DNA from: a virus | Length of the DNA: 64,000 bases | Strand: one strand, 5' to 3' | Virus record (IMG/VR): IMGVR_UViG_3300031834_000002 | Location: 1-64,000 of that record | In this document: positions 1 through 64,000 of the stretch, one piece after another | How the letters are laid out: every line of letters begins with the position of its first letter | Numbering within the stretch: position 1 is the stretch's first letter | Position numbers and translations under genes: made by a program | The notes under the pieces: model-generated | What the model saw: only the letters and a program-made list of their open reading frames with translations | Told to the model about the DNA's origin: nothing | The model's database searches: none

Positions 1-29
1 TATAAACTATGGTAAAAATTTTTTTCATA

Positions 30-60
30 CCTTCGGCAAGGGCGAAGCCAAAGCCGAAGG
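30..60. other. GC-rich hairpin
   Basis: An 8-bp perfect inverted repeat (CCTTCGGC / GCCGAAGG) flanks a 15-nt loop that itself contains GGC/GCC segments. It is far more GC-rich than anything nearby. An A-run follows on the plus strand, so a plus-strand rho-independent terminator lacks its U-tract; read on the minus strand the hairpin is followed by TATG then A and T runs. It may end transcription from outside the window. Confidence 0.5.
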
Positions 61-141
61 CAAGGAAAAAAAAACTAACTTTTGAAAATTCTTAACATCA
101 GTTAGAAAAAAGAAAAAGCCAGATACCAGAATAAAAATGCT

Positions 142-161
142 CTATATGATACTATATGATA
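142..161 (+). promoter_or_regulatory. Tandem CTATATGATA repeat, probable promoter -10 region
   Basis: Two perfect adjacent copies of CTATATGATA lie about 70 bases before the first gene. Each contains TATGAT, close to a -10 box, and resembles the TATATGATATAAT of the promoter near 7800. No clear -35 TTGACA match was found at 17-18 bases. It probably drives the leftmost small-gene operon. Confidence 0.4.
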
Positions 162-229
162 AGAAGTAAAGGACTAATATGATAAAAACAGTAATAAAAG
201 ATAATAAAATGTCAAGGGGATAAGAAAAA

Positions 230-604
230 ATGTATAAAATCTACTTACCGATAACAAAGGATAAAAAGTCAAGTATACATGGTTTATGGAGCGATAAAGG
301 CAGAACTTACTTTGACAAGATAAGAATTGTCAATACCTTTATTATGAATGAAGCAGTTAGGGATGAATTATGCCGTAAGTATAATCAGTTAGCTTTATTT
401 TATACGGACATTGACGGAGTGGGCTTTTGTTATGATAACAGGGCAAAAACATTGACAAAGTATACCGAGCGATTGACTGTTAGGCATAGTCAAAAAGCCA
501 GTTTAAAGGACGTTATCAAAAAGACATTGAAGGCATACGGCGGATTGACTATATACAAGGAAGTTAATGACTATATAATAGAAGTATACCACAATAAAAA
601 ATAA
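230..604 (+). CDS. Hypothetical protein, 124 aa
   Basis: First clear gene of the window, preceded by an AAGGGGAT ribosome-binding site. The predicted soluble protein has mixed alpha/beta composition, a central FYTDIDGVGF stretch and a basic C-terminal half. I recognise no domain. It heads a run of small early-type genes reading in the same direction. Confidence 0.6.
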   Translation: MYKIYLPITKDKKSSIHGLWSDKGRTYFDKIRIVNTFIMNEAVRDELCRKYNQLALFYTDIDGVGFCYDNRAKTLTKYTERLTVRHSQKASLKDVIKKTLKAYGGLTIYKEVNDYIIEVYHNKK

Positions 605-618
605 GAGGATATAAGACA

Positions 619-1014
619 ATGAAAAACTATATAACATTATACCATTATAGCAATAAAGACTTTCAAGGGTATGTTAAGCCTTCTTTTTTTGGCAATAGCT
701 CTTTTAGTGATAATTCTGCAAGAATAAGCAATGTTAAGCGGTGTTATTTTTACATAGACAAAGACAAGAAGGAATACTATTTTAACGGAGCGATATATTG
801 CTATACTGCAAGAATAGACAAAGAAAAATTGTATAATCTCAATACAGATAATCAAGGTATAGTTAAGCGATTGAAAAACAGTCAAGACATACATAGAGAA
901 GTCAAGAAAAGAGGCTATAAAGGTATTATAGGCTCAAATGGTTTTGATTGTGTTGTGTTGTTTAATAATGTTAAAATTACAGAGAAAAAAGACTTATACA
1001 AAGAAAGAAGGTGA
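619..1014 (+). CDS. Hypothetical protein with ADP-ribosyltransferase-like start, 131 aa
   Basis: Begins with an LYHYSN motif followed by a conserved-looking phage pattern (PSFFG, SFSDNSAR, SNVKRCYFY) and ends with a GYKGIIGSNGFDCVVLF strand. LYHY/LYHG starts and such strand patterns occur in small phage-borne ADP-ribosyltransferase-like domains, but no catalytic glutamate can be assigned with confidence, so the function is only a suggestion. It lies 14 bases after the previous gene. Confidence 0.5.
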   Translation: MKNYITLYHYSNKDFQGYVKPSFFGNSSFSDNSARISNVKRCYFYIDKDKKEYYFNGAIYCYTARIDKEKLYNLNTDNQGIVKRLKNSQDIHREVKKRGYKGIIGSNGFDCVVLFNNVKITEKKDLYKERR

Positions 1015-1019
1015 ATAAC

Positions 1020-1175
1020 ATGGAAACTATAAATATATCTATCACGAACAGAAAAGACGTTGCGTTACATTTGCATAGTGCGGAACTAATTGGAGCGGTA
1101 AGCATATATCTATATGGTAACAAATATGGCTATGTATTAGATAATACCAAATTTGAAGGGATAATCAAAGACTAA
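1020..1175 (+). CDS. Small hypothetical protein, 51 aa
   Basis: Short reading frame with a good ribosome-binding site (GAAGGTG) 6 bases before ATG and only 5 bases after the previous stop. It ends with a GYVLDNTKFEGIIKD strand pattern. Unknown function; the spacing and RBS make it a likely real gene. Confidence 0.5.
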   Translation: METINISITNRKDVALHLHSAELIGAVSIYLYGNKYGYVLDNTKFEGIIKD

Positions 1176-1192
1176 AAGCGGAGCGAAAAAAA

Positions 1193-1318
1193 ATGTATAT
1201 TATATTATATCGTATAATGGAATTATTGACTGGACAATATACAAAGAGCATAAATATATTATCTTATAAAATAGGCGAATATATAAAATTATGGTGTTTG
1301 TTACATATAAGAGGCTAA
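1193..1318 (+). CDS. Possible small protein, 41 aa
   Basis: Frame between two better supported genes, with a weak purine-rich leader (AGCGGAGCG). It is hydrophobic and tyrosine/isoleucine-rich, without a clear membrane helix. It could be real or only leader sequence for the next gene, whose own RBS lies inside its last codons. Confidence 0.3.
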   Translation: MYIILYRIMELLTGQYTKSINILSYKIGEYIKLWCLLHIRG

Positions 1319-1323
1319 AATAT

Positions 1324-1689
1324 ATGCGTTACCATAAAGAAGTCTATATACCGCAACAGGACACAACAAAACTAAAAGCTCTAACTAATACCTTGAATAA
1401 TAAGTCATGGAAGTATAGCAAACATTGCCTTGATAATTTGAAATATAGAGTTATTAGTCAAGAGGATATATTATATTTTATAAAGGCGTTAAAATTACAA
1501 GAGGATAATATTTTTGAGTATTATACCGAGAATAATAATATTATAAAAGTATGTTATAGAATATCATATATAAATAGTTTAGATATTATTCTTGTTGTAT
1601 CGGATAAAAAAGAATTAGTTACTATATATATCAACACTGCCGACGACAAACATGAAACGCTTGACAAAAATTTATATACACAAAAATAA
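1324..1689 (+). CDS. DUF4258-like hypothetical protein, 121 aa
   Basis: A GAGGCTAAAATAT leader sits 9 bases before this ATG, so I prefer it to an in-frame ATG 33 bases upstream. The pattern SKHCLDNLKYR, then ISQEDILYFI, then a strand with a TIYIN ending and DDKHETLD, resembles DUF4258-type small proteins that share the BrnT/RNase-toxin fold. Enzymatic activity cannot be read from the sequence. A promoter starts at its stop codon. Confidence 0.5.
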   Translation: MRYHKEVYIPQQDTTKLKALTNTLNNKSWKYSKHCLDNLKYRVISQEDILYFIKALKLQEDNIFEYYTENNNIIKVCYRISYINSLDIILVVSDKKELVTIYINTADDKHETLDKNLYTQK

Positions 1690-1690
1690 A

Positions 1691-1719
1691 TTTGCATTTT
1701 TTGAAATATATGCTATACT
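1691..1719 (+). promoter_or_regulatory. Sigma70-type promoter
   Basis: TTTGCA at 1691-1696, a 17-base spacer and TATACT at 1714-1719 with an extended TGC just before it. The context AAATAAATTTG at the preceding stop codon matches other promoters of this phage near 3905, 4754 and 18865. It would drive the 191-aa gene and those after it. Confidence 0.6.
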
Positions 1720-1797
1720 ATATATAGGAAGTAGAAAAAAAAACGGTTGTATATTATCCGTTGAAATATACAAGAGTATAAAAGAAAAGAGGCTAAA

Positions 1798-2373
1798 ATG
1801 TTATACAGAGCGAAACAGGACAAAGACGAAGGTGTCAAAGGTTGTAAAATAGTAGGAACAAAAGATATTTATGGTTATAAATTAGTAGAAACATATTTTG
1901 TTGATAATAGCGGTTTAGGTGATAGAAACGAACCTGCTATGGTTTTTTCTGTTTTTTTGGATAATGTCAAGACAGGCTATTATTACGGAATAAAAGAGGT
2001 AGGACAATTTCAAGTATACATAGGGGAATACGAAAAAATAGAACGGCAAGAATTAAAAAAGCAAGAAGCCGAAACAGGTATAATCAGTAGTAAAAAAATA
2101 AAAAATAATACACGGCTAACCGTCTATGCTAATGGCGATAAAGTTTTGCGTTTACATAATACGGACATAATAAAATGGACAGGTAACAAGATTATTCTTA
2201 ATTCGGGCGGTTGGGATACTGTAACAACAAGAACAAGGTTTAACGAATTTTTACCCGATTATATAAAGGTATATAGAAAAAAAGGAGTAACTTATATTAA
2301 CTATAATAAAGATAACGATAATCAAACAAGTCAAGATATAGAATTTTTTGACGGTATAGAGTTATCAATATAA
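1798..2373 (+). CDS. Hypothetical protein, 191 aa
   Basis: Starts 8 bases after an AAGAGG leader, downstream of the 1691 promoter. The first half holds a beta-rich segment with GYYYGIKEVGQFQVYIGEY; the middle is lysine/glutamate-rich; the last third has NTDIIKWTGNKIILNSGG and TRTRFNEFL, a pattern seen in small phage proteins of unknown role. No enzyme motif recognised. Confidence 0.55.
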   Translation: MLYRAKQDKDEGVKGCKIVGTKDIYGYKLVETYFVDNSGLGDRNEPAMVFSVFLDNVKTGYYYGIKEVGQFQVYIGEYEKIERQELKKQEAETGIISSKKIKNNTRLTVYANGDKVLRLHNTDIIKWTGNKIILNSGGWDTVTTRTRFNEFLPDYIKVYRKKGVTYINYNKDNDNQTSQDIEFFDGIELSI

Positions 2374-2390
2374 AAAAAGGAGATAAAAAA

Positions 2391-2531
2391 ATGTATAAGA
2401 TAATTAGATTTAGAATAAACGGAGATAATGAAGTTATTAAAAGCGGGCTAACACTGGAACAGGCACAAGAACACTGTCAATGTGATGATACGCATGGTAA
2501 AGGTTGGTTTGACGGATATATAGAGGGATAA
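2391..2531 (+). CDS. Conserved small phage protein, 46 aa
   Basis: Strong AAAAAAAGGAG leader. It has the features MYKIIRF, LTLEQAQEHC and a GWFDGYIEG ending, a layout I recognise from a widespread family of tiny phage proteins (including actinophages) with no known function. The conserved layout makes it a real gene despite its size. Confidence 0.65.
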   Translation: MYKIIRFRINGDNEVIKSGLTLEQAQEHCQCDDTHGKGWFDGYIEG

Positions 2532-2559
2532 AAATTTAACCTAAAAAGGCGGTGATATT

Positions 2560-2721
2560 ATGAATATTTTTAACTTAGCATATAAACAGTTAGAACGAGA
2601 AGGCAATAATAAATCTGATAATTCAAGCATACTTTTAATTGACAGGGCTATAAAAATACGTCAATGGCTTGACTTATCTGAACGTAATTCAAAGGTTGCA
2701 AGGCGACGCTATAAAAAATAA
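2560..2721 (+). CDS. Small basic hypothetical protein, 53 aa
   Basis: Preceded by AAGGCGGTGAT, an extended Shine-Dalgarno match. The protein ends in a cluster of arginines and lysines (SKVARRRYKK), consistent with nucleic-acid binding, but no domain is recognised. Confidence 0.5.
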   Translation: MNIFNLAYKQLEREGNNKSDNSSILLIDRAIKIRQWLDLSERNSKVARRRYKK

Positions 2722-2731
2722 TCTATTGCGA

Positions 2732-2771
2732 GGTATTACAGGCACGAAATCAAGGCGGTTGATGTAATACC
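2732..2771. other. Inverted repeat between small genes
   Basis: GGTATTAC and GTAATACC form an 8-bp perfect stem around a 24-base loop in the 95-base gap between two genes. No T-run follows, so it is not a standard terminator. It may be an RNA processing or stability element, or a protein-binding site. Confidence 0.4.
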
Positions 2772-2816
2772 ATTGACTAAACTGAATACGAAACGAAAAA
2801 AAGGGGATAAGAAAAC

Positions 2817-3026
2817 ATGGATAAAAAAATTGATGTTGTTGAGATGATTATTGCTTACGAAAATGGGGAATTGGAAGCGGAAAAAACATTAGAATTATTT
2901 GCGGAATTGATAAGAACAGGACAAGCATGGCAATTACAAGGTAGTATATATGGCAGACCTGCAAAGATGTTGATTGATAATGGTTATATATCAAAAGAGG
3001 GTAAGATATTAAAGACCATAGAATAA
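2817..3026 (+). CDS. Conserved small phage protein, 69 aa
   Basis: RBS AAAAGGGGAT. The pattern of an acidic helix (EMIIAYENGEL), then TLELFAELIRTGQAWQLQGSIYGRPAKMLIDNGYI, is that of small phage proteins of unknown role present in many siphoviruses. It probably folds as two or three helices. Confidence 0.6.
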   Translation: MDKKIDVVEMIIAYENGELEAEKTLELFAELIRTGQAWQLQGSIYGRPAKMLIDNGYISKEGKILKTIE

Positions 3027-3040
3027 AGGACATATAATAC

Positions 3041-3388
3041 ATGAAAAAATATAAAAATAGTTATAATGGATTATCTAAAATACAATATAAATATGGAGAT
3101 TGTATATCTATATGTGATATTGTATATAAAAGATTAAAAATTAAAGGATATAATCCCCGAATTATTGAAGGATATGCCGAAGTTAATAATGTCAATGACA
3201 TATTGCCCGACGGATATTTTTTAAAAAGATATAATAAAAAAGAATACAAAAAACTAAAAGATATAAATTATAATGATTATCCTAAAATTTTACAACATAC
3301 ATGGATAGAATGTAATAATCATATAATTGACATAACACGCAGTCAATTTGATGTATATGGCGGTATTATTAACTATATAAAGGTATAA
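3041..3388 (+). CDS. Putative papain/transglutaminase-fold protein, 115 aa
   Basis: An early cysteine segment (GDCISIC, around residues 19-25) is followed by HTWIEC near residue 87 and IIDITRSQF near 95. Cys, then His in HTW, then Asp in IDIT is the order of a transglutaminase/papain-like catalytic triad, and HTW(I)E...DIT is typical of small phage proteins of that fold. Activity is inferred. It lies one base before a second putative papain-fold gene. Confidence 0.45.
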   Translation: MKKYKNSYNGLSKIQYKYGDCISICDIVYKRLKIKGYNPRIIEGYAEVNNVNDILPDGYFLKRYNKKEYKKLKDINYNDYPKILQHTWIECNNHIIDITRSQFDVYGGIINYIKV

Positions 3389-3389
3389 T

Positions 3390-3902
3390 ATGGAAAAAGC
3401 AGTAACTAAAAATAATACAATAAAAACATATCCTATAAAATTAAAAATACCTGACGATTATTTTGAACCGTCTTATTATAATCAGGACATACCTGATAAT
3501 GATACCGATATAATAAAAGATTATCCAACATTATCATTATCGTATGTTAAAAAATATATAAATGCAGAATGTTATGCTTACGCTTTGAAAAATAATAATT
3601 TATGCGATTTAGAGGATAGTTTTGGATATTTACAGCGTCTATATAGACCTATATCAATAGAAAATATTAAAATAGGCGATATAATAACATATTATAATAT
3701 TGAAAAAAATACAAAAGGATTGAACGAGCCGAACGATACTACAATAGAGCATTTTGCTATTGTAACAGATATTATTAAAACTAATAGATTATATATCAGA
3801 ATAAAAAGCAAATGGGGATTGAACGGAATTTTTGAAGGTAGTTATAATTTATTGCCCGAATTTTATGGTAATACTTTTTCTATATGGCGTAAGAAAAAAT
3901 AA
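3390..3902 (+). CDS. NlpC/CHAP-like (DUF7689-type) protein, 170 aa
   Basis: The central AECYAYALKN segment supplies a cysteine, IKIGDIITYYN follows, then EHFAIVTDI supplies a histidine, then IKSKWGLNGIFEG and PEFYGNTFSIW. This Cys / GD / His / SKWG order is that of papain-like NlpC-type domains found in phages and polyvalent proteins. No signal peptide is seen, so it may act inside the cell rather than as a lysin. A promoter begins at its stop. Confidence 0.5.
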   Translation: MEKAVTKNNTIKTYPIKLKIPDDYFEPSYYNQDIPDNDTDIIKDYPTLSLSYVKKYINAECYAYALKNNNLCDLEDSFGYLQRLYRPISIENIKIGDIITYYNIEKNTKGLNEPNDTTIEHFAIVTDIIKTNRLYIRIKSKWGLNGIFEGSYNLLPEFYGNTFSIWRKKK

Positions 3903-3934
3903 ATTTGTTTTGGTATAGTAGTATATGGTATACT
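3903..3934 (+). promoter_or_regulatory. Promoter, repeated class II type
   Basis: TTGTTT at 3905-3910, an 18-base spacer, an extended TGG and TATACT at 3929-3934. The spacer motif TGGTATAGTAGTATATGG is almost identical to the one at 4760-4777, which shows a repeated, conserved promoter with a probable shared operator. Confidence 0.7.
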
Positions 3935-3960
3935 TGTTATATAAAGGAAAGGAAACTATA

Positions 3961-4140
3961 ATGAAAAAGAATAAAAATCCTTTTAAGGCAGGAAATAAAG
4001 TAATATATAAAGACGGAGATGTAAGAGTTTTTACTGTATATAGTGTTTATGGTGATACAAAAGTATCATTAGGGCTTGCCGATTATCCCGACGTAGAACA
4101 GGATTATCAAATACATATTAACAAGATAAAAAAAATCTAA
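3961..4140 (+). CDS. Small hypothetical protein, 59 aa
   Basis: The ATG at 3961 follows AAAGGAAAGG and is preferred over an upstream frame start that would overlap the promoter. The sequence (FKAGNKVIYKDGDVRVFTVYSVYG...) looks like a small beta-barrel (KOW/SH3-like) with alternating strands. Function unknown. Confidence 0.55.
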   Translation: MKKNKNPFKAGNKVIYKDGDVRVFTVYSVYGDTKVSLGLADYPDVEQDYQIHINKIKKI

Positions 4141-4148
4141 AAGATAAT

Positions 4149-4301
4149 ATGAAAGAAAAAATATTGATAAAACATTGCGATATTTGTGGCAGAATTATTG
4201 AAGTAAAACATTATTTTGATTTATTATATTGTAAAGTATGTTTTGAAGCCTGTCAAGTAGAACGACTTGTTATACATAAGAGGAGAAAAAATCATGGGTA
4301 G
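4149..4301 (+). CDS. Zinc-ribbon mini-protein, 50 aa
   Basis: CDIC near residue 10 and CKVC near residue 28 make a two-knuckle zinc ribbon. The end overlaps the next ATG by 8 bases, indicating translational coupling. One of at least a dozen tiny CxxC proteins of this phage. Confidence 0.5.
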   Translation: MKEKILIKHCDICGRIIEVKHYFDLLYCKVCFEACQVERLVIHKRRKNHG

Positions 4302-4746
4302 GTTAAAGGGTAGTAAAAACAAGCTAAAAGTAATTATATCAGAGGTTAATACTGGTGAACCTTTACCTATAAAACGTGGCAGGGGCAGACCACGAAAGAC
4401 ACAGACCACGTTAGATATAAAAGAAGTATCAGAACAAGCACAAAAAATGACTATATCTGTTGATATTAAAGAAATAAAAAGACAAATTAGAACATTAAGA
4501 AAAATTAAAAAAGATACTCGGATAAAAACAGACGAACGCAGAGAATTGAACGAAAAAATCAGAGAATTAAAAGAGCAATTACTTCCTATATATAAGGAAA
4601 CAAGCCCCGAAAAGGAAAAAATAATAGCACAGATATTAACAGTATCGTCAATATCCACAATATTAGATATTGACCTAAATAAATTTACAACAGAAGAATT
4701 ACAAAAACATTATGAATTTATAAAACAAGGTAAGAATAGAATATAA
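4294..4746 (+). CDS. AT-hook-like, coiled-coil DNA-binding protein, 150 aa
   Basis: The ATG at 4294 has a clear AGGAG leader. The N-terminus reads GRLKGSKNK and, near residue 28, KRGRGRPRK, a classical AT-hook core (GRP flanked by basics) that binds the minor groove of AT-rich DNA. Residues 55-105 form a charged coiled coil. DNA binding on this AT-rich genome is inferred; it could be an early regulator or packaging helper. Confidence 0.55.
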   Translation: MGRLKGSKNKLKVIISEVNTGEPLPIKRGRGRPRKTQTTLDIKEVSEQAQKMTISVDIKEIKRQIRTLRKIKKDTRIKTDERRELNEKIRELKEQLLPIYKETSPEKEKIIAQILTVSSISTILDIDLNKFTTEELQKHYEFIKQGKNRI

Positions 4747-4750
4747 AATA

Positions 4751-4783
4751 AATTTGTTTTGGTGTAGTAGTATATGGTATACT
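4751..4783 (+). promoter_or_regulatory. Promoter, repeated class II type
   Basis: TTGTTT at 4754-4759, an 18-base spacer and TATACT at 4778-4783 preceded by TGG. From AATTTG to TATACTT it is a near copy of the 3905 promoter. Confidence 0.7.
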
Positions 4784-4806
4784 TATAATAGAAAGAAGGT
4801 ATAAAA

Positions 4807-4959
4807 GTGAAAATAATTAACATTGACTTAATGGACGAAGCAAGTATTAAAAAAGCAGAACAAGAAAAATTTAGTTTAGAAAATAAAGGATATGAACTTA
4901 TTAGAGAAGAAGTAGGATTTATAAAAGCAATTTTATTTTTTGAACGCATTAGTATATAA
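4807..4959 (+). CDS. Small hypothetical protein with GTG start, 50 aa
   Basis: GTG start after AGAAAGAAGG, about 20 bases after the promoter -10 box. Contains IDLMDEASIKKAEQEKF and a hydrophobic end. A later ATG would leave 42 aa. Function unknown. Confidence 0.45.
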   Translation: MKIINIDLMDEASIKKAEQEKFSLENKGYELIREEVGFIKAILFFERISI

Positions 4960-4970
4960 AGGAAAAGAAA

Positions 4971-5135
4971 ATGACTAAAATAGAAAAGCGGTTAAGATAT
5001 TTGAAAAAACAAATAAAAAATGAAAACATAAGTTATGGAGAAATAGCAGAATTACAAAATTTATCAAAATATATTGATAAAGGCGATATACTATTATTAC
5101 AATGGGCAGAAGTAAAAGAATTTGAGGAGAACTAA
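4971..5135 (+). CDS. Conserved small phage protein, 54 aa
   Basis: The sequence NISYGEIAELQNL...YIDKGDILLLQWA follows a pattern I know from many siphophage genomes, including actinobacterial ones, always as a tiny helical protein of unknown role. RBS AAAGGAAAAG. Confidence 0.65.
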   Translation: MTKIEKRLRYLKKQIKNENISYGEIAELQNLSKYIDKGDILLLQWAEVKEFEEN

Positions 5136-5137
5136 AA

Positions 5138-5392
5138 ATGTATAAAATAAAAGACCTTCAATTTGATGTTAGATATTTTGGCGGTGATGAAGGAATTATT
5201 TTTAAAACAAAAAAAGAAATTATGGAACACTTAGTCAGTTACCACGATAATGATTATTCAGGTGTAAAAAGCAATAAAGAACCTTATAAAGATATATACG
5301 AATTTTTAAAGACATTAAAAAATGACTATACAAGATTAGACTGGTTACTTGAATATGGACAATGGGAAATAGAATATATAAAGGAAGGATAA
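5138..5392 (+). CDS. Conserved phage hypothetical, 84 aa
   Basis: Two bases after the previous stop, which itself supplies GAGGAG as RBS. The predicted alpha/beta protein starts as MYKIKDLQFDV and ends with a WLLEYGQWEIEYI segment; many phages encode similar acidic small proteins. Function unknown. Confidence 0.55.
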   Translation: MYKIKDLQFDVRYFGGDEGIIFKTKKEIMEHLVSYHDNDYSGVKSNKEPYKDIYEFLKTLKNDYTRLDWLLEYGQWEIEYIKEG

Positions 5393-5398
5393 AATACT

Positions 5399-5767
5399 AT
5401 GGAAAATGAAAAATATATTTGTGATAAATGTGGAACAGGAATTTTATTATATAACGAATTACCAAATAATTGTCCTATATGCAATGGAAAACTTATTGCA
5501 GAAAGTAAAATGAAAGAACAAGAAAAATTAGAAAATATGATAGGAGATAATGTAGATGAGGATTTAACTCCTAAACAAGACGCAGATGAGGCGATAGATG
5601 ATTATATAAGGGTAAGAATGATAGAAAACATTGTAAAATATGGAAATAACGAAGTTTGGTATAATATTGAAAATAATATAATTAACGCAGAACAACGATT
5701 AAAATACAGAGAATTTTTTATGTTAGCAGGTGGAATTTGTCCGAAGGGAGAAGAAATAAAAATATGA
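5399..5767 (+). CDS. Rubredoxin-like zinc-ribbon protein, 122 aa
   Basis: CDKC at residues 8-11 and CPIC near 28-31 form a zinc ribbon, followed by an acidic linker and a helical C-terminal region ending KYREFFMLAGGICPKG. A structural, protein- or nucleic-acid-binding zinc module is likely; no enzyme motif. Its last bases overlap the next gene (ATGA). Confidence 0.5.
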   Translation: MENEKYICDKCGTGILLYNELPNNCPICNGKLIAESKMKEQEKLENMIGDNVDEDLTPKQDADEAIDDYIRVRMIENIVKYGNNEVWYNIENNIINAEQRLKYREFFMLAGGICPKGEEIKI

Positions 5768-5901
5768 GTGAATATATGGACAACGTTAAGTGTTGCAATT
5801 GCGGATTTAATGGAATAGTAAAAACAGGACAAGAAAAATGTCCAAAGTGCAAAACAAAAGGGCATTTATCTTGGAAAGAAGGCGAACCGCAGGAGATATA
5901 A
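5764..5901 (+). CDS. Zinc-ribbon mini-protein, 45 aa
   Basis: Starts in an ATGA overlap with the preceding zinc-ribbon gene. Cysteines CNC and CPKC about 16 residues apart make a single ribbon. Probably co-translated with its neighbour. Confidence 0.5.
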   Translation: MSEYMDNVKCCNCGFNGIVKTGQEKCPKCKTKGHLSWKEGEPQEI

Positions 5902-5903
5902 AT

Positions 5904-6038
5904 ATGCACATTTTAATTGATAGAGAAGATAATTCTTATAACGTTGAATTGCAAATTAAGAATAATAAACTATATGCAGTATGGGATAAACAAAAATCTG
6001 AAATATACTTAGATAAATGTAAAATTAAAGATATATAA
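5904..6038 (+). CDS. Small hypothetical protein, 44 aa
   Basis: The ATG at 5904 follows CAGGAGATATAA, a strong RBS inside the end of the previous gene, and is preferred to an upstream in-frame start. Beta-strand-rich (DNSYNVELQIKNNKLYAVW). Function unknown. Confidence 0.45.
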   Translation: MHILIDREDNSYNVELQIKNNKLYAVWDKQKSEIYLDKCKIKDI

Positions 6039-6055
6039 AAAAGGAGAAGGAAAAG

Positions 6056-6214
6056 ATGAAAAATAAAAAATATTCTATAATAGTTAATGTAAATTTAGAA
6101 TACATTATTTATGCAAAGAATGAAATAGAAGCAGAAGAAATTGTATCTAATATAGAATTACCTAAAGAATATGTAGAAGATAGTTTTGAAATTGCTAAAA
6201 TAATAGAAAAATGA
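6056..6214 (+). CDS. Small hypothetical protein, 52 aa
   Basis: RBS AAAAAGGAGAAGG. Begins with two strands and a helix (YIIYAKNEIEAEEIVSNI), a layout common in small phage proteins with a swapped beta-alpha-beta fold. Function unknown. Confidence 0.5.
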   Translation: MKNKKYSIIVNVNLEYIIYAKNEIEAEEIVSNIELPKEYVEDSFEIAKIIEK

Positions 6215-6221
6215 GGTTAAA

Positions 6222-6410
6222 ATGTTAAGGGTTGCTATTATATCTAAACTTGGCAATGTATTTTCTCTTAATGGCACAAGAGAAGAAATAGATAATTTTC
6301 TTCTTGATATAGATAGTAAAGAAGGATTAAAATTATATAGAATAATAGATATAGACACAAAAGAACTTTTAGAAACTCAAGACGGAGTAAAAAATAAGGA
6401 GAATAAATAG
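6222..6410 (+). CDS. Small hypothetical protein, 62 aa
   Basis: Follows the previous gene after 7 bases. Starts with RVAIISKLGNVFSL and continues with a helical region and a second strand (LYRIIDIDTKELLET). No family recognised. Confidence 0.45.
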   Translation: MLRVAIISKLGNVFSLNGTREEIDNFLLDIDSKEGLKLYRIIDIDTKELLETQDGVKNKENK

Positions 6411-6411
6411 A

Positions 6412-6549
6412 ATGAGAAAATTTTTAGAACTTTTAGGATTATTAACAATATTCAGTATAGTAATATTAATGATTTTATATTTAGTAATTGCTTATACAAA
6501 TTTTCTTATAATAGATTTTAGAAATATTAGCGATATAATATATTTTTAA
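6412..6549 (+). CDS. One-helix membrane mini-protein, 45 aa
   Basis: RBS AAGGAG. Nearly all of it is one hydrophobic helix (about residues 6-30). It sits in a pair with a second mini membrane protein and upstream of a membrane-anchored collagen-like protein, so an envelope role is possible. Confidence 0.5.
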   Translation: MRKFLELLGLLTIFSIVILMILYLVIAYTNFLIIDFRNISDIIYF

Positions 6550-6560
6550 AATAGGAAAAA

Positions 6561-6695
6561 ATGACCGAAACAATAAAAGCATTATTTAGTATAATAATTC
6601 CGTTTATGTTTATATGGTTATTATTATCATTATTATTTACTTTGTATTTAATTAAAAAAGAAGAAATACAAAATGGAAAACGAAAAAATATATAA
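6561..6695 (+). CDS. One-helix membrane mini-protein, 44 aa
   Basis: ATG after ATAGGAAAAA. One hydrophobic helix (about residues 10-32) followed by a basic tail (LIKKEEIQNGKRKN), which predicts a cytoplasmic C-terminus. The next gene starts within its last codons. Confidence 0.45.
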   Translation: MTETIKALFSIIIPFMFIWLLLSLLFTLYLIKKEEIQNGKRKNI

Positions 6696-6825
6696 ATTAA
6701 TAGATAATTTCGAAGGCAGTATTTGGGGAACAAAGCCACTTTCAAAAGAAGAACTTGAAAACAGAGAAAAATCCCTAAAAAATAAACAAACAGAAAGAAA
6801 AGAGGAAAATAAATATGAACAATAA
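6673..6825 (+). CDS. Small charged hypothetical protein, 50 aa
   Basis: Overlaps both neighbours by a few codons in a chain typical of phage operons. It has FEGSIWGTKPLSKEELENREKS followed by a lysine/glutamate-rich end that also carries the AGAGGAAAA RBS of the next gene. Confidence 0.4.
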   Translation: MENEKIYKLIDNFEGSIWGTKPLSKEELENREKSLKNKQTERKEENKYEQ

Positions 6826-7780
6826 AATTTTAATTATTGTAATTGGTGGTTTAATATTATCTATTTTATTATTTATTTATGTGGGGTTGTCTTTTGGAGC
6901 TAATGTTACCGATACTGCTGGCGGAAATAAAGGATATATATTAGTAAATGACGGAACAGGACAAGGACATAGAGGCACTTGGACAGACCCTACTTTTTTA
7001 AAGGGCGACAAAGGCGATACAGGAGCGACAGGGCAACAGGGTATTCAAGGTATTAAGGGTAATACTGGAAGTCAAGGGATACAAGGTATCAAAGGAGATA
7101 CTGGCAATATAGGACAAAATGGACTTAATGGTATTGACGGTATAAATGGAATAGACGGAGTTAATGGATTAAATGGCATTGACGGAACAAAAGGAGATAT
7201 AGGATTAACTGGCGATAAAGGCGATAAGGGAGATACTGGTGCAAACGGAAAAGATGTTGACCCTGCAACAGTTAATAATTTACAAAATGCCGATACTACT
7301 TTACAGAGTAATATAAATACTGAAACAACAACAAGGAAAGACGGAGATACTAAATTAAGCGATACAATAAATGCTAAAGATATTACACAAACAAATTGGA
7401 ATAAACAACAAGATAATCAATTATCTAACCACGAAGATAGAATAAATAACCATGATAAAAGAATAGGAAAACTTGAAGAAACTCAAGTGAATGTGCGAGG
7501 AGAAGTAATTTTACAACAAGGACGCAGACATAAAATAGGAGTATATGGTAAATACAACACGAATAGAAATGTAATAGGAGAGGTAGGGCTATCCATTACC
7601 ATGTCATTAGACGATAGTTATGAAATGAAAGAGATAGATAAACTTAATTCTAAAATAGAAAAATTACAAAGTCTTTTAGAAAAACAAGATATAGAAACTG
7701 AAACAGTAAAAGAAGGTAATAAAACTATTATCAGAATAAAACAAAAAGATGGCGTTATAAAAGTAATGAATAAATTTTAA
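6815..7780 (+). CDS. Membrane-anchored collagen-like (Gly-X-Y) protein, 321 aa
   Basis: Residues 4-28 form one hydrophobic helix (signal anchor or signal peptide). About residues 62-146 are Gly-X-Y triplets (GDKGDTGATG, GIQGIKGDTG, GLNGIDGING), as in collagen-like trimeric fibres. Next come helical segments with paired NHEDRINNHDKRI repeats, a short beta region (VGLSITMSLDDS, reminiscent of trimeric autotransporter anchors) and a coiled coil (about 275-295). It probably forms a trimeric fibre on the cell envelope. It is far from the tail genes and on the opposite strand, so a display role on the infected cell is as likely as a virion role. Confidence 0.65.
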   Translation: MNNKILIIVIGGLILSILLFIYVGLSFGANVTDTAGGNKGYILVNDGTGQGHRGTWTDPTFLKGDKGDTGATGQQGIQGIKGNTGSQGIQGIKGDTGNIGQNGLNGIDGINGIDGVNGLNGIDGTKGDIGLTGDKGDKGDTGANGKDVDPATVNNLQNADTTLQSNINTETTTRKDGDTKLSDTINAKDITQTNWNKQQDNQLSNHEDRINNHDKRIGKLEETQVNVRGEVILQQGRRHKIGVYGKYNTNRNVIGEVGLSITMSLDDSYEMKEIDKLNSKIEKLQSLLEKQDIETETVKEGNKTIIRIKQKDGVIKVMNKF

Positions 7781-7782
7781 AT

Positions 7783-7812
7783 TTGCTTTGGTGTAATGTT
7801 ATATGATATAAT
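7783..7812 (+). promoter_or_regulatory. Promoter, repeated class II type
   Basis: TTGCTT at 7783-7788, an 18-base spacer starting TGGTGTAATG and TATAAT at 7807-7812. The same spacer motif occurs in the other class II promoters. It starts the GGDEF-RuvB-like operon. Confidence 0.7.
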
Positions 7813-7832
7813 AGAAGTAGAAAGAAAATAAT

Positions 7833-8315
7833 ATGATAACTCAAAAAGAACAAATAGAAGAACTAAAAAAACAACTTAAAATATATAAAAAATTAAGTAT
7901 ATATGACGAATTAACTGGTATATATAACAAAAGAAAATTAGAAGAAGATTTAATAAAATATTGTAAACTTAATGAAAGATATAATACCAATTTTACAATA
8001 TTAATGCTTGATATAGACCGATTTAAAGATATAAATGATACAAAAGGACATCTTATTGGGGATAAAATATTAAAACAAATGGCAAGAACTTTAAAAACAA
8101 CTATTCGTCTAACAGATAAATTATATCGTCTTTCTGGAGATGAATTTATACTTGTAGTTACTCGTTATAAAATAGAAGAATTTATTAAGCGTATAAAAAA
8201 TATATTAAAAAGAATAAATATAGAAGTAAGTATAGGACATTGTGATATATCTAAAAATTGTTTAGAAATTGTAGATAAATTAATGTATGAAGATAAAAGG
8301 AGTAAAACTAAATGA
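7833..8315 (+). CDS. GGDEF-domain protein (putative diguanylate cyclase), 160 aa
   Basis: A short N-terminal coiled coil (residues 3-22) leads into a complete GGDEF domain: the DELTGIYNKR start (25-34), the metal-binding LDIDRFKDIND segment (59-69), an RxxD product-inhibition site (92-95), then five residues and the signature SGDEF (101-105), and the closing SIGH strand with LMYEDKR. Such enzymes make c-di-GMP from two GTP. The signature has Ser for the first Gly, a change tolerated in some active enzymes. No sensor domain or membrane segment is present. It stands first behind its own promoter and overlaps the RuvB-like gene by ATGA. Confidence 0.8.
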   Translation: MITQKEQIEELKKQLKIYKKLSIYDELTGIYNKRKLEEDLIKYCKLNERYNTNFTILMLDIDRFKDINDTKGHLIGDKILKQMARTLKTTIRLTDKLYRLSGDEFILVVTRYKIEEFIKRIKNILKRINIEVSIGHCDISKNCLEIVDKLMYEDKRSKTK

Positions 8316-9430
8316 CATTTTTTGTTATATTTCTTATGTGTTTAGGATATTATCTTTATAAATATTCTAAAAAATTGAATTTTTTTGAAACACGACCTTC
8401 GCAAATTGTTATATCTTCTCTTACAGATAGAGATATTCCTATTGAAAATGCTCCACAAGACCATTTAAACGTAGTAATACAAGATAGTCAGATAGATATA
8501 AGTAGAATAAAAGAATATAAAGGACAAAGTATAAAAAAGTTTGAATTTAGACCTTATGATTTTAATACTTTTATAGGACAACAGGAGGCAAAAGAAAGAA
8601 CAAAAATTGCTATTAGAAAAATACAAAGAGGATTAAGAGGACATATATTTATAGACGGAAGGCAAGGAGTAGGCAAAACTACATTTGTAAATATTTTAGC
8701 AAAAATGTTAAATGCTCATCTTATTACAAGAGTAGGAAGGCAGATAGACCCTGATGAATTAACTAATATAATCAATGAAATTAATACTTGTCCTGAACAA
8801 AATGTAATTTTCTTTTTAGATGAAATGGACAGCACAGACCGCAAAGTTATTAAAATACTTAATCCTGTCATAGAAGAATTTACAATATCAGGTAAAAAGA
8901 TAAAACCATTTATTTTTTGTGGTGCAAGTATACAGAAATCAATTTTATTACATAATAATCCTGATACAATGGATAGAATACAAATCCATTTAAAGTTTGA
9001 ACGATATACAATCGAAGAATTAAAACAAATTATTAAACAATATATTAATCAATTATTTCCCGAAGAAATTATATCAGAAGAAAATATAGATATTATCGCT
9101 CGTAATTCAAAATTTACTCCTCGTATAGCAATTTCGCTGGCAGAGGAATTAGTTATTGTAGAAAATATATCAAAAGTATTACATAATTGGAAAATTGTTA
9201 AAAATGGACTAACTGAATTAGATATAAGAGTTTTACAAACTTTGTCAGAATTAAAAAGACCGATAGGAGCAAATGCTTTGGCTCAAAGATGTAAATTAAC
9301 GGAATTAGAATACAGTAGAGAGATAGAACCTTTTTTATGCGAAGAAGGATATATTTTAAGGATGCCTTCTCGTATTTTAGGAGAAAAAGGACTACAAATA
9401 TTGAAGGAACTTAAAGATGAAAAATTGTAA
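8312..9430 (+). CDS. Membrane-anchored RuvB-like AAA+ ATPase, 372 aa
   Basis: An N-terminal hydrophobic helix (residues 2-17) is followed by a ~60-residue linker, then a RuvB-like ATPase: RPYDFNTFIGQ (80-90), Walker A GRQGVGKT (116-123), Walker B FFLDEMD (167-173), a probable arginine finger (MDR about 220), and the RuvB C-terminal winged helix (GLTELDIRVLQTL ... ALAQRC ... EPFLCEEGYILR). RuvB drives Holliday-junction branch migration; a RuvC is encoded at 25.8 kb, but no RuvA was seen. The membrane anchor is unusual and could tether recombination or another task to the envelope. Confidence 0.75.
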   Translation: MTFFVIFLMCLGYYLYKYSKKLNFFETRPSQIVISSLTDRDIPIENAPQDHLNVVIQDSQIDISRIKEYKGQSIKKFEFRPYDFNTFIGQQEAKERTKIAIRKIQRGLRGHIFIDGRQGVGKTTFVNILAKMLNAHLITRVGRQIDPDELTNIINEINTCPEQNVIFFLDEMDSTDRKVIKILNPVIEEFTISGKKIKPFIFCGASIQKSILLHNNPDTMDRIQIHLKFERYTIEELKQIIKQYINQLFPEEIISEENIDIIARNSKFTPRIAISLAEELVIVENISKVLHNWKIVKNGLTELDIRVLQTLSELKRPIGANALAQRCKLTELEYSREIEPFLCEEGYILRMPSRILGEKGLQILKELKDEKL

Positions 9431-9911
9431 ATTTTGTGGAAAAGAATTAAGTAAATCTTCTATACAAAAGAAAATAGAAAGATGTTCTAACTGTTATCAT
9501 AAAAGCCGAATAAAAGAAAATGCTACAAGAAAAATCAAACATTATTGTAAAAACTGTTCTAAAATAATAGACAGAAGGTCAATAAGATGTATTAACTGTT
9601 GTGCCAAAATAAGAATAGGTAAAAAAAGACCCGAACACAGTAAAATAATGAAAGGTATTAATAATCCTATGTTCGGAAGTTATAGGATAGGAAAAAATAA
9701 TCCTAATTTTGGAAAAAGACACAATAAAAAGAATGATACAGAACGACATCATATAGATTTAGACCACGATAATAATAACAAAAGCAATATATTGTTATGG
9801 ACAAAAACAAATCATATTAGATTACATCAGAGGGCTTATGAATATTTAGTCAAAAAAGAATTAATCAGAAAATATATAAAGTGGTTTATTAAACGATATT
9901 ATATAAAATAG
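9417..9911 (+). CDS. HNH homing endonuclease with zinc ribbons, 164 aa
   Basis: Starts within the last codons of the RuvB-like gene. The N-terminus has CKFC, CSNC, CKNC and CINC knuckles (two zinc ribbons), then NUMOD3-type motifs (PEHSKIMKGINNPMFG, KNNPNFGK), then an HNH core (RHHIDLDHDNNNKSNILLWTKTNHIRLH). Free-standing endonucleases of this kind spread by cutting genomes that lack them. The zinc-ribbon/NUMOD3 part recurs in the endonucleases at 28.0, 37.9, 57.8 and 59.4 kb. Confidence 0.85.
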   Translation: MKNCKFCGKELSKSSIQKKIERCSNCYHKSRIKENATRKIKHYCKNCSKIIDRRSIRCINCCAKIRIGKKRPEHSKIMKGINNPMFGSYRIGKNNPNFGKRHNKKNDTERHHIDLDHDNNNKSNILLWTKTNHIRLHQRAYEYLVKKELIRKYIKWFIKRYYIK

Positions 9912-9925
9912 AAAGAGAGGGATTT

Positions 9926-10330
9926 ATGAACTACAAACAATTTCTCACGCATTTAAAAGAAGATTATAGTGTAGACCATTTACAAAAGATTTTAAACGGA
10001 AAAGTAGGATTTAATCCTAAACTTACTACTAAATTATCTGTTACTCAACGTAAATATTTATTTGAAAAATATTTACCAAAAATAATAAAACAATTGGAAA
10101 GAGATAATGAAAAAGATATTCTTTTATGGCAAAAAGCTCCTATTTTAAAACTTGCTTTTGTAAGATGTCAACAGAAAAAATTAGGTATTGAATATCTTTT
10201 TGATGAAGCAATGAATATAGTCAATCATTTAAACTGTGATAATAAAGGCCAAGCAATCAGTCAAAGATTTAAAGAATATTATAAACATACTAAAAATGGA
10301 GATTATAATAATGGAACTTTCGAAATTTAA
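9926..10330 (+). CDS. Hypothetical protein, 134 aa
   Basis: RBS GAAAGAGAGGG. Mostly helical and basic (HLKEDYSVDHLQKILNGK, RKYLFEKYLPKIIKQL). It overlaps the recombinase gene by 20 bases and may act with it, for instance as a DNA-binding accessory; no family recognised. Confidence 0.5.
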   Translation: MNYKQFLTHLKEDYSVDHLQKILNGKVGFNPKLTTKLSVTQRKYLFEKYLPKIIKQLERDNEKDILLWQKAPILKLAFVRCQQKKLGIEYLFDEAMNIVNHLNCDNKGQAISQRFKEYYKHTKNGDYNNGTFEI

Positions 10331-11117
10331 AGATTATCTTTTATTAAATGGACGTTCATTTAATACCACATTGAATTATATTGCACGAATTCAACAGGTA
10401 TTAACTTTTACGAAAGAAATATTAACAACAGAAACAATTAATAGTTTTTTAAAAGATATGCAAACAAAATCTAAAGCGTCAACTATTAATGCCTACGTTA
10501 ATGCGATTAAGAGTTATCTTATATTTATAAAACAAACGGATATAATATTACCTAAAAAATTAAAAGAAGAAAAACGATTGCCTGAAAATTTTGATGAGAA
10601 ATATTTAGAAGAAAAGATTATTCCTATTATTATGGCAACAGAAAGAAAAGATTATTTACGATTAAAAGCAATATTTTATTTTCTATTTTATTCTGGTATA
10701 AGAGTAGGTGAGATTGATAATTTAAAACGAATAGATTTTGATTTGGAACAGAAACAAGTTAAGGTATATATATCAAAAACCAAAGAAGAAAGAATAGTAT
10801 TATTTACTGAAATAGCGAAAGATATTATTAAAGAATATTTTAATAGTGAACCAGAAGAAAAAAATGCTTTTAATATGACCTCTATGGCGGTTAAACAGAA
10901 ATGTTATCGTATGAAAGAACATTTTCCAGAGATTAATTTTCATCCTCATTTATTTAGACACAGTTACGCTATTTTTGTATTAAAAAAAGGAATAGATATA
11001 GATAACCTTCGTAAATTACTTGGACATCATTCAATCACAAGCACTACAAGATATTCAGAACTCAATAATGCTCAAATTAAAGAGTTATGGAATAAGAAAG
11101 TAGAAGGAAAGGGGTAG
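10311..11117 (+). CDS. Tyrosine recombinase (XerD/integrase family), 268 aa
   Basis: The N-terminal SAM-like core-binding domain covers about residues 1-85. The catalytic domain shows Arg131 in SGIRVGE, a Lys in ISKTKEE (about 156), His213-x-x-Arg216 in HPHLFRHSY, His239 in LGHHS and the nucleophile Tyr248 in TTRYSE, so the set is complete. It may serve integration, dimer resolution or DNA inversion; no attachment site was found beside it and no repressor is seen in the window. I chose the ATG at 10311 because it gives the usual XerD start, although longer starts exist. Confidence 0.85.
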   Translation: MELSKFKDYLLLNGRSFNTTLNYIARIQQVLTFTKEILTTETINSFLKDMQTKSKASTINAYVNAIKSYLIFIKQTDIILPKKLKEEKRLPENFDEKYLEEKIIPIIMATERKDYLRLKAIFYFLFYSGIRVGEIDNLKRIDFDLEQKQVKVYISKTKEERIVLFTEIAKDIIKEYFNSEPEEKNAFNMTSMAVKQKCYRMKEHFPEINFHPHLFRHSYAIFVLKKGIDIDNLRKLLGHHSITSTTRYSELNNAQIKELWNKKVEGKG

Positions 11118-11120
11118 ATA

Positions 11121-11267
11121 ATGAATTATCATATAGAAGTCAAAAATAGCATTAAGAAATGGGAACGAATAGCAAGTTTTCAATATCCACAAGATAGAGA
11201 CGATTGTGTTATTTGTTTTATAGATATATACAAAGATTATAAATTTAGAACTATTGATGAGGAATAA
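11121..11267 (+). CDS. Small hypothetical protein, 48 aa
   Basis: RBS AGGAAAGGGG lies inside the end of the recombinase gene. Alpha/beta with CVICFIDIYKDYKF. Unknown. Confidence 0.45.
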   Translation: MNYHIEVKNSIKKWERIASFQYPQDRDDCVICFIDIYKDYKFRTIDEE

Positions 11268-11270
11268 AAA

Positions 11271-11534
11271 ATGAAAGATAGTATAGCCCTTATGCAAATT
11301 TATAGAGGATATTTAGAACTTACAGGAGATTTAGTATCTCTTTTGGAAAATCATTTAGAAAAATCTAAAAACAATAATTTATCAAAGAATTTAAAAGAAA
11401 AATATAAAGAATTTAGAAAACATAGTTATAATTTAACAGAAAGATTAAATGCAGACCTCCATAAATTAATAAAAATAGATTATGAACTTAAAAATTTAGA
11501 GGAATTAGAAAATGAAAAAAATCAAAAGAATTAA
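11271..11534 (+). CDS. Coiled-coil hypothetical protein, 87 aa
   Basis: Three bases after the previous stop; its RBS (GATGAGG) lies there. The protein is almost entirely helical, with leucine-rich heptads and high charge. Function unknown. Confidence 0.5.
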   Translation: MKDSIALMQIYRGYLELTGDLVSLLENHLEKSKNNNLSKNLKEKYKEFRKHSYNLTERLNADLHKLIKIDYELKNLEELENEKNQKN

Positions 11535-11679
11535 AACAAGGCATATATGGAATAGAAATCCTAAAACGCAAATTGTGCCTAATAAAAAACATAAAATAGA
11601 TAAAAATTTATCCATTGATTTATTAAAAGGACAAAAAATAACAGAAAGAGATTTAGATGAATTAGATGAAGTATATTAA
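11512..11679 (+). CDS. Small basic hypothetical protein, 55 aa
   Basis: Overlaps the previous gene by 23 bases and is preceded by GAGGAATTAG. Lysine-rich first half, acidic end (ERDLDELDEVY). Unknown role. Confidence 0.4.
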   Translation: MKKIKRIKTRHIWNRNPKTQIVPNKKHKIDKNLSIDLLKGQKITERDLDELDEVY

Positions 11680-11689
11680 AAAGGAGTTT

Positions 11690-11869
11690 ATGGCAAAAGA
11701 AAGAACGTGGGATAACTGTCCATGTTGCGGAACAAAATTATTAAGAGAATATTGGGGAATGAAGGACGAAAATATAATTTGTTGGAGATATACTTGTGAT
11801 AATGGACAGTGTAAATTTGGAATTAATCTTGTAGATAGACCGATAAATGACACTGAACCTATAAATTAG
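11690..11869 (+). CDS. Zinc-ribbon mini-protein, 59 aa
   Basis: The ATG at 11690 has AAAAAGGAG five bases upstream and is preferred over an upstream in-frame ATG. CPCC near residue 10 and CDNGQC near 36 give a zinc-binding ribbon with an unusual second spacing. Function unknown. Confidence 0.5.
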   Translation: MAKERTWDNCPCCGTKLLREYWGMKDENIICWRYTCDNGQCKFGINLVDRPINDTEPIN

Positions 11870-11889
11870 TAGTATTATAGGAGGATTAA

Positions 11890-12297
11890 ATGCCTGATAA
11901 AGAATGTTGTGCAAATTGTAGATTTTATGTAAGCGACGGAAAATATTGCGATTATTGGGCTTATAATGTAGAATACTTAACAGGAGAAAAAGATGATTTA
12001 ATAAGTGTTTGTCCTGATTTCGAAAGAGCAAGATTAAAAGAAGATGAATACGAAGATGAAGAAGGAACTCAAAATTTAAAACCAATTGGAGATAATTATC
12101 CTACTTACAAATCATTAATAGTATCTTTGGGATTAAGAAAAGAAAGAACAACTATGGTAAAAAAATTATTAAATACAGAAAATAAGAGAATTACAAAAGA
12201 TGATATTATCGATATGCAAATTGACCTTTATCTATATGACAAAGGATGTAGAAAAGAAAAAATAAAACGAATTTATAAAAGAAAGAAGAAAGAATAA
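11890..12297 (+). CDS. Cysteine-rich hypothetical protein, 135 aa
   Basis: RBS ATAGGAGGAT. The N-terminus CCANCRFYV...YCDYW...VCPDF has a cysteine spacing seen in small metal-binding phage proteins (possibly Fe-S or zinc). An acidic linker and a lysine-rich helical end follow (KKEKIKRIYKRKKKE). Unknown role. Confidence 0.5.
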   Translation: MPDKECCANCRFYVSDGKYCDYWAYNVEYLTGEKDDLISVCPDFERARLKEDEYEDEEGTQNLKPIGDNYPTYKSLIVSLGLRKERTTMVKKLLNTENKRITKDDIIDMQIDLYLYDKGCRKEKIKRIYKRKKKE

Positions 12298-12298
12298 A

Positions 12299-12430
12299 AT
12301 GGTATATAAAATTTGCTTCTATATGATGTTGACAGGGTATTTAGGTTTATCATTACAGACCACAGATATAAAAGGAAAGTTAATTGGTATTGTTTTATTA
12401 ATAGCTAATGCTCTTATTTTTTATAAATAA
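12299..12430 (+). CDS. Membrane mini-protein, 43 aa
   Basis: Two hydrophobic segments (about 3-18 and 27-42) in a tiny frame between two genes. The upstream gene ends in AAAGAAGAAAGAA, a weak RBS. A promoter-like TTGCTT lies within it but lacks a good -10 box. Confidence 0.35.
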   Translation: MVYKICFYMMLTGYLGLSLQTTDIKGKLIGIVLLIANALIFYK

Positions 12431-12442
12431 GGAGATAATATT

Positions 12443-13600
12443 ATGAATAAAATTTGTGTTCGTAAAGAAGGGAAAGCAACTTTAGTGGGAATTTTAATTC
12501 CTATTGGGTCATATTACGAAGAACCTCATATAAAAGGAATTAGTCATTTTATTGAGCATTGTTGTTTTAAGGGAACTAAAAATAGAACACAGAAAGAAAT
12601 TAATCTTGCAATAGAACAATACGGTGGCGATATTAATGCTTTCACCGATAATGAGATTACATTTTATTGGGCTAAAATTGCTAATCAATATAAAGATATA
12701 GCAATAGATGTTATAACTGATATAGTAACTAATCCTATATTTCCTTCTAAAGAAATAGATAAAGAACGAGAAGTAATTTTACAGGAATTAAAAATGTATG
12801 AGGATAATCCTTCTCATTATATTTATCAATTAGCAAATGAACATTATTATCCTAAAGATAATGGATTTTATTTACCAATAATAGGAACAGAAAAAACTTT
12901 ACAAAATATTAATAAAAAAGAAATATTAAATTATTATAAGAAATATTACAATAATCCTACTTTAATTATTATCGGAGATGTTAAAGATGAACTCTATATG
13001 GAAGAAGAATTGTCATTGGATTATCCTGATTATAGAATTCCTACAAAATTTAAGCGAAGAATATTTGAAAATAGAAAAGATATTAGTCAGTCAATTATGC
13101 TTATAAAAGCAGATGTTAATGTATCAGAATTTTCTGGCTTAGAAAAAGAATATTTAATGGACTTATTATCAGAAGTATATAATGATATGAGTGGTAGATT
13201 ATTTTCTAAAATAAGAGAAGAATATAATCTTGTTTACAGAATTCATTTTGGTATTACTATGAATTCTAATGGAATTATTAATTGGGAAGTTAATTTAGGA
13301 TTAAATAAAAATAAAATAAATAAAGCATATGATTTAATAATAAAAGAATTAAATCGACCTATCACAAAAAAAGAATTAGAAATCGCAGTTACTAAAACAA
13401 TAGGCTCTCAAGCCCTTAGAATTGAAAGTTTAAATTGTATTGCAGAAACAATTGCCTATGGAATAAGAGCCAATTTAGATTGGAATGAATATTTATTTAA
13501 TTATGAAAAAAATATTAATAAATATAAAAATAATTTGAATTATTTTTTAAAAAAGATGAATTTTAAAGAAAATATAATGGCAGGGATTATTCCTAAATAA
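12443..13600 (+). CDS. M16-family zinc metallopeptidase, 385 aa
   Basis: The inverted zinc motif HFIEH at residues 35-39 is followed by FKGTKNRTQKEIN and QYGGDINAFTDNEITFYW, and the third ligand lies in REVILQELKMYEDNP, as in mitochondrial processing peptidase-like and PqqL/YmxG-like enzymes. The second half (from about 200) matches the non-catalytic M16 C-terminal domain. No signal peptide, so it acts in the cytoplasm. M16 peptidases are rare in phages; the substrate is unknown. Confidence 0.85.
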   Translation: MNKICVRKEGKATLVGILIPIGSYYEEPHIKGISHFIEHCCFKGTKNRTQKEINLAIEQYGGDINAFTDNEITFYWAKIANQYKDIAIDVITDIVTNPIFPSKEIDKEREVILQELKMYEDNPSHYIYQLANEHYYPKDNGFYLPIIGTEKTLQNINKKEILNYYKKYYNNPTLIIIGDVKDELYMEEELSLDYPDYRIPTKFKRRIFENRKDISQSIMLIKADVNVSEFSGLEKEYLMDLLSEVYNDMSGRLFSKIREEYNLVYRIHFGITMNSNGIINWEVNLGLNKNKINKAYDLIIKELNRPITKKELEIAVTKTIGSQALRIESLNCIAETIAYGIRANLDWNEYLFNYEKNINKYKNNLNYFLKKMNFKENIMAGIIPK

Positions 13601-13629
13601 AAAGGAGAAAAGATTAAAAATAGAAACTA

Positions 13630-13658
13630 TTGACTCTTATGGGTAAATATGCTATACT
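13630..13658 (+). promoter_or_regulatory. Promoter, class I type (TTGACT-17-TATACT)
   Basis: TTGACT at 13630-13635, a 17-base spacer, an extended TGC and TATACT at 13653-13658, in the gap after the peptidase gene. Very close to a bacterial sigma70 consensus and to the promoters at 23564 and 35216. Confidence 0.75.
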
Positions 13659-13701
13659 TAAAGCGTAAAGTAAGATTGAATTTAACTGTAAGGAGAAAAA
13701 A

Positions 13702-14430
13702 ATGAATAAACAATTGATTGTTATAGGTATCGGATTTATATTGGTAGGATTTATATTGTCATATATTCGTAGAAAACTTGTTGGTTATATTGTCAAAAAA
13801 TCCCCTGAACTTGCCATTTCTGAAAAATTTAATCCCAAAAAATTTCTTAAAGGATTTGCTTTGACTGACCCTGTTTTATGGACAAAATCTATATTTGAAA
13901 TTATAGATTTAAGAAAATTAATTATATATGCTTTAATTGCCCTTACAATTTTTGGATTTGGTTATTATAAGAATTGGCAAAATACTCCTATTAAGATTGA
14001 TTTAGGATATGGTAAAGAAGCGGTTATAGACTTAGGTAATGGCGAATATATGCATATTACTAAAGATGGCGAAGTGCATATTCAGAACTCGCCAGACCCA
14101 AAATCTACTAATATTCTAAGAACTATATCAATTAAAGATATACCTAATTTAAAAGCCAAACTTGCTCCGATAGGATTACAATTCAAGCCTATTATAGTGG
14201 CAGGAATGAGTGCAGGAGCGAATGGTGGCGGAACAGAAGTAGGAGCAGGTATATCTTTCTTTAGATTTTATAAAATGCAAGCAGAAGCATTTATAACTAC
14301 ACATCCTGCAATATATTTAGGAACAAGTTATAGTATTACTGATAATGCAGGTATAGGAATAGCAATAGGCAAATCTTTAAGCGATACTAACGACACAAGA
14401 ATTATGATATATGGCAGAGTTAATTTTTAA
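13702..14430 (+). CDS. Membrane protein with extracytoplasmic beta-rich domain, 242 aa
   Basis: Membrane helices at about residues 5-22 and 72-90. The C-terminal part (about 95-242) is beta-rich with alternating glycines (GMSAGANGGGTEVGAGISFF, GTSYSITDNAGIGIAIG), which resembles small beta-barrel or pore-like phage membrane proteins. First gene of the 13.63-kb operon, with an AAGGAG RBS. Function unknown. Confidence 0.5.
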   Translation: MNKQLIVIGIGFILVGFILSYIRRKLVGYIVKKSPELAISEKFNPKKFLKGFALTDPVLWTKSIFEIIDLRKLIIYALIALTIFGFGYYKNWQNTPIKIDLGYGKEAVIDLGNGEYMHITKDGEVHIQNSPDPKSTNILRTISIKDIPNLKAKLAPIGLQFKPIIVAGMSAGANGGGTEVGAGISFFRFYKMQAEAFITTHPAIYLGTSYSITDNAGIGIAIGKSLSDTNDTRIMIYGRVNF

Positions 14431-14440
14431 AAAGGATAAA

Positions 14441-14629
14441 ATGAAAATAGAACTTAAAGAAATTAAAGCATTGATAGAAGTAGCAATTAAGATTGGTAAA
14501 ATAATAATAGATATAACATTTCATTTAGGAGAATCAACTTTAAAAGGAATAAAATGGATTTGTGGCACATTAATTTATTGTATAACTGCAATTTGTATAG
14601 TAATAGGAATTAATAAAAGGAAAAAATAA
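14441..14629 (+). CDS. Small membrane protein, 62 aa
   Basis: The ATG at 14441 has AAAAAGGAT upstream. An amphipathic start is followed by one clear helix (about 40-58) and a basic tail (INKRKK). Probably works with the membrane protein just before it. Confidence 0.45.
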   Translation: MKIELKEIKALIEVAIKIGKIIIDITFHLGESTLKGIKWICGTLIYCITAICIVIGINKRKK

Positions 14630-14630
14630 T

Positions 14631-14885
14631 ATGCCATATATAAAACAAGAATTAAGAATAAAATATGATAATATATTAAATCAAATGCCTGATATTGATA
14701 ATAAAGGAGATTTAGAATATTGTGTTTTTAAGTTAATGAAACGATTTATGAAAACAAGGGAAAAACGTTATTCTACTTTACATGAAGTCGTGTATGCTAT
14801 TATGCATTGTGCAGATGAATATAGGCGTAGATATTTAGATAAAAGAGAAGATGAAGCAATACAAGAAAATGGAAATATAGAATGA
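14631..14885 (+). CDS. DUF6899-like conserved phage protein, 84 aa
   Basis: The layout MPYIKQELR, GDLEYCVFKLM, YSTLHEVVYAI, DEYRRRYLDKREDEAIQENGNI matches a small conserved protein family found in many phages. All-helical; function unknown. The stop overlaps the next ATG (ATGA). Confidence 0.65.
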   Translation: MPYIKQELRIKYDNILNQMPDIDNKGDLEYCVFKLMKRFMKTREKRYSTLHEVVYAIMHCADEYRRRYLDKREDEAIQENGNIE

Positions 14886-15034
14886 CCAGAAAAGAAGAAC
14901 TCGAACAACAATTATATAATTTGAATACTGATTATAATGATTTCGGTGGCGATACAGTCTGTTTAGATGGCAATTTTACAACGGAACAATTAGAAATTAT
15001 TTTAGAACTTTTAAAATTAAATAAAAAGGAATAA
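14882..15034 (+). CDS. Small hypothetical protein, 50 aa
   Basis: Begins in an ATGA overlap. Two helices around a GGDTVCLDGNFTTEQ turn. The pattern is that of small phage proteins of unknown role. Confidence 0.45.
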   Translation: MTRKEELEQQLYNLNTDYNDFGGDTVCLDGNFTTEQLEIILELLKLNKKE

Positions 15035-15037
15035 AAT

Positions 15038-15676
15038 ATGGATAATAAAAGATTAAAGTATACAACTTATACTGCTGGAGCAATAGAATCTGTATCTGCT
15101 AAAGATATGAAATCTTGGAGAGCAGAAGTTAGAGAAAAATTAAATAGTTCAGACTTAGGCATTTATGACCCTGTTGAACAAGAATCTAATAAAGTTGGAA
15201 AAGAATCCAAAGACCATGTTTCTTATATTACAGGACTCAAAGCAGGAGGACATTGGGATATTTTTGCAAGTGAAATGGAACGTATCTGGTGGGGAAATAT
15301 AGACACTGCTAAATTAGATAGAATAAGATTATTAATTTATCTTTATGAAAAAGCCAGATTAGAAGGAAATTATTTAACTGATTTTAAATATTGGGGAGAT
15401 TATGAAGCTGTTGTTAGGTCAGATTTTATTATTGTTTATTTACCTAAAGATACTCGAACAACTGGCACTATTTTAGAAATGGAAATTTGTTATTTATTTG
15501 GAATACCTATTTATTTAATTTTACCTGACCATCCTAAAACAGAATGTAATTCTACAATGATAGATATTGTTATGAAATCAGGTGGAGAAATATTCTATTC
15601 TATTTCAGATTGCACAAAATTTGTTATCGATAAATATAAACTTAAAGAAACAAAAACAGAAAAAAAAGGAGAATAA
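15038..15676 (+). CDS. Nucleoside 2-deoxyribosyltransferase-like protein, 212 aa
   Basis: The start YTTYTAGAIE (about 8-17) and the later WGDYEAVVRSDFIIVYLP and GTILEMEICYLFGIPIYLI are the glycine-rich loop and GT-x-x-E motif of the deoxyribosyltransferase fold, where the Glu is the nucleophile. Family members exchange bases between nucleosides or hydrolyse nucleotides. The neighbouring nucleotide-pool-type gene at 16.0 kb fits a nucleotide role. Substrate unknown. Confidence 0.65.
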   Translation: MDNKRLKYTTYTAGAIESVSAKDMKSWRAEVREKLNSSDLGIYDPVEQESNKVGKESKDHVSYITGLKAGGHWDIFASEMERIWWGNIDTAKLDRIRLLIYLYEKARLEGNYLTDFKYWGDYEAVVRSDFIIVYLPKDTRTTGTILEMEICYLFGIPIYLILPDHPKTECNSTMIDIVMKSGGEIFYSISDCTKFVIDKYKLKETKTEKKGE

Positions 15677-15677
15677 C

Positions 15678-15848
15678 ATGGCAAGAGGAAGACCACAATT
15701 AACGCAGAGAATTAAGTTGAATAATAAGTTGGTTAGATTGCAGACAGAGATTGCCGAGATTCAGAAAAGATTGGCAGGACAATTAGAAGGCGAAATTACA
15801 GAAACAAAAGCAGAAGAACCAACAACAGAACCGACAGCGGAGGAATAA
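15678..15848 (+). CDS. Small coiled-coil protein with basic GRP start, 56 aa
   Basis: The ATG at 15678 follows AAAAAAGGAGAATAAC, which overrules an upstream in-frame start. ARGRPQ at the start resembles half an AT-hook; a coiled coil and an acidic T/E/P tail follow. Unknown. Confidence 0.45.
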   Translation: MARGRPQLTQRIKLNNKLVRLQTEIAEIQKRLAGQLEGEITETKAEEPTTEPTAEE

Positions 15849-15849
15849 A

Positions 15850-15993
15850 ATGTATAATCAATTAATTGGTAAAGGAATAGGTATTGTTTTATTTGTTATA
15901 GGTGCAGGACTAATGGTAACAAGACATCCTGTTTTAGTTGTATTAATGGTTATTGGTGCAGGTGTGTTTTATTTAAGCGAAAAGATTTTTTAA
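15850..15993 (+). CDS. Membrane mini-protein, 47 aa
   Basis: RBS GGAGGAAT. Two short hydrophobic segments (about 8-22 and 28-42) separated by TRHP, suggesting a helical hairpin. Function unknown. Confidence 0.45.
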   Translation: MYNQLIGKGIGIVLFVIGAGLMVTRHPVLVVLMVIGAGVFYLSEKIF

Positions 15994-16015
15994 ATAAATA
16001 GGAGATTAAAAATCA

Positions 16016-16378
16016 ATGGGAGAGGTAAGAAAGTTCGAAACAGGGGCTACCAGAGATAGCGAAATAGGAAAAAATGATTACGAAGGATTCATTGACCCTT
16101 TCGTTTTAGAAGAATTTGGTAATTATATGACCAAACATAGAATTCAATCAGACGGCACATTAAGAGACAGTGATAATTGGAAAAAAGGAATTCCTAAAAC
16201 TGCCTATATGAAATCATTATGGAGACATTTTTTAGATGCGTGGGCAATTCATAGAGGCTATACAAGAATAGATAAACAAACAGGTAAAGAAATAACTTTA
16301 CTCGAAGCTTTTTGTGCTATTCTTTTTAATGTTATGGGTTATATGTATGAAATATTAAAGGATAAAAATGGAAAATAA
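16016..16378 (+). CDS. dATP/dGTP diphosphohydrolase N-terminal-domain-like protein, 120 aa
   Basis: The start RKFETGATRDSEIGKNDYEGFIDPFVLEEF, and later MKSLWRHFLDAWAIHRGY, match the N-terminal domain found in many phage proteins annotated as dATP/dGTP diphosphohydrolase (DUF5664-type). Only that domain is present. A nucleotide-pool role is plausible but unproven. It overlaps the next gene by 11 bases. Confidence 0.55.
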   Translation: MGEVRKFETGATRDSEIGKNDYEGFIDPFVLEEFGNYMTKHRIQSDGTLRDSDNWKKGIPKTAYMKSLWRHFLDAWAIHRGYTRIDKQTGKEITLLEAFCAILFNVMGYMYEILKDKNGK

Positions 16379-17174
16379 TGGCAAGATAATAGTGGCAGAT
16401 TGGGGCTGTTTAATGTTTTCAGCAATCTTCGCCCACAAATATACTCCACAAGTGCCTATTACTTATACAATATTAAATATGTTATTCGCAAACATTTTAA
16501 AAGTAGGAATGTCCGAAGGCGACGAAGTAATGTTGGCAGTCGATTATGGACATTCTTGGCGTAAAGACTTCGATGAACAATATAAAGCAGGTCGTAAAGA
16601 AGGTAGAGAGAAACACACTGAAATTAATTGGGATAATACTTTTGCAGAATGTAATAATTTATTAGATAGTATAGATAGAGCATTACCATTTCAAATTTTA
16701 AAAGAAAAAAGTTTAGAAGCCGATGATTGGATGTCTTATGTGCCACGATATTATCCTGATAAAGAAGTTGTTTTAATCAGTTTTGATTCAGACCTTCATC
16801 AATTATTAACTTTACCTAATGTAAAAATATTTTCACCAAAATCGAAGAAATATAAAGTAGGAATAAATCCTTATAACGAACTTGCTAAAAAAATAAATAA
16901 AGAAGCAACAGACGGACTAACTAATCCAATTTTAAATGAAGAAGATTATGATAAAAGAAATATGATAGTTAATTTATTAGAATTGCCAGAATTTATCGAA
17001 ACTAAGATGAAAGAAACTTTAGACAATTTATCATTAAAAGGCGAAGATATTGAAGAATTACCTTTTAAATCTATGAGAGAAAAATATTTTAGATTAATAG
17101 AAGATAAATCAAAACTCGTAACGATGGAACAATCAGCAAAAAAGAAAAGAAAGAAAAAGGTTAAAAATGGATAA
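16368..17174 (+). CDS. T4 RNase H-like 5'-3' exonuclease, 268 aa
   Basis: A PIN/FEN-type core: VADWG at the start, an acidic VDYG with SWRKDFDEQYKAGRK (about 57-76), SLEADDWMSYV near 119 and FDSDLHQLL near 140 supply the metal-binding acids in the right order. This suits removal of RNA primers and flaps at the lagging strand. The C-terminus is lysine-rich (KKKRKKKVKNG). Together with PolB and the primase-helicase it forms part of the replication set. Confidence 0.75.
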   Translation: MENNGKIIVADWGCLMFSAIFAHKYTPQVPITYTILNMLFANILKVGMSEGDEVMLAVDYGHSWRKDFDEQYKAGRKEGREKHTEINWDNTFAECNNLLDSIDRALPFQILKEKSLEADDWMSYVPRYYPDKEVVLISFDSDLHQLLTLPNVKIFSPKSKKYKVGINPYNELAKKINKEATDGLTNPILNEEDYDKRNMIVNLLELPEFIETKMKETLDNLSLKGEDIEELPFKSMREKYFRLIEDKSKLVTMEQSAKKKRKKKVKNG

Positions 17175-17337
17175 TCAAATTTGGATACCTGCTAAAGTAG
17201 CATTTAAAATTTTTATAAAATCATTATTTAATAAATGGACAGACCTACAAACTATACATCAAGAAGAAACAAACGATACTTATTTTTATGTAAATGGTAA
17301 ATATATATGTCATATGTATACAGGAGACAAAAAATGA
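17167..17337 (+). CDS. Small hypothetical protein, 56 aa
   Basis: Overlaps both neighbours (8 bases before, ATGA after). Contains QIWIPAKVAFKIFIKSLF and a beta end FYVNGKYICHMYTG. Unknown. Confidence 0.4.
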   Translation: MDNQIWIPAKVAFKIFIKSLFNKWTDLQTIHQEETNDTYFYVNGKYICHMYTGDKK

Positions 17338-17531
17338 GTTACGAAGATACCGACGATGGATTAGAATTAGAGGATATTGTTCTTATTAAAGGAACTCCTT
17401 ATTATGGCAGATTAATTTATGTTAAATCATTTGCTATAAAAAAAGATTTTTATATTGTAGAACGTTTGGTCGATAAAGAAATTTGTCATTTAAAAAGAGA
17501 AGAAATAGAAAAAAAGGAGGAAGTAAAATGA
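17334..17531 (+). CDS. Small hypothetical protein, 65 aa
   Basis: The ATG at 17334 lies in an ATGA overlap and is preferred to the upstream start. Acidic N-terminus, then beta-strands (DIVLIKGTPYYGRLIYV). The end carries the AAAAAGGAGG RBS of the next gene. Unknown. Confidence 0.45.
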   Translation: MSYEDTDDGLELEDIVLIKGTPYYGRLIYVKSFAIKKDFYIVERLVDKEICHLKREEIEKKEEVK

Positions 17532-18049
17532 AATTCTTAGTTGGGTTTACAAAGGGTAATAAAATTTTGTTAAAAATTCGATTAGATGATGGCACAGAAA
17601 AATGGATGGGAACAACTCAAACAGTTTTAGATTATGCTCAAAAGAATTTAAAGAAAGAAGAAGATGTAAAGTTAGAAAAAACAGAGAAAAATGGACAATA
17701 TTTTGTAACAAAAATAATGAAGATTGAAACATCTGCTTCTGCACCAGTAGAAACTCCAAAGGCATCAATATCTACCGAACCTAAATGTGTAGATTGTGGA
17801 AAAGTATTAAAGGATGGAAAATATACAAAATGTTACGAATGTAATAAAAAGAATCCTACTCCTAAATCAGAAAAACCAACTGGCGGAAGAACAGATGCAG
17901 TTGGCACATCAATTGAAAAACAAGCAATGATGAAAGCATCAGCACAAGCAATTGCAACTACTATGCAAGGACAAATAAATGATGTAAATCTATTAGGCGA
18001 TATGATTATAACACTTTACGAAAAATTGTATAAGAGATTAACCGAATAA
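17528..18049 (+). CDS. Zinc-ribbon protein, candidate ssDNA/recombination accessory, 173 aa
   Basis: Strong RBS (AAAAAGGAGG). A beta-rich N-terminal half (about 1-70, possible OB-like fold), a zinc ribbon CVDC/CYEC near 92-110, a low-complexity linker and a helical end (SIEKQAMMKASAQAIATTM). Phages often carry such proteins among replication genes. No SSB is otherwise seen in the window, so it is a candidate; this is inference only. Confidence 0.45.
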   Translation: MKFLVGFTKGNKILLKIRLDDGTEKWMGTTQTVLDYAQKNLKKEEDVKLEKTEKNGQYFVTKIMKIETSASAPVETPKASISTEPKCVDCGKVLKDGKYTKCYECNKKNPTPKSEKPTGGRTDAVGTSIEKQAMMKASAQAIATTMQGQINDVNLLGDMIITLYEKLYKRLTE

Positions 18050-18067
18050 AATTAGGAGGAATAAATT

Positions 18068-18862
18068 ATGAGAAGAATTATCAAAATTCTTGTAATAAGT
18101 TTACTTGTAATTATAACAAGTATAGCAGGTATATTATTGGGTTATTCTATATTTTTCAATCAAAAAAGAAATATAATACAATTTAATACAATTATCAAAG
18201 AAGATATTAGACCTTCTTATGACTATCTTAAATCTGTTACAGTTTTAATTTATGGCATAGGAGAATATCCTCCTGAAACAAATGATGAAATGCGTAAAAA
18301 TAGAAAATATGGCAGAACATTAAAAGAAAATAATACCGTTGAATGGATAGGAACAGGAGTTATTGTTAAAATAAAAAATGGATATACATATATTTTAACT
18401 AATGCTCATGTTGTTGGTAATGATATGATAAATGTTAGTGTATTTGTAAAAGATGAATATAAAAAACTTGAAGCAGAAGTTATTAAATGTCATCAACGAC
18501 TCGATATGTCATTAATTAAAATAAAAGGAAAACTTGGAAATAAACAAGTAATAAAAGGATTCTCAATAGCAAAGCCCCAAGATAAATTATATTTAGTAGG
18601 ACATTATTTAGGAAATCCTTATACTTATGGAGAAGGAGTTTTTGCAGGTTATAATGGCATTTACGATATAATACAAGTTCCTTGTTTATGGGGTAATTCA
18701 GGAAGTGGAGTATTTAATAAAAATGAACAATTAGTAGCATTGATTTTTGCTATTCCTTGCGAAACAGTAATTATATTTCCTGTTTTTGATGTATCCCATG
18801 CTTTAGCAGTAGATGGGTTAAGTATTAAATTGTTTATTGATAAAATAGAAGAATTAAAATAA
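18068..18862 (+). CDS. Membrane-anchored trypsin-like serine protease, 264 aa
   Basis: N-terminal signal anchor (residues 6-30), then a trypsin/HtrA-like domain with a full catalytic triad: His in TNAHVVG (about 115), Asp in RLDMSLIKI (about 142), Ser in WGNSGSGVF (about 217). There is no PDZ domain, unlike DegS/DegP. The catalytic domain would sit outside the cytoplasmic membrane. A second membrane protease (site-2 type) is encoded 3 kb downstream. Rare cargo for a phage. Confidence 0.8.
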   Translation: MRRIIKILVISLLVIITSIAGILLGYSIFFNQKRNIIQFNTIIKEDIRPSYDYLKSVTVLIYGIGEYPPETNDEMRKNRKYGRTLKENNTVEWIGTGVIVKIKNGYTYILTNAHVVGNDMINVSVFVKDEYKKLEAEVIKCHQRLDMSLIKIKGKLGNKQVIKGFSIAKPQDKLYLVGHYLGNPYTYGEGVFAGYNGIYDIIQVPCLWGNSGSGVFNKNEQLVALIFAIPCETVIIFPVFDVSHALAVDGLSIKLFIDKIEELK

Positions 18863-18864
18863 AT

Positions 18865-18894
18865 TTGCTGTGGTGTAGTGAAGTATGATATACT
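18865..18894 (+). promoter_or_regulatory. Promoter, repeated class II type
   Basis: TTGCTG at 18865-18870, an 18-base spacer TGGTGTAGTGAAGTATGA and TATACT at 18889-18894, starting right after the protease stop codon. It drives the envelope gene block. Confidence 0.7.
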
Positions 18895-18940
18895 TATAGT
18901 ATAAGAAAGAATTCGATATAACAGATAAGAGGAATTAATT

Positions 18941-19231
18941 ATGAATTTAAAAGAAAAAATATATCAGTGGTTACTTTATGTTACTAATAACGAATCCAAA
19001 CCTACAAAGGAATGGAGAAGAGATGAAATTAAATTTGATATAGGATTTTTTATTGCGTTAGTTATTGCTATGATTTTAGGATTTGTTTTAATTGCTTGTT
19101 CTATTGTTGTTTATTTAATGGGGAATGAAAGACTTGCTTGGTGTATTATATTTCTTTTTTGGGGAGTAGAGTATTGTATATTCGGATTTATTACTGCTCT
19201 TGATGAAATTAGACATAATAGAGAGGAATAA
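18941..19231 (+). CDS. Small membrane protein, 96 aa
   Basis: First gene after the 18865 promoter (RBS AAGAGGAATT). An N-terminal soluble part of about 30 residues, then two hydrophobic helices (about 32-54 and 62-80) and a charged end. Function unknown. Confidence 0.5.
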   Translation: MNLKEKIYQWLLYVTNNESKPTKEWRRDEIKFDIGFFIALVIAMILGFVLIACSIVVYLMGNERLAWCIIFLFWGVEYCIFGFITALDEIRHNREE

Positions 19232-19236
19232 ATTAA

Positions 19237-19809
19237 ATGGGTAGTTTTCCAGAGTTTAAAGGATTTCGTAAAATTCCTCGATTATCAAAAGATATAATTA
19301 TCACAGAAAAAATTGATGGAACTTGTGGATGCATTTATATTGATTTTGATATGAATATTTTTGTGGGAAGTAAAAATAGATGGTTATGGAGTTCTATTCA
19401 AGATGAAATTCATAATGATAATCATGGATTTGCTCAATGGGTTAAAATAAATCAAAATGAATTACGAAAACTTGGAATAGGTTATCATTTTGGCGAATGG
19501 ATGGGTCAAGGAATACAGAGAAATTATGGTCTTAAAGAAAAGAGATTTTATTTATTTAACGTAAAAAAATGGATAGATAATTTATATAAACCAGATTGTT
19601 GTTATATAGTGCCAATATTATTTACAGGTATATTTACAACCGAAAATATAGAAACAGCATTAAAATATTTAAAAGAAACAGGAAGTAATGCAGTTCCTAA
19701 TTTTATGAAACCAGAAGGAATAGTTATATATCATACGGCAAGTGGATATTTGTTTAAGAAAACAACTGAAAATGATGATAGACCGAAAGGAAAAGATGAA
19801 GACAAATAA
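19237..19809 (+). CDS. RNA ligase-family nucleotidyltransferase, 190 aa
   Basis: Motif I EKIDGT (about 24-29) provides the lysine that becomes adenylylated. Later EWMGQGIQ, then motif IV EGIVIY and motif V FKKT near the end, match the small RNA ligase family (DRB0094/Rnl-like). It is shorter than T4 Rnl1/Rnl2 and lacks an extra C-terminal domain. The likely role is repair of RNA nicks, for example host tRNA cut by defence nucleases; the substrate is not shown. Confidence 0.75.
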   Translation: MGSFPEFKGFRKIPRLSKDIIITEKIDGTCGCIYIDFDMNIFVGSKNRWLWSSIQDEIHNDNHGFAQWVKINQNELRKLGIGYHFGEWMGQGIQRNYGLKEKRFYLFNVKKWIDNLYKPDCCYIVPILFTGIFTTENIETALKYLKETGSNAVPNFMKPEGIVIYHTASGYLFKKTTENDDRPKGKDEDK

Positions 19810-20239
19810 TATGATTTTGATATTGTTGATGATGTTTTTTACAACTCTTTTTAAAGGATGTAATCCTTCTATTCCTACAGATATAAAAATCTCAAATCCT
19901 CCTATTATAGAATCTAAACCAATTGAACCACAAAATAGAACAATTGTTCCAAATAATAGAACAGATTATCCTTATGTTTATAATGGATATTTATATACAA
20001 AATTAAGAATCGTTGCTATTAAAGATATTAAAAGAATAGATTTAGAAGAATTTGGGATTAAATATTTTACAATTACATGGCAAACTGATAGATATACAAT
20101 GGGTATATTTACGATGTCTGATGAAGATTTTAAAAAAATAGAAGTTGAATTGTTAGGGGGCACTTATGCCAAAAAGTCCGAAGAACAAAAAAAGAAAGAA
20201 TCCGAGAAATCTATAATCGATAAAATTTTTAGGAGATAA
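19796..20239 (+). CDS. Putative lipoprotein or secreted protein, 147 aa
   Basis: The ATG at 19796 gives a short hydrophobic signal-like start ending LFKGC, then a Pro/Ser/Asn-rich stretch (about 22-55) typical after a lipobox; the K before G is unusual, so lipidation is uncertain. The later part is alpha/beta with a charged end. It overlaps the RNA ligase gene by 14 bases. Function unknown; an envelope location is likely. Confidence 0.5.
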   Translation: MKTNNMILILLMMFFTTLFKGCNPSIPTDIKISNPPIIESKPIEPQNRTIVPNNRTDYPYVYNGYLYTKLRIVAIKDIKRIDLEEFGIKYFTITWQTDRYTMGIFTMSDEDFKKIEVELLGGTYAKKSEEQKKKESEKSIIDKIFRR

Positions 20240-20893
20240 ATGTCAAAAAAATTTAAACGTCTATTAAAAAATATTAGATTTTCGGTAGAGTTGGAAGTTG
20301 AATTTCCAAATACCAAAGATAGCCAAAAATTAATTGCCAAACATAGAATTATTAGAGGTTGGGCTATTGATTACGACGGAAGTTTATCGAATGGTGCAGA
20401 GTATCGTCCAAAAGATAGAAATAAACTTTTCTGGAATGAAGATTGTTTTGACCAGATAAAAGAAATTATTGGTCTTATTAAAGCACACAGAGGTAAAATT
20501 ATTCCTACTACTTGTGGACTTCATGTTCATATAGATATGTCTAAATTTTCTAATAAAGAAATAATTAATATTATTAAATTATTTATTAAAAAACAACCTA
20601 AAATATTTAGACAATTTAGAATTATTCCATCAAGAAAAGATTATGCTCAAAGAATTCCTAAAAAAGCATCGAATGAAGTTACTATGGATGTAATAAAAAA
20701 ATTACGAACTCACGAACAATTACAATATGAAGAAGGATTTATAGGCGATAGACATTATGCTCTTAATGTTTTAGCTTTAAATGCTCATTCCACACTTGAA
20801 TGGAGAATTTTTAATGGTAGTTTAAAGATTAATAAGATAAAAGAAGCGATAAAATTTGCTTTACAATTCTGTATAAAACACGCAAAAGGATAA
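20240..20893 (+). CDS. Amidoligase-family enzyme, 217 aa
   Basis: Motifs of the glutamine-synthetase-like amidoligase family: RFSVELEVEFP (about 13-23), IDYDGSLSNGAEYRP, TCGLHVHIDMSKF, then RHYALNVLALNAHSTLEWRIFNG. These carry the metal-binding Glu and His residues. Family members ligate amino groups to carboxylates in peptides or cell-wall components, using ATP. It starts directly at the previous stop and precedes a SemiSWEET-like gene. Confidence 0.75.
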   Translation: MSKKFKRLLKNIRFSVELEVEFPNTKDSQKLIAKHRIIRGWAIDYDGSLSNGAEYRPKDRNKLFWNEDCFDQIKEIIGLIKAHRGKIIPTTCGLHVHIDMSKFSNKEIINIIKLFIKKQPKIFRQFRIIPSRKDYAQRIPKKASNEVTMDVIKKLRTHEQLQYEEGFIGDRHYALNVLALNAHSTLEWRIFNGSLKINKIKEAIKFALQFCIKHAKG

Positions 20894-20894
20894 A

Positions 20895-21269
20895 ATGATA
20901 GATACTATTTGGACGTTAAAACAAATTTTTGGAGCATTATTAATTTTTACTTCTATATTTGATGCGATTAAATATTCTTTGCAAGCACGAAAAATTTGGA
21001 AGATACAGTCGGCTAAAGCAATGTCTCGAAAATTTATTAATTTTGCTATTATGAATGATGTTGTAAAATTAACATACGGTATAATTATTTATGATTGTTA
21101 TATTATAGTTTCGTCTATATTGGCATTAGGTTGTATGTTTGATTTATTTTATACAATTTATTTATGGTATCCTTATAGACATCGTGGTTTGCTTAATTTT
21201 AAACGTCCTAATCTTTTATTATATACTTGGAATAGTATTCAACCAAATAAAATCCGTAGGAGACTTTAA
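20895..21269 (+). CDS. SemiSWEET/PQ-loop-like membrane protein, 124 aa
   Basis: Three hydrophobic helices (about 10-27, 48-66, 70-92). The segment SLQARKIWKIQSAKAMSRKFI after the first helix resembles the PQ-loop plus SAxxxS pattern of SemiSWEET sugar transporters, with Q but no P. SemiSWEETs work as dimers and move sugars passively. The basic C-terminal tail is extra. Substrate unknown. Confidence 0.55.
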   Translation: MIDTIWTLKQIFGALLIFTSIFDAIKYSLQARKIWKIQSAKAMSRKFINFAIMNDVVKLTYGIIIYDCYIIVSSILALGCMFDLFYTIYLWYPYRHRGLLNFKRPNLLLYTWNSIQPNKIRRRL

Positions 21270-21271
21270 TT

Positions 21272-21916
21272 ATGGTATTTATTATATTACTAATTATAAT
21301 AATTTTTTCAATTGCGATGCATGAATTAGGACATCTTTTTATGGCTCTTTTATGTAGAATGAAGGTAGAAGCATTTTCACTTGGCTTTGGTCGTATATTA
21401 TTAAAGAAGAAAATAAAAGATATTGAATTCAGATTATCTCTTATTCCGTTAGGAGGATATTGTAAATTATATGGAGAAACTAAAAAAGATAAAGATGGAT
21501 TTTTAAATCAAAGATATAGTAAGAAATTTTTAGTATTAATTGCAGGTGTAACAGTGAATTTTATAATTGCATGTATTTGTTACTATTTTAATTATAAAGA
21601 TATTTTATTTGGAATAAAATTCGATTTATTATTGTATAAATTAGCTTTTTTAAAAGATATTCAACATCAAATAATAATATTAACATTTAATGATTCGAAT
21701 ATAATTTTAACCCAATTAAGTCTGATTAATTTAGGATGTGCGATATTTAATTTATTACCTATTCCTTCTTTAGACGGAGGACATATAGTTTATTTATGGA
21801 TGGAAAAAGTATGGAAAGAAAAATTCGAAATTTATTATGCAATAATGAATAAAATAAGTTTTACTTTATTAAACTTATTACAAATAGCATTTATATATTT
21901 TTATTGGTTAAAATAA
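21272..21916 (+). CDS. Site-2 protease (M50 family), 214 aa
   Basis: HELGH at about residues 15-19 in the first helix gives two zinc ligands; FSLGFG follows; GYCKLYGE is present; and NLLPIPSLDGGHIVY near 165 gives the NxxPxxxLDGG motif with the third ligand. No PDZ domain (RseP has two), so this is a minimal intramembrane protease. It may cut membrane-bound anti-sigma-like or signal-peptide remnants. A membrane trypsin-like protease is encoded 3 kb before it. Confidence 0.85.
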   Translation: MVFIILLIIIIFSIAMHELGHLFMALLCRMKVEAFSLGFGRILLKKKIKDIEFRLSLIPLGGYCKLYGETKKDKDGFLNQRYSKKFLVLIAGVTVNFIIACICYYFNYKDILFGIKFDLLLYKLAFLKDIQHQIIILTFNDSNIILTQLSLINLGCAIFNLLPIPSLDGGHIVYLWMEKVWKEKFEIYYAIMNKISFTLLNLLQIAFIYFYWLK

Positions 21917-21929
21917 GGAGGAATTTAAA

Positions 21930-22076
21930 ATGAAATTTACAGAATTAGGAACTCTAATTATCAGAAAATTTTTATGTGTTATATTTAAACACCGATTTAT
22001 TGATGATATTGTTACTCGTTATCCAGATTATTCTCATATAAATTATTGTGTTAAATGTGGTAAGATTAAAGGATAA
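21930..22076 (+). CDS. Small hypothetical protein with CxxC, 48 aa
   Basis: Strong RBS AAGGAGG. Hydrophobic first part, then YCVKCGKIKG at the end. Similar short proteins ending in CxxCG/K occur several times in the window (near 38.6 and 34.7 kb). Function unknown. Confidence 0.45.
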   Translation: MKFTELGTLIIRKFLCVIFKHRFIDDIVTRYPDYSHINYCVKCGKIKG

Positions 22077-22077
22077 A

Positions 22078-23253
22078 ATGAAGAAAAATTTAAAATATCT
22101 TTTTATATTAAGTGCTTTTATTTATTTTGCACAAGGGTTTGAGGGAATTGTAAATTTACCTCTTTTCTTTTATCTTAAAGAACATTTACATTTATCTCCA
22201 CAGAAAATAATGTATATTTCTTCTATTATAACATTAGTTTGGTTAATCAAACCTGTATTCGGATATATTATCGACCAATATTTTAATAAGAAGATATGGA
22301 TAATTTACTCATTAATAGGAAGTATTTTTATATCTTTATATTTTGGACTATCTCCATTACTAACTTTACCTTTAATTTTAGTTGGAGCGACTTTAGGAAG
22401 TTATTTTACTGCTACAAGAGATATTGCAAATGATGGGTTGGCTTGTTGTGAAGGAAAAGAAAGCAATACATGTGATATTTTTCAAAATGTGCAATGGACT
22501 TCTTTGACTATTGCAGGAATAATTACAAGTCTTGCAGGTGGATTTATAGCAGACCATCTAAATTATAAATTTGCTTATTTATGTTTACTTCCAATTTATT
22601 TAATTATATTAGTTATCATCTCTAAATATTCAAGTCGTCAACAAGTTGTCAACAAAAAACAAAAATTATTGCCTACTATATTATCATATAAAGAATTATT
22701 CACTAATAAAGCATTTTTATTAGGAGGTTTATTTATATTTCTATTTAATTTTAATCCTTCATTTGGAACACCTTTGCAATTTATAGAAAGAGATGTTTTT
22801 AAATGGTCAGGAAGTTTTATGGGAATTATCGGAGCAATTGCTTCTGGTATTAGTATTATAGGGTCTATTATTTATTATAAATTCAGTAAAAAACTTGATA
22901 TTCAAAAAATATTATATTGGTCTGTATTTATTGGTGTTTTAACAACTCTCTGTTATCTTTATTTTACACCTATTAGTGCAATTATTTACACTTGCATATT
23001 CAGTGTATTAGGAATGTTTATTTTTCTTAATCTTATGACATTTATGGCTCGTTCTACTATTAAAGGAAAAGAATCTACTTCATTTGCTTTATTTTGTTCT
23101 ATCTCTAATTTAGCAGGAACTTGTTCGACATTAGTAGGTGCATGGCTTTTTCCACTTATAGGATTGAAATGGCTTATAATTATATCAGCAATTACTTCGT
23201 TCTTTTGTTTACCTTTGATAAAATATCTTAAATTGGAGGCTAATAATTCGTGA
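22078..23253 (+). CDS. BT1-family MFS transporter, 391 aa
   Basis: About twelve membrane helices over the whole length. The PVFGYIIDQYF segment after helix 2 and FNFNPSFGTPLQF in the second half fit the BT1 (folate-biopterin) branch of MFS transporters. The ATG at 22078 follows AAAGGATAA. Transport of folates or another small solute is inferred from the family; the substrate cannot be read. A full-size MFS transporter is a very uncommon phage gene. Confidence 0.7.
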   Translation: MKKNLKYLFILSAFIYFAQGFEGIVNLPLFFYLKEHLHLSPQKIMYISSIITLVWLIKPVFGYIIDQYFNKKIWIIYSLIGSIFISLYFGLSPLLTLPLILVGATLGSYFTATRDIANDGLACCEGKESNTCDIFQNVQWTSLTIAGIITSLAGGFIADHLNYKFAYLCLLPIYLIILVIISKYSSRQQVVNKKQKLLPTILSYKELFTNKAFLLGGLFIFLFNFNPSFGTPLQFIERDVFKWSGSFMGIIGAIASGISIIGSIIYYKFSKKLDIQKILYWSVFIGVLTTLCYLYFTPISAIIYTCIFSVLGMFIFLNLMTFMARSTIKGKESTSFALFCSISNLAGTCSTLVGAWLFPLIGLKWLIIISAITSFFCLPLIKYLKLEANNS

Positions 23254-23438
23254 GAACTAAAAAAGAAATTCATAAAATTATAAAAGAACTTGAAAAACAA
23301 TGGTTACAAAGTCCATATTTAAGATTATCTCAATTTCTATCTAATGCTATTAGCGATGAAGATTTTTTCTACTATATGGAAGATAAAGATTTAATTAATA
23401 AGTTAAAAATATATATTAAAAATCATGGATATAAATAA
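23250..23438 (+). CDS. Small hypothetical protein, GTG start, 62 aa
   Basis: GTG overlaps the transporter stop (GTGA) and follows TTGGAGGC, a good RBS, so the two are translationally coupled. Helical and charged. Resembles small phage helical proteins without known role. Confidence 0.5.
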   Translation: MRTKKEIHKIIKELEKQWLQSPYLRLSQFLSNAISDEDFFYYMEDKDLINKLKIYIKNHGYK

Positions 23439-23596
23439 TGAAAAAAGATATATTTTGCAAGACTTGTAAAAGAAATTTACCTAATAAAAATATGAAAACA
23501 ATTAAAGGTTGCGTTTGGTGCGATATAAAATTTTGGTATAGTAAGAATATTAAAAAGAAACCATTGACTTCTATAATAAAATGTGATATACTCTAA
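23438..23596 (+). CDS. Zinc-ribbon mini-protein, 52 aa
   Basis: TAATG overlap with the preceding gene. CKTC (7-10) and CVWC (25-28) form a zinc ribbon. Its last codons contain the 23564 promoter. Confidence 0.45.
   Translation: MKKDIFCKTCKRNLPNKNMKTIKGCVWCDIKFWYSKNIKKKPLTSIIKCDIL
23564..23592 (+). promoter_or_regulatory. Promoter, class I type
   Basis: TTGACT at 23564-23569, a 17-base spacer, TGA and TATACT at 23587-23592. It lies inside the end of the previous gene and drives the replication operon. Confidence 0.75.
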
Positions 23597-23622
23597 TCAA
23601 AGAATGACAAATAGGAGGTATG

Positions 23623-23817
23623 ATGCCAAAGTTAAAAGCTATAAAAAAGATAATAAAATCTCCATGTTATTGTTGTAATCCAACAGGCAAATCAACAAAA
23701 AAATCTGGATGTAAAATTTGTCATACTACCAGACAATACAAAGATTATCATTATTATTACATCTATATTGGACAAGATGGAAAAAAATACTGTATTGATG
23801 GAGATAGTCTTAAATAA
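23623..23817 (+). CDS. Zinc-finger mini-protein, 64 aa
   Basis: GGAGG is only four bases before this ATG; another ATG directly before is too close. CYCC (about 14-17) and CKIC (about 29-32) with TGK/SGCKIC spacing resemble one DnaJ-type zinc knuckle pair. It leads the primase operon. Confidence 0.5.
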   Translation: MPKLKAIKKIIKSPCYCCNPTGKSTKKSGCKICHTTRQYKDYHYYYIYIGQDGKKYCIDGDSLK

Positions 23818-23834
23818 AATTATTAAGGAGAATA

Positions 23835-25769
23835 ATGAATAAACAAATCATTGAAAATTATTTAGTAGATTATTTAAGAAAAAAAGATATTAAATTAAAG
23901 AAGGTAGGACAAGTTTTACAATTACAATGCCCTACATGTAAAAAAGAATTTTCGGCTATTATACCTCCAAAATGTTCATTTGTTAATTGTTTTGCGTGTA
24001 ATGCTAAGCGACAGACAATATTCGATATAGTTAAAATTGAATATCCTACATATACAGATGATGATGTTGTTCAACATGTTAAAGAAACTTTGAATTTAAA
24101 CATTACAACGCAAAAAGATAAAGATTCTATAATTGAAATTTTACAATTTTATAAAACTAATAATTTAGATTTGGTTGCTGTAGCAAAAGATAAAAAAATT
24201 CCTATAGAAAATGATTGGACGCATAAAATTCATACAGATGCCGAAGAATGGCAAAGATGGTTGGACGATGGTATTAATATAGGAATAAAAACAGGCAAAC
24301 AATCTAATATTACAATTATTGATGTAGATATAAAACCAGTGCCTAAAGAAATACTTGATTTAATAGGAGATACTTATACATTAGAAACATCCAAAGGATT
24401 TCAATATTATTACAAATATGTAGAAGATTTACCTAAAACAAGAATTAATGAATTAAAGATAGATATAGAAAACGATGGTGGACAATGCGTAGCTTATCCT
24501 TCAATAGTAGAAGGTGTGCAACGAAAAGTTATTAATTTTAAACCTATTTTAGAAATGCCAATAGAATTACATAATTATTTAAAACAAAAAGTTACTGTGC
24601 CATTAAAATCATTTAGTGAAAAATTAAAAGAAGATATACAAACTGAAAATTTTAATCTTAATCTTTTAGGTGAAGGAGAACGTAATACGAGTTTAATTAA
24701 ACTTGGAGGGCTTTTACGAAAAGAATTAAATAGCGAACAAACGGAACGAGTTTTAAATATTTTAAATCGCCATATTTGTTCTAATCCTCTTTCTCAAAAA
24801 GAATTAAATGCTATGGTTAAATCACTTGCTCGTTATACAGAATTTGATGAAAAGGAATTAGCCCATAGAGTATTAACTTATTTAAAAGATGTAGAAGAAG
24901 CAGGAAGAACAGAAATTTGTTCAGCAATTATGGGGACTAATAGAGGAGAAGAAAAAAGACGTATAGATAAAGTATTAAATTATTTAGTAAAAGAACAATA
25001 TATACTTAAAAAAGGTAATCATTATGGTATAATTAAAAAATTAGATTGGAAAGAAGGATTAATTGATATTGGTATTCCTATAAAATTCAAAATGCCTTAT
25101 TTCGATGATGTTGCTCATTTTAATTATGAAGATATGATTGTTATTGGTGCTCGTAATAAGGTAGGAAAAACACATCTTGCAATCAACATAGTTAAACAAT
25201 TAGTCGAACAAGGGATTACTCCTCATTTAATTAATTTAGAAAAAGGTGGCAGATTTGCTAAAATTGCGTTACGATTAGGTTTAAAAGAAGGAGATTTTAA
25301 ACATGCTTTTTGTGCTGACCCAACTCAAATTGAATTAGAAAAAAATGCAATTACTATTATAGATTGGTTACTTATAGAAAATAAAGCAGAAACAGATGTT
25401 GTTATGCGACATTTTGTAGAACAATTAGATAAACAAAACGGATTTTTAATAGTATTTCAACAACTTAAAACTGATAATTCCTATTTTGCTCCTAACATGG
25501 CAACTCAATTTCCAGCATTTGCAACTCGTTATATTTATGATGATGATAATGATGGAACTTATGGAAAATTTAAAATAGATGTTATTCGTGAACCTAAAGG
25601 AAAAATTAAGAATTTTAAAAATTGGGAAATTCCTTGTTTTTACAATGAGCAAACAAAAGAATTAAAACGTATAGATGAATTAGATTCAAAAGATAGACCA
25701 TCATCAGAAAATAATAATATTAAAATAAATGATATTAATATAGAAGAAAAACAAATAGGTAATAATTAA
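23835..25769 (+). CDS. Primase-helicase (prim-pol plus RecA-like ATPase), 644 aa
   Basis: An N-terminal zinc finger (CPTC near 32, CFAC near 52), then a primase/polymerase-type domain (about 100-250; GINIGIKTGKQSNITIIDVDI gives the metal-binding DxD, and TSKGFQYYY follows), a winged-helix linker (about 335-395) and a RecA/DnaB-like ATPase with Walker A in ARNKVGKTHLAIN (about 438). It should unwind DNA and lay primers for PolB. It opens the replication gene cluster and overlaps nothing. Confidence 0.8.
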   Translation: MNKQIIENYLVDYLRKKDIKLKKVGQVLQLQCPTCKKEFSAIIPPKCSFVNCFACNAKRQTIFDIVKIEYPTYTDDDVVQHVKETLNLNITTQKDKDSIIEILQFYKTNNLDLVAVAKDKKIPIENDWTHKIHTDAEEWQRWLDDGINIGIKTGKQSNITIIDVDIKPVPKEILDLIGDTYTLETSKGFQYYYKYVEDLPKTRINELKIDIENDGGQCVAYPSIVEGVQRKVINFKPILEMPIELHNYLKQKVTVPLKSFSEKLKEDIQTENFNLNLLGEGERNTSLIKLGGLLRKELNSEQTERVLNILNRHICSNPLSQKELNAMVKSLARYTEFDEKELAHRVLTYLKDVEEAGRTEICSAIMGTNRGEEKRRIDKVLNYLVKEQYILKKGNHYGIIKKLDWKEGLIDIGIPIKFKMPYFDDVAHFNYEDMIVIGARNKVGKTHLAINIVKQLVEQGITPHLINLEKGGRFAKIALRLGLKEGDFKHAFCADPTQIELEKNAITIIDWLLIENKAETDVVMRHFVEQLDKQNGFLIVFQQLKTDNSYFAPNMATQFPAFATRYIYDDDNDGTYGKFKIDVIREPKGKIKNFKNWEIPCFYNEQTKELKRIDELDSKDRPSSENNNIKINDINIEEKQIGNN

Positions 25770-25770
25770 A

Positions 25771-26322
25771 ATGATTAATAAACTTATATGGGATATTAAA
25801 AAAGTAGAGAATAGATTTAACATTAAGTTAAAACGCAATACACAAGTATTGGGTATCGATACAGCTTCGAAATCTGGTTATTGTATTGCTAAGACAGACG
25901 AAAAGAAATTGATATTAGAGATTGGATTTGTAAATATAAATGTATCGCAAATTAAAGATAGAGACACCAGACATGAAATGTTATATAATGCTATATATGA
26001 AGCGTTTAATGGATTAATCGCTTCACAATTCGATACAGTTGTTATTGAAAATGTATTTCATAGTTTTAATCCCGATACTACAATTTTACTTTCTCGTTTT
26101 GGTGGTATAATTTACAGTATTTGCAAGGCAAAACAAATTAAAAATATTATATGGAAATCGGCTTCGCAAGCAAGAAAAGTATTAGGAATTAATCAAAAAT
26201 GTCCAAAAGGTAAAGCAAAAGAAACCATTGTAAAAAGAGTTAATAAAAAATTAGATACTCATATTACAAATAATGATGAAATAGACGCAATCGTTTTGGC
26301 ATTAGTAGGATTAATAAAATGA
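25771..26322 (+). CDS. RuvC-like Holliday junction resolvase, 183 aa
   Basis: RNase H fold with acids in order: LGIDTASKSGY (about 28-38), VVIENVFHSFNP near 92 and NNDEIDAIVLAL at the end. Length and layout match RuvC. It cuts four-way junctions from RecA-driven recombination or branched DNA before packaging. It sits one base after the primase-helicase. Confidence 0.8.
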   Translation: MINKLIWDIKKVENRFNIKLKRNTQVLGIDTASKSGYCIAKTDEKKLILEIGFVNINVSQIKDRDTRHEMLYNAIYEAFNGLIASQFDTVVIENVFHSFNPDTTILLSRFGGIIYSICKAKQIKNIIWKSASQARKVLGINQKCPKGKAKETIVKRVNKKLDTHITNNDEIDAIVLALVGLIK

Positions 26323-26573
26323 ATAATCTTTGGCAAATCACTATAGAACAATATCTCGAAATTATAGAACTTGCAAAACAACATGGTAAAAAAGAAGGCG
26401 ATAGTATGCAAGAAGAATTTAATGAAATTATGAAAAAATATAAAATTAAATCTTTAGGAACTACAAATAAAGACATTGATGATTTAACTGGAGATTTAAG
26501 AGAAAATGGAATAAAAGTATTAAATTTAAAAGAAATAGAACGAAGAAAGAAAAATAATGAAAAAGAAATATAA
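26319..26573 (+). CDS. Small helical hypothetical protein, 84 aa
   Basis: ATGA overlap with the ruvC-like gene. Charged helices with DDLTGDLRENGIKVLNLKEIE. Unknown; co-translated with recombination genes. Confidence 0.45.
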   Translation: MNNLWQITIEQYLEIIELAKQHGKKEGDSMQEEFNEIMKKYKIKSLGTTNKDIDDLTGDLRENGIKVLNLKEIERRKKNNEKEI

Positions 26574-26823
26574 AATAAAGAAAACAAAAACTCTAATCAA
26601 AAAATTACAGATATTTTTAAACCGCTATCGAACTGTAGAAACTATATATTACGAGTTATTAGAACAAGTAGAAAAAGATATGAAATTAGTTACAGGTATA
26701 AAAGATATTGAATTTTTCTTTTGTGATGGAGAATTCTCAGGAATTGGAAATACTTCACGAACTATGGAATTAATTCATAGACATGAATTAGAAGAAGGAG
26801 ATATAGATGAAGAAAAAAATTAA
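26557..26823 (+). CDS. Hypothetical protein, 88 aa
   Basis: Overlaps the previous gene by 17 bases. Basic N-terminus (KKKYKIKKTKTLIKKLQ), then helices and the segment FFCDGEFSGIGNTSRTMELIHRHEL near 60-80. No family recognised. Confidence 0.45.
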   Translation: MKKKYKIKKTKTLIKKLQIFLNRYRTVETIYYELLEQVEKDMKLVTGIKDIEFFFCDGEFSGIGNTSRTMELIHRHELEEGDIDEEKN

Positions 26824-26977
26824 ATATTTATCTAAATGTTGTAAAACAGAAATTATTACGATTATGTCTCCAGATTTTATAGGAGACGATACAAAGACAA
26901 TGAGAGTAGGAACTTGTCATTTCGGATGTAATAAATGTGGTAAACCATGTGATATTATACAAAGGAGAAAGAAATAA
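26807..26977 (+). CDS. Zinc-binding mini-protein, 56 aa
   Basis: Overlaps the previous gene and shares TAATG with recA. CCKT, CHFGCNKCGKPC give five or six cysteines with zinc-ribbon spacing. Translationally coupled to recA. Confidence 0.5.
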   Translation: MKKKIKYLSKCCKTEIITIMSPDFIGDDTKTMRVGTCHFGCNKCGKPCDIIQRRKK

Positions 26978-28026
26978 TGGGCAGACATCCAAAGGATTGT
27001 AATTGTGAAAATTGTAAAAAAGATAATAAAGAAGAAATAAAACAACCTATACAATCAGAACAAAATAAAGATTTTGAACATCTTATGAAAGAATATGAAA
27101 ATAAATACAATGCCAAACCTGCTTCAAAAATTGTTATTCTTCCTAAAATCAGAACAGGAATATATGCCCTCGATTATGTATTATCAGGAGGTATTGCCCA
27201 ATGCGAAGGAGGTCATAAGATAGAGTTTCATGGTAGAGAATCTTCTGGTAAAACTACTATGGCTTTAAAAGTTATCTCCAAATATCAAGAATTAAATAAA
27301 ACCTGTGTTTTTATAAATGCCGAAAATTCATATGACCCTCAATGGGCAGAAATTAATGGAGTAAATAATGAAAAATTATTAGTCCTTAAACCCGACACTC
27401 TTGAACAAGCAGGAGATATATTAATAGATTTAATTCCTAAAGTTGATTTGATAGTTATTGATAGTATTATTGCACTCATTCCTGCCGAAGAATTAGAAGG
27501 GTCTTTAGAAGATAAACATATGGCAAGTTCGGCAAAAATAAATGCTCCTTTATGTAGAAGAATTAATCAGACATATAAAGATTTTAAGACAACTATTATT
27601 TTTATTAATCAGATAAGAGAAAAGGTTGGAATTATGTATGGCAACCCAGAAACTACAAGTGGTGGGCGTGCATTACGTCATCTTTATGATACTACTGTAG
27701 AGATAAAAACAGGAAAATCTATAGAAATATCTGTAGAAGGTCTGGATAAAAAAGAACGAATAGGAAACGAAACCATATTAATTAATAAAAAAAATAAAAA
27801 AGGAGTTCCTTTTAGACAAACTATTGTCGATTTTTACTTAACAGGTATTCTGGACAATCGCAAATCTTTACTTTATGCAGGTATTAAATTCGGAATTATT
27901 AAGTTAATGGGTAATACTTATAGTTATAAAGATATAAAAGCAGTAGGAAAAGATAAATTTGGAGAACTTTTAACGGATAAAATGTTAAAAGAAATTGAAG
28001 ACGATATTTGGAAATCTCAACCATGA
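26977..28026 (+). CDS. RecA recombinase, 349 aa
   Basis: The N-terminal CNCENC motif is unusual for RecA and may bind metal. Then the core: Walker A GRESSGKT (86-93), FINAENSYDPQWAE (a DAEHA-like region with Asn for Asp), IVIDSIIALIPAEELEG as Walker B/L1 entry, NQIREKVGIMYGNPETTSGGRALR as the L2 DNA-binding loop, and a short C-terminal domain. Catalyses strand exchange for recombination-dependent replication and repair. Good RBS AAAGGAG in the preceding gene. Confidence 0.9.
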   Translation: MGRHPKDCNCENCKKDNKEEIKQPIQSEQNKDFEHLMKEYENKYNAKPASKIVILPKIRTGIYALDYVLSGGIAQCEGGHKIEFHGRESSGKTTMALKVISKYQELNKTCVFINAENSYDPQWAEINGVNNEKLLVLKPDTLEQAGDILIDLIPKVDLIVIDSIIALIPAEELEGSLEDKHMASSAKINAPLCRRINQTYKDFKTTIIFINQIREKVGIMYGNPETTSGGRALRHLYDTTVEIKTGKSIEISVEGLDKKERIGNETILINKKNKKGVPFRQTIVDFYLTGILDNRKSLLYAGIKFGIIKLMGNTYSYKDIKAVGKDKFGELLTDKMLKEIEDDIWKSQP

Positions 28027-28637
28027 AAAAAATATATTATTGTATAGATTGTAGAAAACAACTTACAGCAACAAATCCTATAAAGAGATGTCGAAAATGT
28101 CATTATAAGTATCAAGTTAAAGAAAATAATCCTAATTGGAAAAATCTTCCTATTTTATTATGTATTGATTGTGGTAAAGAATTATGTAAAAGTGCACGTG
28201 CTATGAAATGTATAAGATGCGATAAATGTTCGATTTTATTTCAATTAAAAGGAAATCCTGAAAATCATCCAAGATTTAAAACACATCATACAGAAGCAAC
28301 AAAACAAAAAATAAGTATTAAAGCTAAAAAAAGGTTAGAAGACCCTACTAATCATCCAATGTGGCAAGGTGGGCTTTCAAAATTGCCTTATCCTATCATT
28401 TTTAACAATAAATTAAAAACAGAAATTAGAGAACGTGATAATTATAAATGTAAAAAATGTAATATTACAGAAAAAGAAAATAAACAATTATTAGATATTC
28501 ATCATATTGATTATAATAAAACTAATTGTAAACCAGAAAATTTGGTCAGTGTATGTCATAAATGTAATAGCGAAGTAAATGCTAATAGAGATTATTGGTT
28601 CGCATATTTTAATTATATTGTAAAGGAGGTGATATAA
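28023..28637 (+). CDS. HNH homing endonuclease with zinc ribbons, 204 aa
   Basis: The ATG at 28023 overlaps the recA stop (ATGA). N-terminal ribbons (CIDC, CRKC, CIDC, CIRC), a NUMOD3-like helix (TEATKQKISIKAKK), then an HNH core: REIRERDNYKCKKC, LDIHHIDYNKTNCKPENLVSVCHKCN, ending in NANRDYWFAYFNYI. It is very similar in layout to the one at 37.9 kb (same NANRDYYYAYFNYI ending), so the two are recent copies. The end of the gene contains the strong SD of the next one. Confidence 0.85.
   Translation: MKKIYYCIDCRKQLTATNPIKRCRKCHYKYQVKENNPNWKNLPILLCIDCGKELCKSARAMKCIRCDKCSILFQLKGNPENHPRFKTHHTEATKQKISIKAKKRLEDPTNHPMWQGGLSKLPYPIIFNNKLKTEIRERDNYKCKKCNITEKENKQLLDIHHIDYNKTNCKPENLVSVCHKCNSEVNANRDYWFAYFNYIVKEVI
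28622..28633 (+). promoter_or_regulatory. Extended anti-SD-matching ribosome-binding site
   Basis: AAAGGAGGTGAT is complementary over 12 bases to the usual 3' end of bacterial 16S rRNA (ATCACCTCCTTT). No other gene start in the window that I checked has such a long match. It serves a TTG start 8 bases after GGAGG, for the bS21-like gene. Confidence 0.8.
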
Positions 28638-28913
28638 TTGGAAAATCCAGAAATAACACCAATACCAATTAAGATACCAGAAGTTATTAGATTACAAGGG
28701 TTTAAAATTGAAGTTAGGCGAAGTGCTAATCCAGATGGTCAACTTCAATCTTTGGAAAAAGCTCTTAAAATTTTAAAGAGAAAACTTGAAAAAGATGGAG
28801 TTTTAAGAGAAATTAAGGAAAGAAAATGTTTTATAAAGCCATCTATGATAGAACATATTCGTGTAGGTAAAATAGAACGATTAAATGAATTAAATAGGAA
28901 AAAATTATTATGA
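28638..28913 (+). CDS. Ribosomal protein bS21-like, 91 aa
   Basis: TTG start set by the 12-base SD. About residues 24-88 follow bS21: ALKILKRKLEKDGVLREIKER, KCFIKPSMIEHIRVGKIERL and a basic RKK end, compared with bS21 ALRRFKR...GVL.E.R.R...EKP. An N-terminal extension of about 20 residues is rich in Pro/Ile. In bacteria bS21 sits beside the anti-SD on the 30S subunit and affects which mRNAs start translation. A phage copy may swap in for the host protein to favour phage mRNAs. The stop overlaps the next ATG. Confidence 0.75.
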   Translation: MENPEITPIPIKIPEVIRLQGFKIEVRRSANPDGQLQSLEKALKILKRKLEKDGVLREIKERKCFIKPSMIEHIRVGKIERLNELNRKKLL

Positions 28914-29545
28914 TTTATTGGACATCAGATTGGCACATAAACCATGCTAACGCAATAAAATACTGTGGCAGGACTATATATATGAACGAAGAAGAATTAT
29001 CTATATATAATCTTTTGAAAGATAAACCAATGCATGAACAGAAACAATTTAAAATAAGCAAGGAATCTGTCGATAAAATGAATCAGGATATAATCTATCG
29101 TTGTAATGAACGAGTTAAAGAAGAAGATACTTTATTTTTTGTAGGAGATTTAGGGTTTAAATCTGGCACAGGACGAGGAGAAGGCGAACCAGAAAAATTG
29201 CAAAAATATATTTCTCAAATTAACTGCAAGAATATTATTTGGATAGAAGGCAATCATGATTATGCAGGAAGAAATGGTTTCAAAACTATAATAAGAAAAG
29301 TAATTGTTCATTATGGCGGAATGGATATTTGTATTGTTCATGACCCCAAATTTGCAGATATTAGATATAAATTGAATTTAGTTGGTCATGTGCATAATAA
29401 TTGGCTAATTTCGAGAATAGAAAAAGGAGAATTATTTACAAACTGCTATAATGTTGGCGTAGATATGCATAATTTTTATCCCATAGACTTTAATAAAATA
29501 ATGAAAAATTTAACAAAAGGAGAGAAAGAAAATGAAATTACTTAA
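28910..29545 (+). CDS. Calcineurin-like metallophosphoesterase, 211 aa
   Basis: Metal motifs in order: SDWHINH (6-12), FVGDLGF (about 77-83), EGNHDY (about 112-117), IVHDP and GHVHNNW (about 157-163). A two-metal phosphodiesterase/phosphatase of the YfcE-like group, common in phages near replication genes. It may be a nuclease or act on cyclic nucleotides; the substrate is not shown. Confidence 0.75.
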   Translation: MIYWTSDWHINHANAIKYCGRTIYMNEEELSIYNLLKDKPMHEQKQFKISKESVDKMNQDIIYRCNERVKEEDTLFFVGDLGFKSGTGRGEGEPEKLQKYISQINCKNIIWIEGNHDYAGRNGFKTIIRKVIVHYGGMDICIVHDPKFADIRYKLNLVGHVHNNWLISRIEKGELFTNCYNVGVDMHNFYPIDFNKIMKNLTKGEKENEIT

Positions 29546-30224
29546 AGGAACTGACAAAATAATAGATGCAATCAATAATAATCAAAAAGATATTGAAAAA
29601 ATACATAAATCAATATTCGAGAAAAAAATGAAGAACAAAAAATTTAAAAAGACCTACGATAAAGTTGCACAAGGATTAGAAGAAACTGCAAAGTCCCTGA
29701 AAATGACAGAAGTAGGAGTGGGTAAAAAATATAAAGATATAGACGAAATGTTGGATGATATGAAAAAAGATTGGACTGTATTAGACCATTTAGAAAGTTA
29801 TTGGTATAGATATTTCTGGAATTATGTCGAACAAATAATACCACGAATTAGAACATTTATTCAAAGAGGTATAAGAGGATGGGCAATTTCGGATACTTGG
29901 AGTTTCGATTATTATTTAGCTAAAGTTATTGCAGAAGGGTGTCAACATTTAAAAAATAATAGTTATCATGAACTTCATGAGCAAAAAGATTTTAATACAA
30001 TTATACAAACATTTAAAACAGCAACCGATATTTTAGAATATCAAAAATATTATATTTCCTCTGAAGAATTTACTTGGGCAAAATATAAAAAAGCAATACG
30101 ATTTCATAAAACAAATGATAAAAAATATAATCAAGATTGCCATGTAATGACTTTGCGAGAAGTAAAACGATTTGAAAAAGGATTCGATTTATTTAAGAAA
30201 TATTTTTTTGGACTTTGGGATTAA
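29532..30224 (+). CDS. Conserved phage hypothetical, 230 aa
   Basis: Good RBS AAAAGGAGAG inside the previous gene. The central IQRGIRGWAISDTWSFDYYLAKVIAEGCQHL is a signature I recognise from conserved phage proteins of unknown role; coiled-coil N-terminus and aromatic-rich remainder. Cytoplasmic. Confidence 0.6.
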   Translation: MKLLKGTDKIIDAINNNQKDIEKIHKSIFEKKMKNKKFKKTYDKVAQGLEETAKSLKMTEVGVGKKYKDIDEMLDDMKKDWTVLDHLESYWYRYFWNYVEQIIPRIRTFIQRGIRGWAISDTWSFDYYLAKVIAEGCQHLKNNSYHELHEQKDFNTIIQTFKTATDILEYQKYYISSEEFTWAKYKKAIRFHKTNDKKYNQDCHVMTLREVKRFEKGFDLFKKYFFGLWD

Positions 30225-30226
30225 AT

Positions 30227-30427
30227 ATGAAAAAATATATACCATGTCAAATTTGTAAATGTAAAGATTGTTTAAAAGGAACTTATCGTATTAATTCTTG
30301 GTTTTGCCCAATTCTTAAAAAACAAATTTGTGATATTTGTTGTCATTTTGATATGGATGCAATAGAATATAAAAAAATTCGTAAACAATGTATAAAAACA
30401 AATTGTAAACATTACGCAGAATTATAA
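30227..30427 (+). CDS. Cysteine-rich mini-protein, 66 aa
   Basis: The ATG at 30227 is two bases after the previous stop. Nine cysteines in CQICKCKDC, CPILKKQICDICC and CIKTNC, suggesting two metal sites. Unknown. Confidence 0.5.
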   Translation: MKKYIPCQICKCKDCLKGTYRINSWFCPILKKQICDICCHFDMDAIEYKKIRKQCIKTNCKHYAEL

Positions 30428-30431
30428 TCAA

Positions 30432-30632
30432 ATGAGAAAATGTAAATATTGCAATTCAATTTGGGTATGTTGGAATTGGATAAAAGCACAAAATTATTAT
30501 ATTCATGAATGTTGGGATTGTGGAGATGGTATTGCAGGTTCTTGTTTTGACACTAAAGAAGAAGTAAAAAATGGTATTCCTTATTGGATATTGAAATATT
30601 TTCATAGATATTTTAAAAAAGGAGAATTATGA
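30432..30632 (+). CDS. Zinc-ribbon mini-protein, 66 aa
   Basis: CKYC at 4-7 and CWDC near 29-32 with GDG after. Overlaps the next ATG (ATGA). Unknown. Confidence 0.5.
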   Translation: MRKCKYCNSIWVCWNWIKAQNYYIHECWDCGDGIAGSCFDTKEEVKNGIPYWILKYFHRYFKKGEL

Positions 30633-30853
30633 AAAAGAAAATGAAGTTTAAATGTCATTGTGGATTTCATATAATAGATATAGATACTGAACCATTAGAA
30701 GGCGAAAATTATATTGGCATTAGTATTTATAATCATATTTCTACAAATAGTGGTAAAAAATTAAAAAAACCTATTCATGAAGGAACAGTGGTATTAATAG
30801 GAGAAGAAGCAAGAAAATTTAAAGAATTTATTAAAAAAGGAGAACTAAAATGA
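30629..30853 (+). CDS. Small beta-rich hypothetical protein, 74 aa
   Basis: RBS AAAAAGGAG. KFKCHCGFHIIDIDTEP and then strands and a final helix (ARKFKEFIKKG). Resembles small phage single-domain beta proteins; overlaps the next gene by ATGA. Confidence 0.45.
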   Translation: MKKKMKFKCHCGFHIIDIDTEPLEGENYIGISIYNHISTNSGKKLKKPIHEGTVVLIGEEARKFKEFIKKGELK

Positions 30854-31299
30854 GAATACTTGAAATTGAACAAATGTTTCAAAAAGAAGAAACTCTTACC
30901 AAAGTGCTTGAAGAATGTAAGGGAGATTTTGAACAAATAGATTATTATGCTAATTCTGTTTTAAAATCGAAGTTAGCTAATAATGCAGAAGAAGCTAAAG
31001 ACGCCTTACTTGTTTTAGCTGGTTGTTATTCGAATTTAACTACTGTTCTTTCAATAGCGATAGCCGAAAAAAAGAATAGAGAAGATAAGGAATATAATCG
31101 CCTTCGTATTGAAATCGAAAATGCTGGTGGAAAATTTACTTCTGCAAGTGCAGAAAAACAAGCAAGTGTTTATATTGTTAATTATAGACGAATTCGTAAT
31201 ATAATAGAAGGATACGTTACTGGATGCGAAAAACAGATGTCGGCTCTTCAATCTACTTTAAAGAACGAAAAAAGAACATATAATAATACACCAGAATAA
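30850..31299 (+). CDS. Hypothetical helical protein, possible recombination accessory, 149 aa
   Basis: ATGA overlap. All-helical protein with AEKQASVYIVNYRRIRNIIEGYVTGCEKQMSALQSTLKN near the end. Size and location between recA and polB would suit a UvsY-like mediator, but I see no decisive motif, so this is weak inference. Confidence 0.45.
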   Translation: MRILEIEQMFQKEETLTKVLEECKGDFEQIDYYANSVLKSKLANNAEEAKDALLVLAGCYSNLTTVLSIAIAEKKNREDKEYNRLRIEIENAGGKFTSASAEKQASVYIVNYRRIRNIIEGYVTGCEKQMSALQSTLKNEKRTYNNTPE

Positions 31300-31308
31300 A
31301 GAATAATT

Positions 31309-31527
31309 ATGGAAAATAAAATAAAAAGCGTTCTTATTATTTGTAGAGAAAGACCAACAGAAGAATTTGATGTTTATTATTGCGTGGGTAGATATGGAAC
31401 ATCACGAATCGAAAAAGGTCAAAGAACAGGCGATATGGCTTACATTGATATTTATAACATCTATAAAGATGAAAAATTAATTGCAACTATCGAACGTCCT
31501 GATGTAATAGAATATGAGGTAATTTAA
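31309..31527 (+). CDS. Small hypothetical protein, 72 aa
   Basis: Weak RBS (AGAATAATT). Beta-rich: SVLIICRERP, FDVYYCVGRYG, MAYIDIYNIYKDEKLIATI. No family recognised. Confidence 0.45.
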   Translation: MENKIKSVLIICRERPTEEFDVYYCVGRYGTSRIEKGQRTGDMAYIDIYNIYKDEKLIATIERPDVIEYEVI

Positions 31528-31529
31528 AA

Positions 31530-31994
31530 ATGGAAAAGAAGATTTGGGGAAGTAAAATAAGATTATTAGAAACTCCTACTGTGGTAGTAGATTTATTGGC
31601 ATTAGATAAGAATTCATTTTGTTCTTGGCATTATCATGAATTCAAATATAATATGTTTTTTGTTTTGGAAGGGATTGTAGAAATTAATTTACAACATAAA
31701 TCTAAAACAATAGATAGATATAAATATTACATAGTAGAACCTAAAATCAAACATCAATTTATTACAAAAGGCAAAGCAACAATGTTAGAAATAATGTATA
31801 CAAAATCTGTATTAGAACAAGATATAATAAGAGAAATACAAGGTGGTAAAATTATTAATGGTAAACATATTACAGAAGATAAATTAAATAAAAAAGATAT
31901 TTACCAACTACCTGAAATGGATTATAACGACCATAATGAAGAAAGAGATTTTGGTAGAGGGTTTAATGGTATGAGAGAAAAAGATTATGAATAA
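31530..31994 (+). CDS. Cupin-fold protein, 154 aa
   Basis: SWHYHEFKYNMFFVLEGIVEINL gives the cupin motif 1 His pair and Glu, and PKIKHQFIT gives motif 2. Metal-binding single-domain cupin like those of mannose-6-phosphate isomerase type. The acidic C-terminal tail is not part of the fold. Substrate unknown; could be sugar-related like the glycan genes at 43-51 kb. Confidence 0.65.
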   Translation: MEKKIWGSKIRLLETPTVVVDLLALDKNSFCSWHYHEFKYNMFFVLEGIVEINLQHKSKTIDRYKYYIVEPKIKHQFITKGKATMLEIMYTKSVLEQDIIREIQGGKIINGKHITEDKLNKKDIYQLPEMDYNDHNEERDFGRGFNGMREKDYE

Positions 31995-32157
31995 TACATG
32001 TTCTTGTGGTCAAGAAATAAATACAACTGGAATAGGATATAGTCATAGAGTTTATAATGGTCAAGGCGAAGTTATTTATGAACAATGTATGCATGGATGT
32101 ATAACTGTAGATATAAGAATAGATATAGACCCAGATTATTTAGGAGATTTAGGATGA
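31987..32157 (+). CDS. Small hypothetical protein, 56 aa
   Basis: Overlaps the cupin end and shares ATGA with polB, thus couples to it. Has CSCG and CMHGC cysteines and an acidic end (DIRIDIDPDYLGDLG). Unknown. Confidence 0.45.
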   Translation: MNNTCSCGQEINTTGIGYSHRVYNGQGEVIYEQCMHGCITVDIRIDIDPDYLGDLG

Positions 32158-34400
32158 GACTTATAAATATATTTAATTTTCGCAGAGATGTATATACTTT
32201 TTGGAGAGAAGATAATAATGACTTAAAAATTACTAAATGGACAGGATTTTTTCCATATTTTTATGAAAAAGATTCGAATGGAACTTTTAAATCCTATAAA
32301 GGAGATACTTTAAAACGTTGGATAGTTTCTGAACCAGCAGAAGTAGCGAAAAAGCGTTCTGTTCATGCTTTCGAAGCTGATATTCTTTTCACCAAACGTT
32401 TTTTAATAGATAAAGTAGATATTATAGAAAAATGTCCTATCAAAGTAGGATTCGTTGATATTGAGATTCAAGCACCTGAATTACCTAATGTAACAGATGC
32501 TAAATACCCAATTTCTTGTATCTCGGTCTACAACTTCTTGTCTAAAACTATACAAACTTTCTTCTTGCCAGAATACGAAACAGAATATAAAATGATAGAT
32601 GCTTTTGTTCTATATTTACAAAAAGAAAAATTTGATATTTTAACAGGATGGAATTTTGTTAAGTTTGATTTTCCTTATCTTGCAAATAGATTTCCAGACT
32701 TTGTAGAAAAAATAAGCCCTATTAATAAATGCAGATATGGCGATGGTCAAGTTTTTTATCCTGCTGGAGTTTCTATTGTAGATTATCTTATTTGGTTTAA
32801 AAAGATTACTTTAAATAGAGAAAAAGTATATACCTTAGATTATGTATCTCAAAAACATTTAAAACAACCTGCCAAAGTAAAATTAGATTTTATGAAATTA
32901 ACTCCTGAATTAAAAGAAAGAAATATTAATGATGTGAAATGTCTTGCAGGATTAGAAGATAAATTTAATTTAATAGGTTATTTTGATGAAATCCGAAGAT
33001 TAACTAAAGTTGAATGGGAAGACCTTGAATTAAATAGTAGAATGATTGATATGCTCTTATTAGAGGAAGCCAAAATACAAAAAGTAGTATTACCAATGAA
33101 ACCTGCCGAAGAACGAGGCACTCTTGAAGAAGAATCTGAATTTCAAGGAGCTTATCGAGAAATATTTCAAACAGGTAGATTTGAGAATGTTTATAAGGCA
33201 GATATAGCCAGTGCTTATCCATATAGTATTATAAATTTTTGTTTAGACCCTGCAAATATTATTTCAACAAAAAGTGATAATTCTATCACTATAAATGATA
33301 ATGAATTTATCCAAAATGATAATGCACTTCTTCCTACTGTAACTAAAAAATTAATTACTCTTAAAAATACTATTAAACAAGAATTAAATAATACTTCTGT
33401 AGATGCTTTAAATTATAAAGAAGTTAAACAAAAATATGATGCCATTAAAAGTTTAGTAAATTCTGCATTTGGAGTTATGGGTAATCGCTTTTTTAGACTT
33501 TATGACCCTAAAGTTGCAAGCAGTATTACTTTCATTGTGCGGTCGTTATTACACTATGCAAAAGATAAATTAACAGAAAGAGGATGTAAAATATTATATA
33601 TAGATACTGATGGTATTTTTTATCAGGCAAAAGAAGACCAAATAGATTATCTTAATCAATTAATTAAAGAATGGGCAAAAGAAAAATTTAATAAAGAGAA
33701 TGTAGATATTATTTTTGAAAGCGAAGGAATTTATGAAAAAATACTTTTATTAGCATTATGTCGTTATTATGGATTACTTAGAAAATCTAATGGAGAATTA
33801 GAAACTGAAATTAAAGGTATAGAAATGAAACGTAAAGATTCTACTAATTATTTAGTTATATTCCAAAAAACTCTTATTAATAAAATTTTAGATAATGAAC
33901 CAAAAGATAAAATTTATGATTGGATAAAAAACGAAATTAACAATTTTCAAAAACAAAATCTTATAGATATTTCTTTGCCCTGTAAATTAGCTAAATCTCC
34001 AGAAGAATATAAAAATATTCCTATTTCGGTTAGAGCTTTAAAAAATACTCCAAACTTTAAACATAAAATCGGAGACGCTTTTTATTATATTTTCATGGAA
34101 GGCAAAGACACTACTGAAAAAGAAATGGTTATGGCTTTAAGTGAAGACCAACTTGACCATATTAATAAAGAAAATGTGGATTGGCAAAAAATGTTAGAAA
34201 GAAATATAATAATGAAATTATCTGTAATCTTTGAAGCGATGAAATGGAATATTACTGATATTTATACTGCTCCGCCAAAAGCTAAAAAAAGAGTCAAAAA
34301 GGTCTCAAATACCCTTGATTCTGCCTTAGATTCCTCTATTATAGAGGCAAGGCAAGAAGATGACAAAAATCAGGTAGAAGATACTCAAAAGGAGGAATAA
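32154..34400 (+). CDS. Family B DNA polymerase, 748 aa
   Basis: The ATG at 32154 overlaps the previous stop; an upstream in-frame start would overlap a whole small gene. Exonuclease motifs: VGFVDIEIQAP (Exo I, about 104), LTGWNFVKFDFPYL (Exo II), and a less canonical Exo III near NDVKCLAGLEDKFN. Polymerase motifs: YKADIASAYPYSII (A), IKSLVNSAFGVMGNRF (B, with Phe for the usual Tyr in NSxYG), LYIDTDGIF (C). The acidic/basic tail (about 700-748) could bind a clamp or ssDNA-binding partner. It is the replicative polymerase. Confidence 0.9.
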   Translation: MRLINIFNFRRDVYTFWREDNNDLKITKWTGFFPYFYEKDSNGTFKSYKGDTLKRWIVSEPAEVAKKRSVHAFEADILFTKRFLIDKVDIIEKCPIKVGFVDIEIQAPELPNVTDAKYPISCISVYNFLSKTIQTFFLPEYETEYKMIDAFVLYLQKEKFDILTGWNFVKFDFPYLANRFPDFVEKISPINKCRYGDGQVFYPAGVSIVDYLIWFKKITLNREKVYTLDYVSQKHLKQPAKVKLDFMKLTPELKERNINDVKCLAGLEDKFNLIGYFDEIRRLTKVEWEDLELNSRMIDMLLLEEAKIQKVVLPMKPAEERGTLEEESEFQGAYREIFQTGRFENVYKADIASAYPYSIINFCLDPANIISTKSDNSITINDNEFIQNDNALLPTVTKKLITLKNTIKQELNNTSVDALNYKEVKQKYDAIKSLVNSAFGVMGNRFFRLYDPKVASSITFIVRSLLHYAKDKLTERGCKILYIDTDGIFYQAKEDQIDYLNQLIKEWAKEKFNKENVDIIFESEGIYEKILLLALCRYYGLLRKSNGELETEIKGIEMKRKDSTNYLVIFQKTLINKILDNEPKDKIYDWIKNEINNFQKQNLIDISLPCKLAKSPEEYKNIPISVRALKNTPNFKHKIGDAFYYIFMEGKDTTEKEMVMALSEDQLDHINKENVDWQKMLERNIIMKLSVIFEAMKWNITDIYTAPPKAKKRVKKVSNTLDSALDSSIIEARQEDDKNQVEDTQKEE

Positions 34401-34643
34401 ATGACTAAATATGACTATACAGAACAATATTTAATAGGTATTCAAGAAATAGACACAGAAATAACTTATTATATGATAATTCCTAATAATAAAGATTTAG
34501 CAATATTAATGGGTAATTTAAACACAATAGATTATCTTGTTATTAATATTACTCCTTTAATAAATTTTGTAGATTTTGATGAATTTTTATCTAAGATTAG
34601 AAAAAATAACAAACCCAATGATATGAATTATGGAAACAAATAA
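34401..34643 (+). CDS. Small hypothetical protein, 80 aa
   Basis: Begins directly at the polB stop with an AAAAGGAGGA RBS inside polB. Alpha/beta, ends KIRKNNKPNDMNYGNK. Unknown. Confidence 0.5.
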   Translation: MTKYDYTEQYLIGIQEIDTEITYYMIIPNNKDLAILMGNLNTIDYLVINITPLINFVDFDEFLSKIRKNNKPNDMNYGNK

Positions 34644-34658
34644 AGGAGAATAAATAGA

Positions 34659-34874
34659 ATGAGAAAATTTTTAAATTGGTTTCGTTTGTCATTTTATCAA
34701 TATTTATTCGAAAAAGCCGATTATCCAAAATGGAGGTCGAATAATTTTTTTATAGATTGGTTTATAAGATTAAGATGTAGAATTAAAGGGCATCCTCATG
34801 GAGAAATTTATTATAATCCAAATGGTTATAAACCTGATGGAAGATGTAAAGATTGTGGGGATTTAATAATATAA
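34659..34874 (+). CDS. Small aromatic-rich protein with CxxC, 71 aa
   Basis: RBS AAAGGAGAAT. Aromatic, basic N-terminus (NWFRLSFYQYLFEKADYPKW), GHPHG and CKDCGD at the end. Membrane association possible. Unknown. Confidence 0.45.
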   Translation: MRKFLNWFRLSFYQYLFEKADYPKWRSNNFFIDWFIRLRCRIKGHPHGEIYYNPNGYKPDGRCKDCGDLII

Positions 34875-34901
34875 AATTCACAAAGGAAGGAGGACAAACC
34901 A

Positions 34902-35120
34902 ATGATTAGAAGCGAACACGCAAAAGACGATTTTACTGTGTTAGAGAATAAGATAAAAGAAGGTAAAGTTACACTTGAAGATGTGGCGAAAGTTGTCATA
35001 ACTTTAGGTAAACTCCTTCTAAGTGTTAGAAGTAATCAAGTTACACAGATGAAAGCACAGGGAGTAGAATTGAGAAAACCAGTAATAAGAACAGAAGAAA
35101 AGAAAGAAGTAGAAGAATAA
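34902..35120 (+). CDS. Small helical protein, 72 aa
   Basis: RBS GGAAGGAGG. KIKEGKVTLEDVAKVVITLGKLLLSVRSNQ forms helices; acidic tail. Last gene before a hairpin and the 35216 promoter, so it ends the replication operon. Confidence 0.5.
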   Translation: MIRSEHAKDDFTVLENKIKEGKVTLEDVAKVVITLGKLLLSVRSNQVTQMKAQGVELRKPVIRTEEKKEVEE

Positions 35121-35142
35121 TTTCTTTTCTGTAGTATAAAAT

Positions 35143-35166
35143 GAGAGGGGAATAAATGCCCCTCTC
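35143..35166. terminator. Strong hairpin ending the polB operon
   Basis: GAGAGGGG and CCCCTCTC form a perfect 8-bp GC-rich stem with an 8-base loop, 22 bases after a gene end and 50 before a promoter. No U-tract follows, so termination could be weak or need a factor; RNA 3'-end protection is also possible. Confidence 0.55.
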
Positions 35167-35215
35167 CCAACTGTTTATAGAGGTTGTTAAGAAAACAAAA
35201 GTTACCATGAAATCA

Positions 35216-35244
35216 TTGACTTTAAGATTAAATTATGCTATACT
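35216..35244 (+). promoter_or_regulatory. Promoter, class I type
   Basis: TTGACT at 35216-35221, a 17-base spacer, TGC and TATACT at 35239-35244. Spacer and -10 context are close to those at 13630. Confidence 0.75.
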
Positions 35245-35264
35245 TATAGTGTAAAGAAAGAAAA

Positions 35265-35552
35265 ATGAAAAATAAATCGAATAAAGACAAAGGAAATAAA
35301 TTTGAAAAAGAATGTCAACGAACAATTAATAGTGGTGCTTTTAATAGAGACCATGACCTTTCGACCAGTGAACAATGTATAGAATGTAAATTTACTGAAG
35401 CTAAAGGATTTAGAATTTCAACAAAAATTTTAGAGAAGTTATGGGGAGATTCTCTCGATGCCAACAAGATTCCTTGTTTAATTATCGGAATAAAAGACGG
35501 AACTACGCAATGGACAATTAAATGTGAAATAAATAAGGAGAATAAACCATGA
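35265..35552 (+). CDS. PD-(D/E)XK nuclease, Hjc-like, 95 aa
   Basis: GNKFEKECQR at the start, then IECKFTEAKGFRISTKILEKLW and IPCLIIGI: the E, the E-x-K and the following helix match small archaeal Hjc-type/phage resolvase nucleases. An upstream catalytic Asp is in NRDHDLS. A second junction-specific nuclease besides RuvC would be possible. Confidence 0.6.
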   Translation: MKNKSNKDKGNKFEKECQRTINSGAFNRDHDLSTSEQCIECKFTEAKGFRISTKILEKLWGDSLDANKIPCLIIGIKDGTTQWTIKCEINKENKP

Positions 35553-36643
35553 AAAATAAAGAAACAAAATGGACACAAGATAAGTTAGATTTATTAAAAG
35601 TTTATTTATCAGAAGGAAGGACTATCGTTAAAATCGCACAACTTATGAATCTAACCTATGGGGCGGTTGAAAAAACTATAACAAGATATAATCTTCGTAT
35701 AGGTATTAAAGAGACTAATGAAACAAAAACAAAACAGAAAAAAGATTTATCAAAAGAAATTATACAAACTCTTAAAGATGAACTTAGTCAGATTAAACCT
35801 TACGAACCTGCTAAACAAAGTAAAATAGATGTAAAAGGAGATACATTAGTTATTCAACTTACAGACCTTCATGCTGGAAAAATAGTAAAAGACCAAGAAG
35901 GCAAAGTTGTTTATGATGAAAATATTTTTAGACAGAGAATGGACAAATTATGTAAACAAATTTTAAAATTACTTGATAACAATATTATAAAAGGAGTTCC
36001 TATTACAGATGTTGTAATTTTAAGCACTGGAGACCTTGCAAATGGAGAAGGAATTTATGCCACACAAGCATTTGAACAGGAATTAGCACCTCCAAGACAA
36101 ACTATGTTAGTTGTTGAAGTTATACAGAAATTAATTGTCTCGTTATTAGATAGAAAATTACCAGTTCGTTTTGCAGGTATAAGAGGGAATCATGGAAGAA
36201 CTGGAAAAGATACTGATATAGCAAGTAATTGGGACTTAATGATTTATATGATTTTAGATTTTTGGGCAAAAGTAGTTTTGAAGAATTCTAAATTACAAAT
36301 TAAATATGCAGAAACAGAACAAATGAAACTCGATATTCGTGGACATGGATATTTAATCCGTCATATTTGTCCAGAACAAGTTGACTCTCCTGCTGGTCGT
36401 GTAAAAATAAATGAATGGGCAAGAAGACATGATGTAGAAGGTATAGTTTATGGACATTATCATCATGCAGGTATATTTGATTGTGATTCTATTAGAGTCT
36501 TTCGTGGAGGGTCAACTGTAGGAGGAGATTCATTATCGGAAAACATGGCAAAACATAGCGAACCTCTACAATTATGTTGGGGAGTTAATGAACATCGAGT
36601 ATCTACTTTTATTTATTTAGTAGATTTAGGAGAAAAAATATAA
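35549..36643 (+). CDS. Metallophosphoesterase with N-terminal HTH, 364 aa
   Basis: ATGA overlap. Residues 8-50 form a helix-turn-helix (DKLDLLKVYLSEGRTIVKIAQLMNLTYGAVEKTITRY). The phosphoesterase part has LTDLHAGK (about 109-116), STGDLANGEG, IRGNHGR and GHYHHAG, the calcineurin-like metal motifs. Fusion of a DNA-binding HTH to this domain suggests a DNA-directed nuclease; it occurs in several phages. Confidence 0.75.
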   Translation: MKNKETKWTQDKLDLLKVYLSEGRTIVKIAQLMNLTYGAVEKTITRYNLRIGIKETNETKTKQKKDLSKEIIQTLKDELSQIKPYEPAKQSKIDVKGDTLVIQLTDLHAGKIVKDQEGKVVYDENIFRQRMDKLCKQILKLLDNNIIKGVPITDVVILSTGDLANGEGIYATQAFEQELAPPRQTMLVVEVIQKLIVSLLDRKLPVRFAGIRGNHGRTGKDTDIASNWDLMIYMILDFWAKVVLKNSKLQIKYAETEQMKLDIRGHGYLIRHICPEQVDSPAGRVKINEWARRHDVEGIVYGHYHHAGIFDCDSIRVFRGGSTVGGDSLSENMAKHSEPLQLCWGVNEHRVSTFIYLVDLGEKI

Positions 36644-36644
36644 A

Positions 36645-36878
36645 ATGATAGCAACCATCATAACTATTCAACGCAAACTTAGCCAATACGGAGGATATTA
36701 TTTTCTTGTTACAATGAAAGGCGAAAATAGTAAAAGTTATTTTACTTACATCTATCCGAAGATGAGAAATTATTCGCATTGGAAACCTCTTTTAAAAGAA
36801 GGCATTACTTTGACTGGTTTAAATATAAAGTCTAAAAACTTAATCGACGCAGATAGTTTAATTAAGGAAATAAAATAA
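36645..36878 (+). CDS. Conserved small phage protein, 77 aa
   Basis: Layout YYFLVTMKGENSKSYFTYIYPKMRNYSHWKPLLKEG...LIDADS matches a conserved small beta-barrel-like phage protein family. Unknown role. Confidence 0.55.
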   Translation: MIATIITIQRKLSQYGGYYFLVTMKGENSKSYFTYIYPKMRNYSHWKPLLKEGITLTGLNIKSKNLIDADSLIKEIK

Positions 36879-36940
36879 TGCTAATTATTGGTATACTTAT
36901 ATTATTATTTTTAGTATGTGATTATTTAAGTGTTAATTAA
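36878..36940 (+). CDS. Possible 20-aa membrane peptide
   Basis: TAATG overlap with the previous gene. The peptide is one hydrophobic stretch (LIIGILILLFLV). It may be real, or a chance frame; it contains a TATACT sequence. Confidence 0.25.
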   Translation: MLIIGILILLFLVCDYLSVN

Positions 36941-36973
36941 GGAGAAATGTTAAATATATTTACAAGATAGTAA

Positions 36974-36993
36974 TCGGTAAGTTTTCGGTAAGT
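36974..36993. repeat. TCGGTAAGT direct repeat
   Basis: Two perfect copies of TCGGTAAGT (36974-36982 and 36985-36993), spaced 11 bases apart, about one helical turn, with a related TTGGTAAAG 15 bases further. Located in the only stretch of about 140 bases without a gene between 36.9 and 37.1 kb, upstream of the gp47-like gene. It looks like a protein-binding site or iteron. Confidence 0.5.
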
Positions 36994-37082
36994 CATTTTT
37001 GCTAATTGGTAAAGTTATATTAAAAACAATAAATACATTAACAGAAGAAAATAGAATAATTATTTAAGAAAGAAAAAATATA

Positions 37083-37958
37083 ATGATAAGAACAATAATT
37101 TGTGGCGACCTACATATCGACGAACGCAGTATTCCAGAGATAGACAGTATATTTTCTAATGATATTCTATCTATTGAATCAGATAGGTTTATTCAACTTG
37201 GGGACTGGTTTCAATCAAATCGCCCTACTCCTTTAGAGCTTACATATTCTACACAATTAGTTTTAAAATTAAAGCAACATTATAAAGAAATAGTCATTCT
37301 TTCAGGAACAGGCGAACACGACCTATTGCATAATGAAAGTGTCATTTCGCATTTAGCGTCTTTAGGCGTGAAAACTATTAAAGGAGATTATATAGATAAT
37401 ACTATTCTTTATGGTCATTTTATGGTAAATGAATCACGTTTTGCTTTCGGAACAGCAAGATGTGGTCTAAAAGATTTAGAAAAATATCAATATGTCTTCT
37501 TAGGACATCAACATAGTCCTCAAGACCTTACAACGACAATATTTCATGTAGGGTCAATTAGATATTGTTCTTTTAATGAAGTAGAAGATAGAAAACAAAT
37601 CATGATATTACAAGATGGATTAATTGCCAATATAGAATTAAAATCTCTAATACCAATGTTAGATGTTACAGATGTAACAAAATTAGAACAATTAGAACCT
37701 CGTAATAAAGTAAGAGTTATATTTAATTCTTTTGAAGATTATAAGAAAAATGCTTCTTATGTAAATAAGTTAGGGAAGAAATTTTTTCAATTTAAAATTT
37801 TGACTAACTTTAAGGAATCTAATATTTTAGTGCAATCTTCTAATAGATTAGATATTAAAATTAATAAATCAAATATCATATCGAGTTATTTAGATAACAT
37901 AAAAGATATAGAGGTTCGCAACTTATTGAAAGAACAATTTAATGAAAACAAAACATAA
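37083..37958 (+). CDS. SbcD/Mre11-like nuclease (T4 gp47-like), 291 aa
   Basis: CGDLHID (7-13), FIQLGDWFQSN (about 36-46), SGTGEHDL (replaces GNHD) and LGHQHSP (about 140-146) are the Mre11 phosphoesterase motifs. The size fits phage gp47. It would pair with the SbcC/gp46-like ATPase at 39.8 kb to process DNA ends for recombination. The promoter region before it contains direct repeats. Confidence 0.75.
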   Translation: MIRTIICGDLHIDERSIPEIDSIFSNDILSIESDRFIQLGDWFQSNRPTPLELTYSTQLVLKLKQHYKEIVILSGTGEHDLLHNESVISHLASLGVKTIKGDYIDNTILYGHFMVNESRFAFGTARCGLKDLEKYQYVFLGHQHSPQDLTTTIFHVGSIRYCSFNEVEDRKQIMILQDGLIANIELKSLIPMLDVTDVTKLEQLEPRNKVRVIFNSFEDYKKNASYVNKLGKKFFQFKILTNFKESNILVQSSNRLDIKINKSNIISSYLDNIKDIEVRNLLKEQFNENKT

Positions 37959-38562
37959 TATTAAAACATGTAGATGTGCTTCTTGTGCATCTTTACGAGG
38001 AGAAACTAAAGGGGTTAATCATCCCAATTTTAAGGATGGTAGAAGTTTAAAATTATATTATTGTAAAGATTGTGGTAAACAAATAACTTGGCAAGCTATA
38101 AGATGTTTATCTTGTGCTTCTAAATTAAGAATAGGGAAAAGAGAAAATAATCCTAATTGGTTAGGAGGATTTCTTCGAAATAAATGCATCGATTGTAATG
38201 AATCTATAAGTGTATATGTATCAAGATGTCAAGAATGTTATTTAAAAACTATTAAAGGTAAAAATCATCCTATGTATATTGATGGTTTGACTCTTTCTCC
38301 TTATTCTTCCAAATTCACTAAAAAGTTAAAACAACAAATAAGAGATAGAGATAATCACGAATGTCGGTTATGTTATAAAACCGAAAAACAAGAATTGAAA
38401 AAATTGAACAAAGTATTGTCTATTCATCATATTGATTATAATAGGCATAATTGTTTACATGAAAATTTAATAACAGTTTGTAATGCTTGCAATTTAAAAG
38501 TCAATGCTAACAGAGATTATTATTATGCTTATTTTAATTATATTTTAAAAAAGTCAATTTAA
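37942..38562 (+). CDS. HNH homing endonuclease with zinc ribbons, 206 aa
   Basis: Overlaps the gp47-like end by 17 bases. Ribbons CRCASC, CKDC/CLSC, CIDC/CQEC, then FTKKLKQQIRDRDNHECRLC, LSIHHIDYNRHNCLHENLITVCNACN and NANRDYYYAYFNYI, an HNH core very like that at 28.0 kb. It splits the gp47/gp46-like gene pair. Confidence 0.85.
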   Translation: MKTKHNIKTCRCASCASLRGETKGVNHPNFKDGRSLKLYYCKDCGKQITWQAIRCLSCASKLRIGKRENNPNWLGGFLRNKCIDCNESISVYVSRCQECYLKTIKGKNHPMYIDGLTLSPYSSKFTKKLKQQIRDRDNHECRLCYKTEKQELKKLNKVLSIHHIDYNRHNCLHENLITVCNACNLKVNANRDYYYAYFNYILKKSI

Positions 38563-38571
38563 GGAGAATAT

Positions 38572-38718
38572 ATGAAATTATCTAAATATTTTTTTATTAT
38601 ATACTGTTTTATTTTCGGACATGAATTTAAAAATATAGGTAATCAAAATGGCAGATATTTAAAATGTATTAGATGTAAATTAACTATAAACAAAATAGAC
38701 AAATTTTTTAAAGGATAA
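38572..38718 (+). CDS. Small hypothetical protein with CxxC, 48 aa
   Basis: RBS AAGGAGAAT. Hydrophobic start, then FGHEFKNIGNQNGRYLKCIRCK. Similar to small proteins near 21.9 and 34.7 kb. Unknown. Confidence 0.45.
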   Translation: MKLSKYFFIIYCFIFGHEFKNIGNQNGRYLKCIRCKLTINKIDKFFKG

Positions 38719-38723
38719 TATAA

Positions 38724-38963
38724 ATGAAATTAGTGCAAATGGGATTTAAACAAGCATTTGAATATATATTAGATTTATTATGTTATTCGTATTATGTTAA
38801 GGCAGACAATTTAGTATCAGATACCACTTTTGATGAACTTGAAAAACTTTATTGTAAAATATTTAATACTCGAACAGCACCAAATCGAGCACATGAGCGA
38901 GATGGTTGCTATACTACAGGAATTAAAGTTATATATGATTTTTATAAAGGAATAAAAAAATAA
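38724..38963 (+). CDS. Small protein resembling DNA ligase LigA domain Ia, 79 aa
   Basis: YYVKADNLVSDTTFDELEKLY resembles the start of NAD-dependent DNA ligase (YY-DxPxxSDxExDxL), which binds NMN. No adenylation domain follows, so this is a stand-alone helical module; the likeness may reflect only fold convergence. Conserved in other phages by my recollection. Confidence 0.45.
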   Translation: MKLVQMGFKQAFEYILDLLCYSYYVKADNLVSDTTFDELEKLYCKIFNTRTAPNRAHERDGCYTTGIKVIYDFYKGIKK

Positions 38964-38965
38964 AT

Positions 38966-39208
38966 ATGGATAAACTTACAACTCAAATAAAATTATTAAA
39001 TCAAATTTATAAAGATATGAGATATAATTTAGAAACACTTAAAAAAATGTTTAAAAATGAATCAGGGATAAAACAAAAAATTGTATTAGTAGAAGCATTA
39101 ACTAATCAAATATATATGTCTATAATGGAGAAAATAGAAACAAAGGAAATAAATGAACAGTTTTTTAATATTATAAAGGATATAAGGAAAGAGAAAAATA
39201 ATGAATAA
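38966..39208 (+). CDS. Helical hypothetical protein, 80 aa
   Basis: Two bases after the previous gene. Charged helices throughout (QIKLLNQIYKDMRYNLETLKKMF). Overlaps the next gene by 8 bases. Unknown. Confidence 0.45.
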   Translation: MDKLTTQIKLLNQIYKDMRYNLETLKKMFKNESGIKQKIVLVEALTNQIYMSIMEKIETKEINEQFFNIIKDIRKEKNNE

Positions 39209-39353
39209 AGATGTTTATAGTTTTGGAAAATGTAGAGAATGTAATAAAAATACAGCATTAAAGAATGGATATTGCGTCGAATGTAAAGAACACGATATGC
39301 CAGATTTTTTGAAAGATTTATTCAGACAAAAGGAGAACAATAATGAATCTTAA
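39201..39353 (+). CDS. Zinc-ribbon mini-protein, 50 aa
   Basis: CREC (11-14) and CVEC (25-28) give one ribbon. Overlaps both neighbours. Unknown. Confidence 0.45.
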   Translation: MNKDVYSFGKCRECNKNTALKNGYCVECKEHDMPDFLKDLFRQKENNNES

Positions 39354-39507
39354 AATAAAAATAAGAAAAATATTAAATGAAGGTTTAGTATTACCTATTT
39401 TAAGATTAAGAGAAACGCATCCTGAATATACATTTACAGAAAAAGGATATAATATGTTATTAGATAATACTACAGAAGAAATAATAAAACTATTAGGAAA
39501 AGAATAA
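39343..39507 (+). CDS. Small hypothetical protein, 54 aa
   Basis: RBS AAAAGGAG. Helical with RLRETHPEYTFTEKGYNMLLD. Ends at the next ATG. Unknown. Confidence 0.45.
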   Translation: MNLKIKIRKILNEGLVLPILRLRETHPEYTFTEKGYNMLLDNTTEEIIKLLGKE

Positions 39508-39777
39508 ATGAATAATTTAATTTGGAAATATGGTCATCTTTATGCACCATGTAATTGTGAAAAAGTTCATAAGTTCGTGAATTTTACTACATTATGTCCA
39601 TATACAAATCCTATAACTGCTGACGATTATAAAGAATATCATAAAAATATTGATATTGTTGCTAATAAATTAAAATGTTTGGGATTTAAATTTATAATGG
39701 GAGTTATGATAGGTAGTCATTCTGATATAGACAAAAACACGATTGAAAGAATATTACAACAGAAAGTTATAGAATGA
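39508..39777 (+). CDS. Small hypothetical protein, 89 aa
   Basis: Contains CNCEKVHKFVNFTTLCPYTNP near the start and GVMIGSHSDID. Overlaps the gp46-like gene by ATGA, so may work with it. Unknown. Confidence 0.45.
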   Translation: MNNLIWKYGHLYAPCNCEKVHKFVNFTTLCPYTNPITADDYKEYHKNIDIVANKLKCLGFKFIMGVMIGSHSDIDKNTIERILQQKVIE

Positions 39778-41501
39778 TACTAAAATCAATTAACCTCAAA
39801 ACTTTTAAATGTTTCGAAGATTATTCTGTCTCCTTTGACAAGATTAATTTACTTTCTGGTGCTATTGGCATTGGCAAAAGCACGATTTTAGAAGGATTAA
39901 TCTTTGCTCTTTATGGATATTATTCTGGAGTTCTTGCCGACCTACCTACCAGAGATAAGTCGAAATCATGCACTGCAATGGTTATAATAGAGGATAATGG
40001 ACATATTATAGAGATTATTAGGGATTATCCTTTAAAATTGACCATTAAAGAGGATGGAAAAATCTTAAAAATGTCCACAAGCGAAGGTAATACCTATTTA
40101 ATAGATAGATTTGGTAGTAGGCAAGATTTTTTCCAGTTTCGTATTGTTGATGCTTACAGTAAAGAAACTAATCTTTTGGAACAAGGTAATGTAGTTTTTA
40201 AGAAAATACTTTTCGCAGGAACAGACGAAAAATTTAATGAAGTAAGAAATAATCTAAATATAATTAAACTTGAACGAGAAAAATTAAATAAAGATTCAGT
40301 TGTAGTTTATAAACATTATCCATCTGAAAAACGTCTAAATACCCTAATTACTAATTTAGTAGATATTAATAATTCGTTAGTAATTGCAAATAGTAATATT
40401 GCAACGATTGAAAAAGAACTAAGAGAAGATGAATTAAAACTTTCTCGAAATGAATCTCGACATGGAGAAATACAACGAATTGTAGGAGAATATTGCAAAC
40501 AAATAGAAAATATAGATACTATCCGTTCTTCTTATGATAGTTCCTTACAAACTGTTGAAACTCGTATTAAAACTTTAGAGAAAGATATTGAAAATTTTAA
40601 AAAACAATTGGAAGAAATAGATAAACAATCGGATACTATAAAAACTACTGCTATTTGTTATGTATGTAAACAACCTTTAAATCAACATACTGCCGAAGAC
40701 ATTATGAAAGAAAAAATTACTAAGAAAGAGGAATTATCGCTTAATATAAAAAGATATAAACATGATATAGAGATAACACAAGAAAATATTAAAACTTTAA
40801 AAGAAAATATTATGATAGAACGAAAAAAACGAGCCGATGAATTGGCAAAAGAATTAGAAAATATAAGAAACGAAGATATTGAACTTTGTCATGACATTCC
40901 TCGTTTATTGAATGATATTCAAAACACCAAAGAAATTATTATACAAAATAAAGAATCAAAAGATAAACTTCTTTTAAGAAAAGAAAGATTACAAGTATTA
41001 ATAATAAAACTCGAAGCTCGTTTACAACAGAAACAATACATCTATACTGAAAAAGATATAATTGTGGTTAAAAAAGCAATCGAAGAATTGGATAAACTTT
41101 CCAGTGTATATTTAGTGTCAACAGTGCAATCTCTTGAGCCAATTATAAATTCTATTTTAGAAAAAATAGGATTCCAGATAACATTTGATGTAGATATTAA
41201 AGGAAAATTTAATATAATTCTTAGTAAAGAAGACATTCAATACAAATATTCTGACCTTAGTTGCGGTCAACGTCTTATTCTACAAATAGCATTAAAATTA
41301 TCATTGCTTCTGCAACAAAGTAAAACAGGAATTATTTTAAGTGATGAAGGATTATCTGCACTTGAAAATAACAATCTGGAAGACATTATTAATTTATTTA
41401 AAGAACTACAATTTCAATTAGTCTTCGTTTTACATCGTGCTTCAATTGAAGACACAGAAATAAATACTATCAGATTAGGAGAACAACATGACACTATATG
41501 A
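39774..41501 (+). CDS. SbcC/Rad50-like ATPase (T4 gp46-like), 575 aa
   Basis: Walker A GAIGIGKST (29-37), long coiled coils broken by a zinc hook CYVC (about 295-298), an ABC signature LSCGQRLIL (about 492) and Walker B IILSDEGLSALEN. This is the classical SMC-like end-processing ATPase, partner of the gp47-like nuclease. It is at the short end of the family because the arms are short. Confidence 0.85.
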   Translation: MILKSINLKTFKCFEDYSVSFDKINLLSGAIGIGKSTILEGLIFALYGYYSGVLADLPTRDKSKSCTAMVIIEDNGHIIEIIRDYPLKLTIKEDGKILKMSTSEGNTYLIDRFGSRQDFFQFRIVDAYSKETNLLEQGNVVFKKILFAGTDEKFNEVRNNLNIIKLEREKLNKDSVVVYKHYPSEKRLNTLITNLVDINNSLVIANSNIATIEKELREDELKLSRNESRHGEIQRIVGEYCKQIENIDTIRSSYDSSLQTVETRIKTLEKDIENFKKQLEEIDKQSDTIKTTAICYVCKQPLNQHTAEDIMKEKITKKEELSLNIKRYKHDIEITQENIKTLKENIMIERKKRADELAKELENIRNEDIELCHDIPRLLNDIQNTKEIIIQNKESKDKLLLRKERLQVLIIKLEARLQQKQYIYTEKDIIVVKKAIEELDKLSSVYLVSTVQSLEPIINSILEKIGFQITFDVDIKGKFNIILSKEDIQYKYSDLSCGQRLILQIALKLSLLLQQSKTGIILSDEGLSALENNNLEDIINLFKELQFQLVFVLHRASIEDTEINTIRLGEQHDTI

Positions 41502-41673
41502 TATAATAGAAATAAAAAAAATAATGAATGTCGAAGATAAAAAATTATGTAGTAAATGTATTAATATACTACTTAATTATGCTTGGAATTATTTCCATAT
41601 AAATAAAACTAAAACAGATAGAATTTTAGATAATTTAATCGAAAAATATAAAGGAGCATCTAATGAAAAATAA
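41488..41673 (+). CDS. Small hypothetical protein, 61 aa
   Basis: Overlaps the gp46-like gene by 14 bases. Helical, with CSKCINILLNYAWNYF. Unknown. Confidence 0.45.
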   Translation: MTLYDIIEIKKIMNVEDKKLCSKCINILLNYAWNYFHINKTKTDRILDNLIEKYKGASNEK

Positions 41674-42028
41674 ATGCCCTAAAAATGTTATAATGTTTAG
41701 CGACCCGATTTATTGTCAAGATTTTATGGTAGTTGTAACTCCTTCTCATACTAAATATAGAAAGATAATGAAAAAAATGTTAAATTTTGATGTAGAAAAA
41801 GATGATTCTTGTAGCGGATGTTTTCAAGTAATTCATAATAAAACAAGAGGAGATTTAGGTATTATATGGATTCCTAATAAACAAACTACATTAATTCACG
41901 AATTGTTTCATGCAACTTCATGGTTAATGAGAAATCGAGATATAACGCTTGATTCAGAAGGAGCAGAAGAGGCATGGGCGTATCATATATCTTATCTTTA
42001 TAAAGAGATTAAAGAAAGATTAAAATGA
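41663..42028 (+). CDS. HExxH zincin-like protein, 121 aa
   Basis: LIHELFHATSWL near residue 75 gives HExxH, and EGAEEAWAYHISYLY supplies a third acidic/His ligand. Similar small zincins are widespread in phages with unknown role. A C-C pair (CSGC) is nearby. ATGA overlap with the next gene. Confidence 0.6.
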   Translation: MKNKCPKNVIMFSDPIYCQDFMVVVTPSHTKYRKIMKKMLNFDVEKDDSCSGCFQVIHNKTRGDLGIIWIPNKQTTLIHELFHATSWLMRNRDITLDSEGAEEAWAYHISYLYKEIKERLK

Positions 42029-42648
42029 TACAAATGAAAAATAAAACTACGATAAAAATTTGTAAAGAATGTAAAAAAGAATTCTTTATAAATTATTATT
42101 TTCATAATGCTCGAAAATATTGTTCTGATATTTGTCATAAAGAAGCACATAATAAATCCAGTAAAAAATATAATCGCAAAAATAAACAAAAAAGAAAAGA
42201 TTATAATAAAAAATATTATCAAACACATCGAAAATTAATTTTAAAGAGCCAAAAGCAATATAGAGAAAAAAATAAAAAACAACTTAAAGTAAAACGAATT
42301 AAAAACAAAGAAAAATTAAGATTAAATTTTCAAAAATGGTTAAAAAATCCTATTAATCGATTAATTTATAATTATCGAATTAGACTTTCTCATGTATTAT
42401 CATCTGGTATTAAAGATATACCTACTTTAAAATTAATAGGTTGCACAATAGAATTTTTAAAGAACCATTTAGAAAAACAGTTTACTAAAGGTATGTCTTG
42501 GTCAAATTACGGTAAGTGGCATGTTGACCACATTAAACAATGTTGTCTATTTAATTTATCTAAAAAAAGTGAACAATTTAAATGCTTTAACTATAAGAAT
42601 CTTCGCCCTTTGTGGGCGAAAGATAATTTTAAAAGACCAAAAAGATGA
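42025..42648 (+). CDS. HNH endonuclease of a second type, 207 aa
   Basis: N-terminal CKEC and CSDIC form one zinc finger; a strongly basic lysine-rich helical region follows (about 35-110); the C-terminal YGKWHVDHIKQCCLF...CFNYKNLRPLW carries HxxDH and NL motifs of phage HNH enzymes seen with group I introns. It lacks the NUMOD3 motif of the others. Probably free-standing homing endonuclease. Confidence 0.75.
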   Translation: MIQMKNKTTIKICKECKKEFFINYYFHNARKYCSDICHKEAHNKSSKKYNRKNKQKRKDYNKKYYQTHRKLILKSQKQYREKNKKQLKVKRIKNKEKLRLNFQKWLKNPINRLIYNYRIRLSHVLSSGIKDIPTLKLIGCTIEFLKNHLEKQFTKGMSWSNYGKWHVDHIKQCCLFNLSKKSEQFKCFNYKNLRPLWAKDNFKRPKR

Positions 42649-42818
42649 AAAACTATTTCGACAAATTAAATTATTATTGTATTCGTTGTCATAATTTATG
42701 GCTTTTAAGGTCTAATGGATATATAGAAGTCGAAGAAATAAAAAGATGGTTTAAAGATGTAGATATTGAACATTTTATAATTTGTGAAAATTTTAGAAAA
42801 TCACAAGGAGGAAAATAA
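42645..42818 (+). CDS. Small hypothetical protein, 57 aa
   Basis: ATGA overlap. YCIRCHNLWLL has CxxC; EEIKRWFKDVDIEHFIIC follows. Its end supplies the AAGGAGG RBS of the next gene. Unknown. Confidence 0.45.
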   Translation: MKNYFDKLNYYCIRCHNLWLLRSNGYIEVEEIKRWFKDVDIEHFIICENFRKSQGGK

Positions 42819-42819
42819 C

Positions 42820-43017
42820 ATGAATTGTGGAAAATGTGGTAAAGAAATGGTATCAATTGGAGAACCTCAAATGGTTCTACAGGAAGTTAAGGAAGAAGGG
42901 AAAACTTTTCCAACTAAAGTAATTTGTTTTTTATATCATTTTTTTGGATGTAAAGATTGTCAAGTAAAATCATCACAGGCAGAATTGAAAGAATATTTTG
43001 AAAAGAAGGAGGAATAA
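42820..43017 (+). CDS. Zinc-ribbon mini-protein, 65 aa
   Basis: The ATG at 42820 has AAGGAGG upstream. CGKC (3-6) and CKDC near 44-47 form a large-loop ribbon. Unknown. Confidence 0.5.
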   Translation: MNCGKCGKEMVSIGEPQMVLQEVKEEGKTFPTKVICFLYHFFGCKDCQVKSSQAELKEYFEKKEE

Positions 43018-43428
43018 ATGAAAGATTATATTGGGCAAATTTGTGCATATTATTTGAATAAAAGAAGTAAAAATCAACAAGCGAAGAAACAACAACTTAA
43101 TGACGAAAAGTTAAAAGAAGTTTATACCCGATTACAACAACTTGCGTCTTTTGTTAAATTCTTACATGAAAAAGTTTTTGTAAATCGACATGAAAGAAAA
43201 GCATTTTGGAAAGATGTTCAAGATGGTAAACCTGTTATGGAAGATATACTTAAACGATTATTAGAACGTTATGGTGTAAAAAAAGAAACAATGGAAGAAC
43301 TTGAAAGACGTAAACAAGAATCTATAAAACAAAGGCAAGAAAAAGAAGAAGCAAATCGCAAAAGAATGGAAGAACAAAATAAAGCAAAAGAACCGCCAAA
43401 ACAAGAAGAAAAGAAAGATGAAAAATAA
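43018..43428 (+). CDS. Charged coiled-coil protein, 136 aa
   Basis: RBS AAGGAGGA. A helical N-terminus, then EELERRKQESIKQRQEKEEA, a long K/E/Q/R coiled coil that runs to the end (about 90-136). Unknown; overlaps the SDR gene by 11 bases. Confidence 0.5.
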   Translation: MKDYIGQICAYYLNKRSKNQQAKKQQLNDEKLKEVYTRLQQLASFVKFLHEKVFVNRHERKAFWKDVQDGKPVMEDILKRLLERYGVKKETMEELERRKQESIKQRQEKEEANRKRMEEQNKAKEPPKQEEKKDEK

Positions 43429-44134
43429 AATTGCTTTGATTACAGGAGCAAGTCGGGGTATAGGAAAACAAATCGGATTAGATTTGTTAGATAAAGATTA
43501 TCATGTAATTTTTAATGGCAGAACTTGTCGAAATTTAGATATAATAGCGGAAGAATTACGCCAAAAAAATATAACTGATTTTGATTTATGGGAAGCAGAT
43601 TTGTCTAATATTGATGAAATTTATAATATTAATACTCCTTTTCCTGATTTAGATGTTCTTGTTTTAAATGCTGGAATGACCGATAGAACTCCATTTGGCG
43701 AGGTATCTCTTTCTAATTGGGATAAAATATTCAATACTAATTTAAAAGTTCCTTTCTTCTTAGTTCAAACATTAAAAGATAAAATAAAACCAAATGGAAA
43801 AATAATATTTATAAGTTCTATTGCAGGATGCACAACAGATTCTACTTCTATAACATATGGGGTCTCAAAAGGTGCTATTCATATTTTAGTGCCCAATTTA
43901 GCTAAAGCATTTGCATCAAAAAATATAACTGTTAATGCAGTTTGTCCTGCTTATATCGATAGCGATTGGCATATAGGTAAATCTAAGGCACAAATAGAAC
44001 GAATAGCAAATAAACATCTGGTAAAAAGATTAGGAACAATAAAAGAAGTATCTAAAGCAGTGTTAAGTATAATAGATAACGATTTTATCAATGGGCAGGT
44101 CGTTCGTGTAGATGGAGGATTTGGAATTGGATAA
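43418..44134 (+). CDS. Short-chain dehydrogenase/reductase (SDR), 238 aa
   Basis: TGASRGIG (9-16) for NAD(P) binding, NAG (about 89), Ser in ISSIAG and YGVSK for the catalytic Ser-Tyr-Lys, and NAVCPAYI. Like FabG and sugar/lipid-modifying reductases. It opens the glycan cassette, so a sugar or polyol substrate is likely; not proven. Confidence 0.8.
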   Translation: MKNKIALITGASRGIGKQIGLDLLDKDYHVIFNGRTCRNLDIIAEELRQKNITDFDLWEADLSNIDEIYNINTPFPDLDVLVLNAGMTDRTPFGEVSLSNWDKIFNTNLKVPFFLVQTLKDKIKPNGKIIFISSIAGCTTDSTSITYGVSKGAIHILVPNLAKAFASKNITVNAVCPAYIDSDWHIGKSKAQIERIANKHLVKRLGTIKEVSKAVLSIIDNDFINGQVVRVDGGFGIG

Positions 44135-44627
44135 AATAGAATTTAATCCTAAAGTGCTTGGTTCATATTTTGAAAATAATGTGCGAGAAATGTGTAAATC
44201 TTGCAAACGTTATAATATTAGTTCATCTTGTCCTCCTCATATAGAAACAATAGAATATTATAAAGAATTACTTCCTACTTATTGTAATGGAGTATTATTT
44301 ATCAAAAAATTTATTATAAATGATATAAAAAACTGGCAAGAATTAGGAAGAAATTCAAGTGAAGAATTGAGAATAGAAATGAAACCATTTATAGATGGAT
44401 GTATTTATGAAGGTTGCGATGAATATGACTATTATGGTGCTGGCTCATGTAAAAATTGTATAAAATGTTCTTATCCATGTAAATTTCCTAATAAACAATT
44501 AATTCCTATAGAAGGAACTGGTATTAATGTAATAAAATTAGTTAAAGATTTAGCAAATATAGATATTAAATTTCCTGTAGAAAATTATGGATATTTTTAT
44601 AGAGTAGGACTGATATTATGGGATTGA
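44112..44627 (+). CDS. DUF2284-like metal-binding protein, 171 aa
   Basis: Cysteines CKSCKRY...SCPPH (about 30-45) and CKNCIKCSYPCKFP (about 115-128) match the DUF2284 family, which probably binds an Fe-S cluster. The frame allows ATG at 44112; TTG at 44127 has GGAGGA at a better distance and may be the true start. Its place inside the glycan cassette is unexplained. Confidence 0.65.
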   Translation: MEDLELDKIEFNPKVLGSYFENNVREMCKSCKRYNISSSCPPHIETIEYYKELLPTYCNGVLFIKKFIINDIKNWQELGRNSSEELRIEMKPFIDGCIYEGCDEYDYYGAGSCKNCIKCSYPCKFPNKQLIPIEGTGINVIKLVKDLANIDIKFPVENYGYFYRVGLILWD

Positions 44628-45070
44628 AAAAAATAATCTACAGTTCTGGTTCGTATGACCTTTTCCATTTTGGTCATCTAAATGTGCTTCTACAAGCTAA
44701 AAAGTTAGGTTCTATTCTTATTGTAGGAGTTAGTTCGGATAAACTTATAAAATCTTATAAAGGATTAAACCCTATAATTTGTTATAAAGATAGAGCCTCC
44801 ATTGTTAAACAATTGAAATGTGTAGATAAAGTAATTAAACAAGATACTTTCTTTGATATTAAACAATTACATAAATACAAAATAGATATTATTGTTCTTG
44901 GAGACGATTGGAAAGAAAAATCTTTTCCTGAATTAGAAAAATGTCTTAAAGAACTTAATATAAAAATAATATATGTGCCTTATACTAAACGATTGTCAAC
45001 TTCTACTATTAAAGAGACAATTATTAATAATGCCGTCAAAATTATCAAGGCACAAGTAAAAAGAATATGA
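44618..45070 (+). CDS. Cytidylyltransferase, TagD-like, 150 aa
   Basis: SGSYDLFHFGHLNVL (8-22) gives the HxGH motif and LSTSTIKETI near the end the ISST-like motif; length is that of glycerol-3-phosphate cytidylyltransferase. It would make CDP-glycerol (or CDP-choline/ethanolamine-like donor) from CTP. Its neighbours, LicD-type transferases, use CDP-linked donors, so a pathway is suggested. Confidence 0.75.
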   Translation: MGLKKIIYSSGSYDLFHFGHLNVLLQAKKLGSILIVGVSSDKLIKSYKGLNPIICYKDRASIVKQLKCVDKVIKQDTFFDIKQLHKYKIDIIVLGDDWKEKSFPELEKCLKELNIKIIYVPYTKRLSTSTIKETIINNAVKIIKAQVKRI

Positions 45071-45147
45071 AAACAAGAAAAGAATTAGATAAATATAATA
45101 AAAAATCCCAAAATAAATATCATAAAAAATGGCAAAAGAAAAGATGA
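45067..45147 (+). CDS. Possible 26-aa basic peptide
   Basis: A short frame that begins with an ATGA overlap and ends with an ATGA overlap to the next gene; very lysine-rich. The double coupling supports translation, but it could also be a remnant of a basic domain. Unknown. Confidence 0.3.
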   Translation: MKTRKELDKYNKKSQNKYHKKWQKKR

Positions 45148-45725
45148 TAGAACCTATTTATAATAGAGAATATTTTAGTGATAGAAACGAAGACCTAAAA
45201 AATCAGCATATTAAAGATATTTTAGATTTAATAGAATTTTTTAAAGATGTATTTAACTTAAAACTTTATATCGGTTATGGAACTCTCTTAGGTGCTATTA
45301 GAGAACATGATTTTATTACACACGATAAAGATATTGATTTAGTTTATATAAGTGCTTATGAATCGAAAGAACAAATTAAAAGAGAACTTTTATTTAAAAT
45401 TGCAGAAATATTAAAACAATATAATATGTTAGTAAAAGATTTTAATAATAGAGGTCAATTACATGTAAGAGTTCCAAATGGAAGTTTAGTTGTAGATATT
45501 TTTACCTCTTGGATTTCTAATAATATGTATAATCTTGTTCCTTTTGGAGAACTTTGTTCAAAAGATATAATTTATCCTTTTAAATCTTGTTTACTTAGAA
45601 ATGCATATTTTGAAATTCCTAATCAAAGTGAAGTATTGCTTAATATTTTATATAAAGATTGGATGAATTCAATACCAAAAAATGAAAACTATTTAAAACT
45701 TTTAAAAAGGAACGATTTAAAATGA
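45144..45725 (+). CDS. LicD-family transferase, 193 aa
   Basis: IGYGTLLGAIREHDFITHDKDIDLVYI (about 42-68) is the LicD nucleotidyltransferase-fold motif with the metal-binding DxD. LicD enzymes transfer phosphocholine or similar groups from a CDP donor to glycans. I prefer the ATG at 45144; one at 45129 would add five residues. ATGA overlap with the next gene. Confidence 0.75.
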   Translation: MIEPIYNREYFSDRNEDLKNQHIKDILDLIEFFKDVFNLKLYIGYGTLLGAIREHDFITHDKDIDLVYISAYESKEQIKRELLFKIAEILKQYNMLVKDFNNRGQLHVRVPNGSLVVDIFTSWISNNMYNLVPFGELCSKDIIYPFKSCLLRNAYFEIPNQSEVLLNILYKDWMNSIPKNENYLKLLKRNDLK

Positions 45726-48025
45726 CACAAACAGAATTATTATTAAAAGTAAAAGAATTATTAGATAAAAATAATATCTCTTTTTGGCTAATGGGAGGAA
45801 CTTTATTAGGAGCTGTTAGAGATAAAAGTTTTATAAAACATGATGACAAAGATATTGATATAGGACTTTATTCTAAAGACCAATGGAAAGTTAAAGAATT
45901 AATAGAAAATTCGGAATTTAAGTTTAAATATTGTTGGAGAAAAGAATTTGCAATTCATTATGGAGAAGAAGTTCATCCTCATTTAGATTTTTTCTTTCAC
46001 GATATAATAGATAATAGTGCTCATTGGTATTTTTATACTCCGAACCAATTTGATAAAATTTGGAATGTCGAAAATAGATTAACAATATCTAAAAAAATTT
46101 TAGAACCTTTAAATACAATAGAATTCTTAAATACGACTTTTAAAGTTCCTAATAAAACAGAAGAATACTTAGTAAATTGTTATACTGAAAACTGGACAAC
46201 TATTAATCCTGATTGGCATTATAGTCAAATACCTGCCTTTGAACCAGATTATCAACCAATTACTGCTATTGTTCCTTCTTTTTTAAGAGACGAATGTTTA
46301 GCAAAATTAGTTACTTCTTTTAGAAAATATTATCCTAAAATGCCTTTAATTATAGGCTATCAAGGGAAATCTCAAAATCCTATTATACCTGATGAATATA
46401 CTAAAATTCTTGAATTACCATATGATTGTGGACTTTCTTGTTCCAGAAATTCTTTAGTAGCAGAAGTAAAAACTCCTATGACATGGCTTTTAGATGATGA
46501 TTTTATTATATCTCCCACTGCTAATATCTATAAAATGGCAGAAGTATTTGGTGCAGATAAAAATATAGGCATTGTTGCTGGAAGATTTCTACAAAATAAT
46601 GAAATATTTCCTTATGAAAAATTATTTGAATTTAGCGGAGATATGTTATTTGGAGTTTATTGGGAAGCCTTACATAAGGCTAAATTAGTTCATCTTTATA
46701 AATATAATAGATTAGAATTTGGTTATGCTGATATTGTGCATAACTTTTTTATAGCTAAAACAAAAATATTAAAAAAATATACTTGGGATAATCGACATAA
46801 AGTGCATAGTGTAACCGAAGAAACTCCTGTTATTATTAAAGATGGGTTTAATAATATTAAAATTATACCTATAGAAAATTTAATGCCACAAAGTTATCAA
46901 ACATTAAAAAATAAAGAATGGAAAGTCAAAGGAAATATATCTATTTGGAGCGATATAGGATGGCAAAAAATAAAATATGTGTCTAAACATACTGTTAATA
47001 AAAAAATGTATAAAATTAAAACAGTAAAAGGATTTATCGAATGTTCTGAAAATCACAGTTTAATAATTAATAATAAAGAAGTAGAACCTAAAACTTTAAA
47101 ATTGAATCAAACTATAGAACAACTAAATTTTCCAAAATTAAATAACGAAATAAAATTAAATAAATATTGGGCTTGGTTTTTAGGATTCTTTTTAGCAGAA
47201 GGGTGCTATAGAAAAAATTATATAAGTATCTCTAATCAAAATTTAAAACATCTTAAAAGATGTATGAAGGCATTAAATATGTTTGGAATCGAATATCATT
47301 TAGTAGATAAAAAACAACGAAAAGATAAATGTTATCAATTACAAATACATAATACTAAAATATATGCAGAATATTTTCGTAAATTTTATACTCCAAATTT
47401 TAAAACTAAAACAATACCAAATTTTTTATTTAAAACAGATAAAAAATCTCGATATAATTTTATTAATGGATTTTTAAATGGAGATGGATATAAAAAAGGA
47501 AGAAAATATAGACATAATTATAGAACTTTTTCTTCTAAATATCTTAATGTTTTACAAGGAATTTCTTTTTTATTATCAGATTTTATAACTCATTATTGGT
47601 TTAATATAGACCAAAATGAATTAGGTAAATGGTGGGTTTTTAACTTTTCATCTTCTAATTTTCCTTCTCATAAATCTGTAAATATTATTACTAAAATAGA
47701 GTCCTATAATGCAATCCAAATACCTTTATATGATATAGAAACCGAAAATCATCATTTTTGCGGAGGGATAGGAAATATTAACTTACATAATAGTGAACAT
47801 TTAGACTTTTTCTTAAATCTAAAAATAAATTCTAATGTAAAAGTTGCTTTTATTCCAAATCTTACAGTTATTCACGATAAACAGACAAACTCTGTATATA
47901 AAGAACATAGAACAAGGCAATATTATGACTTAATTTATGAAAAGTATGGTTTAAGAATAGGATATAGTTTAGGAGAAAATAATATATTTAATTATAAAGA
48001 AAATAGATTGGAAAAATTACCATGA
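45722..48025 (+). CDS. LicD-glycosyltransferase fusion interrupted by an intein, 767 aa
   Basis: Residues 1 to about 165 form a LicD domain (MGGTLLGAVRDKSF, DDKDIDIG); residues about 178-362 and 691-767 form a GT-A glycosyltransferase (ITAIVPSFLRDE, WLLDDDFIIS as DxD). Between them sits a 328-residue intein. After splicing, the join reads HKVH-SEHLDFFLNLK, which matches the catalytic E-H-x-D region seen uninterrupted in the paralogues at 48.0 kb (VIEHSHVYLLLK) and 49.4 kb (CEHEDIMYRFK). The mature protein is 439 aa. It likely builds and decorates a glycan. Confidence 0.8.
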   Translation: MTQTELLLKVKELLDKNNISFWLMGGTLLGAVRDKSFIKHDDKDIDIGLYSKDQWKVKELIENSEFKFKYCWRKEFAIHYGEEVHPHLDFFFHDIIDNSAHWYFYTPNQFDKIWNVENRLTISKKILEPLNTIEFLNTTFKVPNKTEEYLVNCYTENWTTINPDWHYSQIPAFEPDYQPITAIVPSFLRDECLAKLVTSFRKYYPKMPLIIGYQGKSQNPIIPDEYTKILELPYDCGLSCSRNSLVAEVKTPMTWLLDDDFIISPTANIYKMAEVFGADKNIGIVAGRFLQNNEIFPYEKLFEFSGDMLFGVYWEALHKAKLVHLYKYNRLEFGYADIVHNFFIAKTKILKKYTWDNRHKVHSVTEETPVIIKDGFNNIKIIPIENLMPQSYQTLKNKEWKVKGNISIWSDIGWQKIKYVSKHTVNKKMYKIKTVKGFIECSENHSLIINNKEVEPKTLKLNQTIEQLNFPKLNNEIKLNKYWAWFLGFFLAEGCYRKNYISISNQNLKHLKRCMKALNMFGIEYHLVDKKQRKDKCYQLQIHNTKIYAEYFRKFYTPNFKTKTIPNFLFKTDKKSRYNFINGFLNGDGYKKGRKYRHNYRTFSSKYLNVLQGISFLLSDFITHYWFNIDQNELGKWWVFNFSSSNFPSHKSVNIITKIESYNAIQIPLYDIETENHHFCGGIGNINLHNSEHLDFFLNLKINSNVKVAFIPNLTVIHDKQTNSVYKEHRTRQYYDLIYEKYGLRIGYSLGENNIFNYKENRLEKLP
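46808..47791 (+). mobile_element. Intein with LAGLIDADG endonuclease inside a glycosyltransferase
   Basis: Ser1 in SVTEETPV starts it (residue 363 of the precursor). Block B is ECSENHSL, the endonuclease has FLGFFLAEGC and FINGFLNGDGY as its two LAGLIDADG helices, block F is PLYDIETENHHF, and block G ends LHN (residue 690) before Ser691. All blocks needed for splicing look intact, though the usual penultimate-His/Asn end is present as HN. Length 328 residues. Confidence 0.85.
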
Positions 48026-49365
48026 AAATTAAATTTAATAAAGAAGTGGCTATTGGAATAACTACATTTCTTCGCAATGCTTCGTTATATAAACTTATCG
48101 AATCTATATGCGAATATTTGCCAGATATTAAAATGTATATAGTAGACCAAAATATATCCACTAAATTTAAAAAAGCTTTATATGAAGGATTAAAAACTCA
48201 AGGACATGTCATCAAAAGTATTGAATACGATTGCGGAATAAGCAATGCAAGAAAAATACTTAAAAATTTAGTAAAAGAACCTTTTATAGCTTGGATGCAA
48301 GATGATTTTACTATTACTCCTAAAACTAATTTAATGAATATGGTAAATATTTTAAAATCTAACCCCAAACTTGGTGTAGTAGGAGGAAGAATAGAAGGGT
48401 CTCCTATAGCAGGAAGTTATAGTTATTATTTTCTAAGATGGGGAGATGGGCTTTTTTATTTACCTGTAAGCCATTGTTTAGAAAAAGGAATTATTCAATG
48501 GCAAAAAACTCCTGAAGGACTTTCGTATGTTCCTGCTGATATAGTATCAGAATTTACAGTTTGGAAAAAAGAAGTTCCTAATATTTTCGATGAAAAAGTT
48601 AAAGTTATAGAACATTCTCATGTTTATTTACTTTTAAAATATAATACTAAATGGCAAGTTGCTTATACTCCTGATTCTGAAATCATACATTGGCATGATA
48701 GAAATGAACCTGCCTATACTAAATTTAGAAGTAGAAAAGAAGATATAGACTACATTCAAAAATATTGGAATATAACAGAATGGGTAAAATTCGATGTTAA
48801 TAAATATAAATTTTTACTTGAACATATTAATTATCATATTCCTATAACAAATAATAGAATATTAAAGAACGAATCTATTCCATTAATACCAAAAGATTCT
48901 CTCAAAGAAAAAATTGAAAAAGATAATCAAACTTTACAAACTCTTTCTACTGATATTACTATTAGTCCTTCTCTTAATATGATTAATGCTGAAATTTATG
49001 ATATATTTAATGAATTTATTTCTATTATGAATAATTTTGATAAAAATTGTTTTTTAAGAGAGCAAACTTGTTGGGAAGCTGTAGTAAAACATTCTATTAT
49101 TACTTCTCCTTTGTATATATCTATTCCTAAATTGAATCAATACGAATTACAATGTCTAATTAATAAAGGATTTAATTATATTGAATCAAATAATACCTTT
49201 ACTAAAAATAATTATTCTATAATTGTAGATTATAAATTACCTCAAAATTTTAAAATCGTAACTGTCGAAAATGGTAAATATTTAGTGCCTTTTCCTGTCC
49301 ATCCATATTTAAAACGATTATATGGACAAGATTGGAAAGAATTAGGTAATAAAAATGGGAACTAA
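48022..49365 (+). CDS. Glycosyltransferase with C-terminal LicD-like region, 447 aa
   Basis: ATGA overlap. VAIGITTFLRNASL and WMQDDFTITP (DxD, about 94) mark a GT-A domain (to about 255), with EHSHVYLLLKYN. The C-terminal 170 residues (CWEAVV..., VPFPVHPYLKRLYGQDWKEL) resemble the end of LicD/fukutin-like proteins but lack a clear DxD. The domain order is the reverse of the neighbour at 45.7 kb. Confidence 0.6.
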   Translation: MKIKFNKEVAIGITTFLRNASLYKLIESICEYLPDIKMYIVDQNISTKFKKALYEGLKTQGHVIKSIEYDCGISNARKILKNLVKEPFIAWMQDDFTITPKTNLMNMVNILKSNPKLGVVGGRIEGSPIAGSYSYYFLRWGDGLFYLPVSHCLEKGIIQWQKTPEGLSYVPADIVSEFTVWKKEVPNIFDEKVKVIEHSHVYLLLKYNTKWQVAYTPDSEIIHWHDRNEPAYTKFRSRKEDIDYIQKYWNITEWVKFDVNKYKFLLEHINYHIPITNNRILKNESIPLIPKDSLKEKIEKDNQTLQTLSTDITISPSLNMINAEIYDIFNEFISIMNNFDKNCFLREQTCWEAVVKHSIITSPLYISIPKLNQYELQCLINKGFNYIESNNTFTKNNYSIIVDYKLPQNFKIVTVENGKYLVPFPVHPYLKRLYGQDWKELGNKNGN

Positions 49366-50209
49366 AATAGGAATTATAGTTACAACTTTCTTACGCAATT
49401 CTTTATTAGAACGAATTATTGGTTCTATTTTAGCCAATTGGAAAGATGAATATATCCTCTTTATAGGTAATCAGGGGATTTTAGACGAAAATCATCTTAA
49501 ATACCTTCAAAATGCCCTTAATTTACAGGGGTTTAAGGCAGAGAATTCAATAATTAACGATATTACAGGACAATCTACCAAAAAAGCGAAAATAGATGGT
49601 TTATTAGCATATAATGACAAAATTAAGTATTATAGATTGTCTTATGATTGTGGACTTAGTTATGCTCGTAATTTCTTAGTGCAAGAAGCAAATAAAGTAG
49701 GATGTAATTATATTTTTCTTACCGCAGATAGTTATGAATTTAAAGATTATAATTTAGAACCAATAATAGAATTTTTAGAATCCGATGATAAAAATGGTTT
49801 AGTAGGATTTATTGAAGATGAAAAAAAAGACCCCTATTGGAGTTGGGATTTAGAACTTGTTCCTAATCAACATTTTTTATTAAAAAGACCTAAACAACCT
49901 ATAATAGAATTTAAAGAACTTAAATTTCAACCTTGCAATGTAACCCAAAATTTTTATTTAGCAAAAACTAAAATGCTATTAGATGTTCCTCATGATAATG
50001 ATTTGAAATTATGTGAACATGAAGATATAATGTATCGTTTTAAATTAGCTGGTTATAAGGTCTTTTTTAATGATTCGATTCATTGTAAATATATTAACCA
50101 AAAACCAAACGAATATTCTGAAAAAAGACAAAGAATCTATAATGAATTTAAAAAGAAATTACAAGAAAAATATCATATTAAAGGATGGATAAGAATAGAT
50201 AGAAGTTAA
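49355..50209 (+). CDS. Glycosyltransferase (GT-A), 284 aa
   Basis: IGIIVTTFLRNSLLERII at the start, SYDCGLSYARNFLVQEA (about 88-104), FLTADSYEF and CEHEDIMYRFKLAGYKVFF (about 222). A third GT of the same type as its two upstream neighbours. The overlap of 11 bases suggests coupled translation. The usual DxD appears as TADS, so metal use may differ. Confidence 0.7.
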   Translation: MGTKIGIIVTTFLRNSLLERIIGSILANWKDEYILFIGNQGILDENHLKYLQNALNLQGFKAENSIINDITGQSTKKAKIDGLLAYNDKIKYYRLSYDCGLSYARNFLVQEANKVGCNYIFLTADSYEFKDYNLEPIIEFLESDDKNGLVGFIEDEKKDPYWSWDLELVPNQHFLLKRPKQPIIEFKELKFQPCNVTQNFYLAKTKMLLDVPHDNDLKLCEHEDIMYRFKLAGYKVFFNDSIHCKYINQKPNEYSEKRQRIYNEFKKKLQEKYHIKGWIRIDRS

Positions 50210-50262
50210 AATTACCATACTATATATAAAACTATACATGTTGTTAGGTAACTAAAAATACT

Positions 50263-50967
50263 ATGGAAAATAAATCCAATCAATTAATAATTTTAGGAGG
50301 TGGTTCAAGTATTTCAGAAGGTTTATCTTTTGGGCTTTGGGATAAACTAAAAGGGCATTTTGTTATCGGAACTAATTACAGCTACAAATTCTACGAAGCA
50401 ACCTTACAAACATATGTAGATAGCACCTTCTACACTCAAAATTTCGAAGATATAAAAAAATTGCCCTTGATAATAGGACAAGGACGACATATAGATATGA
50501 AAAATAGACCAGAAAATTCTTTTGTTATTTCTACAAATCATATATATAATAGAGATTTAAAAGATGGAGTTTATAGTGCAATGCTTGTAGGGTTATACTC
50601 TCTTTCTTTAGGTATTTATTTATTAGATTTTGGAGAAATTTATTTATTAGGTTTTGACTATGGTAATATAGATAATAAAGTCGATGACAAAAAAAGAAAA
50701 ATTACTCATTTTTATCAAAGTCAAATCAATCATCGTGGTATTGGAAAAACAAGTTGGTATGATGCAAAAAATCGTGCAGACAAGGATTTTGGAGTTTATT
50801 CTTCCGAAAAACAATGTAAAATTTATAATGTTTCTCCATTATCAAAAATAAATATCTTTGAAAAAATTTCATATGAACAATTCTTTATGAAATTAGATAA
50901 TAAAACTTTTGACCAAAATGAATTGAGGAATTATGTTAAGGAACAACTTAAAAACAAAATTAAGTAA
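50263..50967 (+). CDS. DUF115/MAF-like glycosyltransferase candidate, 234 aa
   Basis: LIILGGGSSISEG at the start, FVIGTNYSYKFY, YVDSTFY and IYLLGFDYGN near 135 resemble the DUF115/6-hydroxymethylpterin or sialyltransferase-like fold found in phage and motility-accessory proteins. A sugar-transfer role fits the cassette; a pterin role is the alternative. Own RBS is weak; a short gap of 53 bases precedes it. Confidence 0.5.
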   Translation: MENKSNQLIILGGGSSISEGLSFGLWDKLKGHFVIGTNYSYKFYEATLQTYVDSTFYTQNFEDIKKLPLIIGQGRHIDMKNRPENSFVISTNHIYNRDLKDGVYSAMLVGLYSLSLGIYLLDFGEIYLLGFDYGNIDNKVDDKKRKITHFYQSQINHRGIGKTSWYDAKNRADKDFGVYSSEKQCKIYNVSPLSKINIFEKISYEQFFMKLDNKTFDQNELRNYVKEQLKNKIK

Positions 50968-51469
50968 TCTTATTTTCGGAGGGATAATTGGAGGCATTTT
51001 AGGTGCGTTGGGAGGAACAGATAATTCATCTAAAATCTTTCGTAGAATTTCTTTACCTCTATTTCTTGCTGGAACTGCATGGAATCATTTACACCATTGG
51101 TATATATTTAGTATATTATTGCTAATTCCTATTTTTAGTATAGGATATGGAATCCCTTCAAAAGATGATAAAGGCAGTTGGTTAGGTAGGTCTTTTTATG
51201 CCTTATTTGGTCATAATATGCCATTAGCGAACATATTTACAAGGGGAACGATAGGATGTCTTATTTCCCTTGTTTTAGCCCCCATAGCATTATTAAAGGG
51301 CGATTTAGTGGTATATTTGATAGGTTGTCTCGTTATTATAGTAGTTTTTGCGACATTATCTTGGAAAGACTTAGGAGGATTTGAATTTCAAGGAAAAAGG
51401 CTACTTTGGAGCGAATTTACCCCTTATTTCGTAGTATCTATTATTATATTACTTTTAATCTATTTTTAA
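50933..51469 (+). CDS. Phage membrane protein, 178 aa
   Basis: RBS TTGAGGAATT overlaps the end of the previous gene. GGIIGGILGALGGTDNSSKIFRRISLPL near the start, then four or five hydrophobic helices, is a pattern I recognise from conserved phage membrane proteins. Last plus-strand gene; the minus-strand tail module ends six bases after it. Confidence 0.55.
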   Translation: MLRNNLKTKLSNLIFGGIIGGILGALGGTDNSSKIFRRISLPLFLAGTAWNHLHHWYIFSILLLIPIFSIGYGIPSKDDKGSWLGRSFYALFGHNMPLANIFTRGTIGCLISLVLAPIALLKGDLVVYLIGCLVIIVVFATLSWKDLGGFEFQGKRLLWSEFTPYFVVSIIILLLIYF

Positions 51470-51475
51470 ATAATA

Positions 51476-53062
51476 TTAATCATTTGTAAAATTGACTATA
51501 ACTGATTCTAAATCGCTCTCCATATACGAAAAAATATGTTCGAATACTGTTAGCGAACAATAAGAACGTAAATTTATACCAGACAAAACAAATCCTTTAG
51601 AACCAAGTTCTCCATTATAATATTTAATTGCATCTGGAAATGCTATCATTAAATCATCGTAACAATTTCTTAATAAATTAATTTTTGACATTGAGTTATA
51701 ATCGAAAGGTTGTGACCAAGCGCTAATAACTGAAAATCTTATAAAACCTCCTCCATCAATATAACCTAATGGGGTATCATATCTAATTCTTACTTCTATA
51801 GAAGGGTCGTCAAGAGAACTATAAATAGTATCTATACAATGAAAAGTATCGCCAAGAAAAAGATTACTATCTACATGAAAAGCATTTTCAGAAGTTACTG
51901 CAAATAAACGGAGTTGCGATTTGGTATTAATTTTCAATAAAGGGGTAATTAATGTTGTCGGATACCCTTTTGTATATATTTGCATTTCTTCATAATAAGT
52001 TCCTATATCATCAGTTTCTATATGAGTAGTTCCTAATAAAATTCCATGTAAACGTTTTACATTACTATAAGAAGTCCATTTAGAAGGAATTATTGACCCT
52101 ATTATGCTGGTTATCCAAAAATGTTCTGTTGATTGTCCAATTTGACCTTGAATAATTGGAGTATTAAAATCAATAATACCTTGTTTATCAATCAAAATAT
52201 CTTTTTGTGATTGGTCTATCCAAAATATAGATTGACACCATGAAGTTATCATCATTAAAAATTTTCTTAAATCTTCTATATGCATATCTTTAATTTGATA
52301 TTTTCCATTTTCAGCAGTTAAACCTAAATCTATCCAATCCATTTGATGTAGAATTTTTCTTTCTATGCCTTCTTCGTCATAATTAAAATAATCTTCTTTT
52401 GTTTGTCCTGTGATTTCTAATATTTTTTCTGTAGATTCTCGTAATTCTGCTATATGTTTTTTATTTATAATCCAATAACCATATTCGTCAGATTGCACTT
52501 TTGAAAATTCTGTTCTATCGACTTCTATAATACCGCTATCTATTTCTTGTTGTATGCGAATATCCTGTAATTCTTTTATATGAATAGCTTTAATCCTTAA
52601 AAATCCTTTATAATAAGTTTGTAAAGTATTCTCAAATTGATTAGTATATATATTCAATTTTTTATTTATACCACTTTTTGTTAAAATAGAATCATCTTGC
52701 CATGTTCCTAATTTACTGAAGCATTTAGGGCAACGGTCGATATAAAGAATTTCTTCTTGTGGCGGAGGATTAGCTACCACAGGTATCAGAGTTTGAGTTT
52801 CTTCTGCAATCATACTGATAATTTCCTCGTTGACTCCTACATAAGTTCTATCGATATATCGAATACAACTTTTTATTTTTTCTTCAGTTTGGGTAATATT
52901 AACCGCAATAGTGGTTATTATGGGTTCTTCTTCTTCTTTAGTATATATTATCTTCTCAGTTGAAATATTTATTGCAGTAGTAGATATTGCTTTAGTTAAA
53001 TCTACAATTGGTAAAGGAATAGGGACAGGCATTGGAAAATTAGGGAGAGGTATTAAAGGCAT
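51476..53062 (-). CDS. Large tail-associated protein, 528 aa
   Basis: The ATG at 53062 follows AAGGAGGAAATTTAC and begins MPLIPLPNF; an ATG nine codons earlier lacks this support. The N-terminus is proline-rich, CPKC...CFSK near 110 may bind zinc, and the remainder is beta-rich with segments such as LRLFAVTSENAFHVD. Located at the distal end of the tail operon, so a receptor-binding or baseplate protein is plausible. Not recognised. Confidence 0.5.
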   Translation of the reverse strand: MPLIPLPNFPMPVPIPLPIVDLTKAISTTAINISTEKIIYTKEEEEPIITTIAVNITQTEEKIKSCIRYIDRTYVGVNEEIISMIAEETQTLIPVVANPPPQEEILYIDRCPKCFSKLGTWQDDSILTKSGINKKLNIYTNQFENTLQTYYKGFLRIKAIHIKELQDIRIQQEIDSGIIEVDRTEFSKVQSDEYGYWIINKKHIAELRESTEKILEITGQTKEDYFNYDEEGIERKILHQMDWIDLGLTAENGKYQIKDMHIEDLRKFLMMITSWCQSIFWIDQSQKDILIDKQGIIDFNTPIIQGQIGQSTEHFWITSIIGSIIPSKWTSYSNVKRLHGILLGTTHIETDDIGTYYEEMQIYTKGYPTTLITPLLKINTKSQLRLFAVTSENAFHVDSNLFLGDTFHCIDTIYSSLDDPSIEVRIRYDTPLGYIDGGGFIRFSVISAWSQPFDYNSMSKINLLRNCYDDLMIAFPDAIKYYNGELGSKGFVLSGINLRSYCSLTVFEHIFSYMESDLESVIVNFTND

Positions 53063-53567
53063 GTAAATTTCCTCCTTCTGTTCCTGCATATAAAATATTA
53101 TTATTTACTAACATACAATTAATTTGTTCTCCTAAATTTAAAACTTCAGTAAAAATAATTTCATTCCATTCGTATATTTTACCACTTAAAGAACTGACAT
53201 AAATTTTATTATCAAAAGTAATCATGTCAGTGGGTCGTTCTGGAATAAAAGATTTATAAACATTTGAAATTTTATCATATTCATATAATTTGCCATTGTA
53301 ATCAATAGAAAATAAATTTATATTTACTGTTAAAGCCACAACTTTATCTGTTATATTACAAATAGAAATTAAAGAATCATTTAAAAATTTATAAATCAAA
53401 CCTGCATTATCACTAACATAAAGGTCAGAATCATAAATTGCATTATCTGTAATTTCTGTTCCATTTGTAGCACCAACAAAAATTAAGTTATCTACATCAT
53501 CGAACATATACATTCTTCCTGTTGAAGAAAATCCATATAATTTGTTATTAAATGTAATTAATTTCAT
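53040..53567 (-). CDS. Beta-propeller-like repeat protein, 175 aa
   Basis: Repeated units with YGFSSTGRMYMFD, LYVSDNAGLIYKF, FSIDYNGKLYEYD, IYVSSLSGKIYEWN and LYAGTEGGNLHAF: at least five G-x-(L/I/M)Y strands about 35 residues apart, i.e. a PQQ/Kelch-like propeller. Probably a tail-tip or fibre-associated module. RBS AAAAGGAAA. Confidence 0.6.
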   Translation of the reverse strand: MKLITFNNKLYGFSSTGRMYMFDDVDNLIFVGATNGTEITDNAIYDSDLYVSDNAGLIYKFLNDSLISICNITDKVVALTVNINLFSIDYNGKLYEYDKISNVYKSFIPERPTDMITFDNKIYVSSLSGKIYEWNEIIFTEVLNLGEQINCMLVNNNILYAGTEGGNLHAFNTSP

Positions 53568-53576
53568 ATTTTCCTT

Positions 53577-54263
53577 TTATTCGCTATAAACTGCAAAAAA
53601 TCTCCAAACTTGTGAACTTTTATCCCATATGATATTTGTTTTAGAATTACTTTCATTTTGTAAAAGACTTCTTTTTTCCTGTCCTTTACTATCAAGTGCT
53701 ATATTACCATCTTCATCTCTTTCTACAAAATAACATTTTTTAATATCTATTTCGTATGCAGTAGTTCCCCATTTTTGTGTATCTGCATTAAATATTAAGT
53801 CTAATAATCCTATTTTTTCTACATTCTCTTGCTTAGAATTTTGCATTTTTTTAATTTTCGGATAAGTTTTCCAAAGAGATTGACAATCTTTATTAAAAGT
53901 TATATTTTCTTCCCAATCTATATCATATTCTATAATTTCTAAAGTATTTATATCCAATGCTCCTCCAGAAAAACGAGAATGAGAATGACGATTATAACCT
54001 TTAGTAGAGTCAGATGGTTTTGTTCCATAAGGAGGAAAGGTTAATTCTACATCATTCCATATAATCGAACCAGCTAAAGCTTGTGATAGTCCTGTAGAAA
54101 TATCAATTGCCCTTTGTTGACTATGGTCTTTAATACCTCCTGATTTTGAATATGGAGTAATTGCTTTTTCTTCTACGTTATTTGAAATATCTTCTAATTT
54201 AGATGTTAAAAGTTTTATTTCTTGTTCTAATTCTTCTATTCTTCCATTTAAAGTTTGTTCCAT
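53577..54263 (-). CDS. Tail fibre-like protein, 228 aa
   Basis: A coiled coil at residues 4-35 suits a trimer stem, then RHSHSRFSGGALDI and a beta-rich end with SSQVWRFFAVYSE. Its position between the hub-like gene and the propeller gene suggests a fibre or fibre-attachment protein. RBS GAGGAGAAT. Confidence 0.5.
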   Translation of the reverse strand: MEQTLNGRIEELEQEIKLLTSKLEDISNNVEEKAITPYSKSGGIKDHSQQRAIDISTGLSQALAGSIIWNDVELTFPPYGTKPSDSTKGYNRHSHSRFSGGALDINTLEIIEYDIDWEENITFNKDCQSLWKTYPKIKKMQNSKQENVEKIGLLDLIFNADTQKWGTTAYEIDIKKCYFVERDEDGNIALDSKGQEKRSLLQNESNSKTNIIWDKSSQVWRFFAVYSE

Positions 54264-54265
54264 AC

Positions 54266-57200
54266 TTATTCTCCTCTCGAAGGAATACTAACAGACCGAG
54301 AATAATATCTTTTATTTTGCAATTGAATAGATACTGTAAACGATGAAATATTAATATTAATACTTTCTATATTTAAAGGATTATTCAAAATATTATTTAT
54401 CATAATTCTTTTAGAAAGGTCTATTCCATAATAACACAGAGCATCTAAAGTAATTTCTATATTTCCATTTATTTTTTCATCGCAATCTTTACTTAATTGC
54501 CAATCAGTATAATCTTTTGCAAAATTAGTATCGTTCCATGAAGGAATTATTTCTTTAACAGTTAAAAGAGCAGAATGTTCTGCATTTGTAATATATACCC
54601 ATTGAGGATTTTGGACTGTCCATTTATACCATTTATTTGCCTCAAATTTGAATTTTAATTTAATAGGTATATCTGGATTAGGTATTTGTCTAATAGCACC
54701 TACTTGTATAGATAAATTAGTTAAATTTAAATCTTTTATAATAGTTTTAGAATAATCTCCTATTTTATCAGTAAAAAACATCAATGGATTAGATATATCT
54801 GTTTCAGGGTTTTCAGTAGGAGTATTTGTATAAGAATAATATTGCTTTTTGAATAATTCTAATTCGATGTTAGACCTTCTCAGACCAATTTTGACACCTG
54901 TTCCATCTTCTATAAAAAAATATTGAGGTTCGTTAAATATAAGAAGTCGATGTTCGTAATCTATAGTAAATCCATCGTTGAATTCTTCTTTTTCCCATCC
55001 ATATCTACTTTGTGCCACAGATATTTTTGGAGGTTGCCAATCGCTATATGATTCTAAACTTCTATCTAATTCAGGTATACTATATTTTTTAAATACATCT
55101 TTATATAATTCGTTATCTTCTGTTTTATGATGGTCAAATCCATATCCTGTTGATGAATTTTTTGATAAAACTTCATAACGAGAATCCCATGCTGGAACAG
55201 CATAACACCAAAAATATCTATGATTATAACCTGAAAATTGTTTAGTTCCTCCTTGTGAATTAAATCTACGAATTACTTTTTCTCCCATTTGAACTCTATA
55301 TTTATTAACAATATTTTCGACATCATTTCTTATAGTATGATTTAATATTTGATATAATTTTAAATTTTCTCCAAATTCTTGAACTTCTAAATTGATAATA
55401 TCTCCATTTCCATCGATTTTAAGTTTTGGTGTTTCTGTTATATCATAATACCAAGAAAAATTTCCTGATTGTTCTGTTAAATTTGTAATTGCATCTGATT
55501 TTCCAGACCCAAAAATATCTATAGTCTGTGGAATAAAATTGCCAATATTAAAATTAATTCCGCATACTGCAAGACCTTCTTTAATAGTATTATAGTATAA
55601 TTCTGTTTCGTCTTTTGGTTTATGTCCTACATGAAAATAAACATTCTCTTGATTATCTTTCCAATATTTATCCTGACAATTAATCTTAATATGTTCTGGA
55701 TTATCAGTAGGATTTATTTGAGTTATATATCCTTTATATAATGTCCATATATGATATTTAATTTCTACTTCGGATTCCATATCTGGTTTAGTAGAATCAT
55801 AAGGTCTTGCTAATTCAAATACAGCAGTATGAGCACTATTTAATCCTTTAGAAATAGTAATACTGTCTATATTAGCATCTGCTTGTTCTATAGAATCTAT
55901 ATAAACTTTTATATAAGATTTTCCTAAAGATTGCACTCCAGCATTTTCTACAGTAGGAGGAGGAGTTTGTGGAGGAATAATTGGAGGAGTCGTAGTATAA
56001 ATACCAAAACTTATATAATTACTTATGCCTATATTATTAGTAACTGTTACATTGTATCTTCCATTAGCAAGACTGGGAACTAAACAAGTAATAGAGATAT
56101 TAGTCCAATTTGTTATCACAGCAATAGTTGTATCAAATTTTACCAAACCTTGAATTGCTCCAAAATTAGTTCCTGTAATAATTCTACTATCTCCTATTTG
56201 ACCTATTGTAGAAGATAAACTGGTAATATGAGGAGAAGGAATTTGAAAAGATTTTCTTGTTCTTATATCATTTTTTAAATTATAGATTTCTTGACGTTTA
56301 GTATTGATTTTATTAGTTAAATTTTTAATAATAACAGAACTTACAATTGAAATAAGATTACTGAGATTATTTAAAACTTGTCTACAAAATACAAATTTAT
56401 TTTCTATATTTCCAAATTGTTGTTTACACATCCTAAAATCATTAATTAAATCTCTTGTTTCTTGTAATTCAAATTGTATAGTATCAGATAAAGATAAAGT
56501 ATCTGAAAGTTCTTGTTTTTCTAAAGATACATCTAATTCTATATTGTCTGAAAGAGATAAAGAATCTATATCTATAAATTCTTTTAAATTAAAGTCGTCA
56601 GTTAATGAAATTTCATCATCTAATATTGCTTTTTCTAATGATAAATTAACAAGGATATTATCTGATAAAGATAAAGTATCGCTTTTAATGACATCAGTTC
56701 CTAAATCTACAAAACTATATCTCGTATCATAAGGCGAACCTATTTCATCTTGATGTAAAGTTCTAAGTATTCCATCTGTCGATATATTAAGACAACTTAT
56801 CCTATTAAGAGATATTCCAGTATCGAGAATAGTTCCTAAAGCATCCCATGTTTCTCCAACTCGTTTAATATAATATGCAGTATTAGTTTCATTGGCATAA
56901 ATAACTATTACTATATTATTCGCTAAAATTCCAATATCCAAACGAGTAGAAGGCTTAATATTAGCAGTTATTATTGTAGTTTTTACGACATCCCAAGACG
57001 AAATATATCTTTTATATACAATAGAAGAACTATTATATCTCCACGCTAAATGAATATAATTATTAATATCTACTGCAACTACTGGATAGCGAGCTTGATT
57101 TGCTAAAACATTGGTTTCTACAATTACATTACTCCAAGAAGTTGTATATATTAATTCTTTTACTTCGGTATAATATAAATAACTGCATGTAAATACATGC

Positions 57201-57730
57201 AAAGTCTCTCCAATTACACAAGCATCGATATGGGAAGAAAGTTGACTCGGATTTATTGTAGTCCAATTTACGCCATCATTATCAGAATAAGAAACATTAA
57301 GATTATTAGTGCCATTTACAGAACAAGCGAATAATCTTCCAGAAATAGTTTTTCTAATGACTGAACAATCGAAAATACTATTTAAACTATTCCATACTAT
57401 ACATTCAACTCCAATAGACCAAGTTCCTACAGAATAAGTTAATTTTATTACAGACCCACGACTGTTAATATTATTATAATATAATATATATATATTATTA
57501 TCGGAATCTATACAAGTATTATAAAAACGAGCACCAGTATTAACAATTTGAATAGCACTTCCCCACGTTACTCCATCATCTATTGAGACCTGATAACATA
57601 AATTAGTAGGAGATATTGTGCCTAAATTAACTATTGCTACTAATTTTCCGTCAGTCGTGCGGAGAATTCGCTGAGCATTAGATGCTAAATAAGTATTGTT
57701 ATTTGTAGTAGTTCCTAATAAAACACTCAT
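54266..57730 (-). CDS. Chimeric tail hub protein with BNR, IPT/TIG domains, 1154 aa
   Basis: Order of parts: about 1-330, a beta-propeller with BNR-type Asp boxes (SIDDGVTWG, SDNDGVNWT); 340-430, four degenerate LSLSDNI-type repeats; 430-490, a coiled coil; 500-580, an IPT/TIG domain (PHITSLSSTIGQIGDSRIITG ... NGRYNVTVTN); a proline-rich linker (PPIIPPQTPPPT); 615-1154, a tail hub/baseplate-like region (SYIKVYIDSIEQADANIDS, LYKGYITQINP, WYYDITETPKL). Likely binds or reads host glycans at the tail tip. RBS AGGAGTAAT. Confidence 0.65.
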   Translation of the reverse strand: MSVLLGTTTNNNTYLASNAQRILRTTDGKLVAIVNLGTISPTNLCYQVSIDDGVTWGSAIQIVNTGARFYNTCIDSDNNIYILYYNNINSRGSVIKLTYSVGTWSIGVECIVWNSLNSIFDCSVIRKTISGRLFACSVNGTNNLNVSYSDNDGVNWTTINPSQLSSHIDACVIGETLHVFTCSYLYYTEVKELIYTTSWSNVIVETNVLANQARYPVVAVDINNYIHLAWRYNSSSIVYKRYISSWDVVKTTIITANIKPSTRLDIGILANNIVIVIYANETNTAYYIKRVGETWDALGTILDTGISLNRISCLNISTDGILRTLHQDEIGSPYDTRYSFVDLGTDVIKSDTLSLSDNILVNLSLEKAILDDEISLTDDFNLKEFIDIDSLSLSDNIELDVSLEKQELSDTLSLSDTIQFELQETRDLINDFRMCKQQFGNIENKFVFCRQVLNNLSNLISIVSSVIIKNLTNKINTKRQEIYNLKNDIRTRKSFQIPSPHITSLSSTIGQIGDSRIITGTNFGAIQGLVKFDTTIAVITNWTNISITCLVPSLANGRYNVTVTNNIGISNYISFGIYTTTPPIIPPQTPPPTVENAGVQSLGKSYIKVYIDSIEQADANIDSITISKGLNSAHTAVFELARPYDSTKPDMESEVEIKYHIWTLYKGYITQINPTDNPEHIKINCQDKYWKDNQENVYFHVGHKPKDETELYYNTIKEGLAVCGINFNIGNFIPQTIDIFGSGKSDAITNLTEQSGNFSWYYDITETPKLKIDGNGDIINLEVQEFGENLKLYQILNHTIRNDVENIVNKYRVQMGEKVIRRFNSQGGTKQFSGYNHRYFWCYAVPAWDSRYEVLSKNSSTGYGFDHHKTEDNELYKDVFKKYSIPELDRSLESYSDWQPPKISVAQSRYGWEKEEFNDGFTIDYEHRLLIFNEPQYFFIEDGTGVKIGLRRSNIELELFKKQYYSYTNTPTENPETDISNPLMFFTDKIGDYSKTIIKDLNLTNLSIQVGAIRQIPNPDIPIKLKFKFEANKWYKWTVQNPQWVYITNAEHSALLTVKEIIPSWNDTNFAKDYTDWQLSKDCDEKINGNIEITLDALCYYGIDLSKRIMINNILNNPLNIESININISSFTVSIQLQNKRYYSRSVSIPSRGE

Positions 57731-57771
57731 TATTATATTACTCCTTACTAAAAATTATATATTTTCTACAA

Positions 57772-58452
57772 TTAACTAACAGTTATAGTAATCTTATGTA
57801 TCAATTTATCTATATCTTTTAATTCATGTTCCCAAATAATTAAAGTTTTATAGCCATATTTTTTATAGGTATTTAATCTGCGTTTGTTTCTTTCTCCGAA
57901 TTTTGAAGGACGATGCCAATAATCTCCATAAAGTTCTATAATCTTTTTTTGTCCATTAATATTTATAAAATCTGGACAAAATTCTCCAATTATCATTTTT
58001 CCATTACCGACAAATTTATATTCATTTGGAAATACTTTTTGCAGTATTTTATTTAATAATTTTTCTGATTTATTTGGACTTTGACGATTGCCTTTTAATC
58101 GTTTTCCAAGAGTTTCTATAGAAGAACAAATCAAACATCTTTTGCTTCTATAATCAATTAATTGTTTTCCACAATCTACACATTTAGGCAGTTTTGATAA
58201 TTTGCCATAAGAATGATGATTTTTTCCACATCTAAATTTACCAGCACAAGAACGACAATTACCCTTTCCATATTTCCAACTTCTATAACTTATTTCATTA
58301 TCACATTCTTTACAATAATGAATTTTTCCTGTTTCTCCTCCAGTTGCCATTGCATCTAAATATTTAACTCTACATTTCCAACACCTTTTAGGAGGATTTA
58401 ATTTACCTCTATTTTGTAAAAGTATATTACAATCTATACAATAATTTTTCAA
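57772..58452 (-). CDS. Vsr-like homing endonuclease with zinc ribbons, 226 aa
   Basis: TTG start after AGGAAT. Three zinc ribbons (CIDC/CWKC, CKEC/CRSC, CVDC/CLIC), then KSEKLLNKILQKVFP, GEFCPDFININGQKKIIELYGDYWH and YKKYGYKTLIIWEHEL, the Vsr/EDxHD-type nuclease core related to very-short-patch repair enzymes. It sits between two tail genes and reads with them. Confidence 0.8.
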   Translation of the reverse strand: MKNYCIDCNILLQNRGKLNPPKRCWKCRVKYLDAMATGGETGKIHYCKECDNEISYRSWKYGKGNCRSCAGKFRCGKNHHSYGKLSKLPKCVDCGKQLIDYRSKRCLICSSIETLGKRLKGNRQSPNKSEKLLNKILQKVFPNEYKFVGNGKMIIGEFCPDFININGQKKIIELYGDYWHRPSKFGERNKRRLNTYKKYGYKTLIIWEHELKDIDKLIHKITITVS

Positions 58453-58473
58453 TTTTTATTCCTATTTCGTTAA

Positions 58474-58917
58474 TTATGTTATTTGAATCGTAATTTTTAC
58501 ATAGAGGTCGGTATCGATGTCAACATTTTTAGCTGTAAATGTAAATCTGTCTAACATATCTCCACCAGCAGAAGTATCATTAAATACACCAGCTTCAGTA
58601 ATTGCATAAGATTCAGCAGTGCCGAAATCAAATGTTTTTTCAAATATTGCTTTTCCTGTTGCTTCATAAGTAAGAGTAGCTAATGCTCTTTTTGATTCAC
58701 TAACTAATGCTTCTTGTCCTATTGCTGGAACCGTTACACCTTCTCCTACAGCAATAGTATTAAAATAATTAAGACTAACTCCATTTAAAAGTTTAGCAAC
58801 TTCTACTAAACCCATTGTAACTATCAGATTATCACATTCCCAACTATCAATCTTTGTTCCATCTTTTTTTCTTCTTTCGAAATATCCATGTCCTTTTAAC
58901 TTTAATTTTGATTCCAT
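58474..58917 (-). CDS. Tail fibre/baseplate-like structural protein, 147 aa
   Basis: NTIAVGEGVTVPAIGQEALVSESKRA and YAITEAGVFNDTSAGGDMLDRFTF form the pattern of small phage tail fibre/tip proteins (IAIGxG...L..E..R...EaGlF). Beta-rich. RBS AGGAGGAA. Confidence 0.6.
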   Translation of the reverse strand: MESKLKLKGHGYFERRKKDGTKIDSWECDNLIVTMGLVEVAKLLNGVSLNYFNTIAVGEGVTVPAIGQEALVSESKRALATLTYEATGKAIFEKTFDFGTAESYAITEAGVFNDTSAGGDMLDRFTFTAKNVDIDTDLYVKITIQIT

Positions 58918-58994
58918 TTTTTAGTTCCTCCTATTTTTGATAATATATTCTCGATATAAATATTTTTTAGTTAAAATATTAGAGTATTTGGATT

Positions 58995-59363
58995 TCATCG
59001 CCACCCCAAAGAATTAAGAGATTTTATAAAGGTGTCATTTATATTATATTCTATTCTCTCTATATTACTATTTTTTAAATTAATTTTATAACAAACAACT
59101 TTATCATTTTTAGACCCCATAACATAAGCATATTCTAAATTAACTTTTCCATTATTTTTACCATTCAAATCATTAGTGCCTTCAATAAAATGATAGTATT
59201 TATCATACATATCTAAACATAAATGGTTTCCATCAGGAAGAGTATAGAATAATCTTTTAATCTTTTTATCTGGAATTTCTGTCCATTTTGTTTTATAATA
59301 ATCTCCTCCTGTGTAGATACTTTCGTCCTCAAGAACTGCTACAAAAAGAGGTTTAATATTCAT
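58995..59363 (-). CDS. Hypothetical protein in tail operon, 122 aa
   Basis: ATGA overlap with the endonuclease upstream in the operon. Beta-rich, with LFVAVLEDESIYTGGDYYKTKWTEIP and IEGTNDLNGKNNGK. May be a tail accessory or immune-type cargo; not recognised. Confidence 0.5.
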   Translation of the reverse strand: MNIKPLFVAVLEDESIYTGGDYYKTKWTEIPDKKIKRLFYTLPDGNHLCLDMYDKYYHFIEGTNDLNGKNNGKVNLEYAYVMGSKNDKVVCYKINLKNSNIERIEYNINDTFIKSLNSLGWR

Positions 59364-60127
59364 GAGATTACTCCTATCTTTTGTAAATCTTTCTCGAAAA
59401 GAACTTTAAAATTTACCTCGGAATATATTTTTCTAAATAAATTTATTTTGTTCTTAGCAATTGTAGTTAAATAACCTTTTATTTCTATATATTCTTTAGT
59501 TTTAGGTAAGTAAAAGTCAGGTGTATAAGTAGTATCTACTAAATCAAAAGTTTTAGATTCATATAACCATTTTATTTTTTCTCTGTCTAAATATTTAGCA
59601 TATTTTACTTCCCAATAACTTCTAAACCAAATATTATTATATTGCACAAATTTTGGTTTCATTGGTTTTCCGAAATTAGGATTATTCTTACCTGACATTA
59701 ATATACTCATTTTTTGTTTTGTTTCTTTTGTGCGAAGTTTATCTGTCATATTTATTCTATTGGCACATGATTTACAATGACCAATTCCATCTTTCCATGT
59801 CTTATATTCAATCCGTTTATCACAAATAGAACAATAATGATTGATTAAAGTTCTTCCATCTATAAAATTCAGAGCATTTTCTCCTGTTCTGTTTTTATTT
59901 GCAACACTTACTGCTGAATTTTTTCTACCTTTCATTATTTTACTGTGTTCTGGTCTTTTTTTACCTCTCCAGCAAGCAGTATCTCTTCGAGGAATATTAT
60001 ATTCTTTCAATCGATTATAAATAGTCATAGTAGTTGTATTTAATTCTATAGCAATTTCTTTCATTGATTTCTTTTTATTTATATATTCCTCGTAAAGAAA
60101 GTCAAATAAAATATTTAATTTTTTCAT
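59360..60127 (-). CDS. PD-(D/E)XK homing endonuclease with HTH and NUMOD3, 255 aa
   Basis: An N-terminal HTH (SMKEIAIELNTTTMTIYNRLKEY), NUMOD3 motifs (PEHSKIMKGRKNS, TKQKMSILMSGKNNPNFGK), a zinc ribbon (CSIC/CKSC), and a C-terminal nuclease with RSYWEVKYAKYL, YTPDFYLP and YIEIKGY, the E...PDF...ExK motif. Inserted between two tail genes. The NUMOD3 part matches that at 9.4 kb almost word for word. Confidence 0.8.
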   Translation of the reverse strand: MKKLNILFDFLYEEYINKKKSMKEIAIELNTTTMTIYNRLKEYNIPRRDTACWRGKKRPEHSKIMKGRKNSAVSVANKNRTGENALNFIDGRTLINHYCSICDKRIEYKTWKDGIGHCKSCANRINMTDKLRTKETKQKMSILMSGKNNPNFGKPMKPKFVQYNNIWFRSYWEVKYAKYLDREKIKWLYESKTFDLVDTTYTPDFYLPKTKEYIEIKGYLTTIAKNKINLFRKIYSEVNFKVLFEKDLQKIGVIS

Positions 60128-60139
60128 ATTTTTCCTAAG

Positions 60140-60778
60140 TTAAATCCATGTGTATCGAACTGTTAGACAAAAAGACTCCACACTCGGAGTAGAATAATTT
60201 ACAGGTATTACAATTTTAATATTAGCATAAAGATGTCCTGCCCCTGATAATGCTCCAGTTTCTTCATTTAATAATATAAATCTTCCAACACCACTTCCTG
60301 CAATTGCTGTTCCTGCCCAATCTGAAGGTGGAGTTGTAAATGTAGTAGCCACTGCTTTTACCATAGAATCTGCTGGAATTCCTTCTCCTAAAACTTTTTT
60401 ATCTGTAGTAGCATGAGTATCGTCGTCCCATACTTCTAATTGTGGTTCTTTAGCTGTAGGCCCATCAAAATAAAAATTAAAAACAAATTTTTTTCCTATA
60501 CCCATGCCATTAACTAAATGAGTATAATAAGCACCACCAAAATCTCCACTATAATCGAATACTAAACATTCTGGAACTTTTTTATCTGCATCATCATCTA
60601 TTATTACTCCATGTTCGTTTAATTCAGTCGGTGTAGGTTCATGGTCAAGATTATCTTCTAAATCCTCTGACCATATTAAATAATCATTTACCAAATCCAA
60701 TGTAATATAATTAGCAGGATTTGTAGTATAATTTTGGTCAGCATTAACCAAGTTTGCTCGTATTGTCAAATTTGTCAT
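60140..60778 (-). CDS. Tail structural protein, 212 aa
   Basis: Beta-rich throughout, with FGGAYYTHLVNGMGIGKKFVFNFYFDG in the middle and a conserved-looking C-terminal strand (SVESFCLTVRYTWI). Operon position next to the Dit-size protein suggests a major tail or tail-tip component. RBS AAAGGAGAT. Confidence 0.5.
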   Translation of the reverse strand: MTNLTIRANLVNADQNYTTNPANYITLDLVNDYLIWSEDLEDNLDHEPTPTELNEHGVIIDDDADKKVPECLVFDYSGDFGGAYYTHLVNGMGIGKKFVFNFYFDGPTAKEPQLEVWDDDTHATTDKKVLGEGIPADSMVKAVATTFTTPPSDWAGTAIAGSGVGRFILLNEETGALSGAGHLYANIKIVIPVNYSTPSVESFCLTVRYTWI

Positions 60779-60803
60779 ATTTATATCTCCTTTACTTTAA
60801 ATA

Positions 60804-61214
60804 TTAATAACTAACTACAAGAAAATTTATTGAATATTTCTGACTATCTGTTCTTAAACTCTCTTCGAATATAATTTCTTCAATTCTTCGAACGGATACT
60901 GCCCAATCTTGAATCCAACTTCCTGAAACTAAATGTTCCAATGTAAGAGTAGATAAGTTTCTATTTACTTTTGTTCTCATTGTATTCATAGCATTAATAA
61001 TTGCTACATAATCATCTCCTGTGATTACTCCTTTTATAGATATTTCATTACTCTTTTTTCCTGCTGGAATAATTATACTACCATCTCCTCTATTACCTGA
61101 AATAATTGTATCTTTACCGCCTGTTTCAGGGTCAGAAATAGAATATACTAAAGGAAGAATATATTCGTTCGACTGACCTTTTTGGAATATTACTCTTGCT
61201 ACATATGAAGACAT
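60804..61214 (-). CDS. Tail tube/tip protein, 136 aa
   Basis: YVARVIFQKGQSNEYILPLVYSISD, ISGNRGDGSIIIPAGKKSNEISIKGVI and a QDWAVSVRRIEEI strand: a beta-barrel layout common in small tail proteins directly after the tape measure gene (Dit-like position). RBS GGAGG. Confidence 0.5.
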   Translation of the reverse strand: MSSYVARVIFQKGQSNEYILPLVYSISDPETGGKDTIISGNRGDGSIIIPAGKKSNEISIKGVITGDDYVAIINAMNTMRTKVNRNLSTLTLEHLVSGSWIQDWAVSVRRIEEIIFEESLRTDSQKYSINFLVVSY

Positions 61215-61235
61215 ATTATTTAACCTCCATAAATT

Positions 61236-63818
61236 TTATAAATAAGGTCTTAACACTTTACCTAATTTTTTCTGTAATTCGCTATTAGTTTCTAATTCCT
61301 GTTTTAACTTATTACTTGCAGATGTAGCAACATCATCCAAAGCATTAGCAGGTAGATTAATTTCTATCTTATCTATTTGTGTTCCTAAATCTACATTTTG
61401 TTGTATGGCTTGTTTAGTCATTGCAGTAGCATATCCTTCTACACCTACAAATCCCTTAGACATTCTTGACCATTCTTTGCCAAATATATCTAAAGCATCT
61501 GCTTGTCTTGTATTCCAAGTATCCCAAAATATTGATGCCTTTGGAGTTTCTATTGAAACTGTATCTGGAGAAAATACACTTTTAAATAAATCTGGAGAAA
61601 ATACACTTTTAAATAAATCTGGTATTCCTTCTATATTTATATTGGACATTGTAGGTAATTCAAACTCAAACATTTTTGCCATAACTGCATTAACTGCCTG
61701 TTGTCCTTTTTGAGAAAAATCAGAAAAATATTGTTCTATAATTCCTCTATCGAACATATTTTCTTCCCATTGACGAGCTAATTGTTCTACAGGTAATTGA
61801 CGAAGTTCCATCATTCGTTTTAAACGACCTCTTTCTACATTATCTGCCTCATAATAACGCCTAACAAGATTAGATTGAATTTCTAATTCTTTTCTTTTTT
61901 CGTTTTCTATAGAAATTACTCTTTGCAATCTTAAATCTTCCATTTCAGATAAAAATTGAGCATCTCCTATAGCTTGACGATTTGTTTCTAAAATTTTCAT
62001 TCTAACTGTCAAAATTTGGCTTTCCGATGCACCTGTTGTTTTTAATAAATCTAAAGAAGCTTTTTGGTATACATTAACTATTTCTTTTCTATATTCTAAT
62101 TGAGTTCTAATAAGTTCGTTTTCATTTTTTTGTTTTTCTAAAATATAATCTTGTTCTGTTAGACGAGATTTTATTGTTTCTAAAGATTGAAGTTTATATT
62201 TTGCTATATCTAATTCATTTGCTCCCATAATTTTTAAAATGGCAATATTATGAGTCATTTCTTCTCTTTCTATCTTTAAGCCACTTATTTTAAAATCACT
62301 TGCTTGTTTTTCCTTTATTGATAACTCTTCAAGAGTTTTTTTTCGCTCTGCTGTTATTTGTTGTCCTTTTGCTTGTTTAGCTAATTGTTCTTCTGCATAT
62401 TCTACAGGAGATTTTAATGATTCTACATATTTTAACTCTTTAAGAGACTTAACTGTATTTTCGATTGTAGTATTTAACATTATAAAAGGATTATTTGCTA
62501 ATGCAGGTAAATTAATTTTAGATAAAATATCCCAATATAACATTAATTTACCTAATGTATCTCCTAACCATCCAATCTGCATACCTAATCCTTGAATATT
62601 AGGACGTAATTCAATCATTGTTGTATTCATTAACTTTAATGCTTCTGCAAAATCGCTTACTCCATAAACTCCTGAAATAAAATCATTAGTTAATACCGCT
62701 AAAATATTTTGCATTTCTGCCATTTGAGCAGTAACGGTATTCATTTTTATATCTGCTATCTTTTTAGCAAATCCTTCGAAATTTTCAGATGCATCTTTTA
62801 ACGTTGCTTTAAATTCGTCATAATTTCCTAAAATAAGACGAAGTGGAACTCCGCCCTTAGAAGCCGAAATTAAACGAATAGCTTCAGATTGTGCTGTTGT
62901 TAATTTTGTAGTATCTGTCATTGTTTTTTGGATTTGACCTATAGTCTTTAAAAAATTCATTGGTTGATTTGGGTCAAAAGTAATACCAAAAATAGAAGCT
63001 AAGTCTTTAGCAGATTTAGTCATATTCATAATAGCTTGACCTGTTAAAGTTCCTGTCCTACCTGCCTTTAATAAATGAGTATTTAAAAATCCTAAAGTAG
63101 AAATTATATCTATAAAACTATCATCTAATCCTGCTAAATAAGGAGCTAATTTAGAATAACCTGCTATTAATTCTCCCATTTCTGCATCTTGTTTAGCATA
63201 AGTATATGTTAAAATATCTGCAATTTTTATCATTTTTTCTGATACGGATAAATTTTCTCCAATAGACTTGCCCATCGTATTATACATACCTGCTAAAGCT
63301 CTGGACGCTTCTTTTGCTCCAACGCTTGTTCCTGTCATTATATTAACTACTGGTTGAAATCCTGCCATTGTTTCTTCGGCAGTTAATGCAGATGTCTTTA
63401 AAAAATAAAAAGCCTCTGCTAAATCTTTTATACTTATTTTTGTAGTAAGAGAAGTATCGAGAATAGTTCGTTTAATTCCTATCATTTGAGCATTAATTTC
63501 GCTTGTAGTTCCTTGTATAACTGTCTGAATACGAGCCATACCTTCTTCTAAATCAAAATTAGCTTTAATCATCGCACTAATTACACTAAGTCCTAACATC
63601 ATTGCAGAACGGATTGCTAACCATATAGGAGCAACAATTAAAGCTCTTTGTCCTGCTTTAGCTAAAATATCCGAATAATCTTGTGTTTTTTTACCAGTTA
63701 AATTAACAGTTTGGGAGAATTTTTGAGTTTCTCCTTCCATTGATTTTAAACCAGTAATAACGACTTTATCTCCCTTTAATTGGGCTTGGATAGACAATAT
63801 ATATTCTTTACCATTCAT
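61236..63818 (-). CDS. Phage tail tape measure protein, 860 aa
   Basis: The first 360 residues match the TP901-type tape-measure core (IQTVIQGTTSEINAQ, SIKDLAEAFYFLKTSALTAEETMAGF, GAKEASRALAGMYNTMG, LAGLDDSFIDIISTLGFL). Hydrophobic segment near 55-80; coiled coils between about 470 and 700. It sets tail length and threads the tube; at about 0.15 nm per residue the tail would be near 130 nm. It contains a 9-residue exact duplication near 745. RBS AGAGG. Confidence 0.85.
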   Translation of the reverse strand: MNGKEYILSIQAQLKGDKVVITGLKSMEGETQKFSQTVNLTGKKTQDYSDILAKAGQRALIVAPIWLAIRSAMMLGLSVISAMIKANFDLEEGMARIQTVIQGTTSEINAQMIGIKRTILDTSLTTKISIKDLAEAFYFLKTSALTAEETMAGFQPVVNIMTGTSVGAKEASRALAGMYNTMGKSIGENLSVSEKMIKIADILTYTYAKQDAEMGELIAGYSKLAPYLAGLDDSFIDIISTLGFLNTHLLKAGRTGTLTGQAIMNMTKSAKDLASIFGITFDPNQPMNFLKTIGQIQKTMTDTTKLTTAQSEAIRLISASKGGVPLRLILGNYDEFKATLKDASENFEGFAKKIADIKMNTVTAQMAEMQNILAVLTNDFISGVYGVSDFAEALKLMNTTMIELRPNIQGLGMQIGWLGDTLGKLMLYWDILSKINLPALANNPFIMLNTTIENTVKSLKELKYVESLKSPVEYAEEQLAKQAKGQQITAERKKTLEELSIKEKQASDFKISGLKIEREEMTHNIAILKIMGANELDIAKYKLQSLETIKSRLTEQDYILEKQKNENELIRTQLEYRKEIVNVYQKASLDLLKTTGASESQILTVRMKILETNRQAIGDAQFLSEMEDLRLQRVISIENEKRKELEIQSNLVRRYYEADNVERGRLKRMMELRQLPVEQLARQWEENMFDRGIIEQYFSDFSQKGQQAVNAVMAKMFEFELPTMSNINIEGIPDLFKSVFSPDLFKSVFSPDTVSIETPKASIFWDTWNTRQADALDIFGKEWSRMSKGFVGVEGYATAMTKQAIQQNVDLGTQIDKIEINLPANALDDVATSASNKLKQELETNSELQKKLGKVLRPYL
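61564..61617 (-). repeat. 27-bp tandem duplication in the tape measure gene
   Basis: TCTGGAGAAAATACACTTTT plus seven bases occurs twice in direct contact and in frame, giving two copies of SVFSPDLFK-type nine residues. It is perfect, so recent. Confidence 0.7.
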
Positions 63819-63821
63819 AAA

Positions 63822-64000
63822 TTATTTACCTCTTTTACGAAAAATTAATGAACCAAATTCATTTGCAGTATCTATTGATTGTTTAGTTGTCTTTGAAGAT
63901 TTTTTCTTATCTTTTAATTCTTTTCTAAGTAATAAATATGCTTCGGTTCTAATACTATCTTCTATGACTTCCTCGCTAATAAAATCTTCTCCTGAATTAA
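63822..64000 (-). CDS. Partial gene upstream of the tape measure, likely tail assembly chaperone
   Basis: Open frame from the window edge to a stop at 63822 (59 codons). The C-terminal part is charged (LLLRKELKDKKKSSK, FRKRGK). In siphoviruses the gene just before the tape measure is a tail assembly chaperone, often expressed by a -1 frameshift; the shift site would lie beyond the window. Identity is inferred from position only. Confidence 0.45.
   Translation of the reverse strand, partial: NSGEDFISEEVIEDSIRTEAYLLLRKELKDKKKSSKTTKQSIDTANEFGSLIFRKRGK

Follow-up and report, generated by a model that had tools for sequence, protein, structure and literature searches.

A lineage of tailed phages carries a DNA motor that, judging from its sequence, is probably derived from RuvB, independent of RuvA and usually tethered to the membrane. 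RuvB itself is the textbook soluble motor partnered by RuvA. The motor gene was analyzed in a stretch of DNA of 64,000 nucleotides (hereafter the window), which comprises bases 1-64000 of the 89,804-base IMG/VR record IMGVR_UViG_3300031834_000002 from an uncultured virus. The remainder of this record holds structural and packaging genes (translations judged by eye), and the virus is therefore regarded as a tailed phage. The features discussed below are collected in Table 1.

Table 1. Positions in the window of the motor gene and its parts, of the neighboring genes and of two further recombination genes.
Feature	Position	Strand	Basis
GGDEF protein of 160 aa, stand-alone and lacking a sensor domain; N-terminus short and coiled-coil-like	7833..8315	+	Pfam 9.1e-31
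Shine-Dalgarno-like AGGAG ahead of ATG 8312	8298..8302	+	sequence
RuvB-like AAA+ motor, 372 aa	8312..9430	+	ORF, Pfam, NCBIfam, AlphaFold2, structure comparison
Predicted transmembrane helix at the N-terminus (residues 2-22), followed by basic residues	8315..8377	+	hydrophobicity, AlphaFold2
Linker, residues 23-76 (23-58 predicted disordered)	8378..8539	+	AlphaFold2 model
AAA+ core with Walker A, Walker B and arginine finger R222	8540..8998	+	Pfam, alignment
Presensor-1 segment, 21 residues (33 in E. coli RuvB), RuvA-docking beta-hairpin cut to a stub	8870..8932	+	alignment, AlphaFold2
Winged-helix DNA-binding domain RuvB_C (residues 297-365), with R350 and R354 retained	9200..9406	+	Pfam, alignment
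HNH/NUMOD3 homing endonuclease-like gene inserted at motor 3' end, optional at the locus	9417..9911	+	Pfam, PHROG
Small fast-diverging protein (134 aa) between motor and recombinase	9926..10330	+	alignment
Tyrosine recombinase, sole PF00589 match in the record	10311..11117	+	Pfam 2e-22
RuvC-like Holliday junction resolvase	25771..26322	+	Pfam 2e-10
RecA-like recombinase	26977..28026	+	Pfam 6.5e-58

In the structural model the motor has a RuvB-type fold, made of the AAA+ part, the lid and the winged helix, and is more than a generic AAA+ protein. Pfam detects RuvB_N (4.3e-13, residues 80-192) and RuvB_C (1.5e-9, residues 297-365), both above the curated cut-offs, and the NCBIfam RuvB models cover residues 73-365 at 9e-35; no other PF00004 match is present in the window's record. 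The AlphaFold2 model, which was built on a 33-row alignment that includes RuvB relatives, has a mean pLDDT of 87.1, with the RuvB fold above 90 across most of residues 81-370. When this model was compared with the PDB by Foldseek, RuvB chains occupied ranks 1-45 and clamp loaders came next at 1e-10, while VIA-align gave RuvB a Z of 30.4 over 284 residues and the next family a Z of 18.8. The RuvB ATPase with a winged helix that the initial annotation had proposed for this gene was thus confirmed by Pfam matches above cut-off and by the Z of 30 to RuvB. The residues taken as catalytic, namely the Walker A lysine, the Walker B DE, the arginine aligned to E. coli R174 and the sensor-2 arginine, are retained in all seven aligned clade members. 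PMC9477746 names four arginines that contact DNA; two of them, placed at E. coli R313 and R318 on the basis of an inferred offset, are likewise retained in 7/7. One relative, L113, has no winged helix.

According to excerpts of PMC9477746 and PMC10272136, the presensor-1 beta-hairpin of RuvB binds domain III of RuvA. It is this part that is reduced in the phage motor. The presensor-1 segment, which lies between Walker B and sensor 1, counts 21 residues in all seven aligned clade members, and the same length was read from the translations of the remaining four. Among the other phage RuvB-like proteins it counts 29-36 residues in 71 of 72, the exception being L020 with 21. The AlphaFold2 model draws the hairpin as a stub with strands two residues long. 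A profile search for RuvA_N matched none of the eight clade records, and as these records may be fragments the absence is weak evidence; RuvA could also be supplied by the host. From its sequence the clade motor is apparently active with the RuvA dock removed. The motor also stays below the NCBIfam equivalog cut-offs (120 bits against 282, and 114 against 299). Because of these scores and the reduction of the RuvA-docking hairpin, we do not regard the motor as a RuvB orthologue. On many uncultured virus contigs (L018-L092) the RuvB-like protein is soluble, has about 300 residues and shows a presensor-1 segment shortened to 29 residues.

The predicted membrane tethering depends on the N-terminal helix, for which the basic residues on its C-terminal side lead to a predicted N-out/C-in orientation. 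AlphaFold2 models the helix at a pLDDT of about 90. The best 15-residue stretch near the N-terminus reaches 2.07 on the KD scale and 11.9 kcal/mol on the octanol scale, and shuffles of the motor reached these values within the first 35 residues in 162 of 5000 cases (KD15) and in 8 of 5000 (octanol). By 19-residue KD the window helix is unremarkable by itself (1868/20000 shuffles), so the case for an anchor rests on the relatives. An N-terminal transmembrane helix is predicted in 9 of the 11 distinct members of the clade (the window counted), diverged in sequence and followed by basic residues, and none of 73 other phage RuvB-like ORFs exceeds a KD15 of 1.72 in the first 60 residues. The helix is not indispensable, since it is missing from L098 and L113. 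Its loss in these two is the simpler reading because L017, the deepest branch of the clade, has the helix, in a tree that is long-branched. An amphipathic membrane-targeting N-terminus in L098 and L113 was considered and rejected, as the moments are not clearly above those of shuffles (1510/5000 and 344/5000).

It is hardly probable at all that the protein truly starts farther downstream, which would make the hydrophobic N-terminus an artefact of annotation. Such a start would fit the short helix of the window, unremarkable by 19-residue KD, and the two relatives that have none. However, a Shine-Dalgarno-like sequence precedes the upstream ATG, and the helix is encoded at the same place in nine of the 11 members. 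Of the next two in-frame ATGs, one (residue 9) falls within the helix and the other (residue 132) past Walker A, and no obvious Shine-Dalgarno accompanies the TTG at residue 24. A downstream start was rejected on the relatives. The hydrophobic helix which the initial annotation had seen ahead of the RuvB part therefore holds, and what it had named as counting against an anchor, a downstream start in homologues or no anchor in relatives, applies to L098 and L113 and to none of the other nine members.

The relatives were obtained by scans of viral contigs, which gave ten distinct ones (L002, L015, L016, L017, L097, L098, L108, L109, L110 and L113); with the window they make up the clade of 11. 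Duplicates and near-copies were left out (L003, a near-copy of L002, as well as L013, L014, L104-L107, L111 and L112), and so were L099 and L100, which match over only about 60 residues at 29-31% identity. Record G010 was covered to base 100000 of 100617. The comparison set was drawn from 80 loci, from which the clade members L013-L017 and the unusable frames of L046 and L084 were removed to give 73, and the incomplete L060 to give 72. In the tree the 11 members are set apart at 100/100, a value to which a long-branch warning applies, and labels for the presence of GGDEF and for the missing transmembrane helix did not cluster beyond shuffles. A tblastn search of a phage collection with the motor returned 34 matches, all below 60% identity and, among the matches listed, at 25-29%. 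Scanning of genome contigs with the motor gave a single locus, a bacterial RuvB 27% identical, and single-sequence scans with the GGDEF protein and with the recombinase protein found no relative.

Pfam searches found the primase-helicase, PolB, RecA and RuvC to be common to the motor clade, which makes it one phage lineage. RuvC-like matches were obtained in nine of ten clade records and RecA-like matches also in nine of ten; in these records RuvC adjoins RecA and the primase-helicase, away from the motor gene. No tRNA genes were found in the 64-kb window. Some of the other genes of the window are unusual cargo for a phage, namely an M16 peptidase (12443-13600, 2e-32), a trypsin-like protease (18068-18862), an M50 membrane protease (21272-21916, 2.2e-37) and an MFS/BT1 transporter (22048-23253). 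In addition, a LicD/glycosyltransferase ORF (45722-48025) is split by what looks like an intein, in which LAGLIDADG_3 is matched at 5.4e-9.

In all 11 clade members the motor gene is followed, a few genes downstream, by that of a tyrosine recombinase, which is the only PF00589 match in each of the six records tested. Among 75 other phage RuvB-like loci, several of which have short flanks, a nearby tyrosine recombinase was seen in one (L057). To put this linkage into perspective we examined 390 pairs of gene families co-present in at least six of ten clade records. The motor-recombinase pair is the only one of the 390 that is close in all ten records, and for 19 pairs the partners are close whenever a record has both, so a part of the linkage is the ordinary synteny of one lineage. 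The linkage is strong, not unique. Between the window and L002 the recombinase is 29% identical, the small protein in between 22% and the motor 74%; the far faster divergence of the recombinase argues against tight co-evolution with the motor, and the recombinase may be just an integrase. In the unrelated phage record L057 a tyrosine recombinase and, judged by eye, a DnaN-like clamp are encoded close to a soluble RuvB-like gene, all within 5977-9801.

A hotspot of insertion lies at the motor gene's 3' end. Homing endonuclease-like ORFs of the HNH or LAGLIDADG kind overlap the stop codon in four members (window 9417-9911, L002 9025-9684, L109 7094-7624 and L098 4018-4224; those of L002 and L098 were judged by eye), and the same place is taken in L108 by an HD-GYP gene (3082-3744).

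At the other end, the gene for the GGDEF protein overlaps the motor gene by four bases (ATGA); an overlap of the two genes had been stated in the initial annotation. In an alignment of five clade GGDEF proteins the one from the window has SGDEF at canonical spacing and also RLTD, which we take to be the active-site motif and a possible I-site, respectively. It looks active, as a predicted diguanylate cyclase, and it probably changes host c-di-GMP. The proteins of L002, L015 and L110 (three of the five) have extra residues in the active-site loop, for which reason cyclase activity is not to be assumed for them. In L015 the GGDEF part (5.6e-28) is fused in a 349-aa ORF (3995-5044) behind an HTH-like part (by eye) and an HNH part (0.0034).

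Members of the same small GGDEF family lie within 1.1 kb upstream of the motor, on the same strand, in five of ten assessable members; L016 was left out of this count since only 744 bases of its contig precede the motor gene. The gap to the motor is about 730 bases with three ORFs in L002/L003, about 800 with two in L015, about 340 with one in L109 and about 1060 with two in L110. The four-base overlap is therefore confined to the window, one to three ORFs intervening in the other four GGDEF-bearing members, and a strict cyclase-motor operon was rejected on this ground. A pyrimidine-dimer DNA glycosylase gene is situated between GGDEF and motor in L002 (7483-7914, Pyr_excise 1e-21) and in L110 (5331-5807, by eye). 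No GGDEF was found in the records of L017, L097, L098, L108 and L113, which may be fragments, so that this is weak evidence, and a clade HMM found none near the 75 other phage RuvB loci. L108 encodes instead a 220-residue protein with a match to Pfam HD_5 (1.1e-34), which we take to be of HD-GYP type, and its gene overlaps the motor 3' end; this protein had no match in the other four records without GGDEF. A second-messenger enzyme is probably present at the motor locus in six of ten members. The GGDEF protein is an optional neighbor and not an obligate part of the motor. Of the coupling of motor and cyclase put forward in the initial annotation, there remains the nearness of a GGDEF gene in half of the assessable members; a search for the same gene pair in relatives, which had been suggested as a check, recovered it within 1.1 kb in four others and with direct overlap in none of these.

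The reading we favor, with about as much confidence as doubt, is that the motor is a membrane-tethered, RuvA-independent dsDNA translocase which processes joints in phage DNA, likeliest together with the neighboring recombinase and possibly with the phage RuvC. In this lineage of tailed phages a RuvB-derived AAA+ translocase would have parted from RuvA and become tethered to the inner membrane. The motor subunits may form a hexamer round duplex DNA beneath the membrane, on its cytoplasmic face. Their winged helices would hold the DNA in the manner of RuvB, and DNA joints would be pumped past a fixed point without RuvA. The motor probably works like RuvB on duplex DNA. Its likeliest job would be the processing, at the membrane, of joints of replicating or recombining phage DNA, and its partner may be the tyrosine recombinase of the locus, in the way that membrane-bound FtsK serves XerCD, and/or the phage RuvC. 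By analogy, the partnership of motor and recombinase is perhaps FtsK-Xer-like. A further step would be a RuvB-built counterpart of FtsK-Xer, in which the membrane-fixed, RuvA-free translocase drives synapsis or resolution by the recombinase (of genome dimers or in integration) and the locus is wired to host c-di-GMP via swappable GGDEF and HD-GYP enzymes; this we consider unlikely.

Somewhat unlikely, though the most probable of the alternatives, is an ordinary phage branch-migration motor that works alongside the RecA and RuvC of the phage, and perhaps the RuvA of the host, in recombination-dependent replication. In that case the helix would only place it near membrane-associated replication and the recombinase would be a bystander integrase. 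The presence of RuvC and RecA-like genes in nine of ten records each, the RuvB fold and the quick divergence of the recombinase all fit this explanation. It accords less well with the hairpin stub found in all members, with the eight records in which RuvA was not found and with the position of RuvC, which lies beside RecA and the primase-helicase and not near the motor. The notion, raised in the initial annotation, of a motor controlled by c-di-GMP, whose level the neighboring GGDEF or HD-GYP enzyme would set so as to switch the membrane-bound ATPase or the locus, is possible, not favored, and in our opinion quite improbable. The link to c-di-GMP is not dismissed because the locus of L108 includes an HD-GYP gene that overlaps the motor 3' end, and the closeness of GGDEF in five of ten members, compared with 0/75 other phage RuvB loci, points the same way. 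However, five members have no GGDEF in their record and four of those no HD-GYP match either, the length of the GGDEF active-site loop varies in three of five, and no riboswitch was found in the window (no Rfam match to a riboswitch or structured RNA at gathering, and none in 5000-15000 at E 1). That the motor is a phage clamp loader derived from RuvB is highly improbable. The best PHROG matches of the motor are to families named clamp loader (phrog_5846, 1.8e-16), and in L017 an ORF that ends just before the motor gene (5322-5849) is weakly similar to families of DNA polymerase accessory proteins (phrog_6615, 4e-4). On the other side RuvB folds score far higher (Z 30 versus 18.8), a RuvB_C winged helix is present and no PF02767 clamp match was found in six records; the clamp loader was rejected as the leading reading on the fold scores and the winged helix.

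The phage motor shares with bacterial RuvB (T. maritima 1in4 and E. coli NP_416374) the fold, Walker motifs, arginine finger, sensor 2 and two DNA-contacting arginines, at 23-31% identity in structural alignments. It differs from it by the added transmembrane helix and linker, by a presensor-1 segment of 21 instead of 33 residues and by the lack of a ruvA in the records searched. Soluble phage RuvB-like proteins (L018-L092) have the phage-encoded RuvB core in common with the clade, but they have no N-terminal helix, a segment of 29-36 residues (71/72) and other neighborhoods. The phage protein p16.7 of phi29 recruits DNA replication to the membrane, and it is not known to be an ATPase motor or a relative of RuvB. 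Excerpts of the literature describe FtsK as made of an N-terminal membrane domain, a motor and a winged-helix gamma domain (PMC2680272) and as controlling XerCD. The likeness of the phage motor to FtsK/SpoIIIE with XerCD is one of working parts, i.e. an N-terminal membrane anchor, a linker, a DNA motor, a winged helix and an associated tyrosine recombinase, whereas its AAA+ part is of RuvB type, a single membrane helix is predicted and the recombinase link is known from gene neighborhood. In L017 the Pfam family FtsK_SpoIIIE gives a match that stays below cut-off (0.0045), and the best 25 of 32 families for the window protein do not include it. Other phage GGDEF proteins (phage G gp350 and a match in SP-15) share the domain and its occurrence in a phage, while that of the window has 160 aa, no sensor and a place beside a motor gene. 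No description of a membrane-anchored RuvB was found in the open-access literature, the scope of the search, with subscription papers and preprints lying outside it. RuvB-type AAA+ motors are already known; the membrane-anchored, hairpin-less variant with a conserved locus appears to be new.

If the favored reading is true, a RuvB engine freed of its RuvA dock and supplied with a tether would be reusable as a fixed DNA pump. With one membrane helix, an AAA+ ring and a recombinase, the system would also make a small model for the control of tyrosine recombinases by membrane-bound translocases. The locus would likewise be a concrete case in which to ask whether second-messenger enzymes and DNA processing are coupled in a phage.

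Follow-up and report, generated by a model that had tools for sequence, protein, structure and literature searches.

A predicted class 1 Ser1 intein with a LAGLIDADG endonuclease in a phage LicD-glycosyltransferase fusion gene

The window analyzed here comprises bases 1-64000 (64,000 nucleotides) of an 89.8-kb IMG/VR virus record that carries phage genes, including those for a tape-measure-type minor tail protein, tail and baseplate proteins, PolB, and RecA; the terminase profile PF03237 was not found in this record. An ORF of 767 aa lies within a cluster that holds an SDR, a DUF2284 protein, a cytidylyltransferase-like protein, LicD, two further GT-A genes, and a family-less gene apparently common to contigs G003 and G001 (Table 1). 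LicD-like proteins adjoin or are fused to glycosyltransferase (GT) relatives in many related loci. By analogy with the LicD and FKRP relatives, it is plausible that the cluster adds phospho-substituents to a glycan, and the cytidylyltransferase-like protein possibly makes a nucleotide-activated donor for LicD. Elsewhere in the window we note a BT1/folate-biopterin-type MFS transporter (22048-23253; PF03092, 79.7 bits), an M16 peptidase (12443-13600; PF00675, 112.6 bits), and, on the minus strand, a free-standing nuclease with NUMOD3 and endonuclease I-like parts that is a candidate homing nuclease (59360-60127).

Table 1. Features of the interrupted gene and its neighbors, by window coordinates
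Feature	Coordinates	Strand	Evidence
Cytidylyltransferase-like protein	44618..45070	+	PF01467 74.3 bits; TIGR01518 below cut-off
Stand-alone LicD paralog	45129..45725	+	PF04991 30.6 bits
Precursor ORF, LicD-GT with in-frame intein, 767 aa	45722..48025	+	
N-extein LicD/fukutin-related-type domain	45722..46216	+	PF04991 39.6 bits (cut-off 22.6; 45.7 in spliced form); Foldseek FKRP 6kak E 1.2e-6
N-extein GT-A part (YDCGLS, DDD metal motif) ending ...WDNRHKVH	46253..46807	+	PF00535 24.9 bits (cut-off 23.3); B4GALNT1 by phmmer and Foldseek
Intein, 328 aa, Ser1 to His-Asn	46808..47791	+	TIGR01445 27.0 bits (cut-off 24.5); PolB intein block alignment; Foldseek
Intein block A (SVTEETPVII)	46808..46837	+	Block alignment with PolB inteins
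Intein block B (GFIECSENHSLI); B:7 Ser, B:10 His kept	47030..47065	+	Block alignment with PolB inteins
LAGLIDADG motif 1 (WAWFLGFFLAEG), acidic residue Glu	47168..47203	+	PF14528 match 47171-47383, 36.6 bits (cut-off 22.5); VMA intein alignment
Block D-like KTKTIPNFLF	47402..47431	+	Read from sequence
LAGLIDADG motif 2 (YNFINGFLNGDG), acidic residue Asp	47453..47488	+	Alignments to PolB and VMA inteins
Intein blocks F and G (PLYDIETENHHFCGGIGNINLHN)	47723..47791	+	Block alignment with PolB inteins
C-extein: Ser+1, EHLDFF (xED position, helix alpha-F start), strand, candidate C-terminal metal His (VIHDK)	47792..48022	+	EH conservation; model helix
Uninterrupted GT-A paralog (KVIEH)	48022..49365	+	PF00535 32.8 bits
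Uninterrupted GT-A paralog (KLCEH)	49355..50209	+	PF00535 32.7 bits

The 767-codon frame is open throughout, with no stop and no frameshift, in sequence of 27% G+C. LicD, Glycos_transf_2, LAGLIDADG_3, and the NCBIfam intein_Nterm profile all score above their cut-offs on the precursor (Pfam hits being judged against gathering scores), the first of these placing the protein in the LicD family; PF14890 Intein_splicing falls under its cut-off (13.9 vs. 35.8 bits). By Foldseek, the precursor model matches B4GALNT1 (E = 2e-12), FKRP, and other GT-A enzymes. The fold, the DD metal motif, and an EH at the xED position, conserved in a profile of 72 relatives, assign the second domain to the GT-A enzymes. 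These matches bear out the LicD-glycosyltransferase fusion that the original prediction for this locus had named as the host protein.

That prediction had also placed a 328-residue Ser1 intein with a LAGLIDADG endonuclease in the gene, and its coordinates are exact: The element comprises 328 codons, from precursor residue 363 (Ser1) to residue 690 (the terminal Asn), and its removal would leave a spliced product of 439 aa. The catalytic blocks A, B, F, and G of Ser1 inteins, which the prediction presupposed, are present. Ser363 aligns with the S1 of PolB inteins in block A, an N-terminal residue in keeping with class 1. In block B, where roles for Thr (B:7) and His (B:10) have been described (PMC4031507), the His is kept and Ser replaces the usual Thr. 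Blocks F and G (LYDIETENHHF...LHN) retain the Asp at F:4, the penultimate His (G:6), and the terminal Asn, and the +1 residue is Ser691, one of the three (Cys, Ser, or Thr) found in class 1. The endonuclease assignment is upheld by the PF14528 match and by two motifs with acidic residues, Glu rather than Asp in the first (LAEG) and Asp in the second (NGDG). No further intein_Nterm or LAGLIDADG_3 match occurs anywhere in the record. Confidence in the structural model of the intein is low (pLDDT 57.7); inteins with endonucleases lead its Foldseek matches, with TliVMA, PhoVMA, and PI-SceI at the top and PI-PkoII and I-DmoI also found. The sequence evidence for an intein is strong, and the agreement of profiles, Foldseek, and block alignment confirms the prediction of a LicD and GT-A fusion containing a class 1 Ser1 intein with a LAGLIDADG endonuclease.

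Comparison of the unspliced ORF with the inteinless LicD-LicD-GT protein of contig G003 gives homology over residues 7-361, followed by a gap, and restarting at residue 692; the spliced form gives a single continuous HSP of ∼400 residues (162 bits). Similarly, the B4GALNT1 E-value falls from 1.5e-6 for the unspliced to 3.7e-9 for the spliced protein, in a continuous alignment. Inteinless homologs and alignment of the spliced product to GT-A enzymes had been named as checks in the original prediction. A 72-member phage GT profile scores 197.1 bits on the full ORF and 220.2 bits after deletion of residues 363-690. This deletion ranks second among 375 scored constructs, the top being 362-689 (220.7 bits), which is equal in length and slid by one residue, so that the profile cannot separate the two; we chose 363-690, which puts Ser1 in block A and also leaves Ser at +1. 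In an unguided MAFFT alignment, the relatives shown place no more than one residue opposite the 328 of the intein, and the WD-to-EH spacing in the spliced product is seven residues, as is common in relatives. By HSP, MAFFT, spacing, and profile deletion, the insertion is seamless with respect to inteinless homologs. Comparison with the two paralogs gives an apparent extra residue before EH; we dropped the idea of an imprecise insertion because the seven-residue spacing is common among >70 relatives. Single-protein scans for near relatives of the extein or the phage found no close inteinless allele, a contig with a 62% identical RecA has no match to the LicD-GT gene, and a plasmid search gave no match.

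Among 72 phage GT relatives, 71 keep the Glu-His immediately after Ser+1. Helix alpha-F of GT-A enzymes begins with the xED motif, usually the source of the catalytic base; the xED Asp is missing from GT12, the B4GALNT1 family (PMC7185993). In the precursor model, whose extein halves are of high confidence and whose intein part is poor, residues 691-703 form the helix that follows the junction. Alignment and model together indicate that the EH motif occupies the GT-A xED position and, from the model, that the C-extein provides helix alpha-F; its VIHDK probably holds the C-terminal metal-binding His. The original prediction had put the insertion at an E-H-x-D catalytic region. The location, directly before the conserved EH, stands, but the Asp is frequent rather than invariant, one paralog having EHSH. 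The uninterrupted paralogs downstream are likewise real, but their Glu-His motifs follow the intein by ∼0.8 and 2.2 kb, not 0.7 and 2.0 kb. Since the insertion splits the active site, it is reasonable to infer that the precursor is inactive before splicing. Dependence of glycan synthesis on splicing, which the original prediction asserted, is a possibility at best, two intact GT paralogs lying adjacent.

In a tree of 14 inteins, the element groups with the PolB inteins of L094 and LR756508.1 (support 96/98), the partial PolB intein of L004 falling outside this group. Its closest relatives found among inteins are PolB inteins from phage or virus contigs, and the phage's own PolB (32085-34400) is without an intein, its YIDTDG motif uninterrupted. 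Among GT-bearing ORFs of related loci, no intein was matched at the EH site; the sole blastp match below 1e-3 in these loci falls in another ORF, on the second intein, that of G001. A single copy of the element is known and, as no other examined GT has an intein at the site, it appears to be a singleton whose host gene has changed. From these sequence comparisons, in which sampling is thin, the simplest account is transfer from one gene to an unrelated one.

Other contigs hold inteins as well. The second intein in a phage glycan-cluster ORF (L086, contig G001, 3090-5678) has a junction, EEFHCT/SLEAACFGAIPL, that resembles the GT-B EX7E motif; its extein gave no family assignment, glycogen synthase matching only weakly (E = 1.8), and the GT-B-like junction motif is the one hint of a glycosyltransferase host. 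At L085 (G003, 11657-13000), an intein that starts CFSLETEIL apparently interrupts, after GNHDH, a metallophosphoesterase ORF that reaches the end of the retrieved stretch. In L090 (contig G012), a methyltransferase-like ORF of 1377 aa contains three inteins, and a clamp-loader-like ORF contains one more. The ORF for the C-terminal half of PolB at L007 (LR756508.1) opens with a short N-extein, followed by an intein; this may be a split gene, as the N-part of the polymerase is absent from the stretch retrieved.

We consider it very probable that a PolB-lineage Ser1 intein resides in the LicD-GT gene, that it splices, that only the spliced form is active, and that the element spreads by homing. 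The 767-aa precursor would be made and then fold, and Ser1, the block B His, the penultimate His, the terminal Asn, and Ser+1 would perform the standard four-step splicing. Release of the 328-aa intein would join ...DNRHKVH to SEHLDFF... in the 439-aa enzyme, with the junction peptide ...DNRHKVHSEHLDFF.... Until then the half of the GT-A fold that binds donor and metal would be kept apart by the insertion from helix alpha-F and its xED-equivalent motif, which should leave activity to the spliced form alone. By cutting the empty allele of co-infecting phages, the LAGLIDADG domain would allow the intein to spread.

The Thr-to-Ser change at B:7, the Asp-to-Glu change in LAGLIDADG motif 1, and the two intact GT paralogs nearby would also fit a degenerate intein, impaired in splicing or homing, with a gene that is inactive or only released by cleavage while the paralogs do the work. 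We regard this as unlikely, since the element keeps every main nucleophile and most of the assisting residues, the extein retains its conserved GT motifs, and so long a frame has stayed open at this G+C content. Quite improbable is a wider proposal, that an intein of DNA-polymerase lineage moved to an unrelated phage GT and became a conditional on-switch for glycan modification, and that glycan-cluster inteins may recur, as the one in G001 might illustrate. Conditional splicing (by redox, metal, temperature, or host state) that times glycan modification in infection is very improbable: The insertion adjoins the active-site motif, which would make splicing an on-switch, and conditional splicing has been reported for other inteins (PMC6195587). 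However, a singleton absent from all relatives examined fits a selfish element better, and the paralogs supply similar chemistry. LAGLIDADG domains occur free-standing or in introns too, but a homing-endonuclease or other domain permanently fused into the enzyme, with no intein, is hardly credible given the exact empty-site fit and the presence of the splicing blocks (A, B, F, and G) at the two ends.

The favored reading, a splicing intein of PolB lineage, agrees with its likeness to the PolB inteins (L004, L094, and LR756508.1, and the solved PI-PkoII, 2cw7 and 9hth), which have in common with it Ser1, a His-Asn end followed by Ser or Thr, a TEDHSL-type block B, and the motif YDLETENHHFxxGxGNIxxHN. 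It differs from them in its glycosyltransferase host and in the Ser at B:7, and its identity to the two full-length ones is ∼26% (blastp). TliVMA, PhoVMA, and PI-SceI (7qsu, 7qst, and 1vde) combine a splicing domain with LAGLIDADG and are the best Foldseek and phmmer matches, but they have Cys1 (solved as C1A mutants), a V-ATPase host, and 11-16% identity by structure alignment. For the GT domain, the closest solved relative in sequence and fold is the GT12 enzyme B4GALNT1 (9h6j), which has AH where the phage family has EH and carries no intein.

Prokaryotic and phage inteins have mostly been described from DNA and nucleotide enzymes. A host in glycan synthesis suggests that target range tracks conserved active-site motifs and mobility, not replication function. 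The text of a mycobacteriophage survey has no word beginning "glycosyl" (PMC5050341), and within the incomplete literature covered, including an exact-phrase search, no publication turned up on an intein in a glycosyltransferase of a prokaryote or phage. The element is thus of a known family in a host gene uncommon for inteins. The surprise that the original prediction expressed at this host was overstated: Novelty is limited because fungal chitin synthases (CHS), which are glycosyltransferases, carry inteins (PMC5784728), likened to this one by host enzyme class alone, and because active-site insertion is typical of inteins (PMC7765530). As a candidate Ser1/Ser+1 intein, the element is a case for studying host-gene change, since its nearest relatives lie in DNA polymerases and the phage's own polymerase is empty.
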